In this document: positions 1 through 64,000 of the stretch, piece after piece
How positions within the stretch are numbered: position 1 is the first letter of the stretch
Layout of the letters: each line of letters opens with the position of its first letter
Assembly (NCBI RefSeq): GCF_003402535.2
Contig: NZ_AP025172.1
Coordinates: 1,302,001 to 1,366,000, forward strand
Length of the DNA stretch: 64,000 nt
Origin: Cupriavidus sp. P-10
GTDB lineage: Bacteria > Pseudomonadota > Gammaproteobacteria > Burkholderiales > Burkholderiaceae
Direction: 5' to 3'
Notes under the pieces: model-generated
Database searches by the model: none
What the model was told of the DNA's origin: nothing
The model's input: only the letters and a program-made list of their open reading frames with translations
Position numbers and translations under genes: made by a program

Positions 1-182
1 TTGTTCTACAGGCCCCGCCAGTCCGGTCGCGATCGCAGGCGCGTGAGTTCGTGTGGCCACGGCGAGGCTGGCGGACTCGCTTACGTTAGTCAGTAAGAAG
101 AATAGTGGTAGTCGGGCGGGAAAGACGACGGCAAGGGTCCTCGACACGAATTCGCCGTTGTCACACAAATTGCGGAAGACCC
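1..182. mobile_element. ISL3-type element end at window edge (partial)
   Basis: Positions 160-181 carry an ISL3-type terminal inverted repeat (GTCACACAAATTGCGGAAGA). It differs by one base from the copy at 2101-2122. Its orientation puts the element to the left, so it probably continues outside the window. I recognise no coding sequence in 1-159. The junction with the ISKra4 fragment at 182/183 suggests that an ISL3-type element inserted into, or recombined with, that older element. Confidence 0.5.
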
Positions 183-442
183 CGATCGTTGCTTCAGTCT
201 CACCCGTTTTCCCACCCTCCAGGCGGGCCTCGATGATCAGTCGCATAGCAACTCCGATCGGTTGGCAACGTCGCCAGCATAGCTGATACGGTCAGCGCGC
301 CGGGCGGGCTGGATGGGCTCTTTTCGTTAGAAACTTCGCGGATTCCAAGCACCGTATCCCATCGGGTACGGCGCGGTCATGCCGTCTATGGCGGCGGTCA
401 AGTCAACGGAAATGGCCTCCCACGTTTTGGTTCACTCTCCTG
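183..442 (-). mobile_element. ISKra4-family fragment: N-terminal transposase codons plus outer end
   Basis: These 260 bases match 44844-45103 without gaps and with one visible mismatch (near position 387). In the second copy this stretch encodes the first residues of an ISKra4-family transposase, read on the minus strand, plus the upstream end of the element. Only this end survives here. It is bounded on the left by an ISL3-type end and on the right by unrelated DNA from 443. It cannot encode a working transposase. It forms a direct repeat with the distal copy. Confidence 0.8.
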
Positions 443-533
443 GGAGTGCAAGCAATAGTGTCAATTCACCGGCCGGATTTCTATATTCGATGCGGGTTCC
501 AGCTGGATTCCGGAGTGACAGACTTGCTCCGTT

Positions 534-2046
534 CTACGGTAAGTCGGCGCGCAGGCTTTGCGCGAACCTTCGCATTTCCGCAGCGTCGCAGCGCGAAAGA
601 CGCTTCAACCATCGATCGAACTGCCGCAGACTTCGCCGGTGCATGAGCCCGAGAAACTCCCGCGCGAGGCTGCGGACCTCGCCCACCACGGGTTCGATCT
701 TGCACAGCGCCTGCACGAAGCGCTCGTGGTCCGCGCTCCTGGGCTCCTCCAACGCGAGCTTCCTCCATCCTATAAGCCATTCGAACACGCGCCTGGGCGA
801 CGGGCACGGCATCGTGCGCACGGGTGCCTGGAAAAGAGACTTCTTGCCCTGCGGAAAAAGGAGGCGAATCACGCAATTCCGAACGGCGGCGCGACTGCCC
901 GTATAACCTCGCTGCTTGAGTTCCAGCCAGATCAGTTCAGGAAAGCAACAGCCCTGTGCTCGTTCCTCGATGTAACTGAGATAGGGATCTAAAGGCGTCG
1001 GACCCCGCGCTCTGGGTGCGCGCTCGGGGAATGCCCCCGCGGTGATGAAGTTGCGCACGGTTCGACGGTCGATTGAGAGTCTCGCGCCCGATTCCTTTCA
1101 TCGTGCCGCCCTGGGCGTGTAGCGTCATAACCCGCTCGTACAGCTCCACCCGCGAGGCGCGGCGTTGATCGCTCAGGCGCTGCCATGACCAAAGTGAGTT
1201 GCGGCTCAACTCGCGCTGCCATCCCTGGGTTACGCCACCGACCTCGACTTGCTGCGCGGCTTGGCGCAGTTGCGGTCCGAGTCGGTATAGGAGCCTCTCG
1301 ACGTTGTCCCGCAAATTGCACAGCAGATGCCACCGATCCGAGACCTGCGTGGCTGCAGGCAGCGCGATGTCGACCGCCTCGGAGTAGGCCCCGGACCGGT
1401 CCCTGGCAACAATCTCGATCGATGGGTGCGCACGCATCCACGCGGTCACTGCAATGGCTTCCCTGCCGGCGAACACTTCGATCGGCTCACGTCGTTCCAG
1501 GTCGACGATGATCGTTCCGTACTGGTGACCCCGCGCGATCGCCCAGTCATCGATGCCGACGACCCGCGGTCGTGGTTTGCGTTTGCGCTCAGGAGCTCTG
1601 CGTAACTCCCGCAGCACGGTGTCGGCACTGGTACGCAAGCCGAAGGTGTCAGCAAGCCGGGCGGCCGCCTCACCACCGAGGGCGTGGCCCAGCGCGTGCA
1701 GCGCCCGAGCCTGCGACCGCGTACGACGTTGATACCGACCGGCCAAGGCGTGAATGTTCTCGGCAAAAGTACGACGGGGGCAGTTGGCGTTCGTACACTT
1801 GAAGCGACGCACCTCAATCGCGAGTACGACCCGCTGCTCGAGCATCGGACGTTCTTCCAGCCTGCGCACATAGCGGCCGTGGAGTCGGTGACTCCAACAA
1901 TGGCAGGCAGGACAAGGTGCCGCGCGAACCGTACTGCAGGCTTCGACAGTTATGGTCTCCCCTCGCGCGTCGCTGGAAACGAAGGAAACGAAGCGCTTAC
2001 CCACGCGGGTGAGAATGCGATCGATCCCACCGAGAACCTGGCTCAT
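534..2046 (-). pseudogene. ISL3-family transposase, frameshifted and C-terminally truncated
   Basis: Read leftward from an ATG at 2046, the protein has the ISL3 layout: an N-terminal zinc finger (CPACHCW, then CTNANCPRRTF), a helix-turn-helix region, and a DDE core with VVGIDDWA and ISDRWH-like motifs (here VSDRWHLL). The frame breaks near 1080: after KGIGRE one extra base moves the rest (LSIDRRTVRNFITAG and on) into a second frame that runs to 534. The usual C-terminal block of this family, which ends in a PWSNGQ-type motif, is absent, so the 3' end is also lost. The element is therefore probably immobile unless supplied with transposase in trans. The family call is firm; the exact boundaries are not. 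Confidence 0.85.
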
Positions 2047-2100
2047 GGTAACAACTAACATGGGGCCAGATCGGCCCGAAATCAAGCCCTCGACTCGGCC

Positions 2101-2122
2101 GTCACACAAAGTGCGGAAGACC
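2101..2122 (-). repeat. ISL3 terminal inverted repeat (upstream end)
   Basis: Read on the minus strand this is GGTCTTCCGCACTTTGTGTG followed by AC, lying just upstream of the ISL3 transposase start. The same 22 bases occur in the opposite orientation at 20069-20090, and degenerate versions lie at 160-181 and 6358-6379. It marks the outer end of the element on this side. No matching intact partner was found near 443-534. Confidence 0.75.
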
Positions 2123-2270
2123 CGGATTCCAGAACGCCGGCTTCGGTTCGCTGTACTTCTTCCACACGGACCGCAATTACTTCGGCTTCTTCGGCGGGAA
2201 CGACGAGCAGCCCATCACCATCACCGATGATCAGGTCGCCAGGCCGGACCACCATGCCGTCGATGCAGAC
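2123..2270 (-). pseudogene. RraA-family (HMG/CHA aldolase-like) C-terminal fragment
   Basis: Minus-strand translation gives DGMVVRPGDLIIGDGDGLLV and then a short helical tail, which is the C-terminal part of RraA-like aldolase/decarboxylase proteins. It is about 50 residues with no N-terminal half, cut at 2123 by the ISL3 end and at about 2275 by a Bug-gene fragment on the other strand. Two intact paralogues of the family lie at 3611-4285 and 5327-5974. This is a relic of a rearrangement, not a functional gene. Confidence 0.75.
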
Positions 2271-2281
2271 CGCCAGCCAAC

Positions 2282-2479
2282 ACGCCGAGGCCGGCGCTGG
2301 AGAAGCTGAACACGGCGCTGAACCAGGCCTTGCGAGACCCCGAGCTTCAAAAGGAGTTCTCGGAGCAAGGTTCACTGCCAGTCAAGCCGATGGGTGTGGA
2401 TGAGTACTGGACCTTCGTCAAGAAGCAGATGCCCATCGCTGCAGAACAAGTTCGCATCTCCGGGGCAAAGGCGGACTAG
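2282..2479 (+). pseudogene. Bug/TctC-type binding protein, C-terminal fragment
   Basis: The plus-strand frame from 2282 to a TAG at 2477-2479 reads as the last 65 residues of a Bug (TctC-like) periplasmic solute-binding protein: an ALEKLNTALNQAL helix, DPELQKEF, then WTFVKKQM near the end. No start codon, signal peptide or N-terminal lobe precedes it, because an RraA fragment on the opposite strand begins at once. Intact Bug genes lie at 4317-5300 and 56058-57071, and another fragment is at 6180-6263. Confidence 0.8.
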
Positions 2480-2627
2480 AGACACGCGCCAAGCCCACTC
2501 GCCGAACTCGCGCAGCAGCTTCGATTTCCGGTCGTCGAGCGCTGCGCTGTCGGCTATGCCAAAAACCAGGGCGGTCCTCACTACATCTCGTCGCGCTCAT
2601 TCTGGCCACTCCTTACCCGCTTGACCG

Positions 2628-3524
2628 TCACGAATTGGGATGCGCAAGCGCCAAGGCAGCAACGAACTCTTGCACAACCGGACTCTCGTCGTCAGCTCGT
2701 GTCACAGCCACTAACGTCGCTTGCGTTTGCATATGTGCAATTCGAACAAATGCCACGTCATGTCTATTGACCGCCGCAACCGATGCACCGACCACTGTGA
2801 ATCCCAGTCCGGCAGCCACTAAGCCCAGTGCCGTGTGAATTTCAATGGCTTCGTGCCCCGCCCGTGGATTTCCGCCGGCCTGACGAAGTGCATCCACCAT
2901 CTGGTTAGCGTACCGACTTTGAGGGTCTTTCGGATACTGGATGAGCGCCAACACATCCAGCTCCGAGGCCCGCACCGCCTTGCGTTTCGCTAACGGTGAC
3001 TGAATTGGCACCGCTGCGACGAAAGGGTCGTCAAACAGCTCCGTGTAGGTAAGGTCGCTGGCCCTATCGAACTCCCCTATGTAGCGCGAGATGCCGACGT
3101 CAATTCGGCCACTTCTCAGCAATTCGGGCTGATGCTCGGATAGTTGCTCAATCAGGTCCAACTGAATGCCTGGGAGCTTCTCTCGAAAACGCCGCACGGC
3201 CTCGGGGACCAGGGAGAAGATTGCGGACCGAGTAAATCCAATTCCAAGCCAGCCGAGATTGCCAGCAGCGACCGCCCTTGCCTCCTCATCGAGCCGACGC
3301 ATCTCAGAAAGCAGTTCTTTCGCCCTCGGATAAAGGAATTTTCCCGTGGATGTCAGGGTCATCGGCCGGTTGGACCGGTCGAACACTGGCGCGCCTAACA
3401 ACGACTCAAGCTGCGATATCTGCATGCTGATTGCCGTGGGCGCGACAAACAGGCGACTGGCGGCAGCCACAGCGCTGCCGGCATCCACCACCTCACAGAA
3501 GTACCGCAGCTGCTTCAAGTTCAT
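2628..3524 (-). CDS. LysR-family transcriptional regulator
   Basis: This 298-residue LTTR has an N-terminal winged HTH (from NLKQLRYF to the SRLFVAPTAISMQISQLE helices) and a two-lobed effector domain of typical length. I prefer the start at 3524 (MNLKQL) over an upstream ATG at 3545, because family proteins begin two to four residues before the conserved LxxLRYF. It is transcribed away from the RraA-Bug-RraA operon starting at 3611. The short intergenic gap holds a T-N11-A inverted repeat, so it probably regulates that operon and itself. The inducer is unknown; the neighbours suggest an organic acid. Confidence 0.85.
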   Translation of the reverse strand: MNLKQLRYFCEVVDAGSAVAAASRLFVAPTAISMQISQLESLLGAPVFDRSNRPMTLTSTGKFLYPRAKELLSEMRRLDEEARAVAAGNLGWLGIGFTRSAIFSLVPEAVRRFREKLPGIQLDLIEQLSEHQPELLRSGRIDVGISRYIGEFDRASDLTYTELFDDPFVAAVPIQSPLAKRKAVRASELDVLALIQYPKDPQSRYANQMVDALRQAGGNPRAGHEAIEIHTALGLVAAGLGFTVVGASVAAVNRHDVAFVRIAHMQTQATLVAVTRADDESPVVQEFVAALALAHPNS

Positions 3525-3553
3525 TTTTTTTGAATGTAAGACCAATTTTTGAT

Positions 3554-3571
3554 GTTTGATTCAGTTCAAAC
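3554..3571. promoter_or_regulatory. Putative LysR-type operator (T-N11-A inverted repeat)
   Basis: GTTTGA-N6-TCAAAC, a perfect six-base dyad containing the T-N11-A core bound by LysR-type regulators. It lies between the divergent LysR gene (start 3524) and the RraA gene (start 3611). Its position fits the recognition site of that LysR protein. Binding is inferred. Confidence 0.5.
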
Positions 3572-3610
3572 TTTACTCGAAACTCCATCCATCACACATG
3601 GAGTTATGCA

Positions 3611-4285
3611 ATGGACGGTTCCTCGCCCCCCGCAAAAAGTCTGCTGGACGCAGCTCGTGCCCTCAGCACAGCCGAAATCTCGGACGCGCTCGACTACTTC
3701 AAACTGCCTGGTAGCGCACTCGGCATCGGTCTCCAGGCCGGGGAGCCACGCATCTTTGGCCAAGCCTTTACGGTCGCATTTGTGCCGGTCGACACCGCGA
3801 CGCCAGGGACCGTTGGCGACTACCTGGATGACATCCCTCAAGGCGCAGTCGCCGTCCTAGACAATTCCGGCCGCGTCGACTGCACTGTGTGGGGCGGCAT
3901 CATGAGCAAAATCGCAGAGCACCGCGGTATCGCCGGCACCGTTATCAACGGTGTCTGTCGTGACACTGCAGAAGCCCAAGAGGCCAACTACCCACTCTAC
4001 GCACGCGGGCGATTCATGCGAACTGGCAAAGACCGCGTCCAGGTCAGGGCAGTGGGCGAAGTCGTCAGTCTGGGCGATGTCCGAGTAAAGCCTGGCGACT
4101 ACATCGTTGCAGACGCCGATGGCGTAGTGGTCATACCAGAAGCGCGTGCCGCAGAGGTATTTGACCGCGCCCTTCGCACCCGTGAGGTGGAAGGGAAGAT
4201 TCTCGAAGCCGCACTGGCCGGCACCTCGCTCGGTGAGGCACGACGCCAGTTCGGCTACCACACGCTGCAGCGCACTGGCCACTAA
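3611..4285 (+). CDS. RraA-family aldolase/decarboxylase-like protein
   Basis: A 224-residue member of the RraA / 4-hydroxy-4-methyl-2-oxoglutarate aldolase fold. Visible family features are the early SDALDYF helix, the GVVWGG-like turn (here CTVWGGIMS), the substrate/metal segment GTVINGVCRDTAEA with the conserved Arg-Asp, and the PGDYIVADADGVVVIP strand. Class II enzymes of this kind use a divalent metal to cleave 4-hydroxy-2-oxo acids to pyruvate or to decarboxylate oxaloacetate. Which substrate is used here cannot be read from sequence. It is the first gene after the divergent LysR and is followed by a Bug binding protein and a second paralogue, which suggests an operon for a branched oxo- or hydroxy-acid. 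Confidence 0.8.
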   Translation: MDGSSPPAKSLLDAARALSTAEISDALDYFKLPGSALGIGLQAGEPRIFGQAFTVAFVPVDTATPGTVGDYLDDIPQGAVAVLDNSGRVDCTVWGGIMSKIAEHRGIAGTVINGVCRDTAEAQEANYPLYARGRFMRTGKDRVQVRAVGEVVSLGDVRVKPGDYIVADADGVVVIPEARAAEVFDRALRTREVEGKILEAALAGTSLGEARRQFGYHTLQRTGH

Positions 4286-4316
4286 CGCCACACCCAAAAA
4301 AATTATCGGAGACAAG

Positions 4317-5300
4317 ATGAGCTGGAAGATGTATCCCATGGCCGCGCTCGCAGCTGCTACCGTAGCCTGCGCACTCACTTCTGCAACGGTCGCGGCTGCT
4401 GACGCCTATCCCTGCCCGACCCTGCGTCTCGTTTCGCCGTATCCGCCTGGTGGTACGACAGACATCCTGGCTCGTATTGTGTCGCCCGGGTTGTCCAAGC
4501 GACTCGGCGTGACGGTAATCGTCGACAACAAGGGAGGTGCCAGCAGCAACATCGGCACCGAGTTTGTCTCGCGTGCCAAGCCGGATGGCTGTACCGCATT
4601 GCTCGGAAACAATACCGGGATAGTCATCAACCGGAACCTCTACAAGCTGAAGCTCGACCCAACCCAAGCGCTGGCCCCAGTTGGCGAAGTGGCCTCGGTT
4701 CCCCTCGTTCTCTACGTCAATGCATCGCTTCCGGTGAAGACAGTTGGACAACTGGTCGACCAGGCCAAGGCCGCGCCTGGGAAATACAGCTATGCATCCG
4801 GAGGGAGCGGCAGCCCGCAGCATCTCGCAGGCGAAATGCTGAAGCTCGAGCGTCAGCTCGATATGGTGCACGTTCCCTATCGAGGCCAAGGCCCGGCGCT
4901 GAGCGACGTCATCGCAGGCCAGGTACCCATTGCATTCGAAACGACGACGGCAATCGCGCCTCACATCAAGTCCGGAAAGCTGCGTCTGCTGGCCACCACC
5001 GGAGCTAAGCGTTCAAAGACGCTGCCGGACGTCCCGACGATGCAGGAATCGGGATTCCCTGGCTTTGTCATTGAGAACTGGTACGGCCTGTTCGTACCCG
5101 CCGAAACGCCTGCCCCGCTTATCCAGAGGCTGAACGCAGAACTCAATGCCGTCCTCGCCGAACCCGGCATCGCATCGAAGCTGAACGACTTGGGCTCAGG
5201 CGACGTTCGCGGCACGCCGGCTCAGTTCCGCGCCTTCATCACGAAGGAGATGCCGTACTGGGAATCGCTGGTCAAGCGGTCCGGCGCGAAGGTCGATTAA
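4317..5300 (+). CDS. Bug/TctC-family periplasmic solute-binding protein
   Basis: The start at 4317 follows CGGAGAC and gives a Sec signal peptide of about 29 residues ending near AAADA. The mature part has the family marks: RLVSPYPPGGTTDILAR at the start, then VDNKGGASSNIG, the HVPYRGQGPALSD ligand loop and LPDVPTMQESG. Length (327 residues) is normal. Bug proteins bind small carboxylates or amides in the periplasm, some with TctAB-type transporters, but no tctA or tctB is seen here. Placed between two RraA-type genes, it probably captures the acid those enzymes act on. Confidence 0.85.
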   Translation: MSWKMYPMAALAAATVACALTSATVAAADAYPCPTLRLVSPYPPGGTTDILARIVSPGLSKRLGVTVIVDNKGGASSNIGTEFVSRAKPDGCTALLGNNTGIVINRNLYKLKLDPTQALAPVGEVASVPLVLYVNASLPVKTVGQLVDQAKAAPGKYSYASGGSGSPQHLAGEMLKLERQLDMVHVPYRGQGPALSDVIAGQVPIAFETTTAIAPHIKSGKLRLLATTGAKRSKTLPDVPTMQESGFPGFVIENWYGLFVPAETPAPLIQRLNAELNAVLAEPGIASKLNDLGSGDVRGTPAQFRAFITKEMPYWESLVKRSGAKVD

Positions 5301-5326
5301 GCAACACGAACTCGGGAATATTCGAC

Positions 5327-5974
5327 ATGAACCATCCTGCAACCGCAGACCAGCTTGCGCGACTCGTTCGCCTGGGCACCGCAACCATTCACGAAGCTCA
5401 GGGCCAGCGAGGTGCCGTGGACTCGGCTATTGCCCCCTTGGACCCCTCGATGCGTGTTGCCGGTCCTGCACTGACCCTCGACATCCGGCCTGGCGACAAC
5501 CTGATGATTCACTATGCGCTGACGAAGGCGCGACCAGGCGATGTGCTCGTGGTCGACGCCAAGCAATTCGTCAATGCCGGCCCATGGGGTGATGTGCTTA
5601 CGTTTGCAGCACAGAAAATTGGCATCGCAGGCCTGGTCATCGACGGTGCCGTTCGCGATGCGACAAACATCGTCGAAATGGGCTTCCCGGTATTCTGCCG
5701 CGGCCTCAGCATCCGGGGGACCAACAAGGTACAGCCGGGCCGACTGAACGTGCCAGTTGTGGTTGGTGGCGCGCCAATCAATCCCGGTGACATCATCGTC
5801 GGCGACCGCGATGGCCTTGTTGTCGTAGCAGCTGAGGAACTCCAATCGGTCATCGACGCAAGCGAAGCACGAGAGAAAAAAGAAGCCGGCATGAGGAGGA
5901 AGCTCGAGCAAGGCGCTACGATGGTCGAGCTTCTTGGGCTTCAAGCGACGCTCGATTCATACGGCCTGCGATGA
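5327..5974 (+). CDS. RraA-family aldolase (HMG/CHA aldolase-like)
   Basis: A 215-residue protein, close in length to 4-carboxy-4-hydroxy-2-oxoadipate aldolases (LigK/GalC type). It shows IHEAQGQRGAVD near the N terminus, NAGPWGDVLTFAAQ, the metal/substrate motif GLVIDGAVRDA with Arg-Asp, and NPGDIIVGDRDGLVVV. It matches classical HMG/CHA aldolase more closely than the protein at 3611, for example in the GPWGD loop. It lies 26 bases after the Bug gene and probably shares its transcript. Likely role: retro-aldol cleavage to pyruvate plus an oxo acid, or oxaloacetate decarboxylation; the exact substrate is inferred, not seen. Confidence 0.8.
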   Translation: MNHPATADQLARLVRLGTATIHEAQGQRGAVDSAIAPLDPSMRVAGPALTLDIRPGDNLMIHYALTKARPGDVLVVDAKQFVNAGPWGDVLTFAAQKIGIAGLVIDGAVRDATNIVEMGFPVFCRGLSIRGTNKVQPGRLNVPVVVGGAPINPGDIIVGDRDGLVVVAAEELQSVIDASEAREKKEAGMRRKLEQGATMVELLGLQATLDSYGLR

Positions 5975-6179
5975 CGAACCTTCCGACTAGTACCTGAGCA
6001 GACCAAATAAGGGCAACGAGTCAGAAAACCGTCAGATGGACACAATGACAGCCTTCTGACTTGCTTGCATCATGGCGACGCATTACCGACGAGCGCGGGT
6101 CGGTAAGCGCGAAGCACAAAGCTTGGTTCAATTGCTCAATGACTGTGGTCGGCCTACCTTTCGGCGCGTAGAGGCCGTG

Positions 6180-6263
6180 TCAAACCTCGAGTTCGAAGTT
6201 CGACAAGCCCGCCTCGGCGAACGTCGGAACATCAGGCAGGCTCGGCAGCCGCGAAGCCAAACC
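6180..6263 (-). pseudogene. Bug/TctC-type binding protein, internal fragment
   Basis: Minus-strand translation gives ASRLPSLPDVPTFAEAGLSN and then FELEV followed by a stop. This is the diagnostic LPDVPTFAEAG block found near residues 240-260 of Bug proteins. Both the N-terminal lobe and the C terminus are missing. It is the third Bug-family piece within 4 kb. Confidence 0.7.
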
Positions 6264-6357
6264 TTCATCTGCTCGGTCGCCAGGGTTTGGCGCAGTTGAT
6301 CGATCGCAGCATCGACAGCGCCCACTACTTTGCATCCCGTGGAACAAAGGAAAATTG

Positions 6358-6379
6358 GGCCTTCAGCAGTTTGTGTGAC
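6358..6379 (+). repeat. Degenerate ISL3-type terminal repeat
   Basis: GGCCTTCAGCAGTTTGTGTG followed by AC differs at three positions from the ISL3 end at 20069-20090 and has the same orientation. No transposase remnant follows it directly, so this is probably an isolated scar. Confidence 0.45.
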
Positions 6380-6387
6380 GACGGCAG

Positions 6388-6624
6388 ATGTGCTACCCCG
6401 ACGGCGAGCTGCTGGTCGGACCGGCCGATGTCCGGCTGAGCGAGATCGCCGTCGCGCCGCGCGCGTAGTTCGAGTACTGGCAGCAAATGCGGCCGGTGAT
6501 CGACGTGGTGCCGGGCGCGGGTGGGATGTTTTCGCTGGAGGGGCGGACGAGCCAGAGGTTCCTGACGCGGTCGAAGCTGCTCAGTGATACGGAAGCGGCG
6601 TGGCTGGCCGCGAAGCCTGGCTGA
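6388..6624 (+). pseudogene. Unrecognised broken reading frame
   Basis: From an ATG at 6388 the frame codes 26 residues, meets a TAG at 6466-6468 and continues open for about 51 more residues to a TGA at 6622-6624. Both halves have ordinary high-GC coding character, for example the stretch from FEYWQQMRPVID onward. I do not recognise the family. It starts directly after the ISL3-like scar and probably represents the tail of a gene cut by a rearrangement and then mutated. Confidence 0.3.
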
Positions 6625-6649
6625 TAGCGCCGCCCCTCCTCGCGCCACC

Positions 6650-7468
6650 TCAGGGCCGGAAGAACTCCCGCAAAGCCTTCGCCACCGCTTCTGGATCGTT
6701 CTCCGCCGGGAAATGGCACGCATGCGGAATCCGCACCAGCCGCGCGTGCGGCATCTCGCGCGCGAAGCGTTCGGCGTGCTCGACCTGCTGGAACGGGTCA
6801 TCCTCGCCCCAGATCAGCAGCTTGGGGATCTGCGACTCGCGCAACGCCGGCACCAATGCCTGCGTATAGCGGTTGTCCGCCGCGGCGGCGAGCGCAATCC
6901 AGTTCCGCGCCACCCGCGCCTGCAGCCATGGCGCCAGGTATTCCTCCACCCGCACGGGCGTGGCCGCGCGGTCCAGGCAGCGCGTGATAGCGATGCGCCG
7001 CGCCGCCACCAGTTCTTCATGCGTGGTGGCGGCGGCTACGGCGGGGTCGCGGTAGCGCGCCACGGCAGGCACCGGCCACGAGTCATACATCACGGCATTG
7101 AGCAGCGCGAGGTGGCTGACGCCGATGTTGCCATGCACCATCAGGTGCTGCGCGATGCCGCCGCCGATGTCGTGCGCCGCCACCCCGACCGGGCCGGCAA
7201 TCCCAAGCGCGTCAGCAAACCGTTCCACCCAGCCCGCCAGCGCCGGGACCGATGCGGTCTCGACCGTCAGTTCGCCATCGGAGTGCCCGAGCCCGGGCAG
7301 ATCCACGGCCACGCAATAGAGTCCGGCGGCGGCTACATCATCCAGCACGGGCTGCCATACGCGGCTCCAGAAAGTGCCGTGGATCATCAGCACCACGGGA
7401 TCCGCCGGATCCCCGGCGCTGAGATAGCTGGTGGCGACGCCGTCCACGTCGATCGTCAGTCTTTGCAT
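6650..7468 (-). CDS. Alpha/beta hydrolase with Asp nucleophile
   Basis: A 272-residue alpha/beta hydrolase (start taken at 7468; an in-frame ATG at 7483 is possible). The oxyanion segment is MIHGTFW (about residue 30). The nucleophile elbow reads AHDIGGG, putting Asp100 where esterases have Ser. The acid Asp224 (GEDDP) and His252 (HACHF) complete a triad. An Asp nucleophile is characteristic of haloalkane and fluoroacetate dehalogenases and some related hydrolases, so a dehalogenase-like or epoxide-hydrolase-like role is possible. It lies about 100 bases downstream of an MHS transporter gene on the same strand and may be co-transcribed with it. The substrate is unknown. Confidence 0.75.
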   Translation of the reverse strand: MQRLTIDVDGVATSYLSAGDPADPVVLMIHGTFWSRVWQPVLDDVAAAGLYCVAVDLPGLGHSDGELTVETASVPALAGWVERFADALGIAGPVGVAAHDIGGGIAQHLMVHGNIGVSHLALLNAVMYDSWPVPAVARYRDPAVAAATTHEELVAARRIAITRCLDRAATPVRVEEYLAPWLQARVARNWIALAAAADNRYTQALVPALRESQIPKLLIWGEDDPFQQVEHAERFAREMPHARLVRIPHACHFPAENDPEAVAKALREFFRP

Positions 7469-7570
7469 GTCATTGCCTCGCATTCTTGAGGTTGAAAAGG
7501 ATTGTGCGCCGGCTCTGCCGGCAGCAACAGCCAGCTCGCATGGGCGGCTGGCCGTCCGCGCTTGCCGCGG

Positions 7571-8884
7571 TTATCGCAGCGGCACGCCGCGCGTTTCTGG
7601 CATCTTGCAAAACGTCACCAGCGTGACGAAGGCGCCGCAGCCCACATAGAGGAAGAACCACCCCTCCTGCCCGCGCGACGACAGCCACGTCAGCAGGTAC
7701 GGCGTGGTGCCGCCAACCAGCGCGACCACCAGGTTGTAGGCGGCACCGATGCCCACGCCGCGAACCTGCGTATCGAACCACTCGGCCATGATCGACGGCG
7801 CGATCGACGCATACAGCACGTACGTCAGCATCCCGAAGCACTCGATCAGCAGCAGCGTCCGGAAGTCCGCATTGAGCAGCGACACCACCGGGTACAGGAA
7901 CAGCAAATTGGCCAGCGCAAAGGCGATGAGCTGCGGCCGCCGCCCCAGCCTGTCCGACAGCGCTCCGCACAGCGGCAGCGCGAGCATGAACAGCGCGATG
8001 GCGATCGCGCTCGCCTGGAACGCGACTTCAGGCGTGACACCGCCCTTGCGTATGGCGTAGACCGGCATGTAGCTGACGAAGAGGTAGAAGCTGAACGCCG
8101 GCAACACGGTGCTGCCCATCAGCCGCAGCATCGCGCCGCGGTGGTGCTGCCAGACCCAGCCCAGCGAGCGGCGCCGGACCTCTCCCGCCGCCTTCAGCCG
8201 GGTGAAGGCCTGCGTCTCGTCGACCCCGTGGCGCAGCCAGAAGCCGAACAGCGAGCCGCAGCCGCCGAGGAAGAACGGGATGCGCCAGCCGTATTCATGC
8301 AACGCTTCGGGGGTCATGTAGCGCGTCATCAGCCAGGCCATCCCGGACGCCAGCAGCAGCCCGGCGGCAATGCTGAAGTAGAGGAAGCTGCCGTAGAAGC
8401 CGCGCCTGGCCGGCGGTGCCGATTCGGTCAGGTAGGTCGTGGCCGCGCCATATTCACCGCCGACCGACAGGCCCTGCACCATGCGCGCAACCGTCATCAG
8501 TACGGGTGCCCAGATGCCGATCTGTGCATATGTCGGCAGGATCGCGATCACGAACGACGAGCCCGCCATCATCATGATGCACAGCGTCAGCGCACTACGC
8601 CGTCCGTAGCGGTCGGAGAACGCACCGATCAGCCAGCCACCCAACGGGCGCATGAAGAATCCGATCGCGAACACGGCAAACGTCGACAGCAAGGCGGCCG
8701 TGCTGTCCTGCCCGGGAAAGAACTGCTTGCTGAAATAGACGGCGAATACCGTGTAGACCGACCAGTCGAACCATTCGACGGTGTTGCCAATGCTGCCGGC
8801 GAAGATGGTCCGCACGGCTGTGCGGCGCGCGGGGGCGCGCGGGGCTTGCGCCAGTTCCTGCGCCTGGCTGGTCTGCATTTCCAT
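7571..8884 (-). CDS. MFS transporter, metabolite:H+ symporter (MHS) type
   Basis: A 437-residue, about 12-helix inner-membrane protein. The N-terminal segment RTIFAGSIGNTVEWFDWSVY and the loop GWLIGAFSDRYGRR are the signatures of the MHS family (relatives of KgtP, ShiA and ProP). GEYGAATTYLTE and the central RRRSLGWVW loop follow. It should import an organic acid or zwitterion with protons. It lies between the alpha/beta hydrolase and the cupin dioxygenase genes, all on the minus strand with about 100-130 base gaps, so these three probably form one catabolic unit. Confidence 0.85.
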   Translation of the reverse strand: MEMQTSQAQELAQAPRAPARRTAVRTIFAGSIGNTVEWFDWSVYTVFAVYFSKQFFPGQDSTAALLSTFAVFAIGFFMRPLGGWLIGAFSDRYGRRSALTLCIMMMAGSSFVIAILPTYAQIGIWAPVLMTVARMVQGLSVGGEYGAATTYLTESAPPARRGFYGSFLYFSIAAGLLLASGMAWLMTRYMTPEALHEYGWRIPFFLGGCGSLFGFWLRHGVDETQAFTRLKAAGEVRRRSLGWVWQHHRGAMLRLMGSTVLPAFSFYLFVSYMPVYAIRKGGVTPEVAFQASAIAIALFMLALPLCGALSDRLGRRPQLIAFALANLLFLYPVVSLLNADFRTLLLIECFGMLTYVLYASIAPSIMAEWFDTQVRGVGIGAAYNLVVALVGGTTPYLLTWLSSRGQEGWFFLYVGCGAFVTLVTFCKMPETRGVPLR

Positions 8885-9011
8885 ATTGTCTCCGCGGGTC
8901 CTTGCTCGGTGTCGTCAAGGTCCTCTGTGTTGTCGCGCGCGGCCGCCGCCGCGCGTGCTTGTCGTGATGCCGTAGGGATGCCGTCGTATTGCCGGGGCGG
9001 CGATGCGCGCC

Positions 9012-9545
9012 TCAGCGGATCAGCTTGTCGAGGTCGCGCTGGTCCAGGCCGTTCTCTTCGTAGTGCCGCCGCGCGGCGTTGAGCTTGGTGAAGACATCCT
9101 CGTGGCCGATGATGTTGCCGTCCTCGAGATAGATGTAGCCCGCCATGGCGTGGAACCAGGTGACCATTTCGGGCACGTCGTCCGGCACCACCAGCGTATG
9201 GGTCTCCCCGGGCGGCTCCATGATGAAAGAGCCTTCGGTGTACATCTCTTCATGCTCCAGATAGAACCAGCGACCCTTGAGAACGACGGCGTGCACCGCG
9301 CCGAAGTGCTTGTGGCAAGACAGCACCCCGGACTTACGGACGCGCAGCAGATTGACGTAATATCCTTGCGTCACGCCAAGGCACAGCGGCAAAAACGAAA
9401 CGCCATCGGCCTGCGAGATCCATCGGATATCGTCGATGTCGGTCAGGTTGCCGAAAAAGATGTCAGGGCGCGCGTCAGGCGGCAGCGGGTTCACCGCGGC
9501 TTGCACGCCGCGGGGATTGTGGAATTTGCGCGAATACACTTGCAC
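9012..9545 (-). CDS. Cupin dioxygenase like 2,4'-dihydroxyacetophenone dioxygenase
   Basis: A single-domain cupin of the 2,4'-dihydroxyacetophenone dioxygenase family. From a GTG at 9545, preceded by AAAGGAG with a six-base gap, it is 177 residues, about the known size of that enzyme. Upstream ATGs at 9611 and 9662 would add 22 or 39 residues without a visible ribosome site. Likely iron ligands are His78 and His80 (SCHKHFG) and His116 (PGETHTL), with Glu97 nearby. The characterised homologue uses Fe(II) and O2 to cleave the side chain of 2,4'-dihydroxyacetophenone to 4-hydroxybenzoate and formate. The true substrate here is not established. Confidence 0.7.
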   Translation of the reverse strand: MQVYSRKFHNPRGVQAAVNPLPPDARPDIFFGNLTDIDDIRWISQADGVSFLPLCLGVTQGYYVNLLRVRKSGVLSCHKHFGAVHAVVLKGRWFYLEHEEMYTEGSFIMEPPGETHTLVVPDDVPEMVTWFHAMAGYIYLEDGNIIGHEDVFTKLNAARRHYEENGLDQRDLDKLIR

Positions 9546-9704
9546 AGCGAGCTCCTTTGAGTGGGTACCGGACCCTGGCCAGGCAGGGTTGAGCGCATTG
9601 TGTTTCGCCATCACGCCGCGAACCAGCACCGCGGCGGAATAGCCGCTGTGACACGCCGGCACAGGTTGCGCTGCCGCAGTGCATCGACAATTGCGGATTA
9701 CCAG

Positions 9705-10637
9705 ATGGATGCAGGCAGGGGCAACAGGACCGTGGACAGATACTCAGAGCTCGTCGCATTCCTGCAGTCGGCACGCAGCCGCAGCTTTTCCGCGGCCGCG
9801 CGCAATCTCGACCTCACGCCGTCGGCGGTCAGCAAGCTGGTGGCGCGACTGGAGACGCGGCTCGGCGTGCGCCTGTTCGTGCGCCAGGGTCGCACGGTGG
9901 CGTTGACCGAAGAGGGACAGCGCTATCTGCCCAGCGCCGAGAGGGTGGTGGAAGCGATGGCCGATGCCGAAGCGCACGGCGAAGCGCTTGGCGAAGCGCT
10001 GCACGGCAGGATCCGCATCCACACCATGCTGACCTTCGCGCGGCACCAGATCGTGCCGTGGCTGCCGCAATTCCTGCAAGCACACCCGGGACTGTCGGTG
10101 GAATTCCATATTGCGCCGCAGTATGAAGACGCCTTCGACAAAGGCGTCGATATCGCCATCCATAGCGGCGCCCTGCCCAGCTCATCGCGCGTGGCGCGCA
10201 AGATCGCGTCGAGCCGGTGGATCGTCTGCGCCGCGCCCGCCTACCTGGCGCGGCATGGCACGCCGGAGACGCCAGACGATCTGCAGCAGCACACCTGCGT
10301 CGGCTTCAGCTTTGTCAGTGAATGGAACGTGTGGCCGTTCCGAGCCATGGACGGCACGACCTACGGCGTGCGGCCGGCCAGCGTTGTCGACACCACGCAG
10401 GGCGAGATCGCGCGCGACCTCGCGCTCGGCGGCTTCGGCATCGTACGGCTGGCCGAGTTCCATATCGGCGTGGATCTGCGCGCCGGCCGCCTGGTGCCAG
10501 TGCTGGAGTCTTACCAGGATCCGGCCAAGGAGCCGCTTTACCTGGTCTACCCCAACCGCAAGCATCTCAGCCCGCGCGTCAAGGTCTTCTGCGATACCTT
10601 GACCGAACGGATGGCGGCGCAGCCCTGGGCGCGGTAG
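9705..10637 (+). CDS. LysR-family regulator (CrgA/AaeR-like type)
   Basis: A 310-residue LTTR. The HTH covers YSELVAFLQSARSRSFSAAA to LTPSAVSKLVARLE, followed by LGVRLFVRQGR. The effector-domain style (HTMLTFARHQIVPWLPQFL, FDKGVDIAIHSGAL) is that of the subfamily whose members often repress divergent oxidoreductase or transporter genes. The start at 9705 is chosen; a GTG at 9733 is an alternative. It is divergent from the cupin dioxygenase gene, which makes it the probable regulator of the dioxygenase-transporter-hydrolase unit. Confidence 0.8.
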   Translation: MDAGRGNRTVDRYSELVAFLQSARSRSFSAAARNLDLTPSAVSKLVARLETRLGVRLFVRQGRTVALTEEGQRYLPSAERVVEAMADAEAHGEALGEALHGRIRIHTMLTFARHQIVPWLPQFLQAHPGLSVEFHIAPQYEDAFDKGVDIAIHSGALPSSSRVARKIASSRWIVCAAPAYLARHGTPETPDDLQQHTCVGFSFVSEWNVWPFRAMDGTTYGVRPASVVDTTQGEIARDLALGGFGIVRLAEFHIGVDLRAGRLVPVLESYQDPAKEPLYLVYPNRKHLSPRVKVFCDTLTERMAAQPWAR

Positions 10638-10649
10638 CGCCCGGCGGCA

Positions 10650-11435
10650 TCACTCCGCGCGCGCCGCCGCGCGGTGCGGAGAAGCCACCGGCGACTGCAG
10701 GTCGAGCTTGGCGGCCTGGTAGCCGCGCCGGAAATCCTGCACGTGTTTCTCCATCCAGGCTTCGGCGCCATCCTCATCGCCGGCGCGGATCGCGGCAACG
10801 ATGGTCTTATGCGCCTCCAGCAGCCGCTTGCCCGCCACTGGCACGCGCGTCATCACGGCGGCGAATGCCGGATAGAAAAGCCGGCTGAGCGGTTCGCGGG
10901 CCAGCACCAGCGCGCGATTGCCGCTCATGCCGGCGACGATGCCGTGGAACTCGATATCCAGTTCCACCAGGCTCTCGCCTGCCTTCAACGCGAGCTCGGT
11001 CCTGCGCAGGTTGTCGTCGAGCCGCTCCAGCGCTTCGGGCGTCGCGCGCGCCGCGGCCAGGCGTGCCATCGGCGGCTCCAGCACCGACATGGCCTGCCAT
11101 AGCTCGTCGAAGACGATCTCGTGCAGCACCAGTGCGCGCTCCAGTTGCTTGCCGACCTCGGCTTCTGAGGGCCGCGTCACGACCATTTTCTTGGCATGCT
11201 CGCGGCGCACCAGGTTGGCTTCCTCCAGCACGCGGATGCCTTCGCGCACCGTGGACCGGTTGACGCCGAACATCTCGCACAACTTCGCTTCAGTCGGCAG
11301 CGGATCGCCTTCGCGCAGGCGGCCGTCGAGGATGCGTTCGATCATGGCCTCGGCTAGCACCCGGTAGGCCGGGACGGTGCGGATCTTTTCGAATGCGGCT
11401 TCCAACGCGGTTTCCTTATCTGGGCCGGCGTGCAC
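10650..11435 (-). CDS. GntR-family regulator, FadR/FCD subfamily
   Basis: A 261-residue regulator. The N-terminal winged HTH contains GDPLPTEAKLCEMFGVNRST and VREGIRVLEE. The C-terminal all-helical FCD domain holds metal-type residues (Asp and His in LDIEFHGIVAGMSGN and the EAHKTIVAAI helix). FCD regulators bind small organic acids or acyl compounds and usually repress divergent catabolic operons. It is divergent from the binding-protein gene at 11602, and the gap carries two TNGTNNNACNA operators, one of which overlaps that gene's promoter. Repression relieved by the pathway substrate is the likely mode. Confidence 0.85.
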   Translation of the reverse strand: MHAGPDKETALEAAFEKIRTVPAYRVLAEAMIERILDGRLREGDPLPTEAKLCEMFGVNRSTVREGIRVLEEANLVRREHAKKMVVTRPSEAEVGKQLERALVLHEIVFDELWQAMSVLEPPMARLAAARATPEALERLDDNLRRTELALKAGESLVELDIEFHGIVAGMSGNRALVLAREPLSRLFYPAFAAVMTRVPVAGKRLLEAHKTIVAAIRAGDEDGAEAWMEKHVQDFRRGYQAAKLDLQSPVASPHRAAARAE

Positions 11436-11447
11436 CGGCTGGTCTCA

Positions 11448-11458
11448 TTGTCTGACCA
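11448..11458. promoter_or_regulatory. GntR/FCD operator 1
   Basis: TTGTCTGACCA fits the FadR-subfamily consensus TNGTNNNACNA and sits 13 bases upstream of the GntR start codon, where binding would repress the regulator's own transcript. A wider dyad GTCTGA-CCA-TCAGAC spans 11450-11464. Confidence 0.6.
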
Positions 11459-11502
11459 TCAGACTATTCAATCACTTCTCCGCTGTCAAACCTCACCAGC
11501 CC

Positions 11503-11530
11503 TTGACAACGAAAAAGTGGCTGCTATTCT
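11503..11530 (+). promoter_or_regulatory. Sigma-70-type promoter for the acyl-CoA operon
   Basis: TTGACA (11503-11508), a 16-base spacer and TATTCT (11525-11530) form a near-consensus promoter about 70 bases upstream of the binding-protein start at 11602. Operator 2 begins three bases after the -10 box. Confidence 0.65.
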
Positions 11531-11532
11531 GA

Positions 11533-11543
11533 TTGTCAGACAA
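11533..11543. promoter_or_regulatory. GntR/FCD operator 2
   Basis: TTGTCAGACAA is a perfect TNGTNNNACNA dyad placed at the expected transcription start of the downstream operon. A repressor bound here would block initiation. It shares the TGTC/GACA arms with operator 1, 85 bases away. Confidence 0.65.
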
Positions 11544-11601
11544 ACCGACAGACGTTCGGTCCACACCCACCGGCCGCTTCACCGGCCAGGAGAGGAGACA
11601 A

Positions 11602-12849
11602 ATGCAACGCAAACCACTCACCACAGCGGTGGCGTGGGCGCTGGCGCTCGCTCTGCCGCCCGCGCTGGCGCAAAAGTCCGCCACGCCACCCGCCACCCCA
11701 CCTCTCATTTCCGAGAACGAGGTGCGCATCGGCGTCCTCACCGACTTGTCGGGGATCTACTCCGACCTGTCCGGTTCAGGCTCCGTGCTGGCCGCGAAAA
11801 TGGCGGTGGAAGACTTCAAGGCCAGCGCCAAGCCATCATTCGCGATCCGCCTGGTTTCGGCCGACCACCAGAACAAGCCTGACATCGCGTCGACCAAGGC
11901 GCGCGCGTGGTTCGACGAAGACAAGGTCGACATGATCGTCGACTTGCCCGCGTCCTCGGCATCGCTTGCCGCGGTCAAGCTGGCCAGGGAAAAGCAGCGG
12001 CTAGTGATCGTGTCCAGCGGCGCCTCGACCCGCATCACCAACGAGGACTGCACGCCCACGGCACTGCACTGGACCTATGACACCTACGCGCTCGCGACCG
12101 GCACCGCCCGGGCCGTGCTCAAGCGCGGCGGCGACAGCTGGTACTTCATCACCGCCGACTACGCCGGCGGCCGCGCGCTGGAGAAGGACGCATCCGAGGT
12201 GGTTATCGCCGGCGGCGGCAAGGTCGTCGGGCGCTCGACGCACCCGTTCCCGGGCTCGGACTTTTCGTCCTACCTGCTGGCCGCGCAGGCCTCCAAGGCC
12301 AAGGTGATCGCGCTGGCCAATGCCGGCAATGACACCACCAACACCATCAAGCAGGCGGCAGACTTCGGCATCACGCGCAAGCAGACCATGGCGGCGACGC
12401 TGATGTTCATTACCGACGTACACAGCCTTGGCCTCGACAAAGCGCAGGGCATGTTCCTGACGGAAGGCTTCTACTGGGATCTGGACGAGCAGACGCGCGC
12501 CTGGTCCAAGCGCTTCCATGCGGTGCAGAAGCGCATGCCGACGATGGCGCAGGCCGGCGTCTACTCCGCGGTGCTGCACTACCTGAAGTCGGTGCAGGCC
12601 GCCGGCAGCGACGATTCGATGACCGTGGTGAAAAAGATGCGCGAGCTTCCCGTCGCCGACATGTTCGCGCGCAACGGCAAGCTGCGCGAAGACGGACGCA
12701 TGGTGCACGACATGTACCTGCTGCAGGTGAAGACGCCCGCCGAGTCGAAGTATCCGTGGGACTACTACCACGTGCGGCAGGTAATCCCCGGCGACCAGGC
12801 GTTCCTGCCGCTCGCCAGGTCGACCTGCGCCGGCGCGCGCAAGGAGTAA
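11602..12849 (+). CDS. Branched-chain-type ABC transporter substrate-binding protein
   Basis: A 415-residue periplasmic binding protein of the LivJ/HAAT class. The ATG at 11602 follows AGGAGA and starts a Sec signal peptide ending near ALAQ. The mature part opens with VRIGVLTDLSGIYSDLSG, and GASTRITNEDC and TADYAGGRALE follow. Such proteins in catabolic operons often bind aromatic or short acids. No permease or ATPase gene for it lies in the window, so it may work with a transporter encoded elsewhere or act in signalling. It is the first gene of the operon controlled by the GntR/FCD operators; the next gene starts four bases after its stop. Confidence 0.85.
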   Translation: MQRKPLTTAVAWALALALPPALAQKSATPPATPPLISENEVRIGVLTDLSGIYSDLSGSGSVLAAKMAVEDFKASAKPSFAIRLVSADHQNKPDIASTKARAWFDEDKVDMIVDLPASSASLAAVKLAREKQRLVIVSSGASTRITNEDCTPTALHWTYDTYALATGTARAVLKRGGDSWYFITADYAGGRALEKDASEVVIAGGGKVVGRSTHPFPGSDFSSYLLAAQASKAKVIALANAGNDTTNTIKQAADFGITRKQTMAATLMFITDVHSLGLDKAQGMFLTEGFYWDLDEQTRAWSKRFHAVQKRMPTMAQAGVYSAVLHYLKSVQAAGSDDSMTVVKKMRELPVADMFARNGKLREDGRMVHDMYLLQVKTPAESKYPWDYYHVRQVIPGDQAFLPLARSTCAGARKE

Positions 12850-12853
12850 GGCC

Positions 12854-13963
12854 GTGGCGACGATCCTCCCCGCCGCGCCGCGTCCACACCCGCAAGCGGA
12901 TGCGGAACTGCCCGGCTTCCGTCCGCGCGGCCAGACCGTGCCGCTCGACTGGGCCCGGCTGCGCCGGTATCTCGCGGGGCTCGGCCATGAGCTGGACCTG
13001 TCGGAGATGCCAAGGCAGTTTGCCGGCGGCCTGGCGAACCTCAACTACCTGATCCGCCTGGACGGGCAGCCGTGCGTGCTGCGGCGCCCGCCGCCCGGCC
13101 CGCTGCCACCCGGCGCCAACGACATGGCGCGCGAGCATCGCGTGCTCAGCAGCCGGCTGTGGCTGCGCTTCCCACAGGCGCCGCGCAGCCTGTTGTACTG
13201 CGTCGATCCCGATGTCCTGGGCGCCCACTTCCTGGTGATGGAGTACCGGCCGGGCCTGACCATCGGCGCCGACCTGCCGCCGTGGCTGGACAGCCGCGTC
13301 GCCGGGCCGCGGCTTGCCCGCACGCTGGTCGACCTGCTGGTGCAGCTGCACGGCACCGACGCCGCCGAGGTCGGCCTGGATCACCTTGGCAAACCCGAGG
13401 GCTTCCTTTCCCGCGCGATCGATGGCTGGACGCGCCGCGCCGAAGCCCTCGACGGCGCGGCGCCTGGCATCGCCGTGCGCGAGCTGTCGCAGTGGCTGCG
13501 CACGCATTGCCCGCCGGACGCCAGGGCGACGCTGCTGCACTGCGACTTCAAGCTCGACAACATCGTGCTCGATCCCGCGACCCTGCGCCCGCGCGCCGTG
13601 CTGGACTGGGACATGGCCACGCGTGGCCACCCGCTGTTCGACCTGGCCACGCTGCTCAGCTACTGGACCGAGCCGGGCGACCCCGACGCCGTGCGCGAAC
13701 TTCGGCAGATGCCGACCACCGCGCCGGGCTTCCCGTCGCGCGCGCAGGTCGCCGAAGCCTATCGCCGCGGCACCGGCTGCGACCTGTCGGACCTGCCGTT
13801 CCATCGCGTGCTGGCGATGTTCAAACTGGGCGTGGTCTTCCTGCAGTTGCATGCGCGCTTTCTCGCAGGCGCCACCACCGAGCCCCGTTATGCCCGCTTC
13901 GGTCACATCGGCCGTTCGATCCTGGATTTCACGCACGACATCGCGCGCGGACGCGCGAGCTAA
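12854..13963 (+). CDS. Phosphotransferase (APH) family protein, ACAD10/11-kinase-like
   Basis: A 369-residue protein with the aminoglycoside-phosphotransferase kinase fold: FAGGLANLNYLIRLDGQPCV (nucleotide loop and Lys/Arg strand), catalytic loop LLHCDFKLDNIVLD with Asp and Asn, and metal-binding AVLDWDMATRGHP. It resembles the kinase domain of mammalian ACAD10/11 and the bacterial proteins encoded next to acyl-CoA dehydrogenases. In ACAD10/11-type systems this kinase phosphorylates 4-hydroxyacyl-CoA so that the dehydrogenase partner can remove the phosphate. The next gene is an acyl-CoA dehydrogenase, so a similar 4-hydroxy-acid route is plausible here. The drug-resistance annotation often given to this fold is not supported. 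Confidence 0.75.
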   Translation: MATILPAAPRPHPQADAELPGFRPRGQTVPLDWARLRRYLAGLGHELDLSEMPRQFAGGLANLNYLIRLDGQPCVLRRPPPGPLPPGANDMAREHRVLSSRLWLRFPQAPRSLLYCVDPDVLGAHFLVMEYRPGLTIGADLPPWLDSRVAGPRLARTLVDLLVQLHGTDAAEVGLDHLGKPEGFLSRAIDGWTRRAEALDGAAPGIAVRELSQWLRTHCPPDARATLLHCDFKLDNIVLDPATLRPRAVLDWDMATRGHPLFDLATLLSYWTEPGDPDAVRELRQMPTTAPGFPSRAQVAEAYRRGTGCDLSDLPFHRVLAMFKLGVVFLQLHARFLAGATTEPRYARFGHIGRSILDFTHDIARGRAS

Positions 13964-14000
13964 GGCGGACAAGCACATCCGCAATACGGAGACAAGCCAG

Positions 14001-15172
<1,172 letters not shown>

Positions 15173-15173
<1 letters not shown>

Positions 15174-15946
15174 TGACCAACTATGCAACGCTGTTCGACC
15201 TGCGCGGCAAGGTTGCCGTGGTGACCGGCGGCGGCCGCGGCATCGGCCGCGCGATCGCGCAAGCACTCGCGGCACACGGCGCCGCCGTGGCGGTTTGCGG
15301 TCGCACCGCCGGCAAGCTGGCCGACGTGACCGACACCATCGCCAGCCACGGCGGCCAGGCGCTGGCGGTCACCGCCGACGTGGCCATCGACGACGACATC
15401 CGGCGCCTGCGCGACGCCGTGCTCGACCGCTTCGGGCAGATCGACATCCTCGTCAACAATGCCGGCATCGATCCGCACTATGCTTCGATGGAGCGCACCA
15501 CCGCGTCGGAATGGCACCAGATCCTGGATGTCAACCTGACTGGCGTCTATCGCTGCTGCCGGGAGTTGGGCGCCGCCATGCTGCCGCGCCGCGAGGGCGC
15601 GATCATCAATATCAGTTCCATCGCCGGGCATATCGGGCTGAAGCGGCAGGTGCCTTATGTGGCTTCCAAGGGCGGCGTGGAGCAACTGACCAAGGCGCTG
15701 GCCCACGACTGGGCCGAGCAAGGCATCCGCGTCAACGCCATAGCCTACGGCTTCGTGCATACCGACCTGACCGCTGGTGTGGTCACGCATCCGCATATCG
15801 GCGCGAAGCTGCTGTCGCGGATCCCGATGGGCCGGTTCGGCAGCCTGGCCGACGTGCCGGGTGCCGCGGTGTTCCTGGCGTCGCCCGCCGCCGCGTACGT
15901 CACCGGCCACAGCCTGCTGGTGGACGGCGGCTGGACCGCCACCTGA
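15173..15946 (+). CDS. SDR-family oxidoreductase
   Basis: A 257-residue classical short-chain dehydrogenase: cofactor loop TGGGRGIGRA, NNAG, catalytic Ser in ISSIAGHIG, Tyr and Lys in YVASKGG, and a C-terminal VTGHSLLVDGGW. The residue after the second beta strand (CGRT) suggests NADP(H) or NAD(H) use that cannot be decided. It probably oxidises the 3-hydroxyacyl intermediate produced after the acyl-CoA dehydrogenase step. It overlaps the previous gene by one base and precedes the CoA-transferase by 19 bases. Confidence 0.85.
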
Positions 15947-15965
15947 TAACTCCTGCGAGACCGCC

Positions 15966-17144
15966 ATGACCTCCGCGCTGGAAGGACTGAAGATTCTGGA
16001 CCTGACCCGCCTGCTGCCCGGTGCGTTCTGCACGCAGCTGCTTGCCGACTACGGCGCCGACGTGCTCAAGATCGAGCAACCCGGGCAAGGCGACTATAAC
16101 CGCCAGTTCGCCCCGATCCACAAGCAGGAATCCGGGTCGTTCCTGCTGCTCAACCGCAACAAGCGCAGCCTGACGCTTGATTTGAAGGCGCCCGAGGGCA
16201 AGGAGGTGTTCCTGCGGCTCGCGCGCGAGGCCGACGTCGTGGTGGAAGGCTTCCGCCCCGGCGTGATGGAGCGCCTGGGGCTGCATTACGATGTGCTGGC
16301 CGCAGACAATCCGCGCCTGGTGTATTGCGCGATCTCCGGCTACGGCCAGGACGGTCCGCGCGCGCAGGCGGCCGGGCACGACCTCAACTACATGGCGCTC
16401 ACCGGTGCGCTGCAGCTGTTCGGCACGCCCGAAACGGGGCCGATGGTGCCGGGGCTGTCGATCGCCGACGTCGGCGGCGGCTCGCTGATGGCGGCGGTCG
16501 GCATCCTGACCGCGCTGGCGGCGCGCGGTGCCAGCGGCCGCGGCCAGTTCGTCGATATCGCCATGACCGACGGCCTGGTGAGTTGGCTGTGCTATCACGC
16601 GGCGGACTACCTGTTCGGAGGCGTGGAGCCACGCGGGGGCGAGCGGCCGTTCATCGGCCAGGCGCCCTGCTACAACGTCTACCGCTGCGCCGATGACCGT
16701 CACCTGTCGCTCGGGATTATCGAGGCGCACTTCTGGCACCGCTTCTGCGACCTCATCGCCCGCCCGGACTTCAAGCCGATGCAATGGCCGACTGGCGAGG
16801 ACGCCCTGCTGCAGAAGGCTGTCCTGACCTCGGTATTTGGTGCCGAGCCACGCGATACGTGGGTGGAGCGTCTGGCGGGGTCGGATATTCCGGCCAGCCC
16901 CGTCAACGCCATGGCCGAGGCCTTCGACGACCCGCAGCTGCGTCATCGGGGCATGCTGCAGCATCTGGACCACCCGGTCGAAGGACGCATCCCGCAGCTC
17001 GGCTTCCCGATCAAGTTCTCCGCGTCGCCTGGCAGCATGCGGCTGCCGCCGCCGCGGCTGGGCGAGCACAATGAATCCGTGCTTGCCGGACTCGGCTATA
17101 CCGCCGACGAGATCGCGCACCTGCGCGAACGTGCCGTGATCTAG
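15966..17144 (+). CDS. CaiB/BaiF family (type III) CoA-transferase
   Basis: A 392-residue family III CoA-transferase: N-terminal LEGLKILDLTRLLPGAFCTQ, LLADYGADVLKIEQPGQGD, NRNKRSLTLDLK, GHDLNYMALTGAL, with the expected catalytic Asp in the GHDLNY block. These enzymes move CoA between acids without free acyl-CoA loss. In this operon it could activate the substrate at the expense of an end-product CoA thioester, alongside the separate AMP-dependent ligase that follows. The start at 15966 gives the usual MxxxLEGLKIL beginning. Confidence 0.85.
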   Translation: MTSALEGLKILDLTRLLPGAFCTQLLADYGADVLKIEQPGQGDYNRQFAPIHKQESGSFLLLNRNKRSLTLDLKAPEGKEVFLRLAREADVVVEGFRPGVMERLGLHYDVLAADNPRLVYCAISGYGQDGPRAQAAGHDLNYMALTGALQLFGTPETGPMVPGLSIADVGGGSLMAAVGILTALAARGASGRGQFVDIAMTDGLVSWLCYHAADYLFGGVEPRGGERPFIGQAPCYNVYRCADDRHLSLGIIEAHFWHRFCDLIARPDFKPMQWPTGEDALLQKAVLTSVFGAEPRDTWVERLAGSDIPASPVNAMAEAFDDPQLRHRGMLQHLDHPVEGRIPQLGFPIKFSASPGSMRLPPPRLGEHNESVLAGLGYTADEIAHLRERAVI

Positions 17145-17206
17145 CGCCGAACCTTTACCCGATGCCAATGCAGGCGGCGCCATCGCAGCGCCGCAGGAGA
17201 CAAGAA

Positions 17207-18805
17207 ATGCCCGACCCGATGACGGCCTACGCCGACATATACGAGCGCTTCCGCTGGTCCCTGCCAGCAAGCTTCAATTTCGGCCGCGACGTGGTGGACG
17301 CGCACGCACGGCTGCAGCCCGACAAACTCGCCTTGCTGTGGTGCGACCACACCGGCGCCGAGCGCCGCTACACCTTTGGCGACATGCGCACGCTGACGAA
17401 CCGCTGCGCCAACCTGCTGGCAGGCGCGGGCGTGCGCCGCGGCGACCGCGTGATCGTCATGCTGCCGCGCATTGCGCACTGGCAGATCGCGATGGTTGCT
17501 TGCCTCAAGCTGGGCGCGGTGCCGATCCCCTGCATCGAGATGCTGACGGCCAAGGACGTCGGCTACCGCATCGGCCATGCCGGCGCGACCGCCGTGATCG
17601 CGCATCGCGACAGCGTCGGCAAGTTCGATGGCATCCATGGCATCGGCACCCGCATCGCCGTGGGTGGCGCGCCCGACTGGCTCGACTTCGACGCGGCGCT
17701 GGCCGCCTGCAGCGACGAGTTCGCCTGCGCCGACCTGGCGCCGGACGAGCCGGCGATCCTCTACTACACCTCCGGCTCCACCGGCAACCCCAAAGGCGTG
17801 CTGCACGCCACGCGCGCTCTCTACAGCTGGCGCGTATCCGCCTGCCACTGGCAGGGCCTGCGCGCCGACGACCTAATGTGGTGCACTGCCGATACTGGCT
17901 GGAGCAAGGCCGGCACCAGCATCTTGTTCGGGCCGTGGTCCGCGGGTACCGCCGTGCTGTTCTACAACGGCCCGTTCGATCCGGCCGAGCGGCTGGCGCT
18001 GATCGCGCGCCACGGCGTCACCGTGTTCTGCGGCGCCGCGACGGAATTCCGCCACCTCGTCAACGCGCGCTTCGCCGATTACGACCTGAGACGGTTGCGC
18101 CTGGCCGTGTCCGCGGGCGAGGCGGTCAACCCGGAAGTGGTGCGCCGCTGGCGCGAGGCCACCGGCGTGGAACTGCGCGAAGGCTACGGCCAGACCGAAA
18201 CGTTGATGACAGTGGTGAATCCACCCGGGGTACCCACGCGTGCCGGCTCGATGGGACTGCCGCTGCCGGGCTCGGTGCTGGCGATCCTGGATGAGCAGGG
18301 GCGTCCGCTGCCACCCGGCGCCAGTGGCCAGCTCGCGCTGCGACTGCCGCATCCGCAAGTGATGCTTGGCTACTGGAACGATGCTGCGCTGACCGCCACG
18401 ACCCAAGCACAGCACAAAGGCACCGAATATTTCCTCACCGGCGACCTCGCGCATGCCGATACCGACGGCTACCTGTACTACGACGGCCGCAGCGACGACA
18501 TCATCAGCTCGGCCGGCTACCGCATCGGCCCGATGGAGGTGGAGAACGCGCTGATCGAGCATCCGGCGGTGCTGGAGTGCGCGGTGGTCGGCAGCCCGGA
18601 CGCGGAGCGCGGCGAGATCGTCAAGGCCTTCGTCACACTGCGGCCGGGCTTCACGCCGGACGATGCGCTGGCGCGCGCGCTGCAGGACCATGTCAAGCAG
18701 GTCACGGCACCCTACAAATATCCCCGCGCGATCGCCTTTGTCGACGCCCTGCCCAAGACCGCCAGCGGCAAGCTGATGCGGCGCCTGCTGCGTGAGCGCG
18801 AGTAG
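17207..18805 (+). CDS. AMP-dependent acyl-CoA synthetase
   Basis: A 532-residue ANL-superfamily ligase. The P-loop motif is YYTSGSTGNPKGV, then GYGQTE (A5), TGDLAHADTDGYLYYDGRSDD (A7/A8) and the C-terminal PKTASGKLMRR with the catalytic Lys (A10). The closest visible style is the medium-chain or aromatic acid ligase group, with a CTADTGWSKAG segment also seen in acetyl-CoA-synthetase-like enzymes. ATG at 17207 follows AGGAGACAAGAA; an upstream in-frame ATG at 17162 has no ribosome site. It should convert the imported acid to its CoA thioester for the dehydrogenase and SDR steps. Confidence 0.85.
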   Translation: MPDPMTAYADIYERFRWSLPASFNFGRDVVDAHARLQPDKLALLWCDHTGAERRYTFGDMRTLTNRCANLLAGAGVRRGDRVIVMLPRIAHWQIAMVACLKLGAVPIPCIEMLTAKDVGYRIGHAGATAVIAHRDSVGKFDGIHGIGTRIAVGGAPDWLDFDAALAACSDEFACADLAPDEPAILYYTSGSTGNPKGVLHATRALYSWRVSACHWQGLRADDLMWCTADTGWSKAGTSILFGPWSAGTAVLFYNGPFDPAERLALIARHGVTVFCGAATEFRHLVNARFADYDLRRLRLAVSAGEAVNPEVVRRWREATGVELREGYGQTETLMTVVNPPGVPTRAGSMGLPLPGSVLAILDEQGRPLPPGASGQLALRLPHPQVMLGYWNDAALTATTQAQHKGTEYFLTGDLAHADTDGYLYYDGRSDDIISSAGYRIGPMEVENALIEHPAVLECAVVGSPDAERGEIVKAFVTLRPGFTPDDALARALQDHVKQVTAPYKYPRAIAFVDALPKTASGKLMRRLLRERE

Positions 18806-18860
18806 GCTGCGCACGGTGGGCCAAGCCATCCCGCATGAAAAACCCCCGCTATACGGAGTC

Positions 18861-20030
18861 ATGATGCCAGTCGGAACCTATCGCTACCTGCCGCTTGAAC
18901 GCGTGCATTTTGGCCGTCCCGCCGCGCAAGTGCTGGCTGAGGAAGCCAGCCAGCGCGGCGCCACGCGCGTGTTCGTGGTCAGCAGCCGCACCCTGAACCG
19001 CACCACCAGCGCAGTGAGCGGCGCCATCGCTGGCGTCCGCGACAAGCTGGTCGGCCTGTTCGATGCCTGCGTCGAGCACGTGCCGCGCGACGCCGTGATG
19101 GCCTTGGCCAGCGCGATGCGCGAGGTGCGCCCCGACCTGGTCGTCACCATCGGCGGCGGTACCGCCATCGATACCGTCAAAGTCGCGCTGGCTTGCCTGG
19201 CGCAGGACGTGCGCACGGCCGCCGCCATGGATGCCATTCGCGTGCGGGTCGATGCCGCCGGGCGGCCGCAGGTGCCACAGATCCCTGCGCCGCCGTGCCG
19301 GCAGATCGCGGTGCCAACCACGCTGTCGGCGGCGGAGTTCAGCGACCTGGCCGGCTGCACCGACCCCGTCAGCGGCAGCAAGCATCATGTCACCGCGAAT
19401 GGCATCGGGCCAGCCAGCGTGATCCTGGATCCGGCAATCACGGTGCATACGCCATCGCAGCTCTGGCTGTCCACCGGCATCCGTGCGATCGACCATGCGG
19501 TGGAATCGGTCTGCTCGGTCGATGCGCAAGCCATGACGGACGCCACCTGCCTGCACGGACTGGCACTACTGGCTGCCGCCTTGCGCCGGCACCGGGAAGA
19601 TCCGGCGGACCATGCGGCACGCCTGGACTGCCAGCTTGGCGTCTGGCTCTGCGCCAGCGGCGTCAACCGCGTGCGCTACGGCGCCAGCCATGGCATCGGG
19701 CACGTGCTGGGTGGCGCCCTCGGCGTTCCGCACGGCATCACCTCGTGCGTGCTGCTGCCGGCGGTGATGCGCTACAACCTCGGGGTGACGGCACCCGCGC
19801 AACGCGCGGTGGCGCGCGCGCTGGGACATGAGGGAGCCGACGCGGCTGGCCTGGTGTCCGCGCTGATCCATGACCTGGGCTTGCCGACGCGGCTGCGGGA
19901 GCTCGACATCGGGCCAGCGCAGTTCGAAACCCTGGCACGGCTGGCGCTGGAGAACCAATGGGTTCGCGCCAACCCGCGCCGCATCGACCGCGCGCAGCAG
20001 GTGGTCGATATTTTGCAGTCGGCGTGGTGA
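18861..20030 (+). CDS. Iron-containing alcohol dehydrogenase, maleylacetate-reductase-like
   Basis: A 389-residue group III alcohol dehydrogenase. It has GGGTAIDTVKV (nucleotide loop), AVPTTLSAAEFSD, and metal-binding positions in TGIRAIDHAVES, GASHGIGHVLGG and GVPHGITSCVLLP. The PTTLSA and HGIGHVLGG blocks resemble maleylacetate reductases, but assignment to that reaction needs comparison. ATG at 18861 follows ACGGAG. It is the last gene of the operon; ISL3 debris begins 39 bases downstream. It may reduce or oxidise a small semialdehyde or oxo acid formed in the pathway. Confidence 0.8.
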   Translation: MMPVGTYRYLPLERVHFGRPAAQVLAEEASQRGATRVFVVSSRTLNRTTSAVSGAIAGVRDKLVGLFDACVEHVPRDAVMALASAMREVRPDLVVTIGGGTAIDTVKVALACLAQDVRTAAAMDAIRVRVDAAGRPQVPQIPAPPCRQIAVPTTLSAAEFSDLAGCTDPVSGSKHHVTANGIGPASVILDPAITVHTPSQLWLSTGIRAIDHAVESVCSVDAQAMTDATCLHGLALLAAALRRHREDPADHAARLDCQLGVWLCASGVNRVRYGASHGIGHVLGGALGVPHGITSCVLLPAVMRYNLGVTAPAQRAVARALGHEGADAAGLVSALIHDLGLPTRLRELDIGPAQFETLARLALENQWVRANPRRIDRAQQVVDILQSAW

Positions 20031-20068
20031 GGCGACAATGTCCCCACGCGTGAACTTTCGTAATCGCT

Positions 20069-20770
20069 GGTCTTCCGCACTTTGTGTGACGAAGGTGCGC
20101 TGGCGCGGAGGTGTTGACGAACGTAGGCGATTCCATGCGTGCGCACCCATCGACCGAGATTGTCGCCATGGGCCGGTGGGTTGCCTACTGCGAGACGGTC
20201 GAAAGCGCCGCTAGCAGCCAAGCAAGTCGCAAGCATTTTTTGTCCGACCATAGCGGGAATCGGAAGCCGCGCAGCAAGTGAAGGTCGGTGGCATAACCTT
20301 GTGCCGCAACCCACTCACGCTTATCGCAGCGCCTGAGCGATCAGCCACGCGGCTGGCGCTGTACGAGCGGGCGATGGTGCTACACAGGGGCGGCACGATG
20401 AAAGGTATCGCTTGTTCAGGCATCCGTGCGAACGATGCGTGACCGTCGGCCCGGCGCGTGACCTGATACCTTATTGGTTGGAGGACGCTGCCAAGATCCA
20501 GCGTCGTTGTAAAGTTACTTCCGCCTGTCCCAGCAAATGCATGTATACAAGGGTGTAGGCGGCCATGCTCAGGACAAAATCTGGTCGACTCGCTTCAGTC
20601 CACGCACCATCACCTGACGCATGCGTCCGACCGTCTTGACCCAGCCAAAACCTTGTTCGATCAGCTTGCTGTCGGGCGGCGCAAGCGCAAACCACGACCG
20701 CGGGTCGTCGGCATCGATGACTGGGCGATCGCGCGCGAGCTTTCAATCGACCAACGAACCGTGCGCAGGT
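20069..20770 (+). mobile_element. Decayed ISL3 element with internal deletions
   Basis: The left terminal repeat (20069-20090) is identical to the one at 2101-2122. After it, scattered pieces of the same transposase appear out of order or frame: an MRAHPSTEIVA-like piece on the complementary strand around 20130-20160, LALYERAMVLHRGGTMKGIA at about 20350-20410, and KRKPRPRVVGIDDWAIAR joined directly to ELSIDQRTVRR at 20670-20770. The joins show internal deletions. No full reading frame remains. Confidence 0.7.
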
Positions 20771-20799
20771 TCGCCACTGGGGGGATTCCCCGAACATGC

Positions 20800-21290
20800 C
20801 GCCACGCCATCGCCGCCTGGCACGTGCGCCAGGCGATGGAGATCCTGAACGCGATGTTCGCGTGGTCGACCGAGGCGGGCTACCCGCGTTAATCCGCTCG
20901 CCCTCGCCCGCCGCCGGCGCGCCTCCACCCAGGCGCGCATTGCCCGCTATCTGAGCCATGACCTGTGGGAGACGGTCAAGGACACCGTCGCAGCAATGCC
21001 GACCGAGACGGGCCGGGAAAGGCTGCACGCGGCCCGCTGCCGCTGGGTGCTGACGGTGCTCTATCTGGGCGGCTTGCGCGCGTCAGCACTGACGGGCACC
21101 ACCATGGGCGCGTTCTTCTGCCGGCACGAGGCCCAGGGGCATCGAGCGCTGGTGGCTGGCACCGATGAACTGATCGAGCCGAGCTTGCGCGCTACCGCTG
21201 CGCGCTTCGCACGGAATTGCGCTACCAAGAAGCTGGCCCGATTAGCGGGCTTTGCGGGCTTCCAAAGCCCTCGTCGCACCCCGACCGTAC
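20800..21290 (+). pseudogene. Tyrosine recombinase/integrase remnant
   Basis: The frame near 20813 reads AAWHVRQAMEILNAMFAWST and ends at a stop after GYPR. A shifted frame continues with NPLALARRRRAS, ARYLSHDLWETVKDTVAAMP, and RWVLTVLYLGGLRASALTGT. This matches the core-binding domain and the start of the catalytic domain (with the LGLR-type first Arg in YLGGLRAS) of site-specific integrases. The later HxxR and Tyr motifs are not recognisable after about 21170. One base is lost or gained near 20885. It is a relic of an integrated element and borders the LysR gene at 21300. Confidence 0.7.
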
Positions 21291-21299
21291 CAAGGATCT

Positions 21300-22241
21300 C
21301 TACCCTCGTCCCGAGGCCAGATTTAGCAGCTCCATTTCCGGATACATCCGGTCGATCTCCTCCAGATCCCTGAAGGTTTCCTCGAGAATCCAGTCACGCA
21401 GCTTCGCCACTGTCGGCCGCGGCGTGCCAGTGGGCTGCTGGACCAGATAGCAGCGCCGCTCTGTGACATGCGTTTGCCTGATTGCAGGCACTAGTGTGCC
21501 CAGCCGCAGCCAGTGCGAGACGACATTGAGCCAGCCCGGTGCGATGCCCTGGCCCAGCATCGCAGTCTGGATGACGATCGAATAGTCCGAGAAGTTCAGG
21601 CTGTACAGATCGAGCTCCCGCTGGCGCAGGCCTGGAAACAGATTCGGCCAGTCTCGGAAGCTGTCGGTCAGGTTGATGATGATGTCGCTGCCGTGCACCG
21701 GCTTGTCGCGGTAGCCCGGCGTGCAGACCGGCAGGATGATCTCCGGCATCAGCAGCGCACCCGCGTCGGGCCTCTCGTTGCCGGTAAAAAAGCGGATACC
21801 CAGGTCCACATCGTGCATCGAACCGCCCACCTTGCCGGAAATCAGCTGGAAGCGCAGGTCGACATTGGGAAAGTCCCGCCGCAGCTTCTCCATGCGCGGC
21901 ATCATCCAGTGCGTCGTGAACGCGGTCGACACCGACAGGGTGATTGTCTCCATGCCGGTCGCCCGCGCCTCGATCTCGCTGATTGACGCCTCGATGGTAT
22001 TGAACCCGGCGGTAATGGCTTGATGCAGCAGGCGGCCGTCATCGGTCAGCTCGACGCCGCCGCGCACCCGGTTGAACAAGCGCACGCCCATGCGCTCTTC
22101 CATGCGGGCCAGCATGCGGCTCACCGCGGGCTGGCTGACATACAGCTCCGCAGCCGCCTTGGTGAGGCTCCCGCAGCGCCCGGCGGCCTCGAAGACGAAT
22201 AGTGCATTGGCGCTAGGCAGCTTGCGACGGAAATTGGCCAT
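21300..22241 (-). CDS. LysR-family regulator (GcvA-like)
   Basis: A 313-residue LTTR with HTH from LPSANALFVFEAAGRCGSLT to VSQPAVSRMLARMEE, and the effector domain FRDWPNLFPGLRQRELDLYS. The opening RRKLPSANALFVFEAA is the GcvA-type style. It is divergent from the ABC binding-protein gene at 22442 with a 200-base gap, so it probably controls the first part of the amine/omega-amino-acid locus. Its 3' end sits directly against the integrase debris. Confidence 0.8.
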   Translation of the reverse strand: MANFRRKLPSANALFVFEAAGRCGSLTKAAAELYVSQPAVSRMLARMEERMGVRLFNRVRGGVELTDDGRLLHQAITAGFNTIEASISEIEARATGMETITLSVSTAFTTHWMMPRMEKLRRDFPNVDLRFQLISGKVGGSMHDVDLGIRFFTGNERPDAGALLMPEIILPVCTPGYRDKPVHGSDIIINLTDSFRDWPNLFPGLRQRELDLYSLNFSDYSIVIQTAMLGQGIAPGWLNVVSHWLRLGTLVPAIRQTHVTERRCYLVQQPTGTPRPTVAKLRDWILEETFRDLEEIDRMYPEMELLNLASGRG

Positions 22242-22441
22242 AACCTCAGATTATGCCTGACCCAACAATTGGGAAGTTGCCCGCGTGTCCCCCGTGTTCC
22301 TAAACTTTGGGCGTGTTACAGGGATTTTTGCACTAAGCGAGCTGTCTGGACGTCACCCAAGCCGGTTTCGTCCTGCGCCCGATCCTATTACATAGACGCA
22401 GTCTTGTCATACGCGACGACGCCACCAGGGAACCTTCTGCC

Positions 22442-24061
22442 ATGAACGACCGCACCCAGCTTGACAACCTCATCGGCCCAGCAGAGAGCACGCGCATCAT
22501 GGACGGACTGCGGCGGGGCTTTACCCGCCGTGACGTGCTCGCCATGTTTGCGGCCGGGGGCATGCAGCTAGCGCTGGCCGGAGGCCTGGCCGGCATGGCG
22601 GTTTCGGCGCATGCACAGACGCCGCGCCGCGGCGGCCGGATCCGGGTGGCCGGCGACAATGCTGGCGCGGGCGATACGCTGGACCCGGCCAAGCAGTCGA
22701 ACAAGGTCGACTATTGTCGGTGCAACATGCTGTACAACGGCCTGACGTCGCTTGACGCAACGCTCGCGCCCCAGCCGGCGCTGGCCGAGTCGTTCACGTC
22801 CAGGGATGCGAAGACCTGGGTCTTCACGCTGCGCAAGGGCGTCACCTTTCACGACGGCAAACCCCTGACGCCAGCCGACGTGGCATTCTCCCTGATGCGC
22901 CACAAGGACCCTGCCACCGCTTCCAAGGCCAAGGTGCTGGCCGACCAGATCGACAGCGTTTCGGCCTCCGGCCCGAACGAGGTAACCGTGGTGCTGTCCG
23001 CGCCGAACGCCGACCTGCCGGTCATTCTGGGAACATTCCACTTCCATATCGTCAAGAGCGGCACCACCGACTTCAACGCGGGAATCGGCACCGGCCCCTT
23101 CAAGCTCAAGGAGTTCAAGCCGGGCGTGCGCTCGGTGGTGACGCGCAATGAGAACTACTGGAAGTCCGGCAAGCCGTATCTGGACGAGATCGAGTTCGTC
23201 GGCATCGGCGACGAGGGTGCGCGCGTCAACGCGCTGCTATCCGGCGACCTCGACCTGGTCACGACCGTCAATCCGCGTTCCGTTGCCCGCATCAAGGGTT
23301 CGCCAGGCCATACCGTGTTCGTCACGCAATCGGGCCAGTACACCGACCTGATCATGCGCAAGGACACGGGTCCGGGAACCAACCCGGACTTCGTGATGGG
23401 CATGAAGCTGCTGCAGGATCGCGAGCTGATGAAAAAATCCATCGCGCTCGGCTATGCACTGACCGGCAACGACCAGCCGATCGATCCGACCAACCGCTTC
23501 TATTCTCCGGGGTTGCCGCAACGCCAGTACGACCCCGAGAAGGCGAAGTTCCACCTGAAGAAGGCCAATCTGGGCAGCACCCCGATCCCCGTGGTGGCCT
23601 CGCCGGCGGCCATGTATTCGGTGGATATCGCACAGGTACTGCAGCAGTCCGCACGGCAGGCCGGTCTCAATCTCGATATCAAGCGCATGCCGGCCGATGG
23701 CTTCTGGTCGAATCATTGGCTGCAAAGCCCGGTGGGTTTCGGCTCCATCGTGCCGCGTCCAAACGCGGACACCATCCTCACGCAGTTCTTCAAGTCGGAC
23801 GCGACCTGGAACGAATCGCGCTGGAAGGATCCAAAGTTCGACCAGTTGCTATCCGCGGCGCGCGCCGAAACAGATATGGCAAAGCGCAAGCAGATGTACG
23901 CCGACATGCAGGTGATGATCCACGAGGGTTCGGGTATCGGCATTCCGCTGTTCGTCGCCACCATCGACGGCCATAGCAAGAAGCTCAAGGGGCTCTCGTC
24001 GATTCCGCTGGGCGGCATGATGGGCTACTCGTTCGCGGAGAACGTCTGGCTCGAAGGCTGA
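22442..24061 (+). CDS. Dipeptide-type ABC transporter substrate-binding protein (copy 1)
   Basis: A 539-residue SBP_bac_5 family protein. A twin-arginine-type leader (TRRDVLAMF, hydrophobic core, AHAQ) precedes the mature start RRGGRIRVAGDNA. DTLDPAKQSNKVDY and GIGTGPFKLKEFKPG are family marks. It is the same length as the protein at 31220 and nearly identical over long stretches, so the two arose by duplication. No permease or ATPase genes sit beside it; the full transporter is next to copy 2, so the two proteins may share it with different ligand preferences. A HAD and a cupin gene follow. Confidence 0.85.
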   Translation: MNDRTQLDNLIGPAESTRIMDGLRRGFTRRDVLAMFAAGGMQLALAGGLAGMAVSAHAQTPRRGGRIRVAGDNAGAGDTLDPAKQSNKVDYCRCNMLYNGLTSLDATLAPQPALAESFTSRDAKTWVFTLRKGVTFHDGKPLTPADVAFSLMRHKDPATASKAKVLADQIDSVSASGPNEVTVVLSAPNADLPVILGTFHFHIVKSGTTDFNAGIGTGPFKLKEFKPGVRSVVTRNENYWKSGKPYLDEIEFVGIGDEGARVNALLSGDLDLVTTVNPRSVARIKGSPGHTVFVTQSGQYTDLIMRKDTGPGTNPDFVMGMKLLQDRELMKKSIALGYALTGNDQPIDPTNRFYSPGLPQRQYDPEKAKFHLKKANLGSTPIPVVASPAAMYSVDIAQVLQQSARQAGLNLDIKRMPADGFWSNHWLQSPVGFGSIVPRPNADTILTQFFKSDATWNESRWKDPKFDQLLSAARAETDMAKRKQMYADMQVMIHEGSGIGIPLFVATIDGHSKKLKGLSSIPLGGMMGYSFAENVWLEG

Positions 24062-24169
24062 GCCCGCCCGCTGGAAGATCCAGTTTTTCTTTCCACCACG
24101 GCCGCACGCCGTTGCGGCCGGGGACTCCTTTCGCTTTTTTTCGCTTCATTTTTCCGAGAGAGGCATCTG

Positions 24170-24871
24170 ATGGCACTGCAAGACTTCAAGGTACTGACGT
24201 TCGATGTGGTCGGTACGCTGATCGACTTTGAAGGTGGCATGCTCGACTACTTCCGTCGCGTCGTGCCGGACAGCAAGATCACGGACGAGGAATTCCTCGC
24301 CGCCTACCGCCGGGCGCGGGCCGAAGACAAGACAATGTGGTACCCCGATGACCTGGAGCGTTGCTGGCACCTGATGGCGAAAAGCCTGGACTTGCCCGAT
24401 TCCGACGCCCTCGCACAAGGGCTGCGCGACTCGGTGGTGCACTGGAAGGCATTCCCCGATTCCGTGGATGCGCTGAAGCGCCTGCGCAAACATTTCAAGC
24501 TCGTCGCGATGACCAACTCGCAGCGCTGGGCGCTGTCGCACTTCGAGAAGACGCTGGACTTTCCGTTCGACGACAGCAACACCGCCGACGATGCACTGAC
24601 CGAAAAGCCTGATCCGCAGTACTTCGCCTATGCCCGCGGCCGCTATGACGCCAAATGGGGCTTCAAGCAGGAAGACAACCTGCACGTGGCGCAGAGCCAG
24701 TACCACGACATCGGCGTGGCAGACGCGCTCGGCCTGAAGACGTGCTGGATCGAGCGCCGCCACGCGCAGCCCGGCTTCGGCGGCACCATGGAAGTACCCG
24801 AGCTGACCGAGCCGAGCTATCACTTCCATTCGCTGACGCAGCTCGCCGACGCTGTCGAGGCCAACCAGTAA
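24170..24871 (+). CDS. HAD-superfamily hydrolase, haloacid-dehalogenase type II-like (copy 1)
   Basis: A 233-residue HAD protein. Motif I is FDVVGTL with nucleophile Asp12. The second acidic residue usual in phosphatases (DxD) is replaced by Val14, as in dehalogenase-type members (DxxGT). Motif II is VAMTNSQ, motif III the Lys in EKPDPQYF, motif IV the Asp in SQYHDIG. The C-terminal part (TCWIERRHAQPG) is shared with the paralogue at 25970. Strict phosphatase activity is unlikely; C-halogen or another Asp-ester hydrolysis is possible. It lies between the binding protein and a cupin gene, with a 32-base palindrome directly after it. Confidence 0.75.
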   Translation: MALQDFKVLTFDVVGTLIDFEGGMLDYFRRVVPDSKITDEEFLAAYRRARAEDKTMWYPDDLERCWHLMAKSLDLPDSDALAQGLRDSVVHWKAFPDSVDALKRLRKHFKLVAMTNSQRWALSHFEKTLDFPFDDSNTADDALTEKPDPQYFAYARGRYDAKWGFKQEDNLHVAQSQYHDIGVADALGLKTCWIERRHAQPGFGGTMEVPELTEPSYHFHSLTQLADAVEANQ

Positions 24872-24888
24872 GTCCCTCCCTACCCCCT

Positions 24889-24920
24889 GGGCGCACACCG
24901 CGATATCGCGGTGTGCGCCC
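24889..24920. terminator. Perfect 32-base palindrome after the HAD gene
   Basis: GGGCGCACACCGCGAT at 24889-24904 is followed with no spacer by its exact reverse complement at 24905-24920. As RNA it would form a very stable hairpin. Only a weak T-tract (TTCGTCCTTG) follows, so it may slow or end transcription, protect the upstream message, or be a protein-binding site. It separates the HAD stop (24871) from the cupin start (24941). Confidence 0.55.
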
Positions 24921-24940
24921 TTCGTCCTTGCGTATTGAAA

Positions 24941-25291
24941 ATGCCCATCACGATCATCCCGAATGCCGCGCAATGCAACAAGCTGACCGACGATGGCCCG
25001 GTCGGTCGCCCGCTAAGCCAGCCGCCCTGCCGCACCAGCAGCCTGCGAGTCGCGCTCGAAGGCGCGGGCGAGAACCGCACCGGCCTGTGGGAATGCACTG
25101 CCGGATCCTACGAGCGGCAGGTGCCGGAAGCCGAGGTCATGCATATCCTGGCAGGCGCCTGCATATTCACGCCGACCGGCGGCGAGCCGATGCGCATCAA
25201 GGCAGGCGACACGCTGTTCTTCCCCGCCAACACGACCGGCACCTGGGAGATCCAGGAGCCAATGCGCAAGGTCTTCGTGATCCTGAAGTAA
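24941..25291 (+). CDS. Small cupin protein, EutQ/ureidoglycine-type (copy 1)
   Basis: A 116-residue single-cupin protein. Conserved features are LWECTAGSYERQ, EVMHILAGACIFTP (first cupin motif) and GDTLFFPANTTGTWEI (second motif). Metal-type His are sparse, as in the cupin_3 (DUF861/EutQ-like) group. Family members bind a small amine, hydroxy-acid or ureido compound, and functions vary. It shares a consistent layout with the paralogue at 26740, and both follow a HAD gene, so the two proteins probably work on linked steps or on the same molecule. Confidence 0.75.
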   Translation: MPITIIPNAAQCNKLTDDGPVGRPLSQPPCRTSSLRVALEGAGENRTGLWECTAGSYERQVPEAEVMHILAGACIFTPTGGEPMRIKAGDTLFFPANTTGTWEIQEPMRKVFVILK

Positions 25292-25433
25292 GGGCCGCGC
25301 GAAACGCGGGCGGACGCTCATCCAATGCTGCGATCGATGCGACGTCTCAATCTGTCGCCTTCGGGACTGCGTCCTTACGCGCTGATCCCCCTTCGGGACG
25401 ATCTGAATGAGCCCTTGAGGGGCACAGTTTGAG

Positions 25434-25955
25434 GTGCCTCATAATTCACAACACGATCTGCTTTTGCCCATGCCCATTTTGCAATTCAATGCGGAAAGGC
25501 GCAGCAACATCAGCGAGAAGCGCGGCGCGGTTACTCGTATGCTGGTGGTCATGAAAGCCACAGCATGCGCCCCACAAACCGCTGTCGAAATCCTGCCCAC
25601 TCACGCAAGCTATCCGCGTGTGGCAGCAGCGCTGACGTACATTCACCAGCATCTGGACGAGCGCCTGAAGCTGGAGCAGCTGGCAAAGCTTTGCCGGCTC
25701 AGCGTCAGCCGCTTCGTCACGCTGTTTCGCCAGGCGCTCGGGATGCCGCCGCATCGATACATCAGCGGCGCCCGGCTGGAACGCGCGCGCACCATGCTCA
25801 AACGGGGTTGCTCCCCTGCCGACACGGCACAGGCGTGCGGCTTCTACGATCAAAGCCATCTTGCACTCTGCCTGAAGAATGCCTGCGGGCTGACCCCGCG
25901 GCAATTGCAGAGCCCGAGTGGCGCTTCGCTTCCTGCCTCAGCCCCCATTCATTGA
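25434..25955 (+). CDS. AraC-type HTH regulator without a sensing domain
   Basis: Up to 173 residues. The C-terminal 100 are two AraC helix-turn-helix units (LKLEQLAKLCRLSVSRFVTL and SPADTAQACGFYDQSHLALC). The N-terminal 60 residues carry no recognisable ligand domain. In-frame ATGs at 25470, 25539 and 25551 are alternative starts. It sits between the two HAD-cupin pairs and ends 14 bases before the second HAD gene, so it probably regulates this module. The sensing mechanism is not visible. Confidence 0.7.
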   Translation: MPHNSQHDLLLPMPILQFNAERRSNISEKRGAVTRMLVVMKATACAPQTAVEILPTHASYPRVAAALTYIHQHLDERLKLEQLAKLCRLSVSRFVTLFRQALGMPPHRYISGARLERARTMLKRGCSPADTAQACGFYDQSHLALCLKNACGLTPRQLQSPSGASLPASAPIH

Positions 25956-25969
25956 CGAGCGAGTTCACC

Positions 25970-26668
25970 ATGAGTCTGAAAGATTTCAAAGTCCTGACCT
26001 TCGACGTTGTCGGCACCCTGATCGACTTCGAGCGCGGCATGCTCAACTACCTGCGTAGCGTCGCGCCGGATTCCAAGCTCGGCGACGAGGACTTCCTGGC
26101 TGCCTACAGGCAAGCCCGCAAGAGTCCCGACACGACCTGGTACCCGGACGACCTGGAGCGCTGCTGGAAGGTCATCGCCCCCGGCCTGGGCCTGCCCGCG
26201 ACCGATGAGATCGCAAAGGGCTTCCGCGACTCCGTCGCTCACTGGCCCGCGTTCCCCGATTCGGTCGAAGCGTTGAAACGCCTGCGCAAGCATTTCAAGC
26301 TGGTCACGATGACCAACGCGCAAACCTGGGCACTGCGCCACTTCGCTGAAACGCTGGGCAATCCGTTCGACATGGAATTGAGCTGCGATGATGCCATGTG
26401 CGAGAAGCCTGACGCCCGCTACTTTGCCTATGCGCGGGGCCGCTACGAGGGCGCCTGGGGCTACAAGCAGGCGGATAACCTGCACGTCGCCCAGAGCCAA
26501 TATCACGACATCGGCATCTCGAAAGAACTCGGCATCACGACCTGCTGGATCGAGCGCCGGCATGCGCAAAAGGGATCCGGTGGCACGATCGAATCCGCAC
26601 ACACCACGCCGGACTACCACTTCCACTTTCTGGCCGAACTGGCTGACGCGGTCGAAGCCGGCAAGTAA
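25970..26668 (+). CDS. HAD-superfamily hydrolase, haloacid-dehalogenase type II-like (copy 2)
   Basis: A 232-residue paralogue of the protein at 24170: FDVVGTL (Asp12, with Val in place of the second Asp), VTMTNAQ, Lys in EKPDARYF, Asp in SQYHDIG, and the same ITTCWIERRHAQKG tail. Most differences are surface-type substitutions, consistent with duplication and drift rather than recent copying. It is followed after 71 bases by a cupin gene, repeating the HAD-cupin order of copy 1. Confidence 0.75.
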   Translation: MSLKDFKVLTFDVVGTLIDFERGMLNYLRSVAPDSKLGDEDFLAAYRQARKSPDTTWYPDDLERCWKVIAPGLGLPATDEIAKGFRDSVAHWPAFPDSVEALKRLRKHFKLVTMTNAQTWALRHFAETLGNPFDMELSCDDAMCEKPDARYFAYARGRYEGAWGYKQADNLHVAQSQYHDIGISKELGITTCWIERRHAQKGSGGTIESAHTTPDYHFHFLAELADAVEAGK

Positions 26669-26739
26669 GCCGACTCTGTGATGTTGCACGCCCAGCCAGC
26701 CAGGTTTGGGCGCCTTCCTCTGCACTTTCAAGCTTCCCT

Positions 26740-27090
26740 ATGCCGATCGTCATTGTTTCAGATTCTGCCCGGGCCGACGGCCTCACAGCCAGCGGCGCGG
26801 TCGCGCGCCCCCTGAGCCAGCCTGCCTGCGAAACCGTATCGTTGGAGGTTCCAATCGAGGGCTCTGGCGCCAATCGCAGCGGACTCTGGGAATGCACGCC
26901 AGGTCGCTTCGAACGGCAACTGGCCAATGCGGAAGTCATGCATATTCTGAGCGGCGCTTGCACATTTACGCCCGCCGGCGAAGCGCCGCGGGAGATTCGT
27001 GCCGGAGATACCCTGTTCTTTCCCGCCAACACCGTGGGTGTATGGGATATCCGCGAGACCCTTCGCAAAGTCTACGTGGTAATGGGCTAA
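26740..27090 (+). CDS. Small cupin protein, EutQ/ureidoglycine-type (copy 2)
   Basis: A 116-residue paralogue of the cupin at 24941, same length, with LWECTPGRFERQ, EVMHILSGACTFTP and GDTLFFPANTVGVWDI. The N-terminal RPLSQPACET matches RPLSQPPCRT of copy 1. It is the last plus-strand gene before a convergent Lrp-family gene; a hairpin lies in the 48-base gap. Function unknown, but the HAD-cupin duplication points to one conserved two-protein unit. Confidence 0.75.
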   Translation: MPIVIVSDSARADGLTASGAVARPLSQPACETVSLEVPIEGSGANRSGLWECTPGRFERQLANAEVMHILSGACTFTPAGEAPREIRAGDTLFFPANTVGVWDIRETLRKVYVVMG

Positions 27091-27098
27091 GCGATCCT

Positions 27099-27118
27099 CC
27101 GGGGGCTTTCGCCCCTGG
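27099..27118. terminator. Hairpin between convergent genes
   Basis: CCGGGGGC-TTTC-GCCCCTGG, an eight-base stem with one G-T pair, lies between the stop of the plus-strand cupin gene (27090) and the stop of the minus-strand Lrp gene (27139). Its position suits a bidirectional terminator, but no clear T-run follows on either strand. Confidence 0.45.
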
Positions 27119-27138
27119 GGTCCGGCACGCCATGCCAT

Positions 27139-27630
27139 TCACGTCGACGGGAACAGACGCTCGATCGGATAATGGGTCTTGATAAACGGAGACTTGATGA
27201 CGATAAAGCTGAAATATTTCTCGATCCCGATATTGCTTTCCAGCAGGTTCTCCATTATTTCCTGGTAATGGTTCACACCCCGCGTGATGAACTTGAGCAG
27301 GTAGTCATAGCCACCGCTCACCAGATGGCATTCGACAATCTCGTCGATATTTGCTACCGCCTTCTCGAAGTGCACAAAATCCTCCCGGTGATGATCCTCC
27401 AGAGTGATCTCGGTGAAAACCGTCAGGATGTCGCCCAGCTTGTCCATCCTGATCTGCGCGCTGTACCCACCGATATAGCCGGCCTGTTCGAGGCGCTTGA
27501 CGCGAATCAGGCAGGGGCTGGCAGACAAGCCTACCGCCTCCGCCAGATCCACGTTGGTCATACGACCGTTCTTCTGGAGTTGGGCCAGAATACGAAGGTC
27601 CAGACGGTCGAGTTTTACGGGGGCTACCAT
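27139..27630 (-). CDS. Lrp/AsnC-family regulator
   Basis: A 163-residue Lrp-type protein. The N-terminal HTH is LDRLDLRILAQLQKNGRMTN to VGLSASPCLIRVKRLEQAG, then a RAM ligand domain (CHLVSGGYDYLLKFITRGVN). Start at 27630 (MVAPVKLDRLD). Family members respond to amino acids, and those beside catabolic genes usually activate them. It follows a D-2-hydroxyacid dehydrogenase gene on the same strand and probably senses an amino acid or amine handled by the surrounding locus. Confidence 0.85.
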   Translation of the reverse strand: MVAPVKLDRLDLRILAQLQKNGRMTNVDLAEAVGLSASPCLIRVKRLEQAGYIGGYSAQIRMDKLGDILTVFTEITLEDHHREDFVHFEKAVANIDEIVECHLVSGGYDYLLKFITRGVNHYQEIMENLLESNIGIEKYFSFIVIKSPFIKTHYPIERLFPST

Positions 27631-27704
27631 GTTTCCTTGCGACAGAAGTGTGTGCCCAGCATTTTCTCCGTCCGCCACGGAGTAAGCAACAGGCACTTTC
27701 CCGG

Positions 27705-28640
27705 TCAGTATCCCTTGGCGCGATCGACCAGTCCCACCATGGGTTCCCCTGCCTTCATGCGCCGCAAGTTTTCGAGCACCACGCGCGCAGCAGTGTCTGG
27801 CCGGGTCATGCTTGCCACATGGGGCGTGATCCAGACGTTGGGGTGACGCCATAGCGGATCCCCAGGCGGCAATGGTTCCGGATCGGTGACGTCAAGGATG
27901 GCATCACCTAGCACGCCATCGTCGAGCGCCGTCATGAGCGCCGCGGCATCAAGATGCTGGCCGCGTCCGACGTGCACCAGCTTCGCGCCACGAGGCAGCT
28001 TCGAGAACAGCGAGCCTTCGAGAATGCCGCGCGTTTCCTCCGTCAGCGGCAAGAGGCACACAAGAATGTCGGTGCGCGCAAGGAACGCGTCAAGAACAGA
28101 CCATCCGCAGTATGTCCGCACCCCGTCCAGCCGATGCGCCGACCGCGCCCAACCCGCGCAATCGAAGCCGAACGAAGCGAGCCTGGTCAATACCGCTTGC
28201 CCAAGCGAACCAAGGCCAAGCACACCTACGCGGCAGGACTCCGCGGAGCGAACCTGCAGCGGTCTCCAGTTGCCTTGCGCCTGCTGGCGCCTGTACGCTG
28301 GCATGTCGCGATGCAGCGCGAGCACTGACAGCGTGACATATTCGACCATCCCCTCGACAATGCCAGGCTCGATCATGCGCACCAGCGGCACGTGGTCGGG
28401 CAGCCTGTCCAGGTCGAACTGATCGATGCCCGCACCGGTAGAAAACAACACACGCAGATTCGGAAAGGCGGCCAGGTCATCTGGCGGCTCCCAGGCGGCC
28501 AGGTACTCCACATCACCCGGATTCCCGATGTCAGGCCACATGCGAAAGCGCACGTGCGGCGCTTCCCGCTCAAACACTTCCGCCCACGTCTGCCCTCGAA
28601 TGGGATCAGCCTTGTAGAGAAAGGTGACCTCGTCTCGCAT
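27705..28640 (-). CDS. D-2-hydroxyacid dehydrogenase, GhrA-like
   Basis: A 311-residue NAD(P)-dependent D-isomer dehydrogenase of the glyoxylate/hydroxypyruvate reductase A type. The Rossmann loop is VGVLGLGSLGQAV, the substrate-binding Arg lies in VHVGRGQHLD, and Asp/Glu/His catalytic residues are in LDVTDPEPLPPGDPLW and ITPHVAS. It would reduce glyoxylate, hydroxypyruvate or a similar 2-oxo acid to the D-2-hydroxy acid. It starts five bases after the GNAT stop (TAAGAGTATG), so the two genes are coupled. Together with the YdiJ-like dehydrogenase at 38207 it suggests D-2-hydroxy-acid turnover. Confidence 0.8.
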   Translation of the reverse strand: MRDEVTFLYKADPIRGQTWAEVFEREAPHVRFRMWPDIGNPGDVEYLAAWEPPDDLAAFPNLRVLFSTGAGIDQFDLDRLPDHVPLVRMIEPGIVEGMVEYVTLSVLALHRDMPAYRRQQAQGNWRPLQVRSAESCRVGVLGLGSLGQAVLTRLASFGFDCAGWARSAHRLDGVRTYCGWSVLDAFLARTDILVCLLPLTEETRGILEGSLFSKLPRGAKLVHVGRGQHLDAAALMTALDDGVLGDAILDVTDPEPLPPGDPLWRHPNVWITPHVASMTRPDTAARVVLENLRRMKAGEPMVGLVDRAKGY

Positions 28641-28644
28641 ACTC

Positions 28645-29523
28645 TTATCCTAAGGTTTCGTCGGCCAGGACGACACAGCGGCACTGTGGCTGGCGTTGCT
28701 GGAGGCCGCCTTTGACCATGAGGGCCGTATGGCCCGTCTGCTCCAACCCGATTGTCTCGATCCACTCACGCAAGTCCGGAGCGTTCATCACATCCAACCG
28801 CAGGAAACGCCCATCGGCCATGGCGGCCAGATGTGCAATCAATGCCTTGGCCGTTTCAGTACATGGCGCAATCACTGGGCCGATCACGGCACCACGGCCG
28901 AACCGACGCATCAGCGCGAAGCCCTGAGCGCCGTCCGGGTGGTCCACCACCATGGTAGCCAGCGCGTTGGGCAGCCATGACTGCAGCATCTTCATCCTCG
29001 TCATGCCGGTCGCAGCGGTATCCAGCTGTGTCAGCAGGAGCAGGTCTTTGCGGCCTGCTGGCCGCAAACGGTAACCATCCGGCAAGGCTACGAGCGGCGG
29101 CAACGCGGCACGCCCTTCAAGCCGTGCAATATCACCCACGTGGACAAAACCCAGGCGAGTTGCCCAATCCGGTAAAGGGGGCGTCACTTGCATGCGCACA
29201 GCGTGACGCTCGAGCCCCGAGCAAAGCGCATTCATGAGTTGCTCGCTGACGCCATGCTCTCGCCAGGAAGGGTGTTCAGCGATCAGCCCCACGGACGCTT
29301 CCTCTGCGCCCCAGAGCCAGCGCATGCCCATGCCAACCGTGGCATCGCCTGCCTGGATAACAACGCCCTCCCCAACCTCAAAGAGTGCCGTCAGATCACG
29401 CAGTCGATGCGGCCGTCCGGCCCGCTCCAGGAGCTGGAGAGCATCTGACAGGTCACTCTCCACCATCGGGCGAATTCGAAGGGCGTTACCAGCAGGTTGT
29501 TCGTAAGTGTTTGCCGATTCCAT
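28645..29523 (-). CDS. GNAT-family N-acetyltransferase
   Basis: A 292-residue protein with two GNAT-like halves. The first half has RIRPMVESDLSDALQLLERA, VGMGMRWLWG and VGLIAEHPSWREHGVSEQLM (acetyl-CoA pyrophosphate loop). The second half begins at YRLRPAGRKDLLLLTQLD and has ALMRRFGRGAVIGPV. Start placed at 29523 (MESANTYEQ); further upstream the frame stays open but has no coding character. It is the first gene of a minus-strand GNAT-GhrA-Lrp group and is divergent from the FAD oxidase. Acetylation of an amine substrate or intermediate is plausible but not shown. Confidence 0.75.
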   Translation of the reverse strand: MESANTYEQPAGNALRIRPMVESDLSDALQLLERAGRPHRLRDLTALFEVGEGVVIQAGDATVGMGMRWLWGAEEASVGLIAEHPSWREHGVSEQLMNALCSGLERHAVRMQVTPPLPDWATRLGFVHVGDIARLEGRAALPPLVALPDGYRLRPAGRKDLLLLTQLDTAATGMTRMKMLQSWLPNALATMVVDHPDGAQGFALMRRFGRGAVIGPVIAPCTETAKALIAHLAAMADGRFLRLDVMNAPDLREWIETIGLEQTGHTALMVKGGLQQRQPQCRCVVLADETLG

Positions 29524-29874
29524 TGTTTCCACGACGCAACGGGATTCAGTCAGGAAGCGCTCATGATGCGTCGAAGGAGATCGCCGTGATAGGAAAAAAT
29601 GCTTGCCCGGCGAAGGCGCACCAGCGCGGTGCAGTCCGCGGGTAATCCCTGAGTTTTTTGCGGTGCACATGCACGTGCCGCGTGCCCGTGGCAGGCAATG
29701 CCGAATGGCCCGACAGAAACCGCAGTATTCGCTGTGGCGGCGATAAATACCCCATAAACTCATCGGGCATGCATGCTTCAATTTCAGCGTGATGACGCAA
29801 CTCGCACGCAGCGCAACGCCAGCAGGCTTTGACAGCAACCCAGGCAGCGCCAGCGGCCCCAAACCACGACTGAA
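29524..29874. other. Divergent regulatory region between GNAT and FAD-oxidase genes
   Basis: These 351 bases separate two divergent genes. No convincing gene is present. It contains AT-richer patches (for example around 29740-29760) that could hold promoters and Lrp sites, and a GTGCACATGCACGTGCC-like alternating segment near 29662-29680. I could not define a promoter with confidence. Confidence 0.5.
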
Positions 29875-31167
29875 ATGAAGCTCGATAGCTATTGGAAGGA
29901 AGGTGTACCAGAGTTCGCCGGATCGGCTGACCCATTGCCCGCAACGGCAGATGTCGTGGTCGTGGGCGGTGGATTCTGCGGCCTGTCGGCGGCGCTGAGC
30001 CTGGCACGACGAGGCGCGCGCGTCATTGTCCTCGAAGCAGGCGACAGGCCTGCCGGGGAAGCGTCCGGTCGCAACGGTGGACATGTCAACAATGGCCTTG
30101 CTGTCGACTACGCCACGTTGGCGGCACGCGTCGGCGCCGATCTGGCGCGTGCCTGGTATCACGCCTATGACGCCGCCGTCGATACGGTGGAATCAATCGT
30201 ACGCGAGGAAAACATCGCTTGCGATTTTGTGCGCCGTGGCAAGCTGAAGCTCGCCTCCCGGCCTTCCCACATGGAGGCATTGTTGCGCAGCTGCGAACGT
30301 CTGCAACGCGATGGTGTCGATACTGACGTGGAGCTCCTGGACGCCGCGCGAGTACACGCCGAAGTTGCGAGCGACCGATATCACGGTGGCCTGCTCTACA
30401 AGAAAAGCGGCCAGATGCACATGGGCCGATTTGCCGTTGGTCTGGCCAGCGCCGCTGCGCGCCATGGCTCTGCGATCCACTTCAATACGCCGGTGGAACG
30501 GCTGACACGCGTTGGCAATGGACACTCGTACCGTGTCCACACGCCGCGCGGTACCGTGCAGGCCGACCAGGTGCTGCTCGCTACCGGAGCCAGCCGCCAC
30601 GGCAGCTATGGCAGCTTCGGCTGGCTGCGTCGCCGCATCGTCCCCATCGGCAGCTTCATCATTGCCACCGCCCCATTGGGCAAGGAGCGCGCCCAGGCGC
30701 TGCTGGCTGGCCAGCGCACGTACGTGACGACCGCTAACGTCCACCACTACTTCCGCCTTTCACCGGACTACCGCTTGATCTTTGGCGGCCGTGCGCGCTT
30801 CGCCGTGTCGAGCCCGCAATCGGACGCACGCAGCGGCGCCATCCTTCGCGCCGGCATGCTTGAAGCGTTTCCGCAACTCTCTGACGTTGCCATTGACTAC
30901 TGCTGGGGCGGGCTGGTGGACATGACCCAGGATCGCCTGCCGCATGCCGGCGAGCGCGACGGCTTGTATTACGCCATGGGGTTCAGCGGTCATGGCACAC
31001 AGATGTCAGTGCACATGGGCCAGTGCATGGCACGGGTGATGGCCGGCGAAGCCGCAGCCAACCCGTGGCGCGGGCGCGACTGGCCTGCTATCCCCGGCCA
31101 CGTTGGCCCGCCGTGGTTCCTGCCCGCCGTCGGCCTCTATTTCAGGATGAAGGACGCAGTGTCCTGA
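29875..31167 (+). CDS. FAD-dependent amine oxidoreductase (PuuB-like)
   Basis: A 430-residue DAO-family flavoprotein. The FAD-binding motif is VVVVGGGFCGLSAALSLARR at about residues 28-47, then EASGRNGGHVNNG and a C-terminal GFSGHGTQMSVHMG. The N-terminal LDSYWKEGVPEF and the RNGGHVNNG loop are typical of gamma-glutamylputrescine oxidase (PuuB) and related amine oxidases. It would oxidise an amine to an aldehyde with O2 or a quinone. It opens the plus-strand operon that contains the Dpp-type transporter and precedes the GabD- and GabT-like genes, supporting a role at the entry of an amine pathway. Confidence 0.8.
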   Translation: MKLDSYWKEGVPEFAGSADPLPATADVVVVGGGFCGLSAALSLARRGARVIVLEAGDRPAGEASGRNGGHVNNGLAVDYATLAARVGADLARAWYHAYDAAVDTVESIVREENIACDFVRRGKLKLASRPSHMEALLRSCERLQRDGVDTDVELLDAARVHAEVASDRYHGGLLYKKSGQMHMGRFAVGLASAAARHGSAIHFNTPVERLTRVGNGHSYRVHTPRGTVQADQVLLATGASRHGSYGSFGWLRRRIVPIGSFIIATAPLGKERAQALLAGQRTYVTTANVHHYFRLSPDYRLIFGGRARFAVSSPQSDARSGAILRAGMLEAFPQLSDVAIDYCWGGLVDMTQDRLPHAGERDGLYYAMGFSGHGTQMSVHMGQCMARVMAGEAAANPWRGRDWPAIPGHVGPPWFLPAVGLYFRMKDAVS

Positions 31168-31219
31168 CGCTGCGAGACCCCTCCGAACAACGCTCCGCCC
31201 CCATCAAGGATCTATCGCC

Positions 31220-32839
31220 ATGTTTGACAAGAAGCCGCTGGAAGACTTCGTCGGTCCCACCGAATCGTCCCGCATCATGCATGCCCTGCAACGCGGCGCC
31301 ACACGACGCGATATTCTCAAGCTGCTGGCCGCAGGCAGCATGCAGGCGGCCCTGGCGGGATCGCTGGCAGGCGTCGCGGTGTCGGCGCACGCCCAGACGC
31401 CTCGTCGCGGTGGACGCATTCGCGTAGCCGGCGATAACGCCTCAGCGGCTGATACGCTCGATCCGGCCAAGCAGTCAAACAAGACTGACTACTGTCGCGG
31501 AACGATGCTGTACAACTGTCTGACCGAACTTGACTCGACGCTTACGCCGCAACCGGCCCTTGCCGCCTCGTTTGCCACACAGGACGCGACCACGTGGGTA
31601 TTCAAGCTGCGCAAGGACGTGACGTTCCACGATGGCAAAGCCCTGACCCCGGCCGACGTGGTGTTCTCCCTGATGCGCCACAAGGATCCCGCAACGGCCT
31701 CCAAGGCAAAGTCGCTGGCCGAGCAGATCAAGAGCGTTACGGCCTCGGGCCCCAATGAAGTGACCGTCGTATTGACGGCGCCGAATGCTGACTTCCCGGT
31801 CATCGTCGGCACCTTCCACTTCCATATCGTCCGTGCCGGAACGACTGACTTCAACCAGGGCATCGGTACCGGTCCGTTCAAGCTCAAGGAATTCAAGCCG
31901 GGCGTGCGCTCGGTAGTGGTCCGCAACGAAAACTACTGGAAGCCCGGCAAGCCGTATCTCGACGAAATCGAGTTCGTCGGAATCGGCGACGAAGGCGCCC
32001 GCGTGAACGCGCTGCTCTCCGGCGATCTTGATCTTGTTGCGTCGATCAATCCGCGCTCGGCATCCCGCGTCAAAGGCTCGCCCAATGCCGATATTTTCGT
32101 CACACAGTCCGGTCAGTACACGGATCTGATCATGCGGCGCGACACCGGTCCGGGCACCAATCCCGATTTCGTTCAGGGCATGAAGCTGCTTCTTGACCGC
32201 GAACTGATGAAGAAGAGCATTGCGATGGGCTATGCCGTGCTCGGTAACGACCAGCCGATCGATCCCACCAACCGCTTCTACGCCGCTGGCCTGCCGCAGA
32301 CGAAGTTCGACCCGGAGAAGGCGAAGTTCCACCTCAAGAAGGCCAACATCGGCAGCGCGCCGATACCTGTCGTGGCGTCGCCGGCCGCGCTGTACTCCGT
32401 CGACATGGCGCAGATTCTGCAGCAGAGCGCCCGGGCCGCGGGACTGAACCTTGAAGTCAAGCGCATGCCGGCCGACGGCTACTGGTCCAACCACTGGCTC
32501 AACAGCCCCGTCGGCTTCGGCAACGTGAATCCGCGAGCCAGCGCAGACACGCTGTTCACCCAGTTCTTCAAATCCGACGCAACCTGGAACGAGTCGCGCT
32601 ACAAGGATCCAAAGTTCGACGCCCTGCTGCTGCAGGCGCGCGCCGAAACCGATCTGGCGAAGCGCAAGCAGATCTATGCAGAGATGCAGGGCATGGTCCG
32701 CCAGGACGCCGGCATCGGCATCCCGCTGTTTGTCGCCTCGGTAGACGGCTATAACAAGCGCCTGAAGGGACTGTCACCCGTACCGCTCGGTGGACTGATG
32801 GGTTATTCGTTCGCCGAGCACGTCTGGCTGGCGGCTTGA
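31220..32839 (+). CDS. Dipeptide-type ABC transporter substrate-binding protein (copy 2)
   Basis: A 539-residue SBP_bac_5 protein with a twin-arginine-type leader (TRRDILKLL) and mature start RRGGRIRVAGDNA. It is the close paralogue of the protein at 22442 and shows the same blocks (GIGTGPFKLKEFKPG, DQPIDPTNRFY). Unlike copy 1 it is directly followed by the permease and ATPase genes (22 bases to the first), so it is the likely main receptor of this transporter. Ligand is unknown; amines, small peptides or opine-like compounds would fit the neighbours. Confidence 0.85.
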   Translation: MFDKKPLEDFVGPTESSRIMHALQRGATRRDILKLLAAGSMQAALAGSLAGVAVSAHAQTPRRGGRIRVAGDNASAADTLDPAKQSNKTDYCRGTMLYNCLTELDSTLTPQPALAASFATQDATTWVFKLRKDVTFHDGKALTPADVVFSLMRHKDPATASKAKSLAEQIKSVTASGPNEVTVVLTAPNADFPVIVGTFHFHIVRAGTTDFNQGIGTGPFKLKEFKPGVRSVVVRNENYWKPGKPYLDEIEFVGIGDEGARVNALLSGDLDLVASINPRSASRVKGSPNADIFVTQSGQYTDLIMRRDTGPGTNPDFVQGMKLLLDRELMKKSIAMGYAVLGNDQPIDPTNRFYAAGLPQTKFDPEKAKFHLKKANIGSAPIPVVASPAALYSVDMAQILQQSARAAGLNLEVKRMPADGYWSNHWLNSPVGFGNVNPRASADTLFTQFFKSDATWNESRYKDPKFDALLLQARAETDLAKRKQIYAEMQGMVRQDAGIGIPLFVASVDGYNKRLKGLSPVPLGGLMGYSFAEHVWLAA

Positions 32840-32861
32840 TAAGAAGGGTGTAGGAGGCATC

Positions 32862-33818
32862 GTGAATTTTTTCATTCTGCGCTTGTTGGCACGCCGCCTC
32901 GGCATGGCCGTGCTTTCGCTGCTGGCGGTTTCCGTGATCGTCTTTGCCATCACCGCGGTGTTGCCTGGTGACGCCGCTCAGGAGCAACTTGGCCAGGACG
33001 CCACGCCTGAAGCGCTGGCCGCGCTTCGGGCACAGATGGGCCTGGATGTGCCGGCCCCCGTACGCTACGTGAAGTGGCTGGGCGGCATGCTGCAGGGAAC
33101 GGCCGGCACGTCCCTGGTGACCGGGATGGCGGTTACCGAGACCATTGGCGGCCGCCTTCCGCATTCGTTGCTGCTGGCGGGGCTGACGGCGCTGATCTCG
33201 GTGCCCATTGCCCTGGGCCTTGGGATTCTGGCCGCCGTCTATCGTGGGACGTGGTTTGATCGCGCAGTAAGTATCGGCTCGGTCGCCGTCGTATCGATCC
33301 CGGAATTCCTTGTCGCTACCCTTGCAGTACTGCTGTTTGCGGTCCAGTTGCGTTGGCTGCCCGCCCTTGCTTATGTCAGCGAAGGCGACTCGTGGCAAAC
33401 GCTGCTGCGTTCATTGGCGATGCCGGTGTTAAGCCTGTGCTGCGTCATCGTGGCGCAGATGCTGCGCATGACCCGGGCTGCGGTGATCGACCAGCTCAAC
33501 GCCCCGTATGTGGAGATGGTGCGCCTGAAGGGTGCCTCACCGTCGCGGATGGTGTTGTTCCATGCGTTGCCCAACGCGATTGGCCCGATCGCCAATGCCG
33601 TCGCACTCAGCCTGTCCTACCTGCTCGGTGGCGTCATCATTGTCGAGACCATCTTCAACTATCCCGGCATCGCCAAGCTCATGGTCGACAGCGTGTCGCA
33701 GCGCGATATGCCAGTAGTCCAGGTGTGCGCCATGATCTTCTGCGTGGCTTACCTGCTTCTCGTCACGCTGGCCGACGTCTGCGGCATCGTGGCCAATCCG
33801 CGCCTGCGCCATCGCTGA
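32862..33818 (+). CDS. ABC transporter permease, DppB-like
   Basis: A 318-residue inner-membrane permease starting with a GTG at 32862 after GGAGGCATC. About six hydrophobic segments are visible, and the EAA loop YVEMVRLKGASPSRMVLFHA contacts the ATPase. The N-terminal helix and a large periplasmic loop (ATPEALAALRAQMGLD) are typical of DppB/OppB. It pairs with the DppC-like gene that follows 11 bases later. Confidence 0.85.
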   Translation: MNFFILRLLARRLGMAVLSLLAVSVIVFAITAVLPGDAAQEQLGQDATPEALAALRAQMGLDVPAPVRYVKWLGGMLQGTAGTSLVTGMAVTETIGGRLPHSLLLAGLTALISVPIALGLGILAAVYRGTWFDRAVSIGSVAVVSIPEFLVATLAVLLFAVQLRWLPALAYVSEGDSWQTLLRSLAMPVLSLCCVIVAQMLRMTRAAVIDQLNAPYVEMVRLKGASPSRMVLFHALPNAIGPIANAVALSLSYLLGGVIIVETIFNYPGIAKLMVDSVSQRDMPVVQVCAMIFCVAYLLLVTLADVCGIVANPRLRHR

Positions 33819-33829
33819 CGCGCCATTGG

Positions 33830-34723
33830 ATGATTAATATGACCACGACAACCAATACCCACACCCGGCAGTCGTCCGTGACCCCAACAGAATCACGCTT
33901 CCGGTTCCGCTTTCCCAGGCTTGGTCCGGCGGGCTGGCTCGGCGCGCTGGTGCTGCTGGCCTGGCTGGCGGCGGCGGTGATCGGTCCCATGCTGATCACC
34001 ACCGACGGCACCCCTTCTGGCGATGTCCAGGTATTCGCCCCAATGAGCGTGCAACACTGGCTTGGCACCGATTACCTCGGTCGTGACATGCTGGTTCGTG
34101 TCATTCTGGGAGCCCGCTACACGGTGTGCGTGGCGCTGGTCTCGACGCTGTGTGCGAGTGGCATTGGCATCTCGCTAGCGCTTCTCGCCACGGTTAGCGG
34201 ACGATGGATCGATGTGGCCCTGAGCCGAGGCCTCGATACGCTGACCGCCATTCCGAGCAAGATGTTTGCGCTGATCATGGTCGCGGCGTTTGGCTCCTCG
34301 GTCTGGATGCTCGCAGTCACCGCCGCGATCATCTACGTGCCTGGCGCCTTTCGTATTGCCCGTTCGCTTGCCGTCAACATCAATGCGATGGACTACGTGA
34401 CAGTTGCCCGGACGCGAGGCGAAAGCACTGCCTACATCATGCGCAAGGAGATTCTGCCCAACATTCTCGGACCAATGCTGGCCGATCTTGGCCTGCGCTT
34501 TGTCTACGTCGTCCTTCTGCTTGCGAGTCTGAGCTTTCTGGGCCTCGGCATTCAGCCGCCCGACGCCGACTGGGGGTCACTCGTGCGCGAAAACATTGGC
34601 GCGCTCGCAGACGGAAGCATGGCCGTCATCGCACCGGCCCTGGCCATCGCGAGCCTGACGATCGCGGTCAATCTTGTCATCGACAACCTGCCGGGCCGCT
34701 CGGCACGCGCCGGAGGAAAATAA
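33830..34723 (+). CDS. ABC transporter permease, DppC-like
   Basis: A 297-residue permease (start 33830; a second ATG at 33839 is possible). The N-terminal cytoplasmic tail is followed by one helix, the HWLGTDYLGRDMLVRVILGA segment characteristic of DppC/OppC, and the EAA loop YVTVARTRGESTAYIMRKEI. Its stop codon overlaps the ATPase start by one base (TAATG), so the two are translationally coupled. Confidence 0.85.
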   Translation: MINMTTTTNTHTRQSSVTPTESRFRFRFPRLGPAGWLGALVLLAWLAAAVIGPMLITTDGTPSGDVQVFAPMSVQHWLGTDYLGRDMLVRVILGARYTVCVALVSTLCASGIGISLALLATVSGRWIDVALSRGLDTLTAIPSKMFALIMVAAFGSSVWMLAVTAAIIYVPGAFRIARSLAVNINAMDYVTVARTRGESTAYIMRKEILPNILGPMLADLGLRFVYVVLLLASLSFLGLGIQPPDADWGSLVRENIGALADGSMAVIAPALAIASLTIAVNLVIDNLPGRSARAGGK

Positions 34724-36378
34724 TGGGCAAGTCAGTACAGGTAAGGAACCTGCGCATCGCGGCAGGCGACACCATCATCGTTGACGACGTCAACTTCCAC
34801 ATTGCTCCTGGCGAAGTCCTCGCCCTGATTGGCGAGTCTGGGTCAGGAAAAACCACCACGGCGCTTTCCCTGATGGGCTATGCCCGCCAGGGTTGCAGGA
34901 TCGCCGGCGGAAACATCCGCGTTGGCGACACCGAGGTGCTGTCGCTGTCGCCATCCGAGCAACGCACATTGCGCGGCCGGTCCATCACTTATATCGCGCA
35001 GAGCGCTGCAGCGTCCTTCAATCCGTCGCGGACCATCATGGATCAGGTGGTCGAGCCGGCGCTGATCCATCGGCTGATGGACCGCGCCAGCGCTGAGCGC
35101 AAGGCCATCGATCTCTTCCGGGAACTGGCACTGCCTGATCCCGAGACAATTGGGGAGCGCTATCCCCATCAGGTGTCGGGGGGTCAACTGCAGCGCTTGA
35201 TGGCCGCCATGGCGCTTATCACCGATCCGGATCTCGTGATTCTCGACGAGCCGACGACGGCTCTCGATGTCACCACGCAGGTCGAAGTACTGCGTGCATT
35301 CCGCCGTGCGGTGCGCGAGCGGCGCTCAACTGCAGTGTACGTGAGTCATGACCTTGCCGTTGTGGCGCAAGTAGCCGATCACATCCTCGTGCTTCGCGAC
35401 GGCAAGATGCGCGAGCTTGGCGAGACTGACCAGATTCTGCATGCACCAGTAGATGACTACACGCAAAGCTTGCTGGCCGCCGCGCGACCGGCAGAGCGTG
35501 GCGGCAGGCCCGAGAGTGCCGCATCGAGGCCGGTGCTACTGGAAGTCAAAGGAGTGTCCGCAGGATATGGGCCGGTCGACGCCAAAGGACAACCGGCAGT
35601 GAAGATCCTCGACCACATCGATCTGACACTTCACCGGGGCCAGTCCATTGGGGTAATCGGCGAATCCGGTTCGGGGAAAACTACGTTGGCCCGGGCGATC
35701 GCAGGCCTGGTTTCGCCATGCGCGGGAAGCATCAAGTTCGACGGACAGCCGCTTCCGCCATCCTTGGACAAACGCAGCCGTGATTCTTTGCGCCGGATCC
35801 AGATCGTGTTTCAGATGGCCGACACTGCGTTGAATCCGTCGCACACCATCGAGGAAATCCTGGCCCGTCCCTTGCAATTCTTCCATGGGTTGCGCGGGTC
35901 CAAGCAAAGTGCACGCATCCGGGAGCTGCTGGATCTGGTCCGGCTTCCTGCCAGCCTTGCTGCCCGCACTCCTGCCGGCCTCTCCGGCGGGCAGAAGCAG
36001 CGTATCAACCTGGCCCGCGCGCTTGCGGCTGAGCCGGAGCTGATCCTGTGCGACGAGATTACTTCTGCGCTTGATACTGTCGTTGGCGCGGCGATCCTCG
36101 ACCTGATGGCGGAGCTGCGCCGCGAACTTGGGGTGTCGTACCTGTTCATCAGTCACGACTTGCACACTGTGCGGGCGATCTGCGACGAAATCGTGGTGAT
36201 GCAGCACGGCCGCAAGCTGACACAGGTTGCACACGCGGACTACGAGCGCGGACCCCATCACCCGTACTACGACCTGCTTGCCCGTTCCGTACCGGAATTG
36301 CGGCGTGGGTGGATCGACGAGGTCGATCTGGCCGCTGCCCGCTCCGCATGTGAGAACTCGGCCGTGGCAACGCACTAG
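34723..36378 (+). CDS. Fused double ABC ATPase (DppD-DppF-like)
   Basis: A 551-residue protein with two full nucleotide-binding domains. Domain 1: Walker A GESGSGKTT, signature VSGGQLQR, Walker B LVILDEPTTALD. Domain 2 from about residue 265: Walker A GESGSGKTT, signature LSGGQKQR, Walker B LILCDEITSALD. In most Dpp/Opp systems these are two proteins; here one chain supplies both sites. It completes the importer with the preceding permeases. A short inverted repeat (TAGCTGC-N7-GCAGCTA) overlaps its stop at 36376-36396. Confidence 0.85.
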   Translation: MGKSVQVRNLRIAAGDTIIVDDVNFHIAPGEVLALIGESGSGKTTTALSLMGYARQGCRIAGGNIRVGDTEVLSLSPSEQRTLRGRSITYIAQSAAASFNPSRTIMDQVVEPALIHRLMDRASAERKAIDLFRELALPDPETIGERYPHQVSGGQLQRLMAAMALITDPDLVILDEPTTALDVTTQVEVLRAFRRAVRERRSTAVYVSHDLAVVAQVADHILVLRDGKMRELGETDQILHAPVDDYTQSLLAAARPAERGGRPESAASRPVLLEVKGVSAGYGPVDAKGQPAVKILDHIDLTLHRGQSIGVIGESGSGKTTLARAIAGLVSPCAGSIKFDGQPLPPSLDKRSRDSLRRIQIVFQMADTALNPSHTIEEILARPLQFFHGLRGSKQSARIRELLDLVRLPASLAARTPAGLSGGQKQRINLARALAAEPELILCDEITSALDTVVGAAILDLMAELRRELGVSYLFISHDLHTVRAICDEIVVMQHGRKLTQVAHADYERGPHHPYYDLLARSVPELRRGWIDEVDLAAARSACENSAVATH

Positions 36379-36483
36379 CTGCTGCCGACGCAGCTACTTC
36401 CTTCATAACCCGAATCGCTGCTTCGCCATGTCTGCGCATTTGCGCGACGTGGCAGCGGCCCCCTGTTGCCTAGGAGAGATGAA

Positions 36484-37965
36484 ATGTCTTTGACCATCCA
36501 GAACCCCATCCTCATGCCTGGCGCCAATCTGATCGGCGCGGAATGGAGCGCCGCCGCGGATGGCCGCACGCTGAACGTGTGCGACCCGGCGACCGACGAA
36601 GTGTTTGCCATCGTGCCGGACAGCGGCGCAGCGGACGCCAGGCACGCCGTGGATGTTGCCCATGCAGCGTTTGCAACGTGGAAGAAGGTACCGGCCAAGC
36701 AACGAGCGCAGATCGTCAAACGCTGGAATGACCTTGTCGTCGCGCACGTAGAGGACCTCGGCCGCCTGATCTCGCGAGAGCAAGGCAAGCCGCTTGCCGA
36801 GGGCAAGGGCGAGGTCATGTACGCAGCCAGCTACATCGAGTGGTTCGCCGAAGAAGCGACCCGTGCCGATGGCGATGTCATCGCAGCGCCGGTACCCGGC
36901 CGTCGCATGTTTGCGTTGCGTGAGCCCGTCGGCGTGATCGCTGCCATTACCCCGTGGAACTTCCCGGCAGCGATGATCGCCCGCAAGATTGCCCCGGCCC
37001 TCGCGGCAGGCTGCACCGTCGTATGCAAGCCCGCGGAAGACACACCCCTTACCTCGCTGGCGCTGGTCAAGCTTGCCGAGCAGGCAGGTGTACCGCCGGG
37101 CGTGCTGAACATCGTTACCGCATCGCGCGAACGTGCCGCCGAAGTGGTTGACGTGTGGCTGGACGACCCCCGTGTACGCAAAATGACGTTCACCGGTTCG
37201 ACACCGGTAGGCAAGCACCTGGCGCGCCGCTCTGCTGACACGCTCAAGAAGCTTTCGCTGGAGCTGGGTGGCAACGCTCCGTTCATTGTCTTCGATGATG
37301 CCGATCTCGACGCAGCGGTCGAGGGACTGATGGCTGCCAAGTTCCGCAATGGCGGTCAGACCTGCGTGTGCCCCAACCGCATTTTCGTGCAGGACAAGGT
37401 CCACGATGCATTCGTGGAAAAGCTGGCAGCTCGTGTCAGCGCACTCGTCGTGGCGCCCGCGACCGACTCGGCCGCGCAGATCGGCCCGATGATCAACGCT
37501 CGCGCCGTGGACAAGATCGAGCGCCACGTCAATGACGCAGTTAGCCGCGGCGCCCGCGTGGTGGCGGGCGGCAAGCGGATCAAATCGGACCGCTGCCCGG
37601 GACCGAACTACTACGCGCCGACGGTTCTCGTGGATGTCGATGCGACGATGGAGTGCTCGTGCGAAGAAACGTTCGGGCCCGTCGCTCCGGTGACGCGCTT
37701 TTCGACCGAGGCTGAAGTCGTGGCCACCGCCAATGCTACGCCTTTCGGTCTTGCGGCTTACTTCTATTCGAACGACGTGAAGCGCATCTGGCGCCTGGCC
37801 GACGCGCTCGAGTCCGGCATTGTCGGTATCAACGAAGGCGCCATCGCAGCGGAAGCGGCACCCTTCGGCGGGATCAAGGACTCCGGCTATGGCCGTGAAG
37901 GCTCACGCTACGGTCTGGAAGAGTACATGCACATCAAGTACGTCTGCCAAGGTCAGCTCGACTGA
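36484..37965 (+). CDS. gabD: NAD(P)-dependent succinate-semialdehyde dehydrogenase-like
   Basis: A 493-residue aldehyde dehydrogenase of the GabD type: ITPWNFPAAMIARKIAPALA, general base Glu in LELGGNAPFIVFDDADLD, catalytic Cys in NGGQTCVCPNR, and EETFGPVAPV. The start at 36484 follows TAGGAGAGATGAA; an upstream ATG at 36466 is less likely. It would oxidise succinate semialdehyde to succinate, or the C5 analogue glutarate semialdehyde (DavD), which cannot be separated by eye. It follows the transporter operon and precedes the YdiJ-like and GabT-like genes. Confidence 0.8.
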   Translation: MSLTIQNPILMPGANLIGAEWSAAADGRTLNVCDPATDEVFAIVPDSGAADARHAVDVAHAAFATWKKVPAKQRAQIVKRWNDLVVAHVEDLGRLISREQGKPLAEGKGEVMYAASYIEWFAEEATRADGDVIAAPVPGRRMFALREPVGVIAAITPWNFPAAMIARKIAPALAAGCTVVCKPAEDTPLTSLALVKLAEQAGVPPGVLNIVTASRERAAEVVDVWLDDPRVRKMTFTGSTPVGKHLARRSADTLKKLSLELGGNAPFIVFDDADLDAAVEGLMAAKFRNGGQTCVCPNRIFVQDKVHDAFVEKLAARVSALVVAPATDSAAQIGPMINARAVDKIERHVNDAVSRGARVVAGGKRIKSDRCPGPNYYAPTVLVDVDATMECSCEETFGPVAPVTRFSTEAEVVATANATPFGLAAYFYSNDVKRIWRLADALESGIVGINEGAIAAEAAPFGGIKDSGYGREGSRYGLEEYMHIKYVCQGQLD

Positions 37966-37978
37966 GCAGGGGGCATTC

Positions 37979-38007
37979 GAGCCTGCGGTTGCGGATACCG
38001 CGGGCTC
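37979..38007 (+). terminator. Hairpin downstream of the gabD-like gene
   Basis: GAGCCTGCGGT and ACCGCGGGCTC form an 11-base stem with one mismatch around a seven-base loop, 14 bases after the gabD-like stop. No strong T-tract follows. It may end the transporter-gabD transcript before the dehydrogenase gene at 38207. Confidence 0.5.
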
Positions 38008-38206
38008 ATCCTGCTTTATCTCGCGCCTAACCGCCGCACTCACTGAGCGCGGCCGGCACGAAAAAAGGAACTGCTGTTCGGCGTCAGACAACGAAATACG
38101 CTGCTGAACAGCCCCCCGATTTCGGTCAAAGCTTGACTGCCCGCCTCCCTATACTGAGCCACAACCCCTGCGCATCGGGCGCCGAACGGGCCGAACCGCG
38201 ACGACT

Positions 38207-41161
38207 ATGACACAAGCCACCTCCCAATTGCCACGCGATCTCAACCTGCTGCTGCGCCTGCGCAAACGCCTGGAAGCAGAGACCACGGCGGAGTTGCGAT
38301 TTGACCAGGTGACGCGTGCCATCTACGCCTCCGAAGCCTCGAACTACCGGCAGGTTCCGCTGGGTGTGGTCATCCCCCGCACCATGGCGGATCTCGAGAC
38401 TACCGTGCGCGCTTGTGGCGAACTGGGGGTGGCAATGGTGCCACGTGGTGCGGGTACCTCGATGAGCGGACAGTCGGTCAATGCAGCGATCTGTATCGAC
38501 CATTCGAAATACCTGCATGCCGTTGAGTCGATTGACTCGGAAGCGCGCATCGGTCGCGTACAGCCAGGTGTCATCTGCGACCAGCTCAAGCAGGCTGCCG
38601 CTGACCATGGTCTGACGTTCGGCCCGGATCCCGCCACACACAGCCGTTGCACCCTGGGCGGCATGATCGGCAACAACTCCTGCGGCGCCCACTCGGTCAT
38701 GGCAGGAAAAACCGTCGAGAATATCGAGCGTCTGGAGGTGGTAACGGCCACCGGGGCTCGCTTCTGGGTCGGTGCCACCAGCGAAGCCGCGTACGCCGAG
38801 CACTTGGCCGCCGGTGGCGAGCGTGCCCGCATTGTGCGAGGGCTGCGTGATCTCGCCGATCGCTATGCGGAGGACATTCGTGTCGGCTTTCCCCGTCTGA
38901 AGCGTCGCGTCTCAGGCTACAACCTGGACCAGCTGCTGCCCGATAACGGATTCAATATTGCGCGTGCACTGGTGGGAACAGAAGGTACATGCGCCACCGT
39001 TCTGCGTGCCGAGACACGGCTAGTGGAAGGATTGTCGCAGCGGGTCCTGCTCGTGCTCGGCTTCGAGTCGATCTTTGACGCTGCGGACTGCGTGCCGGAT
39101 TTGCTGCCCCTTGGCCCGATCGCCATGGAAGGCCTCGACACCGGCATCATCGGCGGCTTGAAGGAGCTGGGGTTGAAGCTCGACGACATCGCCGAACTTC
39201 CGGCCGGGAATGCCTGGCTGATGATCGAGTTCGGAGCGAGCGAACGCAGCGAGGCCATCAGGCAGGCACGCCATGCGTCGGCAGCCGCAGCAACGTTTGC
39301 CTCAAAGCCCAGTGTCCGACTGGTTGAAGACGCCGGGCTAATGGGCCGACTGTGGGCCATCCGCGAAACCGGGGCATCGGCTACCTCACTGTCAACGGTG
39401 CCCGGCCAACCCGATCCCACGGTAGGCTGGGAAGATGCCGCGGTCGAGCCGTCCCTGCTCGGCCCGTACCTGAGAGAGTTCTCTGCACTGGTCGCCCGCT
39501 ATGGCTACAAGACCAATATGTATGGCCATTTTGGCGACGGTTGCATCCACTCGCGCATCACCTTCGACCTTCGGTCCAGGGCCGGCGTAAGCGACTGGCG
39601 CAAGTTTCTGGAAGAGGCGGCAGCACTGGTGGTCAAGTACAAGGGCTCCCTGTCCGGCGAGCATGGTGACGGCCAGGCCAAGGGCGAGCTGCTCCCGCTC
39701 ATGTTCAGCCCACGCCTTATGCAGGCCTTCCGCGAGTTCAAGGCCCTATGGGACCCGCACGGCCTGATGAACCCCGGCAAGCTGATCGACGCCATGCCGG
39801 TCGACGCCAACCTCCGGCTGGGCCCTGACTATCGCCGCAGCGACGTCCCCAGCGTGTTCACGTACCCGATGGGCGCCGGTGCCAACGCCGGCTACGGACG
39901 TGAAACCGAACGCTGCATTGGCATGGGCAAGTGCCGTTCGCTGGACGGTGGCACCATGTGCCCCAGCTTCAAGGCCACACGTGAGGAACGATATGCCACG
40001 CGTGGGCGGGCACGCATGTTCTTTGAGATGCTTAACGGCGAGATCATCGACGAGACGCGCGATGCAAAGGACGTGAAGGACTCGATGGACCTCTGCCTTT
40101 CCTGCAAGGGCTGCAAGAACGACTGTCCCACCCACGTCGATATTCCAAAATACCGAAGCGAATTCCTCTATCGCTACTATCAGCGACGTATGCGCGCGCC
40201 GATGGACGCATTGATCGGCCGACTCGGACAGTGGCTGCCCGTCGCGACCCGCTTCAGCGGCGCGTTCAATGCAGTCATGCAGAACCGCGTCTCGCGAAGG
40301 ATCGGAAGAATGTTCGGCCTGGCAGAGGGTGCCGCTCTCCCACCGGTGGCAGACACGGCATTCCGCCGCAGCAATACGGCAAGGCGTCTGGAGACCGTGC
40401 GCAACGAATCGTTTGGTCCGCGCGATGTGGTGGTCTGGACCGACAGCTTCAACAACGGCTTCACCCCGCACGTGCTGGAGGCGGCCGTAAAGGTGATCGA
40501 GCGGCACGGCTGGCGCGCACGGCTTAGTTCACGGCACGTCTGCTGCGGCCGCCCCTTCTACGATGTCGGTCTTCTCGACCAGGCGCGCAACAATTTGCTT
40601 GAGTTGCTTGACGTGCTGGCAGATCCCATCGCAGCGGGTGTTCCCGTTCTGGTACTGGAGCCAAGCTGTCTGTCGGTCTTCCGCGACGAAATGCTGGCAA
40701 TGCTTCCCAATGATCCGAGGGCGAAGAGGCTAGCGGGTCTCACCGAGACGATGGCCGAGTTCGCCAAGCGCGCCGGCATCAAGCTTGAGGCCAGTACGGA
40801 AGTCCATGCACATGCCCATTGCCACCAGCGCGCATGCGGTGGCTCGAGCGCAGAGAGCGCGATGGGCCTGAACGTAATGAACACCGGCTGCTGCGGTATG
40901 GCCGGTGCCTTTGGCTACCACGAGAAGACAGCAGCCGTCTCTCGCCGCATTGGCGAGAGTACGCTTCTTCCTAAGCTTGACGTCCTTGGCGCCGACGCCA
41001 CGGTGGTTGCCGACGGCTTCAGCTGCCGGTCCCAGATTCGCAAGGTATCCGGACGCGATGCACGCCACTTGGCCGAGGTTCTAGCCGAAGCGACTGCCCC
41101 TATTGACCGATCTGTTGCCCCCGCAAATCAACGCGACGCCGCTGTCGCTGAACTTCAATGA
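38207..41161 (+). CDS. FAD/Fe-S dehydrogenase, D-2-hydroxyglutarate dehydrogenase-like
   Basis: A 984-residue fusion resembling E. coli YdiJ. Residues about 45-210 form an FAD-binding type 4 domain (VPRGAGTSMSGQ, TLGGMIGNNSCGAHS). About 290-530 is an FAD-oxidase C domain (GHFGDGCIHSRI, SGEHGDGQAKGEL). About 565-645 carries Fe-S ligands (CIGMGKC and CLSCKGCKNDCPTHVD). Two CCG-type motifs follow (HVCCGRPFYDVG near 778, GCCGMAGAFGYH near 894). YdiJ-type enzymes oxidise D-2-hydroxyglutarate to 2-oxoglutarate; D-lactate is an alternative. The next gene needs 2-oxoglutarate as amino acceptor, so the two may cooperate. It stands about 240 bases after gabD with its own promoter likely. Confidence 0.8.
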   Translation: MTQATSQLPRDLNLLLRLRKRLEAETTAELRFDQVTRAIYASEASNYRQVPLGVVIPRTMADLETTVRACGELGVAMVPRGAGTSMSGQSVNAAICIDHSKYLHAVESIDSEARIGRVQPGVICDQLKQAAADHGLTFGPDPATHSRCTLGGMIGNNSCGAHSVMAGKTVENIERLEVVTATGARFWVGATSEAAYAEHLAAGGERARIVRGLRDLADRYAEDIRVGFPRLKRRVSGYNLDQLLPDNGFNIARALVGTEGTCATVLRAETRLVEGLSQRVLLVLGFESIFDAADCVPDLLPLGPIAMEGLDTGIIGGLKELGLKLDDIAELPAGNAWLMIEFGASERSEAIRQARHASAAAATFASKPSVRLVEDAGLMGRLWAIRETGASATSLSTVPGQPDPTVGWEDAAVEPSLLGPYLREFSALVARYGYKTNMYGHFGDGCIHSRITFDLRSRAGVSDWRKFLEEAAALVVKYKGSLSGEHGDGQAKGELLPLMFSPRLMQAFREFKALWDPHGLMNPGKLIDAMPVDANLRLGPDYRRSDVPSVFTYPMGAGANAGYGRETERCIGMGKCRSLDGGTMCPSFKATREERYATRGRARMFFEMLNGEIIDETRDAKDVKDSMDLCLSCKGCKNDCPTHVDIPKYRSEFLYRYYQRRMRAPMDALIGRLGQWLPVATRFSGAFNAVMQNRVSRRIGRMFGLAEGAALPPVADTAFRRSNTARRLETVRNESFGPRDVVVWTDSFNNGFTPHVLEAAVKVIERHGWRARLSSRHVCCGRPFYDVGLLDQARNNLLELLDVLADPIAAGVPVLVLEPSCLSVFRDEMLAMLPNDPRAKRLAGLTETMAEFAKRAGIKLEASTEVHAHAHCHQRACGGSSAESAMGLNVMNTGCCGMAGAFGYHEKTAAVSRRIGESTLLPKLDVLGADATVVADGFSCRSQIRKVSGRDARHLAEVLAEATAPIDRSVAPANQRDAAVAELQ

Positions 41162-41171
41162 GGTATCTAGC

Positions 41172-42461
41172 ATGAGCCAAACCAACCAAGCCTATATCGC
41201 CGAGCGCGGCAAACACGTGCCCCACGGAGTGGTCACGGCCCATCCCCTCTTCGCCGAGAAGGCCGAGGGTGCCTATCTGTGGGACGTGGAGGGTCGCCGC
41301 TATATCGATTTTGTCGGCGGTATCGGTGTCCAGAACATTGGCCACAATCACCCGAAGGTCGTCGAGGCCGTGCGCACGCAATTGAACCGCGTCACGCACG
41401 CTGCCTTTCAGGTGGTTGGCTATGACGTGTACGTGGATCTGGCAGCGCGACTGAACAAGCTGGTTGGCGGAAGTGAAGCCTACAAGTCGCTACTCGTGAC
41501 AACAGGCGCAGAAGCGGTGGAAAACGCCATCAAGATTGCGCGTGCCTATCGCAATGTGCCCGGCGTCATCGCCTTCCGCGGCGGCTTCCACGGCCGCACC
41601 CTTCTGGGTTCGACGCTGACGGGCATGAGCACGCCATACAAACAGAATTTCGGCCAGGCGGCAGACATCTACCATACCCCTTACCCAGATCCGTATCGCG
41701 GCTTCGACGCGGCCGCTGCAATCCGCGCGCTCGAGGATCTGTTCGCCACGCAAATAGCTCCCGAGCGCGTTGCCGCTGTGATTCTCGAACCCGTTCAGGG
41801 CGATGGCGGTTTCCTGCCGGCGGGTACTGAGTTCCTGCAGGCGCTCCGTGAACTGACCAAGCGTCACGGCATCGTGCTGATCCTCGACGAAATCCAGGCG
41901 GGCTTTGGCCGCACGGGAACGATGTTCGGCTTCCAGCACGCCGGCATTCAGCCGGACCTCGTGACGGTGGCAAAGAGCCTGGCCGGCGGTCTTCCGCTGG
42001 CCGGTGTGGTCGGTCGTGCCGAAATCATGGATGCCCCTGCTCCCGGCGGCCTTGGTGGCACCTACGCCGGCAACCCGCTGGCCTGCGCCGCAGCGCTGGC
42101 CGTGCTGGATGTCTTCGAGCAGGACAAGCTGCTCGAGAAGTCAAAGCAGACCGGCGAGCTGCTGCGTTCCGGTCTCGACGCCATCGCGCGTGATTTCCCG
42201 GCAATCGGCACCGTCCGTGGTGTCGGCTCAATGCTCGCACTGGAATTCGTGCGTGACGGCGACCCCTTCCAGCCGGACGCTACGCTGGCGCAAACGGTCA
42301 TCGACGAATGCCGTACGCGCGGTCTGCTGGTTATCAAGTGCGGTGTGCATCGCAACACGGTGCGCCTGCTGGCGCCGTTGAACAGCGCCCCCGAGACCAT
42401 CGCAGAGGCCTTGACCATCCTGCGTGACGCGATTGGGGCGTCCACGAGCATTTCCAAGTGA
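41172..42461 (+). CDS. gabT: 4-aminobutyrate (or 5-aminovalerate) aminotransferase
   Basis: A 429-residue class-III aminotransferase of the GabT/DavT type. GGIGVQNIGHNHPKVVEAV, TTGAEAVENAIKIAR, EPVQGDGGF, LILDEIQAGFGRTG and the PLP lysine in LVTVAKSLAGGLP are visible. It would transfer the amino group of GABA or 5-aminovalerate to 2-oxoglutarate, giving succinate or glutarate semialdehyde for the GabD-like enzyme. The start at 41172 gives the usual MSxTN opening and lies 10 bases after the previous stop. Confidence 0.85.
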   Translation: MSQTNQAYIAERGKHVPHGVVTAHPLFAEKAEGAYLWDVEGRRYIDFVGGIGVQNIGHNHPKVVEAVRTQLNRVTHAAFQVVGYDVYVDLAARLNKLVGGSEAYKSLLVTTGAEAVENAIKIARAYRNVPGVIAFRGGFHGRTLLGSTLTGMSTPYKQNFGQAADIYHTPYPDPYRGFDAAAAIRALEDLFATQIAPERVAAVILEPVQGDGGFLPAGTEFLQALRELTKRHGIVLILDEIQAGFGRTGTMFGFQHAGIQPDLVTVAKSLAGGLPLAGVVGRAEIMDAPAPGGLGGTYAGNPLACAAALAVLDVFEQDKLLEKSKQTGELLRSGLDAIARDFPAIGTVRGVGSMLALEFVRDGDPFQPDATLAQTVIDECRTRGLLVIKCGVHRNTVRLLAPLNSAPETIAEALTILRDAIGASTSISK

Positions 42462-42495
42462 TATTGGCATGGGCGCGACGGTCGTACCCGCCGCG

Positions 42496-42506
42496 CCCCC
42501 CCCCCC
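42496..42506 (+). repeat. Run of eleven C
   Basis: An uninterrupted C11 tract (G11 on the other strand) lies in the 216-base gap between the gabT-like gene and the next aminotransferase, 172 bases before that start. Such homopolymers can slip during replication and are also prone to sequencing error. Confidence 0.8.
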
Positions 42507-42677
42507 ACAGTAGGACGGCCGGGACAGGGAACGTCCACTTCTCGTGGCGCGCGGCATTTTCTGCTGAATCGGCATTAACTATGCGACGGGCGCCGGTTGC
42601 GCAGTGGCATTGCGGCATCAACTACTTCCTGAAACAGCATATGCTGAGTGCGACCTTTCTCGCACCGACCCTTGCCC

Positions 42678-44069
42678 ATGCACTCTGAATCCCACGAAGC
42701 CCTGGTCGCGCTAGACCGCGCCCACCTCATTCATCCCGTCTCGGCCTGGCGCACTCATGAACAACGAGGGCCCACCATCCTCACCTCCGGAAAGGGTGCC
42801 TATGTCCGCGATGCCGATGGAAACGAACTGCTGGATGCGTTCGCCGGGCTATGGTGCGTCAACGTGGGGTATGGCCAGGAAAGCGTGGTGGAAGCGGCGG
42901 CACGACAAATGCGCGAGTTGCCCTATGCCACCGGCTATTTTCACTTCAGCAGCGAACCGGCGATCGAGCTGGCCTCGAAGCTGGTCGAGCTCTCACCCGC
43001 TTCCCTGCGGCATGTCTATTTCACGCTAGGCGGCTCGGACGCGGTGGATTCGGCTGTGCGCTACATTACAGCCTACTTCAATGCCACCGGCCGCCCGGCA
43101 AAGAAGCACTTCATTTCTCTGGAGCGTGGCTATCACGGATCGTCGTCGTTCGGCGCCGGCCTGACTGCCCTGCCCGCGTTCCACTACGGTTTCGACCTGC
43201 CTCGCGCCAATCAACACTACATTCCGTCTCCTTATCCGTATCGTCAGCCTGACGGAACCGATGAGACTGCAATCATTGCTGCTTCCGTGGCGGCGCTGCG
43301 CAAGAGGGTCGAAGAACTCGGCCCGGAGAACGTCGCGGCGTTTTTCTGCGAACCGGTACAAGGATCGGGCGGAGTTATCGTACCGCCCCGCGGATGGCTC
43401 AAGGCAATGCGCGATGCGTGCCGGGAGTTGGACATTCTGTTCGTCGCGGACGAGGTCATTACGGGTTTCGGCCGTACTGGTCCGATGTTCGCGTGCGAGC
43501 ACGAAGATGTGCAGCCAGACCTCATGACGGTGGCAAAGGGGCTGACGGCGGGCTACGTGCCAATGGGTGCTGTGCTGATGTCCGATGCGGTCTACAACGG
43601 TATCGCGGACGGTACGCCGGCCGGCCAGTCCATTGGACACGGCATGACCTATTCCGCTCACCCGGTGAGTGCCGCAGTGGCGCTGGAGGTCTTGCGGTTG
43701 TACCAGGAAGGTGGACTGCTGGCCAATGGCCAGCGCGTCGCACTGCCATTCTCGGATGGCCTCAAGCAGATGCTGGACCATCCGCTGGTGGGCAATGCTC
43801 GCTCCCTGGGCTTGCTTGGGGCACTCGAACTGGTCAGCAACAAATCGACGAAGCAGCGCTTTGACCCGGCCCTGGGTCTGTCCGACAAGCTGTTCGCCGC
43901 AGGGTACCGAAACGGCTTGATCTACCGGGCCTTCGGGGACAACATCCTTGGCTTTGCGCCGGCATTGTGCTATTCGGAGGCCGACTTTGAAACGTTGTTC
44001 CTTCGTTTGCGAAGTGCGCTTGACGAGGTTCTGGCCGATCCTGCTGTCCGCGCCGCCATTTCGAACTGA
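42678..44069 (+). CDS. Class-III aminotransferase, omega-amine:pyruvate/SpuC-like
   Basis: A 463-residue PLP enzyme. The start at 42678 (MHSESHEAL) is preferred over an upstream ATG at 42648. Visible blocks are the substrate region ELLDAFAGLWCVNVGYG, then TGYFHFSSEPAIELASKL, LGGSDAVDSAVRYI, ADEVITGFGRTGPMF and the lysine in LMTVAKGLTAGYVPMGAV. The style is that of omega-amino acid:pyruvate and putrescine:pyruvate (SpuC) transaminases. It could convert a diamine or omega-amino acid to the aldehyde. It follows the gabT-like gene after a gap with the poly-C tract and probably has its own promoter. Confidence 0.8.
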   Translation: MHSESHEALVALDRAHLIHPVSAWRTHEQRGPTILTSGKGAYVRDADGNELLDAFAGLWCVNVGYGQESVVEAAARQMRELPYATGYFHFSSEPAIELASKLVELSPASLRHVYFTLGGSDAVDSAVRYITAYFNATGRPAKKHFISLERGYHGSSSFGAGLTALPAFHYGFDLPRANQHYIPSPYPYRQPDGTDETAIIAASVAALRKRVEELGPENVAAFFCEPVQGSGGVIVPPRGWLKAMRDACRELDILFVADEVITGFGRTGPMFACEHEDVQPDLMTVAKGLTAGYVPMGAVLMSDAVYNGIADGTPAGQSIGHGMTYSAHPVSAAVALEVLRLYQEGGLLANGQRVALPFSDGLKQMLDHPLVGNARSLGLLGALELVSNKSTKQRFDPALGLSDKLFAAGYRNGLIYRAFGDNILGFAPALCYSEADFETLFLRLRSALDEVLADPAVRAAISN

Positions 44070-44085
44070 TTCGAACCCTGCGCAG

Positions 44086-44907
44086 CTAGAGAATTCGCGC
44101 GCCATTGCCTCTTAGCACGTACGCGTAGAGACGCGGGGTGCGATCAGCAAGAGTTGCGCGGCCCGCAACGATGTTGACATGTCGATCCCGAGTCAACTTC
44201 TGCGCCCAAGGCGATTTCAGCTCGGCAAGCTCGCGCGCCGTTTTGCGGCTCTTGGGGCTGCTGCTGAAGCTCAGCCAAGCCGAGTCGACGCTCACGCAGC
44301 CGACGGTGGTCGATTCGCGAATCTGCTCTCCGCTGACCGCTTTGGGTCCAGACACGATATCGCGCTCGATCTGCGCGTCCAGCGCCCTCCCGATGGCGAG
44401 GATCCGACGGCGAGTACTACCGAAGGAAATCCCTTTGTCCAGCGGAAGGACCTCTCGAAGCAGCTCAGTGGCCTGACGGTAGGGTAGATGGGCAGCCCAT
44501 TTGGCCTGCAGGTACTCCAATTCCGGCGTCACACGCTGGTGAACGGCCTTGCACAGCGGACTCACTGAGCGGCGCGGTTGTCCTTGCTTCGCCGCGCAGT
44601 TGCACGCCCACAGCCTCGGACTCGGCACGTCGACCTTGCCAAACACGGTTCGCAGCACGATCGACCGTGCGTCCTTATGCGCCAGCATCGAGCCACAACG
44701 ATCGCAAGCCAATTGGCCCCCCATCCACCCGGCAGTCTGCTCCGACACCAGTAACGATTGAACCTCAGCAAGCAAGGCGCGACCTTCGGCAAGTGTAAGT
44801 CCCAGGTCGGCGACGCTCCGGTCCTTTCGTTCCACCACAGCAACGATCGTTGCTTCAGTCTCACCCGTTTTCCCACCCTCCAGGCGGGCCTCGATGATCA
44901 GTCGCAT
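44086..44907 (-). pseudogene. ISKra4-family transposase, C-terminally truncated
   Basis: A minus-strand frame of 273 residues. It has the ISKra4 zinc-ribbon region (LACDRCGSMLAHKDARS, CNCAAKQGQ), the HLPYRQATELLREVLP segment and the first DDE strand (CVSVDSAW). Homology ends at about RTPRLYAYV; the last residues (LRGNGARIL) come from unrelated DNA. Full-length family members are about 150 or more residues longer, so the catalytic core is incomplete. The upstream 260 bases are shared with 183-442. Both copies are truncated and neither encodes an active enzyme. Confidence 0.8.
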
Positions 44908-45103
44908 AGCAACTCCGATCGGTTGGCAACGTCGCCAGCATAGCTGATACGGTCAGCGCGCCGGGCGGGCTGGATGGGCTCTTTTCGTTAGAAACTTCGC
45001 GGATTCCAAGCACCGTATCCCATCGGGTACGGCGCGGTCATGCCGTCTATGACGGCGGTCAAGTCAACGGAAATGGCCTCCCACGTTTTGGTTCACTCTC
45101 CTT
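44844..45103 (-). repeat. Direct-repeat copy of the 183-442 ISKra4 segment
   Basis: This stretch repeats 183-442 in the same orientation, gap-free with one mismatch, at a constant offset of 44,661 bases. It covers the transposase start and the outer end of the element (ending CACGTTTTGGTTCACTCTCC). The following base starts unrelated DNA on both sides. Confidence 0.85.
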
Positions 45104-45134
45104 CACGACACCGGGCGGTTATCTTGAAATTTGG

Positions 45135-45217
45135 TCAGCGGTTGACGCGAATGACTTTCTGAAGGATGTCGCGAGCGCTCTCGGTCCAGTTGAACGGCTT
45201 GGGTTGGTGTTGTAGTG
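45135..45217 (-). pseudogene. IS630-family transposase C-terminal scrap
   Basis: Minus-strand translation gives a HYNTN piece, then after a one-base shift KPFNWTESARDILQKVIRVN and a stop. This is the C-terminal end of IS630-family transposases. The upstream catalytic part is absent; the BKACE gene begins its 3' end 19 bases away. A leftover scar. Confidence 0.75.
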
Positions 45218-45235
45218 AGCGATGTGGGAAGGTGC

Positions 45236-46060
45236 TCAGCACAAGCTCAGGATCTCGCGAGCCTGAGCTGCGGTCGCGACGGGGCGACCATACTCCTCGC
45301 ACAGCTCGGCAACCTGGCGCACCAGCGCGGCGTTGGACAGGGCGAGTGTATTCTTGTCCATGCGCACATTGTCCTCGAGCCCGGTGCGGCAGTGCCCCCC
45401 TAGCTCGAGAGACCAGCGAGCCATCGTCAGTTGATCTCGACCAATGCCTGCGCCGGTCCACGTTGCATCGGGCGAAAGGCGGTTAAGGGTACGAACGTAG
45501 AATTCAAGCACTTCGCGATCGACAGGCATTGCATTCTTGATGCCCATCACAAATTGGATATGCAGGGGACCCACGATCGCGCCCGCTGCCTGCATAGCCG
45601 CGGCCTGGAAGATCATCGACAGGTCAAACGCCTCGACTTCGGGCTTGATGCCGTAGGTTTTCATTTCGGCGGCGAGCCAGTCGACCAGGTCGGGCGAATT
45701 GTCATAGACCCGGGTCGGGAAGTTGACGGAGCCGGTGGCCAGGGATGCCATGTCCGGCCGCAGGGATAGCATGGCACCTCGCTCATTGCCGGCCCCGGAG
45801 CGGCCCCCGGTGGACACCTGGGTGATCATGCCCGGCGCGTGCTTGCGAATGCCCTCCAGCACCAAGGCGAAACGATCAGGATTTGACGTGGGAGTTTCGT
45901 CATCGTTGCGTACGTGAAGATGGACCAGGGTCGCCCCGGCTTCGAATGCCGCCTGGGTCGACTCCACCTGCTCGCTCACCGTGATTGGCACAGCCGGATT
46001 GTCTTTCTTGCGCGGCAGTGATCCCGTGATCGCAACAGAAATGATGCAAGGCTTGTTCAT
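45236..46060 (-). CDS. BKACE-family beta-keto acid cleavage enzyme
   Basis: A 274-residue TIM-barrel protein of the 3-keto-5-aminohexanoate cleavage enzyme family. The zinc-binding His pair is in GATLVHLHVRNDD, followed by TQVSTGGRSGAGNERGAML, the GIGRDQL loop and the Glu in GHCRTGLEDNVRMDKN. The characterised member condenses a beta-keto acid with acetyl-CoA to give acetoacetate and a new acyl-CoA, and relatives accept other beta-keto acids. Start taken at 46060 (MNKPCIISV). It is the last gene of the catA-benABCD-transporter group on the minus strand, where a beta-keto acid (3-oxoadipate) is the expected intermediate. Confidence 0.8.
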   Translation of the reverse strand: MNKPCIISVAITGSLPRKKDNPAVPITVSEQVESTQAAFEAGATLVHLHVRNDDETPTSNPDRFALVLEGIRKHAPGMITQVSTGGRSGAGNERGAMLSLRPDMASLATGSVNFPTRVYDNSPDLVDWLAAEMKTYGIKPEVEAFDLSMIFQAAAMQAAGAIVGPLHIQFVMGIKNAMPVDREVLEFYVRTLNRLSPDATWTGAGIGRDQLTMARWSLELGGHCRTGLEDNVRMDKNTLALSNAALVRQVAELCEEYGRPVATAAQAREILSLC

Positions 46061-46116
46061 GCTTGATCTCAGTAGAATAGGTAGCGTGGACGCGGTATTT
46101 CTTGGTGCCTCCAGGG

Positions 46117-47517
46117 TCACCGATAACGCGACCTCTGTACTGGTTGGGCGCCGTCTAGAACGACCGTCCGTTCCGAATCCTCTTCGCCCTGGCCCGACCT
46201 GCTGTCGATCACCGATGCCGACCGCTTATGGTCAATCAGGAGCACAGCCAGCACTGCTATGACACCAGGCACTGCCATTGCGGCGAAATTCTGCTGGAGC
46301 GGAAGGGACATGCTTACCAGCACGCCGATGACAATGGGCGCGAGGATTGCGCCGCTTCTGCCGACACCAGATGCCCAGCCAATGCCCGTGCCCCGGACGG
46401 TAACTGGGTAGAACTGCCCTGCATAGGCGTACGTCACAATTTGCGTGCCGATCGTGGATGCTCCGGCGAGCGCAACCACGACGAACAAGGCCTCGGTCGG
46501 CATCTTGTAGCCAAGCAGCGTGATCGATATCGCGGCAAGTGCGTACATGCCAACCAGCACGTATTTGATATTGAACTTGTCTGCCAGCCAACCACCTCCG
46601 ATTGCGCCGGCCATCGCGCCAAAGTTCAACACCAGCACGAACGTCAGTGCCGAGCCGAGGCTATAGCCCGCGCCAGCCATGAGTTTCGCGAGCCAGGAGC
46701 TCAATGCATAGACCATGAACAGGCACATGAAGAAGGCGACCCATAGCATCACGGTGCTGAATCCGCGGCCATCACGGAACAGCATGCTGATGGGAGCGCT
46801 GGACCCTTTCTCGGTCTGCGGCAAGTCGAACCGGTCTGTCGTCTGAGCGCGGTAGGTGGGCTCCATCTGGGCCAGCACTGCTTTGAGAGTGTCCAGACGA
46901 TTGCGCTGGATCAGGAAGGCCAGTGACTCCGGCATCAGCTTCAACGCAGCAGGGATGATAAGTACGGGAACGCTCGCAGCCAGGAATACCGATTGCCAAC
47001 CATACGTCTCGATCAGTGATTTGCCCATGATTGCGGCGAGAATCCCGCCTACGGAATACCCGCTAAACATCAGCGTGACCATGGTTCCGCGGATCTTGCG
47101 CGGCGAGAACTCTGTCATCTGGGCGACGACATTGGGCATCACACCGCCGATGCCCAATCCGGCAAGGAACCGGGTAATGCTGAACGTGACCGGATCCTGC
47201 GTCATTCCCGCCGCAGCAGTAAAGACGCTGAAGAGCGCAATACAGACTGCAATGGCTTTTGGCCGGCCAATGCGATCGGCAATCGTACCCATGATGACGG
47301 CGCCGAACATCATGCCGAACAGCGCGGAACTGACCATGAAGCCGGCGCGGGTCGCGTCGACGCCCATGTCTTTCATGATGGATGGGAGCGCAATGCCCAC
47401 GACGGCAAGGTCATAGCCGTCAAAGATGATGATAAGCGCGCACCAGAACAGCAGGCCAGCGTGGAATCTGTTGAAGCGCACATCGTCGGCGAGCTTGTGA
47501 ACGTCAATATGACGCAT
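46117..47517 (-). CDS. benK: MFS transporter, aromatic acid:H+ symporter (BenK-like)
   Basis: A 466-residue, 12-helix AAHS-family permease. The N-terminal FHAGLLFWCALIIIFDGYDL with the conserved Asp pair, the loop GTIADRIGRPKAI, and GGVMPNVVAQMTEF are family signatures. It would import benzoate or methylbenzoate with protons. Start at 47517 (MRHIDVHKLADD). It lies downstream of benD in the ben operon; the gene symbol follows that context and remains tentative for substrate. Confidence 0.8.
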   Translation of the reverse strand: MRHIDVHKLADDVRFNRFHAGLLFWCALIIIFDGYDLAVVGIALPSIMKDMGVDATRAGFMVSSALFGMMFGAVIMGTIADRIGRPKAIAVCIALFSVFTAAAGMTQDPVTFSITRFLAGLGIGGVMPNVVAQMTEFSPRKIRGTMVTLMFSGYSVGGILAAIMGKSLIETYGWQSVFLAASVPVLIIPAALKLMPESLAFLIQRNRLDTLKAVLAQMEPTYRAQTTDRFDLPQTEKGSSAPISMLFRDGRGFSTVMLWVAFFMCLFMVYALSSWLAKLMAGAGYSLGSALTFVLVLNFGAMAGAIGGGWLADKFNIKYVLVGMYALAAISITLLGYKMPTEALFVVVALAGASTIGTQIVTYAYAGQFYPVTVRGTGIGWASGVGRSGAILAPIVIGVLVSMSLPLQQNFAAMAVPGVIAVLAVLLIDHKRSASVIDSRSGQGEEDSERTVVLDGAQPVQRSRYR

Positions 47518-47616
47518 GCTTTGTCTCCTCCATTGTTTTAGGAATGGTCGCGGCGTTCTCCGCGGCAACTGCGGTTCTCGCGCGCGCCTCCAGCTCGTCT
47601 CTTCTTTCGATGAGTT

Positions 47617-48393
47617 CTAGCCGTTGTCGCCGCCCGCAACCGGCAGCACAGCGCCCGTGATATAGCCTGCCTCGTCAGAGGCAAGGAACAGAATCGGCGC
47701 GATTTGTTCGTCGAGCGTGCCGTAGCGTTTGAAGAAAGTCGACTCAGTAACCTGCGTCACCGCCTCGCCCATCCAGGTCCTCTCTTGCTCGCTATCACCG
47801 GCCGCGTTGCGAGGCACGCGCCGGGGAGGCGCCTCGGTTCCGCCGGGTGCCGCAGCAACCACGCGGATGTTGTGCTCGCCATACTCCATCGCAAGCGACT
47901 GGGTTAACGCGTTGACACCGCCCTTTGCAGCCGAATACGGAACGCGGCGGATGCCGCGCGTTGCATTCGAGGAAACGTTGACGATGGTTCCGCGTCCTTG
48001 AGCGAGCATGTGCGGAAGCACCGCGTGGCAGCTGTACAAGGTCGGCATGAGCGAGCGGCGGATTTCCGCATCAATCTGAGCCGGTTCGAAGTCGGCATAG
48101 GGCCGCATGCGAATGGCTCCGCCGACGCCGTTTATCAGAATGTCAATTCGACCAAATTTCTCCACGGCGAAGGCCATCGTGGACGCCGCGCCTTCATAGG
48201 TCTCGAGGTCGGCAATGAAGCCGGCAGTGTCGGCCCCAACTGCTTCCGCCGCGACCTCGGAGACGAAGTCGGCGCGGTCGACAAACAGAACCTTCGCACC
48301 TTCAGCGGCGGCGCGTAGCGCGACGCCGCGTCCGATACCCTGCGCGGCACCGGTGACCACCATCACCTTGCCTTCGAATCGCCTGGCGCTCAT
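47617..48393 (-). CDS. benD: cis-1,6-dihydroxycyclohexadiene carboxylate dehydrogenase
   Basis: A 258-residue SDR: GKVMVVTGAAQGIGRG, INGVGG, catalytic Ser in NVSSNATRGI, Tyr and Lys in YSAAKGG, and a C-terminal YITGAVLPVAGGDNG. NGVGGAIRMRPYADF is characteristic of BenD/XylL. It rearomatises the benzoate cis-diol to catechol with loss of CO2 and formation of NADH. The start ATG overlaps the benC stop by four bases (48390-48393), which indicates coupling within benABCD. Confidence 0.9.
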   Translation of the reverse strand: MSARRFEGKVMVVTGAAQGIGRGVALRAAAEGAKVLFVDRADFVSEVAAEAVGADTAGFIADLETYEGAASTMAFAVEKFGRIDILINGVGGAIRMRPYADFEPAQIDAEIRRSLMPTLYSCHAVLPHMLAQGRGTIVNVSSNATRGIRRVPYSAAKGGVNALTQSLAMEYGEHNIRVVAAAPGGTEAPPRRVPRNAAGDSEQERTWMGEAVTQVTESTFFKRYGTLDEQIAPILFLASDEAGYITGAVLPVAGGDNG

Positions 48394-49412
48394 GGGGTCA
48401 CCGGGGCTGCGTTGGGCGTGAACTTCTCGTAATGGAAGCTGTTGGGCTTCACGCCGTTGTCGTCGAAATACTTGCGCACCGCGTCGACCATCGGCGGAGG
48501 TCCGCACAGGTACACGTCAACATCACCATCGTTCAGACATTCAGCCGGCATATGCTGGGTCACCCAGCCCTTGCGGGGATGGCTCGATTCCGCTTCTGCG
48601 ACCACGGTGCTGAACGTAAAGTTCGGCAACTTCGCGACGTACGCCTCGATAGCCTCCACCTGGACAAGGTCGAGGTCTCGTGTCACGCCGTAGATGAGAT
48701 GCACCTTCTGCTCAGAGTTCGCGCGAATCAGGACTTCCAGCATCGACAGGAATGGGGCCAAGCCCGTGCCGCCAGCCAGGAACAGCAAGGGACGCTCCAC
48801 TGCCCGGAGGTAGAAGCTGCCCAGGGGGCCGGTCAGTTGCACCTTGTGGCCTGGCTGCGCCGATTCGAGCCAGGTGCTCATCACGCCGCCAGGGATTTTC
48901 TTGATCAGGAAGCTGATTTTTGATGCGCCTGGCGCAGACGAAAATGAGTACGACCGATGCTTTCCGCTGCCGGGGACGTCGATGTTCACATACTGGCCAG
49001 CGAGGAAGACCGGAGGGATGGTGTCCACGTCCAACTCAAGGACCACCGCCGCATCATTGTGCTGTTCGACTTTCGTGACCGTCGCAGCGAATTTGCTTTG
49101 CTCGGTCTTGCACATCGTCGACGATGCCGGAACTGCGATGACGCAGTCACTCTGCGGCACCATCTGGCACGTGAGCACGAGACCGCTAGCTTTCTCGTCG
49201 TCGCTCAACGCGTCCTCGATGAAGTCGTCGCCCAGATCGTAGCGGCCGCTCTCTGCGCGGCACTTGCAGGTGCCACACACGCCGTCGGAGCAATCCATCG
49301 GCAGGTTAATCTTGGCGCGAAAAGCGGCATCGAGAACCTTTTCGCCGGCCTTGCATTCGACAAAGCGGGTCACGCCGTCTTCAAAGTTCAGTGCGATGTT
49401 GTAGCTGGACAT
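48390..49412 (-). CDS. benC: Benzoate 1,2-dioxygenase reductase
   Basis: A 340-residue electron-transfer protein. The N-terminal plant-type ferredoxin has Cys41, Cys46 and Cys49 (CSDGVCGTC) and Cys82. An FAD domain follows (HRSYSFSSAPG) and then an NAD domain (FLAGGTGLAPFLSM, YLCGPPPMVDAV). It passes electrons from NADH to the BenAB oxygenase. Start at 49412 (MSSYNIALNF); it lies 38 bases after benB. Confidence 0.92.
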   Translation of the reverse strand: MSSYNIALNFEDGVTRFVECKAGEKVLDAAFRAKINLPMDCSDGVCGTCKCRAESGRYDLGDDFIEDALSDDEKASGLVLTCQMVPQSDCVIAVPASSTMCKTEQSKFAATVTKVEQHNDAAVVLELDVDTIPPVFLAGQYVNIDVPGSGKHRSYSFSSAPGASKISFLIKKIPGGVMSTWLESAQPGHKVQLTGPLGSFYLRAVERPLLFLAGGTGLAPFLSMLEVLIRANSEQKVHLIYGVTRDLDLVQVEAIEAYVAKLPNFTFSTVVAEAESSHPRKGWVTQHMPAECLNDGDVDVYLCGPPPMVDAVRKYFDDNGVKPNSFHYEKFTPNAAPVTP

Positions 49413-49450
49413 GTTACCTCCTGCGTCCTTTCTCATTCCAACCCGTGGCA

Positions 49451-49939
49451 TCAGACGTGGTAGACGTCCAGCACCTGGCGGATATAGTCGTTCTTGAGCG
49501 CAATCTTCTTGCTCGAAATCAGCAACCGGTCGTCAACGTTGCGGAAGGTGATGTAGGCGGTGCCGAAATACTGATCCGTGACCTTGTAACGATGGCTCAA
49601 CGTGTTGAAGTTGTATCGAACGTCGACTTCGTTATCCCGCTCCGCCAGCACTTCGATATTGGTAACGTGGTGGCTGGTGCGCGGCTCCGGCATCGACGCG
49701 CTGCTGCGCTCCGTTCTGATACGAAACACCCGGTCTTCCAGGCCGCCGCGGTCGGCGTAGTACATCAGGGAAATTTGGCTTTGCGGGTCTTCGGTGAGCT
49801 TGTCATCGTCATCCCAGGCCGGCATCCAGTAGGTGACGTCTGCTGTGTAGCAGGCCAACCACTCGTCCCACTGACGGTCATCCAGAAAGCGCGCCTCTTG
49901 ATAGAGAGCGCCACAGATCTTTTGATAGTCGATGCTCAT
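49451..49939 (-). CDS. benB: Benzoate 1,2-dioxygenase small subunit
   Basis: A 162-residue beta subunit of ring-hydroxylating dioxygenases (NTF2-like fold): [29 protein letters not shown], and [18 protein letters not shown]. It stabilises the alpha3beta3 oxygenase. Its ATG overlaps the benA stop by four bases (49936-49939). The length matches the family. Confidence 0.9.
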
Positions 49940-51294
49940 ACGGCTGCCTCCGCCTGTTCTTGGCGCAGGGCTTCGCGCATCACCCGCATCCAATATTCGT
50001 GTTGAACCACAAAGAGACCTTCATCTTCGCTACGCTCGCCCGAGATAAGCGGGTTCAAACCCATGCCTTTCGCATTCGCGTCAGGTCCATGGACCCACAA
50101 CGGTGCGCCGCGCGACATGTCGTTCCACATCGACGTCGTGCTGGCGTAACCCGCCTGGCACGCGCGGAACTCTTCGAGGTCGTCGCTGGTGCCCATGCCC
50201 GAGACGTTGAAGAAGTCTTCGTATTGACGAATGCGGATCGCGCGGCTTTCTGCGCTTTCGCCCTTCGGTGCGAAGCAGAAGATGCTGACTTCTGTCTTGT
50301 CGACACTGATCGGACGGACGACGCGAATCTGGGTACTGAACTGATCCATCAGGAACACGTTCGGATACAAGCACAGGTTTCGTGTCTGATTCACGATGTA
50401 CTTGGCTTTGTCTTCGCCAACGCGAGCTGTGATTTCGTCGCGATGTTGATAGACAGGACGCACTTCAGGATTCATCGTGTTGGTCCAAAGCAGGATATGG
50501 CCATGCTCGAAGCCATACACGCCCGCAACCGACTTGCTCCAACCATTTGCATCAACGGCCTTGGTGCCTTCGACATGGCGGCGGCCCATCGTTGCGGCAT
50601 AGTTCCAGTGCACGGTGCTGACGTGATAGCCGTCACAACCGTTTTCCATCTGCATCTTCCAGTTGCCGTCGTAGATGTACGAAGAGTTGCCTCGCAACAC
50701 TTCGAGACCATCCGGCGCCTGCGAGACGATTTGGTCAATGATGACCTTCGTCTCGCCGAGATAGTCCTCGAGCGGCATTACGTCTTCGCTCAGGCTGCCA
50801 AACAGGAAACCGCGATAGTTCTGGAAGCGCGCGACCTTCTTCAGGTCGTGCGATCCCTGCTTGTTGAACTGCACCGGATACTCGGTGGTCTTCTCGTCCT
50901 TTACCTTCAGCAGCTTGCCGGCGTTCGAGAAGGTCCAGCCGTGGAACGGGCAGGTGAAGCTGCCCTTGTTGCCGTGCTTGCGACGGCACAGCATGGCGCC
51001 CTTGTGAGCACACGCGTTGATGACCGCGTGCAACTCACCGGCCTTGTCACGCGTGATGACAATTGGCTGACGACCAATCCACGTCGTGTAGTAATCGTTA
51101 TTGTTCGGTACCTGGCTTTCGTGCGCGAGGTAGACCCAGTTGCTCTCGAAGATGTGCTTCATCTCGAGTTCGTACAAATCGGCGTTCGTGAAGATGTCGC
51201 GGCGACAACGGAAGACACCATTTTCCTTGTCATCCTGGACGGCGTTGCTCAGCAAATCGTCCAGTTGCCGTGCTTTATCGAAAGTTGCGGACAT
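49936..51294 (-). CDS. benA: Benzoate 1,2-dioxygenase large subunit
   Basis: A 452-residue Rieske oxygenase alpha subunit. Rieske ligands are Cys95-His97 (ACAHKG) and Cys115-His118 (CPFHGW). The mononuclear iron site is in [16 protein letters not shown]. It adds O2 to the ring of benzoate, or methylbenzoate, giving the cis-1,2-diol carboxylate. Residues that would tell benzoate from p-toluate preference cannot be judged by eye. It lies downstream of catA, separated by about 100 bases with a hairpin. Confidence 0.92.
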
Positions 51295-51366
51295 GAGTCG
51301 TCTCCCTATGCGGGCTTCGTGATCAAGCCCTTTGGCATCGGTTCAGATAATTCTTGCGGGGAAGTT

Positions 51367-51390
51367 GGCGGCCTGGCGAGAGAGGCCGCC
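51367..51390 (-). promoter_or_regulatory. Hairpin between catA and benA
   Basis: GGCGGCCT-N8-AGGCCGCC, a perfect eight-base stem, lies just downstream of the catA stop (51401) and upstream of benA (51294) on the same strand. With no T-run it is more likely to be a partial terminator or an mRNA processing or stabilising element that sets catA to ben ratios. Confidence 0.45.
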
Positions 51391-51400
51391 GCGTGAGGGG

Positions 51401-52336
51401 TTACGCCGTGGCGGAGGCGCGAGGGCGCTTCACAAGCTGGTTGTCCTTGCCTTGCACCAGCGGGGTCAACTCGATGTTGAATTCGATTTCCTTGTACGCG
51501 TCGCCCTTGAGGCCGAGCGCGGCACCGCCCGTCTTCTCGACAACGTGCGGCACAAGTTCTTCGCGAGTTGCATAAGCGAAGTCGTCCCAGATCAGCGGAT
51601 CGCCTTCGATATTGATCTGCGTCGTGAGCTTGCGAGTCTTGTCGCTCGTTACGAAGAAGTGTACGTGCGCCGGGCGGTTGCCGTGGCGGGCAATCACGTC
51701 AAGCAACTGTTGCGTGGCGCCTTGCGGCGGACAGCCGTAGCCAACGGGCATCAGCGTGCGGAACTCGTACTTGCCGTTAGCCCCGGTCTTCACCGCGCCG
51801 CGAAGGTTGAAATCGTCTTGCGCGCCGGTCGGATCGAAGTGCGAGTAAAAGCCCTTGGAGTTGGCGTGCCAGCATTCGACAACCGCATCGGCCACGGGCT
51901 TGCCGTCCGGTCCGGTCACAGTGCCACGGATGATGAGCGGACCCGCGTCTTCGTCGGCATTGAGATCAATCCTGGAGACGCCATCGCGCACCGGGGCGCC
52001 AGCAACATACAGCGGGCCTTCGATCGTGCGCGGCGTGCCACCGTGGATGTCAGCTTCACGGTCCTCTGCATCCATGCGGATGTCGAGATACTTCTCGAGA
52101 CCAAGGCCAGCGGCCAGGAGGGCCGCCTCACCATCTTGTCCGAGCTTGTTGAAGTAATTCACACCGGCCCAAATCTCGTCGGGCGTCATGTCGAGGTCAT
52201 CGATGGCCTTGAAGAGGTCGCTTAGCAGACGATGAGTAATCTGCTTGGTACGAGCGTTGCCCTCCTGGTTTCCCAGATTGGCAGCGGCCTTCAGCAGGTC
52301 CTGCACTTCCTTCGAGTCGAACACTTTGACACTCAT
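51401..52336 (-). CDS. catA: Catechol 1,2-dioxygenase
   Basis: A 311-residue intradiol dioxygenase. Iron ligands are Tyr in GPLYVAGAP, Tyr in SKGFYSHFD, and two His in RPAHVHFF. The N-terminal helical dimerisation region is present (MTPDEIWAGVNYFNKLG). It opens catechol between the hydroxyls to cis,cis-muconate, or 4-methylcatechol to 3-methylmuconate. It is the first gene of the minus-strand ben unit and faces a divergent LysR gene over a 174-base region with two ATAC-N7-GTAT-like sites. Confidence 0.92.
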   Translation of the reverse strand: MSVKVFDSKEVQDLLKAAANLGNQEGNARTKQITHRLLSDLFKAIDDLDMTPDEIWAGVNYFNKLGQDGEAALLAAGLGLEKYLDIRMDAEDREADIHGGTPRTIEGPLYVAGAPVRDGVSRIDLNADEDAGPLIIRGTVTGPDGKPVADAVVECWHANSKGFYSHFDPTGAQDDFNLRGAVKTGANGKYEFRTLMPVGYGCPPQGATQQLLDVIARHGNRPAHVHFFVTSDKTRKLTTQINIEGDPLIWDDFAYATREELVPHVVEKTGGAALGLKGDAYKEIEFNIELTPLVQGKDNQLVKRPRASATA

Positions 52337-52397
52337 GTCTGCTCCTAAACTTTCTGTGCTTTGGTGGGGTAAACCCTTGTTTCAAGTCGATCTGAAT

Positions 52398-52412
52398 GTA
52401 CTCAGAAGGTAT
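52398..52412. promoter_or_regulatory. BenM/CatM-type operator, site 1 (catA side)
   Basis: GTAC-N7-GTAT (ATAC-N7-GTAC on the minus strand) differs by one base from the ATAC-N7-GTAT sequence bound by BenM and CatM. It lies 62 bases upstream of the catA start. Confidence 0.6.
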
Positions 52413-52492
52413 AATGCGGCCTTGAAACAGAGCGTGATGGCAGAATAGAGGACGGCAAACAGGTGAGTCCAACACCGTTTTAGTATCGGATC

Positions 52493-52507
52493 ATATCTTG
52501 GAGGTAT
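52493..52507. promoter_or_regulatory. BenM/CatM-type operator, site 2 (LysR side)
   Basis: ATAT-N7-GTAT, one base from the consensus ATAC-N7-GTAT. It overlaps the ribosome site just before the LysR start at 52511, a position suited to autorepression. Confidence 0.5.
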
Positions 52508-52510
52508 TGT

Positions 52511-53434
52511 ATGGAGCTGCGACATCTTCGCTATTTTGTAGCGGTTGCCGAGGAACGCAACTTCACGCGCGCAGCAAAGCGGCTCCATATCGCGCAGCCG
52601 CCGTTAAGCCGCCAAATACAGCAGCTCGAAGAAACACTGGGGGTCCAGCTATTCGAACGAAGCTCTCGTCCGCTCAAGCTCACCGAGACAGGCAAGTTTT
52701 TTTACTCGCACGCAGTGCATCTCATTGCGCAGACGAACGAGCTGGAATCCATGACAAGGCGTGTTGGCAGCATCGAGCGCAGTCTGTCCGTCGGCTTTGT
52801 GGGGTCCACGCTCTACGGCATGCTTCCAAAGATCATTCGGCGATTCCGGGACGAGAACAAGTCGGTCGAGCTCAGCCTCCACGAGATGTCGACGATGGAC
52901 CAGATTCGCGCCCTCAAGGACGGACGCATCGATGTAGGGTTCGGTCGGATTCGACACGAGGATGCGAACATCCGCCGGGTGATTCTCCGCGAGGAGAAAA
53001 TGATCGTTGCACTTCCTGTCGGTCATCCGCTCTCAACCTCGAAGCCGGTGCTCGCGCTTCGGGACCTCATCTACGAAACACTCATTGTTTTCCCCAAGGC
53101 ACCGAGGCCAAGCTACGCGGATCAGGTTCTGTCGGCTTTCCAGGAGCGAGCCCTCACCCCTCGGCGCATCTATGACGTGCGCGAATTGCAGATTGCATTG
53201 GGGCTTGTCGCGGCAGGAGAAGGGATTGCAGTCGTCCCAAGCAGCGTCTATGGGCTGAAGCGCGACGACGTGAGCTACATGGAACTGGACGACCCAACCC
53301 TCACCTCGCCCATTATCATGAGTATGCGTGCGATGGATGAGTCGCGTGACATCAAGGAAATGCTGGAACTGATTTATCGACTCTACGAGGAAGAGGGAAT
53401 TCCCTATGTGCCTCGCACGGACAAGGGGTCATAG
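52511..53434 (+). CDS. LysR-family regulator of benzoate/catechol genes (BenM/CatM-like)
   Basis: A 307-residue LTTR. The N terminus MELRHLRYFVAVAEERNFTR through LHIAQPPLSRQIQQLEE is the BenM/CatM/CatR style. The effector domain contains the usual hinge and SVGFVGSTLYGMLPKIIRRF. It is divergent from catA-ben, with two consensus-like operators in between. BenM-type proteins respond to benzoate and muconate. It converges tail to tail with the second LysR gene at 53574-54470. The exact name (BenM or CatM) is left open. Confidence 0.85.
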   Translation: MELRHLRYFVAVAEERNFTRAAKRLHIAQPPLSRQIQQLEETLGVQLFERSSRPLKLTETGKFFYSHAVHLIAQTNELESMTRRVGSIERSLSVGFVGSTLYGMLPKIIRRFRDENKSVELSLHEMSTMDQIRALKDGRIDVGFGRIRHEDANIRRVILREEKMIVALPVGHPLSTSKPVLALRDLIYETLIVFPKAPRPSYADQVLSAFQERALTPRRIYDVRELQIALGLVAAGEGIAVVPSSVYGLKRDDVSYMELDDPTLTSPIIMSMRAMDESRDIKEMLELIYRLYEEEGIPYVPRTDKGS

Positions 53435-53573
53435 AACGGTCGTCGTTGCCGACATGTGCGGTAGCGCGTCTCCCGCCAATTGATCGGCAGATGTGAAGGC
53501 GCCGATTTGGATACTGGGGTCAGCAGCCCGGCGCTGGCGTTTTCCTATCTGGCACCGACCCAGAACTAGGACG

Positions 53574-54470
53574 CTATGCCTTGAGGGGGGACTCCGCGTG
53601 CTGCAACACCCATTCCACCGCGCGCGCCAGAAAGGGCGACGTGTCGCCGGCCCGCATGCTCATGATCACTGGCGAGACGAAACCAGGTGCTTCAATGGGG
53701 TAATAACGCACGTCGTCGCGGTGCAAGCGTTGTACGGAGGCCGGCACCAAGGTGATGCCCAGACCGGCCGCGACTAGCCCCAGCGCGGTTTGCAGTTCAT
53801 TCGCTTCCTGTATCACCCGCAACTGAAGCCCGCGGGCGCGAAAGAGTGAGAGCAGATGATCCGCGTAGCTGGGCCTTGGTCGCGCAGGGTAAAGCACGAA
53901 CGGCCGCCGCGCCAGCTCTTCCGGCGTGAGCGCGTCGTCACCTCGAACTGCGACGGCAGCCGGCAACGCCGCGATCAACGGCTCGTTCATTACAACCGTT
54001 TGCACGATGCCGGGATCGTTCAACGCAATGCGACCGAAACCCAGGTCAATGCGCCCGGCCTTGAGTGCGGTCGCTTGCTGAACCGTGATCATTTCGCTGA
54101 GCCCTACTTCCACTTGGCTATCGGCACCTCGCAGTTCGCGAATCAGCTCTGGCAAGAAGCCGTACAGTACCGACGGCACGAAGCCAATGCCAAACCAGCG
54201 CTTCTCGTTGCGACCGATACGCCGCGTGGCGTCGATGGTTTCCTCCAGCCGCTGGGTCATTTGTAGCGATTGCTCCAACAAGAAGCGCCCAGCCTCGGTC
54301 AGGCGCATTCCGCGACCGACGCGGTGAAAGAGCTCCACGCCGATCTCATCCTCGAACTGGCGGATCTGTCGGGACAAGGGCGGCTGGGCCATATGCAAGA
54401 TCGAAGCCGCCCGCGTCACATTTAACTCCTGAGCGACGGTCTGGAAATAGCGTAGGTGGCGAAGCTCCAT
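53574..54470 (-). CDS. LysR-family regulator of the catB side (CatM/CatR-like)
   Basis: A 298-residue LTTR of the same subfamily: MELRHLRYFQTVAQELNVTR to LHMAQPPLSRQIRQFED, then WFGIGFVPSVLYGFLPELIR. It faces catB across 114 bases that contain a perfect ATAC-N7-GTAT site. It probably senses muconate and controls catB-catC and the genes after them. It and the LysR at 52511 are paralogues arranged tail to tail between their targets. Confidence 0.85.
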   Translation of the reverse strand: MELRHLRYFQTVAQELNVTRAASILHMAQPPLSRQIRQFEDEIGVELFHRVGRGMRLTEAGRFLLEQSLQMTQRLEETIDATRRIGRNEKRWFGIGFVPSVLYGFLPELIRELRGADSQVEVGLSEMITVQQATALKAGRIDLGFGRIALNDPGIVQTVVMNEPLIAALPAAVAVRGDDALTPEELARRPFVLYPARPRPSYADHLLSLFRARGLQLRVIQEANELQTALGLVAAGLGITLVPASVQRLHRDDVRYYPIEAPGFVSPVIMSMRAGDTSPFLARAVEWVLQHAESPLKA

Positions 54471-54484
54471 ATTTGATCCCAGAA

Positions 54485-54499
54485 ATACCTGTACGGTAT
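54485..54499. promoter_or_regulatory. CatM/BenM-type operator, perfect consensus
   Basis: ATACCTGTACGGTAT fits ATAC-N7-GTAT exactly and is itself almost a full dyad. It lies 15 bases upstream of the minus-strand LysR start (54470) and 86 bases upstream of catB, as expected for the high-affinity recognition site. Confidence 0.7.
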
Positions 54500-54529
54500 G
54501 CTATCAGACACGAATAGTCTTGGACACCC

Positions 54530-54544
54530 ATACGGTCGAGATAC
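54530..54544. promoter_or_regulatory. CatM/BenM-type secondary operator (half-site match)
   Basis: ATAC-N7-ATAC, with one good half-site, is 45 bases downstream of the perfect site and 41 bases before catB. In BenM/CatM systems the activating second site often departs from dyad symmetry, so this is a candidate. Confidence 0.45.
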
Positions 54545-54584
54545 ATACTCAGAGGCAACTCAAATAGCACCGAAAAGGTATCGA

Positions 54585-55712
54585 ATGACCCATGCAACGG
54601 TTACGGCGGTCGAAGCAATCCTCGTCGACCTACCGACCATCCGGGCCCACCAGCTCGCCATGGCGACCATGCAGCAGCAGACGCTGGTTATCGTGCGGCT
54701 GCAGTGCAGCGACGGCATCGAAGGCATCGGCGAGGCCACGACGATCGGTGGTTTGTCCTACGGCGACGAAAGTCCCGAAGGCATCAAACTCACCATCGAC
54801 ACCTACCTGGCTCCCGCGCTGGTCAGCCAGGACGCCGCCAACGTGCATGCGGCCATGGCGCGCCTGAACAAGGTGGCGCGCGGCAATCGCTTCGCCAAGT
54901 CCGCACTGGAAACCGCATTGCTGGATGCGCAGGGCAAGCGCCTCGGCGTGCCGCTGGCCACGCTGCTGGGCGGCGCCGTGCGCGACACGCTGCCGGCGCT
55001 GTGGACCCTGGCCAGTGGCGATACCGGGCGCGATATCGCAGAAGCTGAGCAACTGCTGGAAGCCCGCCGCCACAACACGTTCAAGCTCAAAATCGGCCGC
55101 CGTGCCGTGCGCGAAGACGTGGCCCACGTGGCCGCGATCAAGCGCGCGCTGGGCGATCGTGCCCGCGTGACCGTTGACGTGAACCAGGCCTGGAACGAGG
55201 CCGAGGCCGCCACCGGCATCGCCATGCTGGAAGCCGCCGGCATCGACCTGATCGAACAACCCACGCCACGCGAACAGCGTGCCGCGCTGGCCCGACTGGC
55301 CGCACGCTTTGTCGTGCCGATCATGGCCGACGAGGCGGTGTGCGGGCCGGAAGACGCGATGGAGCTGGCACGCATCGGTGGCGCCGACGTGTTTGCCCTG
55401 AAGATCGCCAAGTCCGGCGGCATCTTCGGCATGCTGCGCACTGCCGCGGTCGGTGATGCGGCCGGCATCGCGCTGTACGGCGGCACCATGCTGGAAGGCA
55501 GCGTCGGCACCATCGCCGCCGCCCACGGCTTCTGCACGCTGCCGCAGCTCGCATGGGGCACGGAACTGTTCGGGCCGCTGCTGCTCAAGGACGATATCGT
55601 CACGGCGCGCCCGGAGTACCGGGATTTCGCGCTGCACCTGCCGCAGGGGCCGGGCCTCGGGCTCGCGCTGGACGAGGACAAGCTGGCGCACTATCGCCGA
55701 AAGCAAGGCTGA
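54585..55712 (+). CDS. catB: Muconate cycloisomerase
   Basis: A 375-residue enolase-superfamily enzyme (MLE subgroup). Catalytic and metal positions: the KxK pair in FKLKIG, Asp in VDVNQAW, Glu in LIEQPTPR, Asp-Glu in MADEAVCG, and Lys in ALKIAKSGG. ATG at 54585. It converts muconate to muconolactone, and 3-methylmuconate to 4-methylmuconolactone, the substrate of MmlI encoded downstream. First gene of the plus-strand cat group. Confidence 0.9.
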   Translation: MTHATVTAVEAILVDLPTIRAHQLAMATMQQQTLVIVRLQCSDGIEGIGEATTIGGLSYGDESPEGIKLTIDTYLAPALVSQDAANVHAAMARLNKVARGNRFAKSALETALLDAQGKRLGVPLATLLGGAVRDTLPALWTLASGDTGRDIAEAEQLLEARRHNTFKLKIGRRAVREDVAHVAAIKRALGDRARVTVDVNQAWNEAEAATGIAMLEAAGIDLIEQPTPREQRAALARLAARFVVPIMADEAVCGPEDAMELARIGGADVFALKIAKSGGIFGMLRTAAVGDAAGIALYGGTMLEGSVGTIAAAHGFCTLPQLAWGTELFGPLLLKDDIVTARPEYRDFALHLPQGPGLGLALDEDKLAHYRRKQG

Positions 55713-55748
55713 ACTCAGCCCGCCCCAACACGATCGGAGAAACCCTCA

Positions 55749-56026
55749 TGCTTTATCTGGTACGGATGGACGTCAACCTGCCGCACGACATGCCCGCGGA
55801 CCAGGCCGATGAGATAAAGGCGCGCGAGAAGGCCTACGCACAGGACCTGCAGCGCCAGGGCAAGTGGCAGCAGCTCTACCGCGTGGTGGGCGAATACGCC
55901 AACTACAGCATCTTCGATGTCGAATCCAACGACGAACTGCACACGCTGCTGGCCGGCCTGCCGCTGTTCCCGTACATGAAGCTTGCGGTCACGCCGCTGG
56001 CGAAGCATCCGTCGTCGATACGCTGA
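55749..56026 (+). CDS. catC: Muconolactone delta-isomerase
   Basis: A 92-residue protein of the muconolactone isomerase family: MLYLVRMDVNLPHDM, RQGKWQQLYRVVGEYANYSI, FDVESNDELH, LPLFPYM. It moves the double bond of muconolactone to give 3-oxoadipate enol-lactone. It follows catB by 36 bases after CGGAGAAACCCTC. A related but distinct protein (MmlJ) is at 62832-63107, probably for the methylated lactone. Confidence 0.88.
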
Positions 56027-56057
56027 ACGATTCAATCAAAAGACAGGACGGAGACAA

Positions 56058-57071
56058 ATGAAATCCCTGCTGCAACGGCTGTTCCCGCAGCCATTGACCA
56101 CACCTGACGCCCGCACCGGCGCCGCCGCGCTGACGCTCGTCCTGGCCGCGGCCAGCGCGCCCGCCCATGCAGCGTGGCCCGACCACCCGATCCGCTGGAT
56201 CGTGCCGTTTCCGGCCGGCGGCGCGATGGACAATATCGCGCGCACGCTGGGTGAAGATATGTCGCGCACGCTCGGTCAGGCCATCGTGGTGGAGAATCGC
56301 CCCGGCGCCGGCGGCAACATCGGCGCGGAGCTGGTTGCGCGCGCGCCGGCCGACGGCTACACCATGATCATCGTGGCCAACGGCATGGCGGTGAATCCGG
56401 CCCTGTACGGCAAGCTCAGCTACGATCCGGTGAAGGATTTTGCCCCGGTGTCGCTGCTGGCGGTGGTACCCAATGTGCTGGTTGCAAGCAAGGCCAAGAC
56501 GCCCGCGAAGACGGTAGCGGAGGTGGTGGCCAATGCCAAGGCGCGGCCGAGCAAGTACACCTATGCGTCGGCGGGCAACGGCACCTCGATCCACCTGGCG
56601 GGCGAGTTGTTCACTTCCATGGCGGGCGTCGACCTGCTGCACGTTCCCTACAAAGGCAGTGGCCCGGCCATGACCGATCTGCTTGGCGGCCAGGTCGACT
56701 ACATGTTCGACAGCATTACCTCGGCCAAGCCGCATATCGATTCCGGCAAGCTCACCGCCATCGCGGTAACGACCAGCAAGCGCTCGACGGCGCTGCCCAA
56801 TGTGCCTACCGTAGCCGAGTCCGGGTTGGCTGGCTATGAGCTATCGCCTTGGTTCGCCGCCTTCGTGCCGGCTAAGACCCCGCAGCCGGTGATCGAGTCG
56901 CTGAACCGAGCCATGCTCGAGGCACTGAAGAAACCGGAGGTGCAGAAGCGTCTGGCCTTGATCGGTGCTGAGCCGATCGGCAGCACGCCGTCCGCCCTGC
57001 GCGACCACCTGGCGAAGGAAAGCCAGAAGTGGGGCGTGCTGATCCGCGAGCGTGGCATTCGCGCCGACTGA
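56058..57071 (+). CDS. Bug/TctC-family periplasmic solute-binding protein
   Basis: A 337-residue Bug protein with a Sec signal peptide ending near AHAAW, then HPIRWIVPFPAGGAMDNIAR, VENRPGAGGNIGAEL, HVPYKGSGPAMTD and LPNVPTVAESG. ATG at 56058 follows ACGGAGACAA. It lies 31 bases after catC and probably shares its transcript. No TctAB genes are present; it may bind an aromatic acid or lactone for another importer or for sensing. Confidence 0.85.
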   Translation: MKSLLQRLFPQPLTTPDARTGAAALTLVLAAASAPAHAAWPDHPIRWIVPFPAGGAMDNIARTLGEDMSRTLGQAIVVENRPGAGGNIGAELVARAPADGYTMIIVANGMAVNPALYGKLSYDPVKDFAPVSLLAVVPNVLVASKAKTPAKTVAEVVANAKARPSKYTYASAGNGTSIHLAGELFTSMAGVDLLHVPYKGSGPAMTDLLGGQVDYMFDSITSAKPHIDSGKLTAIAVTTSKRSTALPNVPTVAESGLAGYELSPWFAAFVPAKTPQPVIESLNRAMLEALKKPEVQKRLALIGAEPIGSTPSALRDHLAKESQKWGVLIRERGIRAD

Positions 57072-57431
57072 CCGCACATCGTGCCTGGTCGACCAAATGG
57101 ACATTGTTTGGCGACCAGCGCATTTGCTGAAGCTCGCATATACGCTGGTTCAATACCTGATTGCTTGGCTTCAAGCGCGAGCAACTCGCTGGTCGCCTGC
57201 TCCAAGGATGTATTCCGTCATCGGGCTCTCGGTCCACGCTATGCTCGGCCTGACACACATTCGAGTGTGAAATGCACGCATGAATCTGCCTGAAACCCCT
57301 CTTTTGGAATGAAAAATTGGCGGCGGGATGAAGATCACCGATGCTTGACCTCCGCTAATACGGGCGTTGGCCATGCCGCAAGACAGATCCCAAGGCGGCC
57401 CATCGCAACACCAGAAAAGGAGACACGGAAC
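57072..57431. other. Gap without a recognised gene before the MBL hydrolase
   Basis: 360 bases. Frames exist on both strands but none has a ribosome site or family motif. The long minus-strand frame overlapping this area and the MBL gene is an antisense artefact. A promoter for the MBL gene may lie here, but I could not define one. Confidence 0.5.
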
Positions 57432-58322
57432 ATGATGCAATCGCGCACCCTCGGCGACCTGAAGATCACCCGCATCCTCGAATACGCGGGACCCACGCAT
57501 GATCCCGCCTTCCTCTTCCCGGACATCGACCGCGCCGTGCTCGATGCCAACGCTGGCCTGATGGCGCCGCACCATTGGATACCACACATGAACAAGCTGA
57601 TCGTGACGATCCAGTTCTGGGTTGTGCACGCCGGCGACAACATCATCGTGGTGGATACCGGCGTGGGCAACTTCAAGCCGCGCGCCGGCATTGCGCGCAT
57701 GAATATGCTCAACACGCTGGTGCGCGAGTGGATGATCGCCGCTGGCGCACCGCCGGAGAAGGTCACTCATGTAGTGATGACGCACTTGCATGCGGACCAT
57801 GTCGGCTGGAACACTATCTGGCAGGACAACCGCTGGGTACCGACCTTCCCCAATGCGCGCTACTACATCCCCAAGGATGACTTTGTCTTCTGCGACGAGG
57901 GTCGCAACAAGGAGCCGGGCGTGGTGGATGTATTCGGCGAGTCGTTTTTTGACAGTGTCATGCCAGTGGTCACAGAAGGCCTGGCAGAAATGATATTGCC
58001 CGGACAGGAGATCGCCAACTGCCTGCAGGTCGAGGCCGCCTCGGGTCACAGCCCTGGCCAGATCGCGTTCCGCGTCCGCTCGCAGGGTGAGGAAGCGATA
58101 TTCTGCGGCGACATCCTGCACAGTCCGCTGCAAATCGTGCGCCCTGACGTGAATTCCGGCTATTGCATCCGCCCCGACTTGGCGCGCAGTACGCGCCTGG
58201 CCTTCCTCAACCAGGCCGCTGACCGCGAGGCACTGGTCTTGCCGGTGCATTTCGGCGAGCCCTACTGTGGCTACGTGCGCCGACAGGGCGAAGGCTTTCG
58301 CTTCGAGCCCGCCACCTGGTGA
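57432..58322 (+). CDS. Metallo-beta-lactamase-fold hydrolase
   Basis: A 296-residue MBL-fold protein. The metal motif HxHxDH is His118, His120, Asp122 and His123 (MTHLHADHVGW). Later metal His and Asp fall in ASGHSPGQIAFRV and FCGDILHSP, and VDTGVGNF forms the early strand. MBL proteins of this type include lactonases (AHL-type) and other ester hydrolases. It sits between the cat and mml genes, where a lactone (3-oxoadipate or 4-methyl-3-oxoadipate enol-lactone) must be hydrolysed and no PcaD gene is seen. That role is inference from context. ATG at 57432 follows AAGGAGACACGGAAC. Confidence 0.75.
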   Translation: MMQSRTLGDLKITRILEYAGPTHDPAFLFPDIDRAVLDANAGLMAPHHWIPHMNKLIVTIQFWVVHAGDNIIVVDTGVGNFKPRAGIARMNMLNTLVREWMIAAGAPPEKVTHVVMTHLHADHVGWNTIWQDNRWVPTFPNARYYIPKDDFVFCDEGRNKEPGVVDVFGESFFDSVMPVVTEGLAEMILPGQEIANCLQVEAASGHSPGQIAFRVRSQGEEAIFCGDILHSPLQIVRPDVNSGYCIRPDLARSTRLAFLNQAADREALVLPVHFGEPYCGYVRRQGEGFRFEPATW

Positions 58323-58420
58323 CCAATGGTAGCCACGGCACGGCCGCTTTCCCGCCGCGCGCCTACCCGCCCTCGCGGGTATGAGCGTGGCACAGTCAGT
58401 TTCTTCGTGAGAACTGCGGC

Positions 58421-59335
58421 ATGGCCGTTCCCTTCGACATCACCGATTTCCGACTTTTCGTCAATGTAGCGGAGACGCGCAGCCTGACCCGTGGCGCGGA
58501 GCGTTCCTTCCTTTCCGTGCCGGCAGTCAGCAACCGCATCAAGAATCTCGAAGACACGCTGGGTGTGCGCTTACTGGAGCGCTCGCCCCAGGGGGTAGCG
58601 TTGACGGCGGCCGGCGAGGTTTATCTCCAGCACGCCCGCGTGGTGCTCGCCGAACTGGAGCGGCTCACAGGCAACCTCCAGCCGTTCACTGCGGGCCTTT
58701 CGGGGCAGCTCAAGCTGGTGGCCAACACCACGGCCATCACGGAGTACCTGCCACCGGTGATCGGCGACTATCTCGCCAGCCACCCGGACGTGCGCATCGA
58801 CGTACGTGAGCGCCTGAGCGACGACATCGTCCGCCTGGTGCGCGAAGGTGCCACCGATCTGGGCATCATCTCCGGCAATGTGCCCACCACGGGCCTGCAG
58901 GCGGTGCCCTTCGTCAAGAGCACGCTGATTCTGGTCGCACCACTTGGCCATCCGCTGCTTGCGCAGCGCGATGTCTGGTTCGAGCAGGCGCTGGAATACG
59001 CCTTCGTCGCGCTGCTTGAAGGCAGTGCCTTCCAGATGTTCATGACGCGTGCTGCCGGCGCGCTGCACAAGCCCATGACCATCCGCGTGCATGTGGCCAG
59101 TTACGACGCCATCTGCCGCATGGTCGCCGCCGGCGCTGGCATCGCCATCATGCCAAAGGCCGCGTTCGCGCGCCTCAAGGGCGAGCAGCCGATTGGCGCC
59201 TGCAACCTGCGCGATGACTGGGCCATCCGCACCTTCCAGGTTTGCGCGCGAGACCTGGAAGGCCTGTCGAGCTTCGCCCGCGAGTTCGCCAACCGGCTGA
59301 TCGGCCGCTACGCACCGGGCGGCAGCGCTGGCTAG
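58421..59335 (+). CDS. LysR-family regulator of the mml genes
   Basis: A 304-residue LTTR: FDITDFRLFVNVAETRSLTR, LSVPAVSNRIKNLEDTLGVR, then RLSDDIVRLVREGATDLGII. It precedes mmlF on the same strand with a 253-base gap that contains a T-N11-A inverted repeat. It is the likely regulator of mmlFGHIJ (the mmlR position), but the name is not assigned. Confidence 0.8.
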   Translation: MAVPFDITDFRLFVNVAETRSLTRGAERSFLSVPAVSNRIKNLEDTLGVRLLERSPQGVALTAAGEVYLQHARVVLAELERLTGNLQPFTAGLSGQLKLVANTTAITEYLPPVIGDYLASHPDVRIDVRERLSDDIVRLVREGATDLGIISGNVPTTGLQAVPFVKSTLILVAPLGHPLLAQRDVWFEQALEYAFVALLEGSAFQMFMTRAAGALHKPMTIRVHVASYDAICRMVAAGAGIAIMPKAAFARLKGEQPIGACNLRDDWAIRTFQVCARDLEGLSSFAREFANRLIGRYAPGGSAG

Positions 59336-59492
59336 CTCCCTTCCCTGCTTGCATCTGCCCCGTACCCGCTCGGTGTCAGCACCGAGACCGGCTCGCGTGG
59401 GTACGTTGTCGCCCGCGTTCGCAGCTATGGAGATTGACGAGCATAGCGCGCCTCCCGCCGCAAGCAAGCGTGCTGTTGCCCGGCTTCACCAC

Positions 59493-59513
59493 GCCTTAAG
59501 CCAACGCTAAGGC
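59493..59513. promoter_or_regulatory. Putative LysR-type operator upstream of mmlF
   Basis: GCCTTA-N9-TAAGGC, with an internal T-N11-A spacing, 75 bases upstream of the mmlF start. It is a candidate site for the LysR protein encoded just before it. Confidence 0.45.
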
Positions 59514-59588
59514 TGCTTGCAGAACCCGAAATTGTGAAGCCACCGACTGCATGGCAATCTAGTCTCGCAGACAACAAGGACGTGAGAC

Positions 59589-60287
59589 ATGATCGATAAG
59601 CTTTACAGAACGGCGCGCGAAGCCATGGACGATGTCCCCGATGGCGCCACCATCGCGATTGGCGGATTCGGCGGCGCCGGCATGCCCGACGAACTGATCG
59701 ACGCCCTGATCGAGCAGGGCGCCAGGGACCTCACGGTGGTCAGCAACAACGCCGGCAACGGCGACACCGGACTGGCGGCGCTGCTGAAAACACGACGCGT
59801 GCGCAAGCTGGTGTGTTCGTTCCCGCGCCAGCGCGACGCCCATGTATTTGAAGCGCTATACCGCGCCGGCCAGATCGAGCTGGAAGTCGTGCCGCAAGGC
59901 ACGCTGGCCGAGCGCCTGCGCGCCGCCGGAAGCGGCATCGGCGCCTTCTACACGCCCACTGGTTACGGCACGCTGCTGGCTGAGGGCAAGGAGACCCGCC
60001 AGATCGACGGTCGCGACTACGTACTCGAGTACCCCCTGCCTGTCGATGTCGCGCTGATCAACGCCGCGGCCGCCGACCGCTGGGGCAACCTCATCTATAG
60101 CAAAACCGCGCGCAACTTCGCGCCCGTCATGGCAATGGCGGCAAGCCAGACGATCGCGGCCGTAGCTCGCGTATGCGAACTAGGCGACCTAGACCCCGAG
60201 GACGTCGTGACGCCCGGGATTTTCGTTAGCCGCGTCGTCCTGCGCGACGGCGCAGCCGCACAAGCTGAAGTCATGCAGGCAGGGTGA
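59589..60287 (+). CDS. mmlF: 3-oxoadipate / 4-methyl-3-oxoadipate CoA-transferase, alpha subunit
   Basis: A 232-residue class I CoA-transferase alpha chain: IAIGGFGGAGMPDELI, VVSNNAGNGDTGLAALL, FIRVSFPRQ-like SFPRQRDAHVF, and VFAPTGYGT-like FYTPTGYGTLL. It pairs with the next gene; its stop lies within the start region of that gene. The complex moves CoA from succinyl-CoA to 3-oxoadipate or its 4-methyl analogue. The mml name rests on the downstream mmlHIJ genes; PcaI is the alternative. Confidence 0.78.
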   Translation: MIDKLYRTAREAMDDVPDGATIAIGGFGGAGMPDELIDALIEQGARDLTVVSNNAGNGDTGLAALLKTRRVRKLVCSFPRQRDAHVFEALYRAGQIELEVVPQGTLAERLRAAGSGIGAFYTPTGYGTLLAEGKETRQIDGRDYVLEYPLPVDVALINAAAADRWGNLIYSKTARNFAPVMAMAASQTIAAVARVCELGDLDPEDVVTPGIFVSRVVLRDGAAAQAEVMQAG

Positions 60288-60292
60288 GAACG

Positions 60293-60955
60293 ATGGATCA
60301 AGTGGCAAGGAATATGCTGGCCGCTCGCGTGGCGCGGGACATCCCCGACGGATCGTATGTCAACCTCGGCATCGGGTTGCCCACGCTGGTGGCCAACCAC
60401 CTGCCCCGGCACCGCGAAGTCATCCTGCACAGCGAAAACGGTGTGCTGGGTCAGTGGTCGGCAGCGGAGCCGGGGCAGGAAGACTGGGACCTGATCAACG
60501 CCGGCAAGGAAGCCATCCGCCTGGAGCAAGGCGCGGCATTCTTTCACCATGCCGATGCCTTCGGCATGATGCGCGGCGGCCATCTCGACATCTGCGTGCT
60601 TGGCGCGTTCCAGGTATCGGAGCATGGCGACCTGGCCAACTGGCACACCGGCGCGCCCGATGCCATCCCGGCCGTGGGCGGCGCGATGGATCTGGCCATC
60701 GGGGCCCGGCGGGTGTTCGTCATGATGGACCATCTCACCAGGGACGGGGCCAGCAAGCTGCGCCGCCAGTGCAGCTATCCCTTGACCGGCTTGCGCTGCG
60801 TCAGCCGCGTCTACACCGAACTCGGCACCTTCGCCATCGACCCGCGCGGCGTGTCGGTCATCGAAACCGTCGGCGACATGTCGCCACAGGCGCTGCAGGC
60901 CGTGACCGACGTGGAACTCGACTTCACCACCCTGCTACGGCCCGAATACGCATGA
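60293..60955 (+). CDS. mmlG: 3-oxoadipate / 4-methyl-3-oxoadipate CoA-transferase, beta subunit
   Basis: A 220-residue class I CoA-transferase beta chain. The catalytic Glu lies in ILHSENGVLG. GAAFFHHADAFGMMRGGHLD and VMDHLTRDGASKL-like blocks are present. I take the ATG at 60293; a GTG at 60284 overlapping the previous stop would add three residues. It works with MmlF. Confidence 0.78.
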   Translation: MDQVARNMLAARVARDIPDGSYVNLGIGLPTLVANHLPRHREVILHSENGVLGQWSAAEPGQEDWDLINAGKEAIRLEQGAAFFHHADAFGMMRGGHLDICVLGAFQVSEHGDLANWHTGAPDAIPAVGGAMDLAIGARRVFVMMDHLTRDGASKLRRQCSYPLTGLRCVSRVYTELGTFAIDPRGVSVIETVGDMSPQALQAVTDVELDFTTLLRPEYA

Positions 60956-61043
60956 AACCGGGCACCCGCGCCGGTGCCTGTTCAAACACAGGGTGCAACG
61001 CCGGCCGCCCATCCAGACAGATCGACACAGAGAGGAGACAAAC

Positions 61044-62327
61044 ATGCTGACTTGGTACAAGACTGGGACACCCCAGCAAAAGAAGACATTCTGGGCCTGC
61101 TATTCCGGCTGGGCCCTGGATTCGTTCGACATGCAGATGTTCAGCTTCCTGCTACCCGCGCTGACGCTCGCGTGGGGGCTGAACAAGGCGGAGGTCGGCG
61201 TGCTCGGGACCGTGGCGCTGATCGTCACGGCGATCGGCGGCTGGGGTGCCGGCATCCTCAGCGATCGCTACGGCCGTGCCCGCATCCTGGTCTTTGCCAT
61301 CGTCTGGTTTACGTTCTTCGGTGTGCTGGCCGGCTTCGCCCAGACGTATCACCAATTGCTGGTGGCACGCACGCTGCAGGGCCTCGGCTTTGGCGGAGAA
61401 TGGGCCGTCGGCGCCGCGCTGATGGCTGAAGTCATCGACCCGAAGCACCGCGGCAAAGCCATGGGCTATGTGCAATCCGGCTTTGCTCTCGGCTGGGCAC
61501 TGGCGGCGGTGGTCGCAACGCTGCTGCTGGCCTGGTTGCCGCAGGACATGGCATGGCGGGCGGCGTTCTGGATCGGCATCATCCCGGCCTCAATCGTGCT
61601 GTTTATCCGCCGGCATATCAAGGACGCTCCCATGTTCGAGCGTGCCCGGCAGAGCAGCGCGCCGCGCGCGTCGCTGGCTTCGGTGTTCAATCGCCGGTAC
61701 GCGCGTTCGCTGATCCTGTCGAGCGTGCTGGTGATCGGGCTTCAGGCCGGCTGCTACGCCATCCTGGTCTGGCTGCCGTCCCTGCTGAGCCAGCGTGAGG
61801 TCGCCGCCACCTCGCGGATCGTCACCGTCTTCATCATGGCCTTCGGCTCGTTCTGCGGCTTCGCGGTGGCGGCGGACCTGTGCGATCGCATCGGGCGCCG
61901 CCCCACGCTGATCATGCTGTCGATCTGTGCCTGGATCGTCACCGTCAGCTATATGCTGCTGCCGCTGAACCCGACGCTCACCGCCATCCTGGGATTCCTG
62001 GTGGGCTTCTCGGCCATCGGCATGTTCGCCGCGCTGGGACCGTTCCTCAGCGAACTGTTTCCCACCAACGTGCGCACGACCTGCATGGGCTTCGCCTACA
62101 ACGTGGGCAAGTCAGTCGGCGCGGGCTCCGTCGTCGGCGTGGGCGTGCTGTCCACTCATATCGGCTTGGCCAATGCCATGGGCGCCTTCTGCCTCGCAGC
62201 CTATGCGTTCGCGGTCTTCGGCATGCTGCTGCTGCCCGAGACCCGAGGTATTGCCATCGAGAACATCGGCACCGAGGACGACGGCGACACGGTCACGCTC
62301 GCCAACCCGGCGCGCGCACCTTCCTGA
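61044..62327 (+). CDS. mmlH: MFS transporter, aromatic acid/methylmuconolactone type
   Basis: A 427-residue AAHS-family permease: WACYSGWALDSFDMQMFSFL, GGWGAGILSDRYGRARIL, LGFGGEWAVGAALMAEVI, and a C-terminal LLLPETRGI. ATG at 61044 follows AGAGGAGACAAAC. In C. necator JMP134 the transporter gene mmlH precedes mmlI and mmlJ, the same order as here, so it probably imports 4-methylmuconolactone. Substrate choice is inferred from that order. Confidence 0.8.
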   Translation: MLTWYKTGTPQQKKTFWACYSGWALDSFDMQMFSFLLPALTLAWGLNKAEVGVLGTVALIVTAIGGWGAGILSDRYGRARILVFAIVWFTFFGVLAGFAQTYHQLLVARTLQGLGFGGEWAVGAALMAEVIDPKHRGKAMGYVQSGFALGWALAAVVATLLLAWLPQDMAWRAAFWIGIIPASIVLFIRRHIKDAPMFERARQSSAPRASLASVFNRRYARSLILSSVLVIGLQAGCYAILVWLPSLLSQREVAATSRIVTVFIMAFGSFCGFAVAADLCDRIGRRPTLIMLSICAWIVTVSYMLLPLNPTLTAILGFLVGFSAIGMFAALGPFLSELFPTNVRTTCMGFAYNVGKSVGAGSVVGVGVLSTHIGLANAMGAFCLAAYAFAVFGMLLLPETRGIAIENIGTEDDGDTVTLANPARAPS

Positions 62328-62396
62328 AGGGCATCGCACGATTGCCAGGTTCACAAGCCATTGACCATGGTTAATCCGACAACAAGGAGAATCCAC

Positions 62397-62738
62397 GTGA
62401 TTCGCATGCTGTACCTGCTGGTCAAGCCAGAAGGCATGACCGACGAAGCCTTCCGCGCTGAATGCCTGCGCCACTACGAGATGTCGCACGATGTGCCTGG
62501 CCTGCACCGGTATGAGGTCCGCCTCGTCGCCGGGCAGCCGACCGACACCCATGTGCCTTTTTTCGACATCGGGCATGTGGACGCCATCGGCGAATGCTGG
62601 TTCGAGAACGAAGCTGACTACGACCGCTACATGGCTTCCGACGTCCGCAAGGCGTGGTTCGAACACGGCAAGACCTTTATCGGCCGGCTCAAGCCATTTC
62701 GCACCGCATCCGTCGCCGGCGCGAGGAGCGCTGGCTAG
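62397..62738 (+). CDS. mmlI: 4-methylmuconolactone methylisomerase
   Basis: A 113-residue EthD/ferredoxin-like fold protein. A GTG at 62397 follows AAGGAGA with a seven-base gap and gives the family N terminus [12 protein letters not shown]. His26, Tyr39, His52 and Cys67 fall at the positions described for the enzyme of C. necator JMP134, where His52 and Cys67 are the catalytic pair (recalled knowledge). It moves the methyl group of 4-methylmuconolactone to give 3-methylmuconolactone, so that the lactone can be isomerised. It lies between mmlH and mmlJ in the known order. Confidence 0.88.
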
Positions 62739-62831
62739 GCACCGCCTTACCCGATTTAGCGCATAGGCTGAAGCCGGACCGGAGGCGGCCCGGTTCCAGC
62801 CCCACTTACCTGGAACAGACAAGGAGACATC

Positions 62832-63107
62832 ATGCTTTACTGCGTTCAGATGGACGTGAAGATTCCCGACTCAGTCCCCGCAGACCGTGCCGAAGCCATC
62901 AAGGCGGCGGAAAAGGCGCGGGCGATCGAAATGCAGAGGGCCGGAAAATGGCCACACCTCTGGCGCGTGGCGGGGCGCTACGCCAATATCAGCATCTTCG
63001 ATGTAGAAAGCCATGACGAGTTGCATGATCTGCTGTCATCACTACCCCTATTCCCCTACATGACCATCCAGGTCACGCCGCTGGCACGACATCCGTCTGC
63101 GATCTGA
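62832..63107 (+). CDS. mmlJ: Methylmuconolactone isomerase
   Basis: A 91-residue muconolactone-isomerase family protein (MLYCVQMDVKIPDSV, AGKWPHLWRVAGRYANISIF, LPLFPYMTIQV). It resembles CatC at 55749 but is clearly diverged. Placed after mmlI, it should convert 3-methylmuconolactone to 4-methyl-3-oxoadipate enol-lactone. ATG at 62832 follows AAGGAGACATC. It is the last recognisable gene of the island. Confidence 0.82.
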   Translation: MLYCVQMDVKIPDSVPADRAEAIKAAEKARAIEMQRAGKWPHLWRVAGRYANISIFDVESHDELHDLLSSLPLFPYMTIQVTPLARHPSAI

Positions 63108-64000
63108 GCAGCGTCACCACTGAATCGAAATGACCCCTCTCCGGCGCTGGAAGGTTCGCGCCGGCAAGGCAATACCCGCTGGCGTTGTCACGCTAACGGC
63201 CCCCTCTGATCCGACATGGCGGACGACGCACGCCAAGGCTCCACGTTGCGGATCGGCCGGAATACCAGGTTTGGCCCATCGACCATTTCGCCAGACGCCG
63301 TCTGAAAAATGCACACCGCCAAGTCGCTCTGGTGCAGCTCCGAAAATGGACGCCTTGTTCCTTGTCTGTGATCGGAGCGTTCTTCCTGAGCCACGACAAG
63401 TGGGAGACAGTCACGGAACGCAGATCAGCCTTACTGAGAAAGGAGTTCCAAGACCTGCGCTCGCAGCCATGTCAAAGCAGGTCTTCATGGTTTGCGAGGA
63501 TGCCATCCCATCGCAAGCTTGTAGTGTTCGGTCGGAAACGGCAGCTCAAACATGTCGACAGACGGCGACACGTGTCGCAAAGCATGGAACACGATATCAC
63601 TTTGTATGTCGGGTTGGATGTGCATAAGGACTCGATCACGGTCGCCTACGCAATCGGCATGGGTGAGGTCGTCGTTCCGCGCCCATACCTGTATGCCGGG
63701 ATCCTGGTGTTTGCGACCATTGGCGTCTATGGCATGCGCCAGTCGTGGTTCGACCTGGTAGGTGCCATTGGCATAGACAGCCGGCTCAGCGAAGGCACAC
63801 AGCAAGCCATCTCCGCGCCACGGCACCCTGTCACCTCTGCTAAGTCAGACCCGGCTGGCTTAGCACAACGGTGACTCCCTACTTGATGCCGATGCTGACC
63901 ACTACGCCAGGATGGAAGTCTCGCAAAGAGGCTAATCCCACCCTGCCAGCTCGCCGGTCTTGGACGCATGGGCCGCACAGCGTCTTCGAGCCAAGGCGCA
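63108..64000. other. Right edge: IS110 scrap and unassigned DNA
   Basis: 893 bases with no intact gene. Apart from the IS110 transposase start at 63584, I recognise nothing. Frames on both strands are interrupted or have no motifs. It looks like further mobile-element debris similar to that at the left edge. Confidence 0.5.
63584..63672 (+). pseudogene. IS110-family transposase, N-terminal fragment
   Basis: From an ATG at 63584 the frame gives MEHDITLYVGLDVHKDSITV and then AYAIGMGEV, the start of IS110 (DEDD) transposases with its first catalytic Asp. After about 30 residues homology stops and unrelated sequence follows in the same frame. Only the first catalytic motif is present. Confidence 0.75.

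Follow-up and report, generated by a model that had tools for sequence, protein, structure and literature searches.

The locus of Cupriavidus sp. P-10 examined here, in which genes for benzoate, catechol and methylcatechol breakdown lie side by side, raises the questions of how these genes came together and whether they serve a single route. Comparisons across the 64,000-nucleotide stretch of DNA that was analysed (the window) indicate that recombination assembled the locus from three blocks of genes: BKACE-MFS-benDCBA-catA-benM; catR-catBC with the front of tctC; and the end of tctC with the mml genes. We hold with good confidence that an ordinary benzoate/catechol ortho-cleavage locus was fused in this way to the known mmlLRFGHIJ operon. 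The gene content is far beyond chance, because curated families are matched above their cutoffs and other genomes repeat the mml order. Judged by sequence, the enzymes look ordinary and the pathway is known, the arrangement being new; the novelty appears to lie in the origin of the locus as a three-block mosaic and not in the joining of catBC to mml, since catBC-tctC and mmlLRFGHIJ are already present in the public sequence of the H16 megaplasmid pHG1. An earlier note on this DNA had described catB, catC and mmlFGHIJ on one strand next to catA-benABCD. The open reading frame list and family scans bear this out, all seven genes being open and in the claimed order and strand, with catA and benABCD adjoining on the left (minus strand, 51401-52336 and 47617-51294); overlooked were three genes between catC and mmlF, namely tctC, mmlL and mmlR, and the right half of the locus is therefore catR/catBC-tctC plus the published operon.

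The genes of the first block lie on the minus strand up to catA. A BKACE-family gene (45236..46060; PF05853; scanned from 46069) scores 491 bits against a cutoff of 350 for the 3-oxoadipate family NF053568 and is a predicted 3-oxoadipate:acetyl-CoA acetyltransferase, the predicted exit of the unmethylated branch. It is followed by an aromatic-acid MFS transporter (46117..47517; TIGR00895, 383 bits, below the cutoff of 418.55; scanned from 47520), by benD for benzoate diol dehydrogenase (47617..48393; NF040811, 440 bits against 380; scanned from 48384), and by benC for the dioxygenase reductase (48390..49412), an open reading frame named from its place and likeness, with 95-98% identical genes at the same place in all seven ben-block loci compared. 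The small-subunit gene benB (49451..49939) likewise holds its place in 7/7 loci and matched no NCBIfam family at E <= 1e-100. The large subunit, encoded by benA (49936..51294), is of a divergent type: BenD and CatA pass their family cutoffs, but BenA scores 741 bits on the benzoate 1,2-dioxygenase model TIGR03229, below its cutoff of 781 (BenA of C. metallidurans CH34 scores 901), which weighs against an ordinary benzoate locus and makes benzoate a putative substrate. Beyond catA, for catechol 1,2-dioxygenase (51401..52336; TIGR02439, 442 bits against 392), a benM/catM-like LysR regulator gene on the plus strand (52511..53434; 95-100% in 7/7 loci) forms the right end of the block.

The second block opens with catR, a LysR regulator gene divergent from catB (53574..54470, minus strand), which is 80-87% identical to catR of CH34 and of two genomes designated G033 and G020, and matches a remnant of 59 residues on pHG1 at 95%. 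Between them lies a CatR-type promoter of catB (54485..54549, plus strand; ATACC-N5-GGTAT, TTGGAC, CATACT), whose layout is the same at catB of pHG1 copy 1 and of CH34, with one mismatch in G033 and two at the catB of contig C1. On the plus strand follow catB, for muconate cycloisomerase (54585..55712; TIGR02534, 590 bits against 335; scanned without the first Met), catC, for muconolactone isomerase (55748..56026; TIGR03221, 165 bits against 131), and tctC, a recombinant gene for a TctC-type receptor (56058..57071; PF03401).

The mml genes of the third block, all on the plus strand, are open and encode proteins 96-99% identical to those of pHG1. They comprise mmlL (57432..58322; PF00753), an MBL-fold hydrolase and predicted 4-methyl-3-oxoadipate enol-lactonase, 79% identical to the gene at the same place in Pseudomonas reinekei MT1 and with MBL-fold organophosphorus hydrolases and lactonases as its nearest solved relatives; the LysR regulator gene mmlR (58421..59335; 99% to pHG1, 71% to MT1); the CoA-transferase subunit genes mmlF (A, 59589..60287; TIGR02429, 393 bits against 128.5) and mmlG (B, 60293..60955; TIGR02428, 273 bits against 244; scanned from 60284); and mmlH, for an MFS transporter (61044..62327; PF07690; 99% to pHG1). 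Sequence scores place both MmlI and MmlJ in named families. The predicted 4-methylmuconolactone methylisomerase MmlI (62397..62738, GTG start) exceeds the cutoffs of NF053569 (194 against 180 bits) and of the Pfam MmlI family PF09448 (256 against 29.6 bits; 4e-77), and its best solved relatives are the methylisomerases 2ifx and 3hds. As had been claimed, it carries His26, Tyr39, His52 and Cys67, which we take to be the active-site residues; in a 19-row alignment the first three never vary, and Cys67 is replaced in one row (by Val). A 23-residue second MmlI match with one stop, elsewhere in the same genome (C3:1606726), is a fragment. The predicted methylmuconolactone isomerase MmlJ (62832..63107; PF02426, the Pfam MIase family; TIGR03221, 159 bits against 131) clusters with the isomerases linked to mmlI and separately from the CatC proteins linked to catB: in a tree of 37 rows (33 different), one branch sets off 29 MmlJ rows together (support 92/87) and another seven CatC rows, with the window's CatC on their side (93/87), one row joining neither, and these splits recur in 92% and 90% of bootstrap trees. 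The order mmlL-R-F-G-H-I-J on one strand, taken here as the mark of the Cupriavidus type of operon, is found in 13 of the 15 genus genomes with an mmlI match, P-10 included, although three of these clusters (G024, G043, G058) are truncated at a contig end or broken by frameshifts.

The mosaic itself was recognized from its two block boundaries. The first lies at 53443..53544, as delimited by nucleotide similarity, which for all seven ben-block loci stops at 53426-53443, that is, at benM, and for the cat locus on contig C2 of G033 begins at 53544, the alignable part starting in the relatives' last benM codons. Each block is also found in other company: the ben block has other surroundings in other Cupriavidus (7/7 loci, with a BKACE match in five), and the cat block adjoins another ben type in CH34 and G052 and likewise, decayed, in G033 and G020. 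The second boundary, at 56831..56849 inside tctC, is the single breakpoint among 948 sites that discriminate between the two pHG1 copies: to its left, 641 sites divide into 585 copy-1, 34 copy-2 and 22 neither, and to its right, 307 sites into 10, 279 and 18. Within tctC, the mml-less relatives G033 and G020 resemble copy 1 on either side (copy-1:copy-2 counts of 118:24 and 119:23 on the left, 38:16 and 37:16 on the right), whereas the window flips from 138:8 to 1:55. Because the tctC genes of CH34, G052 and G014 do not clearly resemble copy 1 (for example 16:31, 19:29 and 25:27 right of the breakpoint), this polarity rests on G033 and G020. A composite transposon was rejected, as 42-64 kb of the window holds no direct repeats of at least 25 bp and the two insertion sequence fragments are different elements: an ISKra4-type transposase fragment at 44086-44907, scoring below its family cutoff, and an IS110-like fragment at about 63.6 kb, named by eye. 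The same region holds two inverted-repeat pairs, one inside benM/catR and one inside tctC. A match of window positions 537-2123 beside the ben block of G033 was rejected as a displaced flank, since it covers a putative transposase; a minus-strand reading frame there (937-2109, 390 residues) was taken by eye for an ISL3-like one.

The order of events that we infer would begin with the joining of the ben block to catR-catBC. The mml block would have been added when tctC recombined homologously with a divergent copy of catBC-tctC, like the mml-adjoining one of pHG1, either by deletion between tandem copies or between a plasmid and another replicon. With one breakpoint placed within about 20 bp and another within about 100 bp, the locus offers a natural example of how a route can be assembled from existing blocks.

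As for what the assembled genes do, the earlier note had proposed that 4-methylbenzoate passes through BenABCD, CatA, CatB, MmlI, MmlJ and MmlFG in one locus and so avoids the dead-end 4-methylmuconolactone. Candidate genes do cover the conversion of 4-methylcatechol through 3-methylmuconate, 4-methylmuconolactone and 3-methylmuconolactone to the enol-lactone, which MmlL would open to 4-methyl-3-oxoadipate for MmlFG to convert to the CoA ester; the proposal nevertheless omitted the lactone-opening step, although mmlL is in the locus, the MT1 thiolase has no homologue in the window, and the route does not avoid 4-methylmuconolactone but passes through it and consumes it. In the mechanism that we infer, benzoate would be processed by BenABCD, CatA, CatB, CatC, an enol-lactonase whose gene lies elsewhere and the 3-oxoadipate-splitting BKACE. 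Any 4-methylcatechol arising would be taken by CatA and CatB to 4-methylmuconolactone; MmlI would then shift the methyl group and MmlJ the double bond, MmlL would open the lactone, MmlFG would transfer CoA, and a thiolase whose gene also lies elsewhere would follow. Whether 4-methylmuconolactone is cleared or accumulates determines whether a strain can mineralise mixtures of benzoates and methylaromatics. The window holds no homologue, at E <= 1e-5, of the MT1 thiolase gene mmlC, its thioesterase-like gene or mmlK, and in this the cluster falls short of a complete MT1-type pathway; the nearest mmlC and mmlK homologues are on contig C2 of P-10 (65% and 55%). That pair was rejected as the missing tail: such genes are common in the genus (MmlK-like in 28/60 genomes at E below 1e-80 and 52/60 at E <= 0.001, MmlC-like in 29/60 at E <= 1e-130), sit with MaoC, TctC, acyl-CoA dehydrogenase and class III CoA-transferase genes, and are weakly associated with mmlI (MmlK-like 10/14 versus 18/46, p = 0.064; MmlC-like 11/14 versus 18/46, p = 0.014; counted by hand, uncorrected for kinship, with the broken mmlI of G038 scored as absent).

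The most serious competitor, to which we give somewhat less than an even chance, is that mml serves 4-methylcatechol from methylphenols, or 4-methylmuconolactone imported by MmlH, its ben/cat neighbourhood being incidental. Phenol-hydroxylase family genes on C2 of the same genome are a possible further source of 4-methylcatechol, all 13 Cupriavidus clusters that keep the order carry mmlH, and the mml genes of C. basilensis B-8 are placed under phenol derivatives in an excerpt of PMC3560178; the phenol-hydroxylase and mml genes are, however, on different contigs. A dedicated, selected channel for 4-methylbenzoate, with ben and mml as one pathway, seems rather unlikely, even though 18 kb hold candidate genes for each step from 4-methylbenzoate to 4-methyl-3-oxoadipyl-CoA and two other genomes, one also with mmlJ pieces, keep relics of a window-type catR next to benM, which suggest a linkage older than the strain. 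Both of those genomes have since lost the ben-mml linkage, the locus has three separate regulator genes (benM, catR and mmlR), and nothing found here links BenABC to 4-methylbenzoate as the earlier note supposed, the window BenA type occurring with or without mmlI (5/14 versus 8/46 genomes, p = 0.16). Moreover, in 12 of 14 other genomes with an mmlI match, covered for at least 16 kb upstream of mmlI, neither benA nor catB lies in the stretch covered; the remaining two are G006, covered for 8.2 kb (no catB), and G024, covered for 4.5 kb ending inside mmlL.

The fusion reading leaves the question of which promoter drives the added mml genes, for which the locus yields a testable claim. About 460 bp present in pHG1 are missing at 57250..57280 (BLAST and MAFFT disagree on the exact ends); in pHG1 they hold a CatR-type promoter before mmlL, and in the window no such operator-promoter with up to two mismatches occurs in the 700 bp before mmlL. 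After this loss, the mml genes would be left with a proximal block (57281..57349), a candidate operator/promoter of the operon that is alignable and well conserved in 13/13 loci, and with the CatR-type catB promoter 2.9 kb upstream on the same strand; no terminator-like site was found on the plus strand between catB and mmlL, and a weaker ATACC-like site before mmlF (two mismatches, no GTCTTGGAC) is shared with pHG1. Tentatively, and with considerable doubt, we suggest that fusion and promoter loss placed mml under the catB promoter; muconate from ordinary benzoate would then induce disposal of the methylated dead-end product beforehand. The relics in two other genomes suggest, with the same doubt, that a ben-catR-...-mml super-locus was once more widely distributed and is repeatedly dismantled. 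Two points weaken the missing-promoter argument: six other loci also lack the promoter, which, present in 6/13 (pHG1 and five others), is not established as a defining feature of the operon, and the proximal block, which may suffice as a promoter, is common to all 13. That the operon is silent and decaying, a pHG1-like plasmid relic, would accord with the absent promoter and with decayed mml copies in G026 and G038, but the seven genes being open and so similar to those of pHG1 and the retention of the proximal block make this improbable. It is still more doubtful that BKACE, which is in the locus and named for 3-oxoadipate, also finishes 4-methyl-3-oxoadipate in place of MmlFG and a thiolase: mmlC is absent from the window, but the MmlFG genes persist undamaged, C2 encodes a thiolase with 65% likeness to MT1 MmlC, and the COG3246 gene of H16 goes with the CatM/BenM catechol regulon in an excerpt of PMC6449761.

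Among known systems, benDCBA-catA/benM/catR/catBC-tctC of CH34 has the layout of the left half, but its ben genes belong to a different type (63% for BenA), and the 30 kb compared contain no mml cluster. In C. pinatubonensis HN-2, no catB lies within 17.7 kb upstream of mmlI, the catB on the same contig being about 199 kb away. MT1 has homologues of mmlL, R, F, G, H, I and J (66-79% protein identity) in a cluster that, unlike the window, also carries mmlC, the thioesterase-like gene and mmlK. The operon and its order match mmlLRFGHIJ of C. pinatubonensis/necator JMP134 and of C. basilensis B-8 as given in excerpts of PMC6449761 and PMC3560178, in agreement with the mmlH-mmlI-mmlJ order that the earlier note gives for JMP134. 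In pHG1 (NC_005241), the 37 kb compared hold no ben or catA match, unlike the window, and two catBC-tctC copies are present, one as catR remnant-catB1-catC1-tctC1 about 12.5 kb upstream of the other, catB2-catC2-tctC2-mmlLRFGHIJ, whose catC is split over two frames; its catB-to-mmlJ gene order is the same as here, with a DNA identity of 92% over 98% of the query.

The locus lies on C3, a contig of 1,635,938 bp; the genome totals 9.08 Mb over five contigs. Reading frames and family scans place catB, catC, tctC, mmlL, mmlR, mmlF, mmlG, mmlH, mmlI and mmlJ on the plus strand at 54585-63107; the earlier note had rightly observed catBC together with mml genes and had named seven of these ten, overlooking tctC, mmlL and mmlR. 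In the window's gene layout, the genes for BKACE, an MFS transporter, BenDCBA and CatA lie to the left of catB on the minus strand, a benM-like regulator gene lies between catA and catR on the plus strand, and catR, on the minus strand, is divergent from catB. Differing insertion sequence fragments occur at the two edges of the locus, one ISKra4-type (44086-44907; NCBIfam, below cutoff) and one IS110-like (about 63598-63700; recognized by eye). An MmlI-like fragment of 23 residues with a stop is found at G000:C3:1606726-1606794, about 242 kb from mmlI.

Two copies of catBC-tctC are present on pHG1, the megaplasmid of C. necator H16, copy 2 adjoining mml and copy 1 lying upstream, and 948 sites discriminate between them in an alignment with the window. 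A single breakpoint was located at 56831-56849, within tctC, with 585 copy-1, 34 copy-2 and 22 other sites to its left and 10 copy-1, 279 copy-2 and 18 other sites to its right. Across it, tctC of the window goes from 95.1% to 76.7% identity with the Cupriavidus genome G033 and from 77.2% to 97.3% with copy 2. Because tctC in G033 and G020, relatives without mml, is copy-1-like on both sides, while the window switches to copy 2, the window's gene is read from these alignments as the recombinant one. The more distant loci of C. metallidurans CH34, G052 and G014 do not clearly take sides. On pHG1 itself (L018, 15123-15414), the mml-adjacent catC matches in two frames, indicating a frameshift, and is absent from the record's gene table; the remaining catC copies are open.

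A second junction separates the cat genes from the ben block (45215-53443), which is also found in other genomes, BenA of the window's type (at least 86%) occurring in 13 of 60. In seven compared loci the DNA match stops at 53426-53443, right at the benM end; BKACE is matched in five of them and a different catB (73-82%) lies downstream in three. Taking all 12 genomes besides the window's own whose right flanks were followed, these loci included, the match stops at the benM end in 11, no match to the benM end being reported for G016; the flanks of G010 and G014 are short because their contigs end. Elsewhere the cat block adjoins another ben type (CH34 and G052; decayed in G033 and G020), and the match to these cat loci begins in the final codons of their own benM, a start point that would be as expected for exchange of one ben block for another, on a basis of only about 30 bp. 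BenA (49936-51294) scores below the curated benzoate-dioxygenase cutoff, and the adjacent BenD and CatA score above their own. Records from Burkholderia, Caballeronia and Paraburkholderia also contain DNA that matches this ben type, at about 79-82%.

Of 12 ben loci inspected, two hold relics that may come from such a join. In G039, a 119-bp catR piece about 25 bp past benM shares 96.6% identity with the window, against 77-81% with three other catR genes. It is followed by two small mmlJ-matching pieces. One, inverted and 106 bp long, has 76% identity to the window and 79% to both pHG1 and G039's other mmlJ; the other, direct and 51 bp long, has 90%, 88% and 82% identity to the window, pHG1 and that other mmlJ, respectively. 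Both pieces are short, and it is their scores alone that assign them to mmlJ and not to catC. On contig C3 of G033, an 80-bp catR-end piece about 430 bp past benM matches the window at 92.5% identity and that genome's catR on C2 at 73%. The ben-catR join may thus predate this strain; the catR and mmlJ relics may alternatively reflect transfer between lineages.

pHG1 and five other genomes (G058, G010, G039, G034, G019) carry, 233-345 bp upstream of mmlL, a CatR-type promoter with the same layout as at catB: ATACC-N5-GGTAT, which has one mismatch in pHG1, and then GTCTTGGAC. The window lacks the corresponding stretch of about 460 bp, and its 700 bp before mmlL contain no CatR-type site with up to two mismatches. 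This absence is not unusual, because six other loci lack the promoter (G041, G016, G006, G007, G003, G043; G007 and G043 have just a two-mismatch match without GTCTTGGAC), in a comparison that left out G024, G026 and G038, where the mmlL start is missing. A weak site before mmlF, at 59362 in the window and at the equivalent place in pHG1, has two mismatches and no GTCTTGGAC. A proximal block upstream of mmlL (57281-57349; TGAAACCC...CTTT.GGA...AAATT) is common to 13 of 13 aligned loci and may be an MmlR site. The CatR, MmlR and LysR-site assignments are presumed from motif likeness. Because the CatR-type promoter of catB (54485-54549) is intact, on the same strand and upstream of mmlL, and a scan of the stretch from catB to mmlL gave no terminator-like site, transcription read-through from catB into mml would be possible; the terminator scan has little power, since it returned 9 sites overall against 6.9 expected.

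Deletion of mmlL in Pseudomonas reinekei MT1, in the 2010 work of Marin et al., reportedly stopped lactone opening. MmlL of the window has the MBL fold, and the solved structures closest to it are those of organophosphorus hydrolases and lactonases. Excerpts of published accounts list mmlL as a Zn-dependent hydrolase (PMC3560178) and as an enol-lactone hydrolase (PMC6449761, citing Marin et al., 2010), and state that the mml cluster of C. basilensis B-8 yielded no enol-lactone hydrolase isoenzyme (PMC3560178). The earlier note's MmlI assignment is supported by a score of 194 bits against the curated cutoff of 180 and by its nearest solved structures, 2ifx and the methylisomerases 3hds, 3hf5 and 3hfk. 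In the phylogeny it had proposed, MmlJ sits with mmlI-linked isomerases, across a branch with 92/87 support from CatC (37 rows, 33 different, certain genomes being entered twice under two locus ids; 29 MmlJ, 7 CatC, 1 in neither group).

For the end steps, two PcaD/CatD homologues above cutoff lie on C1 and C2, the former beside a second catB, and for the benzoate branch a BKACE of the 3-oxoadipate family is present within the locus, COG3246 being described as a predicted 3-keto acid cleavage enzyme (excerpt of PMC6449761). Homologues of the MT1 MmlC, MmlK and thioesterase were not found in the window; the best matches to MmlC (65%) and MmlK (55%) are adjacent on C2, and such genes occur in 29 and 28 of 60 Cupriavidus genomes, respectively. 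This pair (G000:C2:1550749-1553281, L086) is clustered with acyl-CoA dehydrogenase, MaoC and CoA-transferase genes, neighbors that suggest it belongs to another acyl-CoA pathway. The enzymology of the locus, already known, is plausible. The proposal that 4-methylbenzoate could be carried from BenABCD to MmlFG in this one locus draws no support from co-occurrence of BenA type and mmlI (p = 0.16).

An mmlI match is present in 15 of 60 Cupriavidus genomes (own included; 14 near full length), and mmlL-R-F-G-H-I-J are in order in 13 of the 15, with G024 cut by a contig end and genes of G043 and G058 split by frameshifts that may be sequencing errors; mml is decayed in G026 and G038. A C. oxalaticus X32 plasmid (L020/L021) carries a decayed cluster, of which nothing was found beyond a truncated mmlH together with mmlI and mmlJ. 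catB is present in 51 of the 60 (E <= 1e-100), and the window's own genome is the only one where it lies close to mmlI; upstream of mmlI, neither benA nor catB was found in 12 of the 14 other genomes, followed for at least 16.5 kb, the reach being limited to 8.2 kb in G006 and 4.5 kb in G024. A pattern scan of genome_contigs, which covers 84,980 species genomes, identified an mmlI relative at 32 loci, and in one, Pseudomonas sp. NFACC02 (L056), catA and catB adjoin mml in a different arrangement, which is a second, different cat-mml joining. There, catA and catB lie on the opposite strand directly behind a full MT1-type mml operon.

In excerpts of the published record, mmlLRFGHIJ is described in H16 and JMP134 and catBC-COG3181 on the H16 plasmid (PMC6449761), the JMP134 mml genes are also listed in PMC2842291, and the mml order of B-8 is identical (PMC3560178). 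Within the parts of the open-licence full-text literature that were covered, no description was found of catBC-mml joined also to ben-catA. The joining of catBC to mml is already public, because the pHG1 record carries the window's order, catB-catC-tctC-mmlLRFGHIJ, with 92% DNA identity across 98% of the query; what is new is the mosaic structure and the loss of the promoter.
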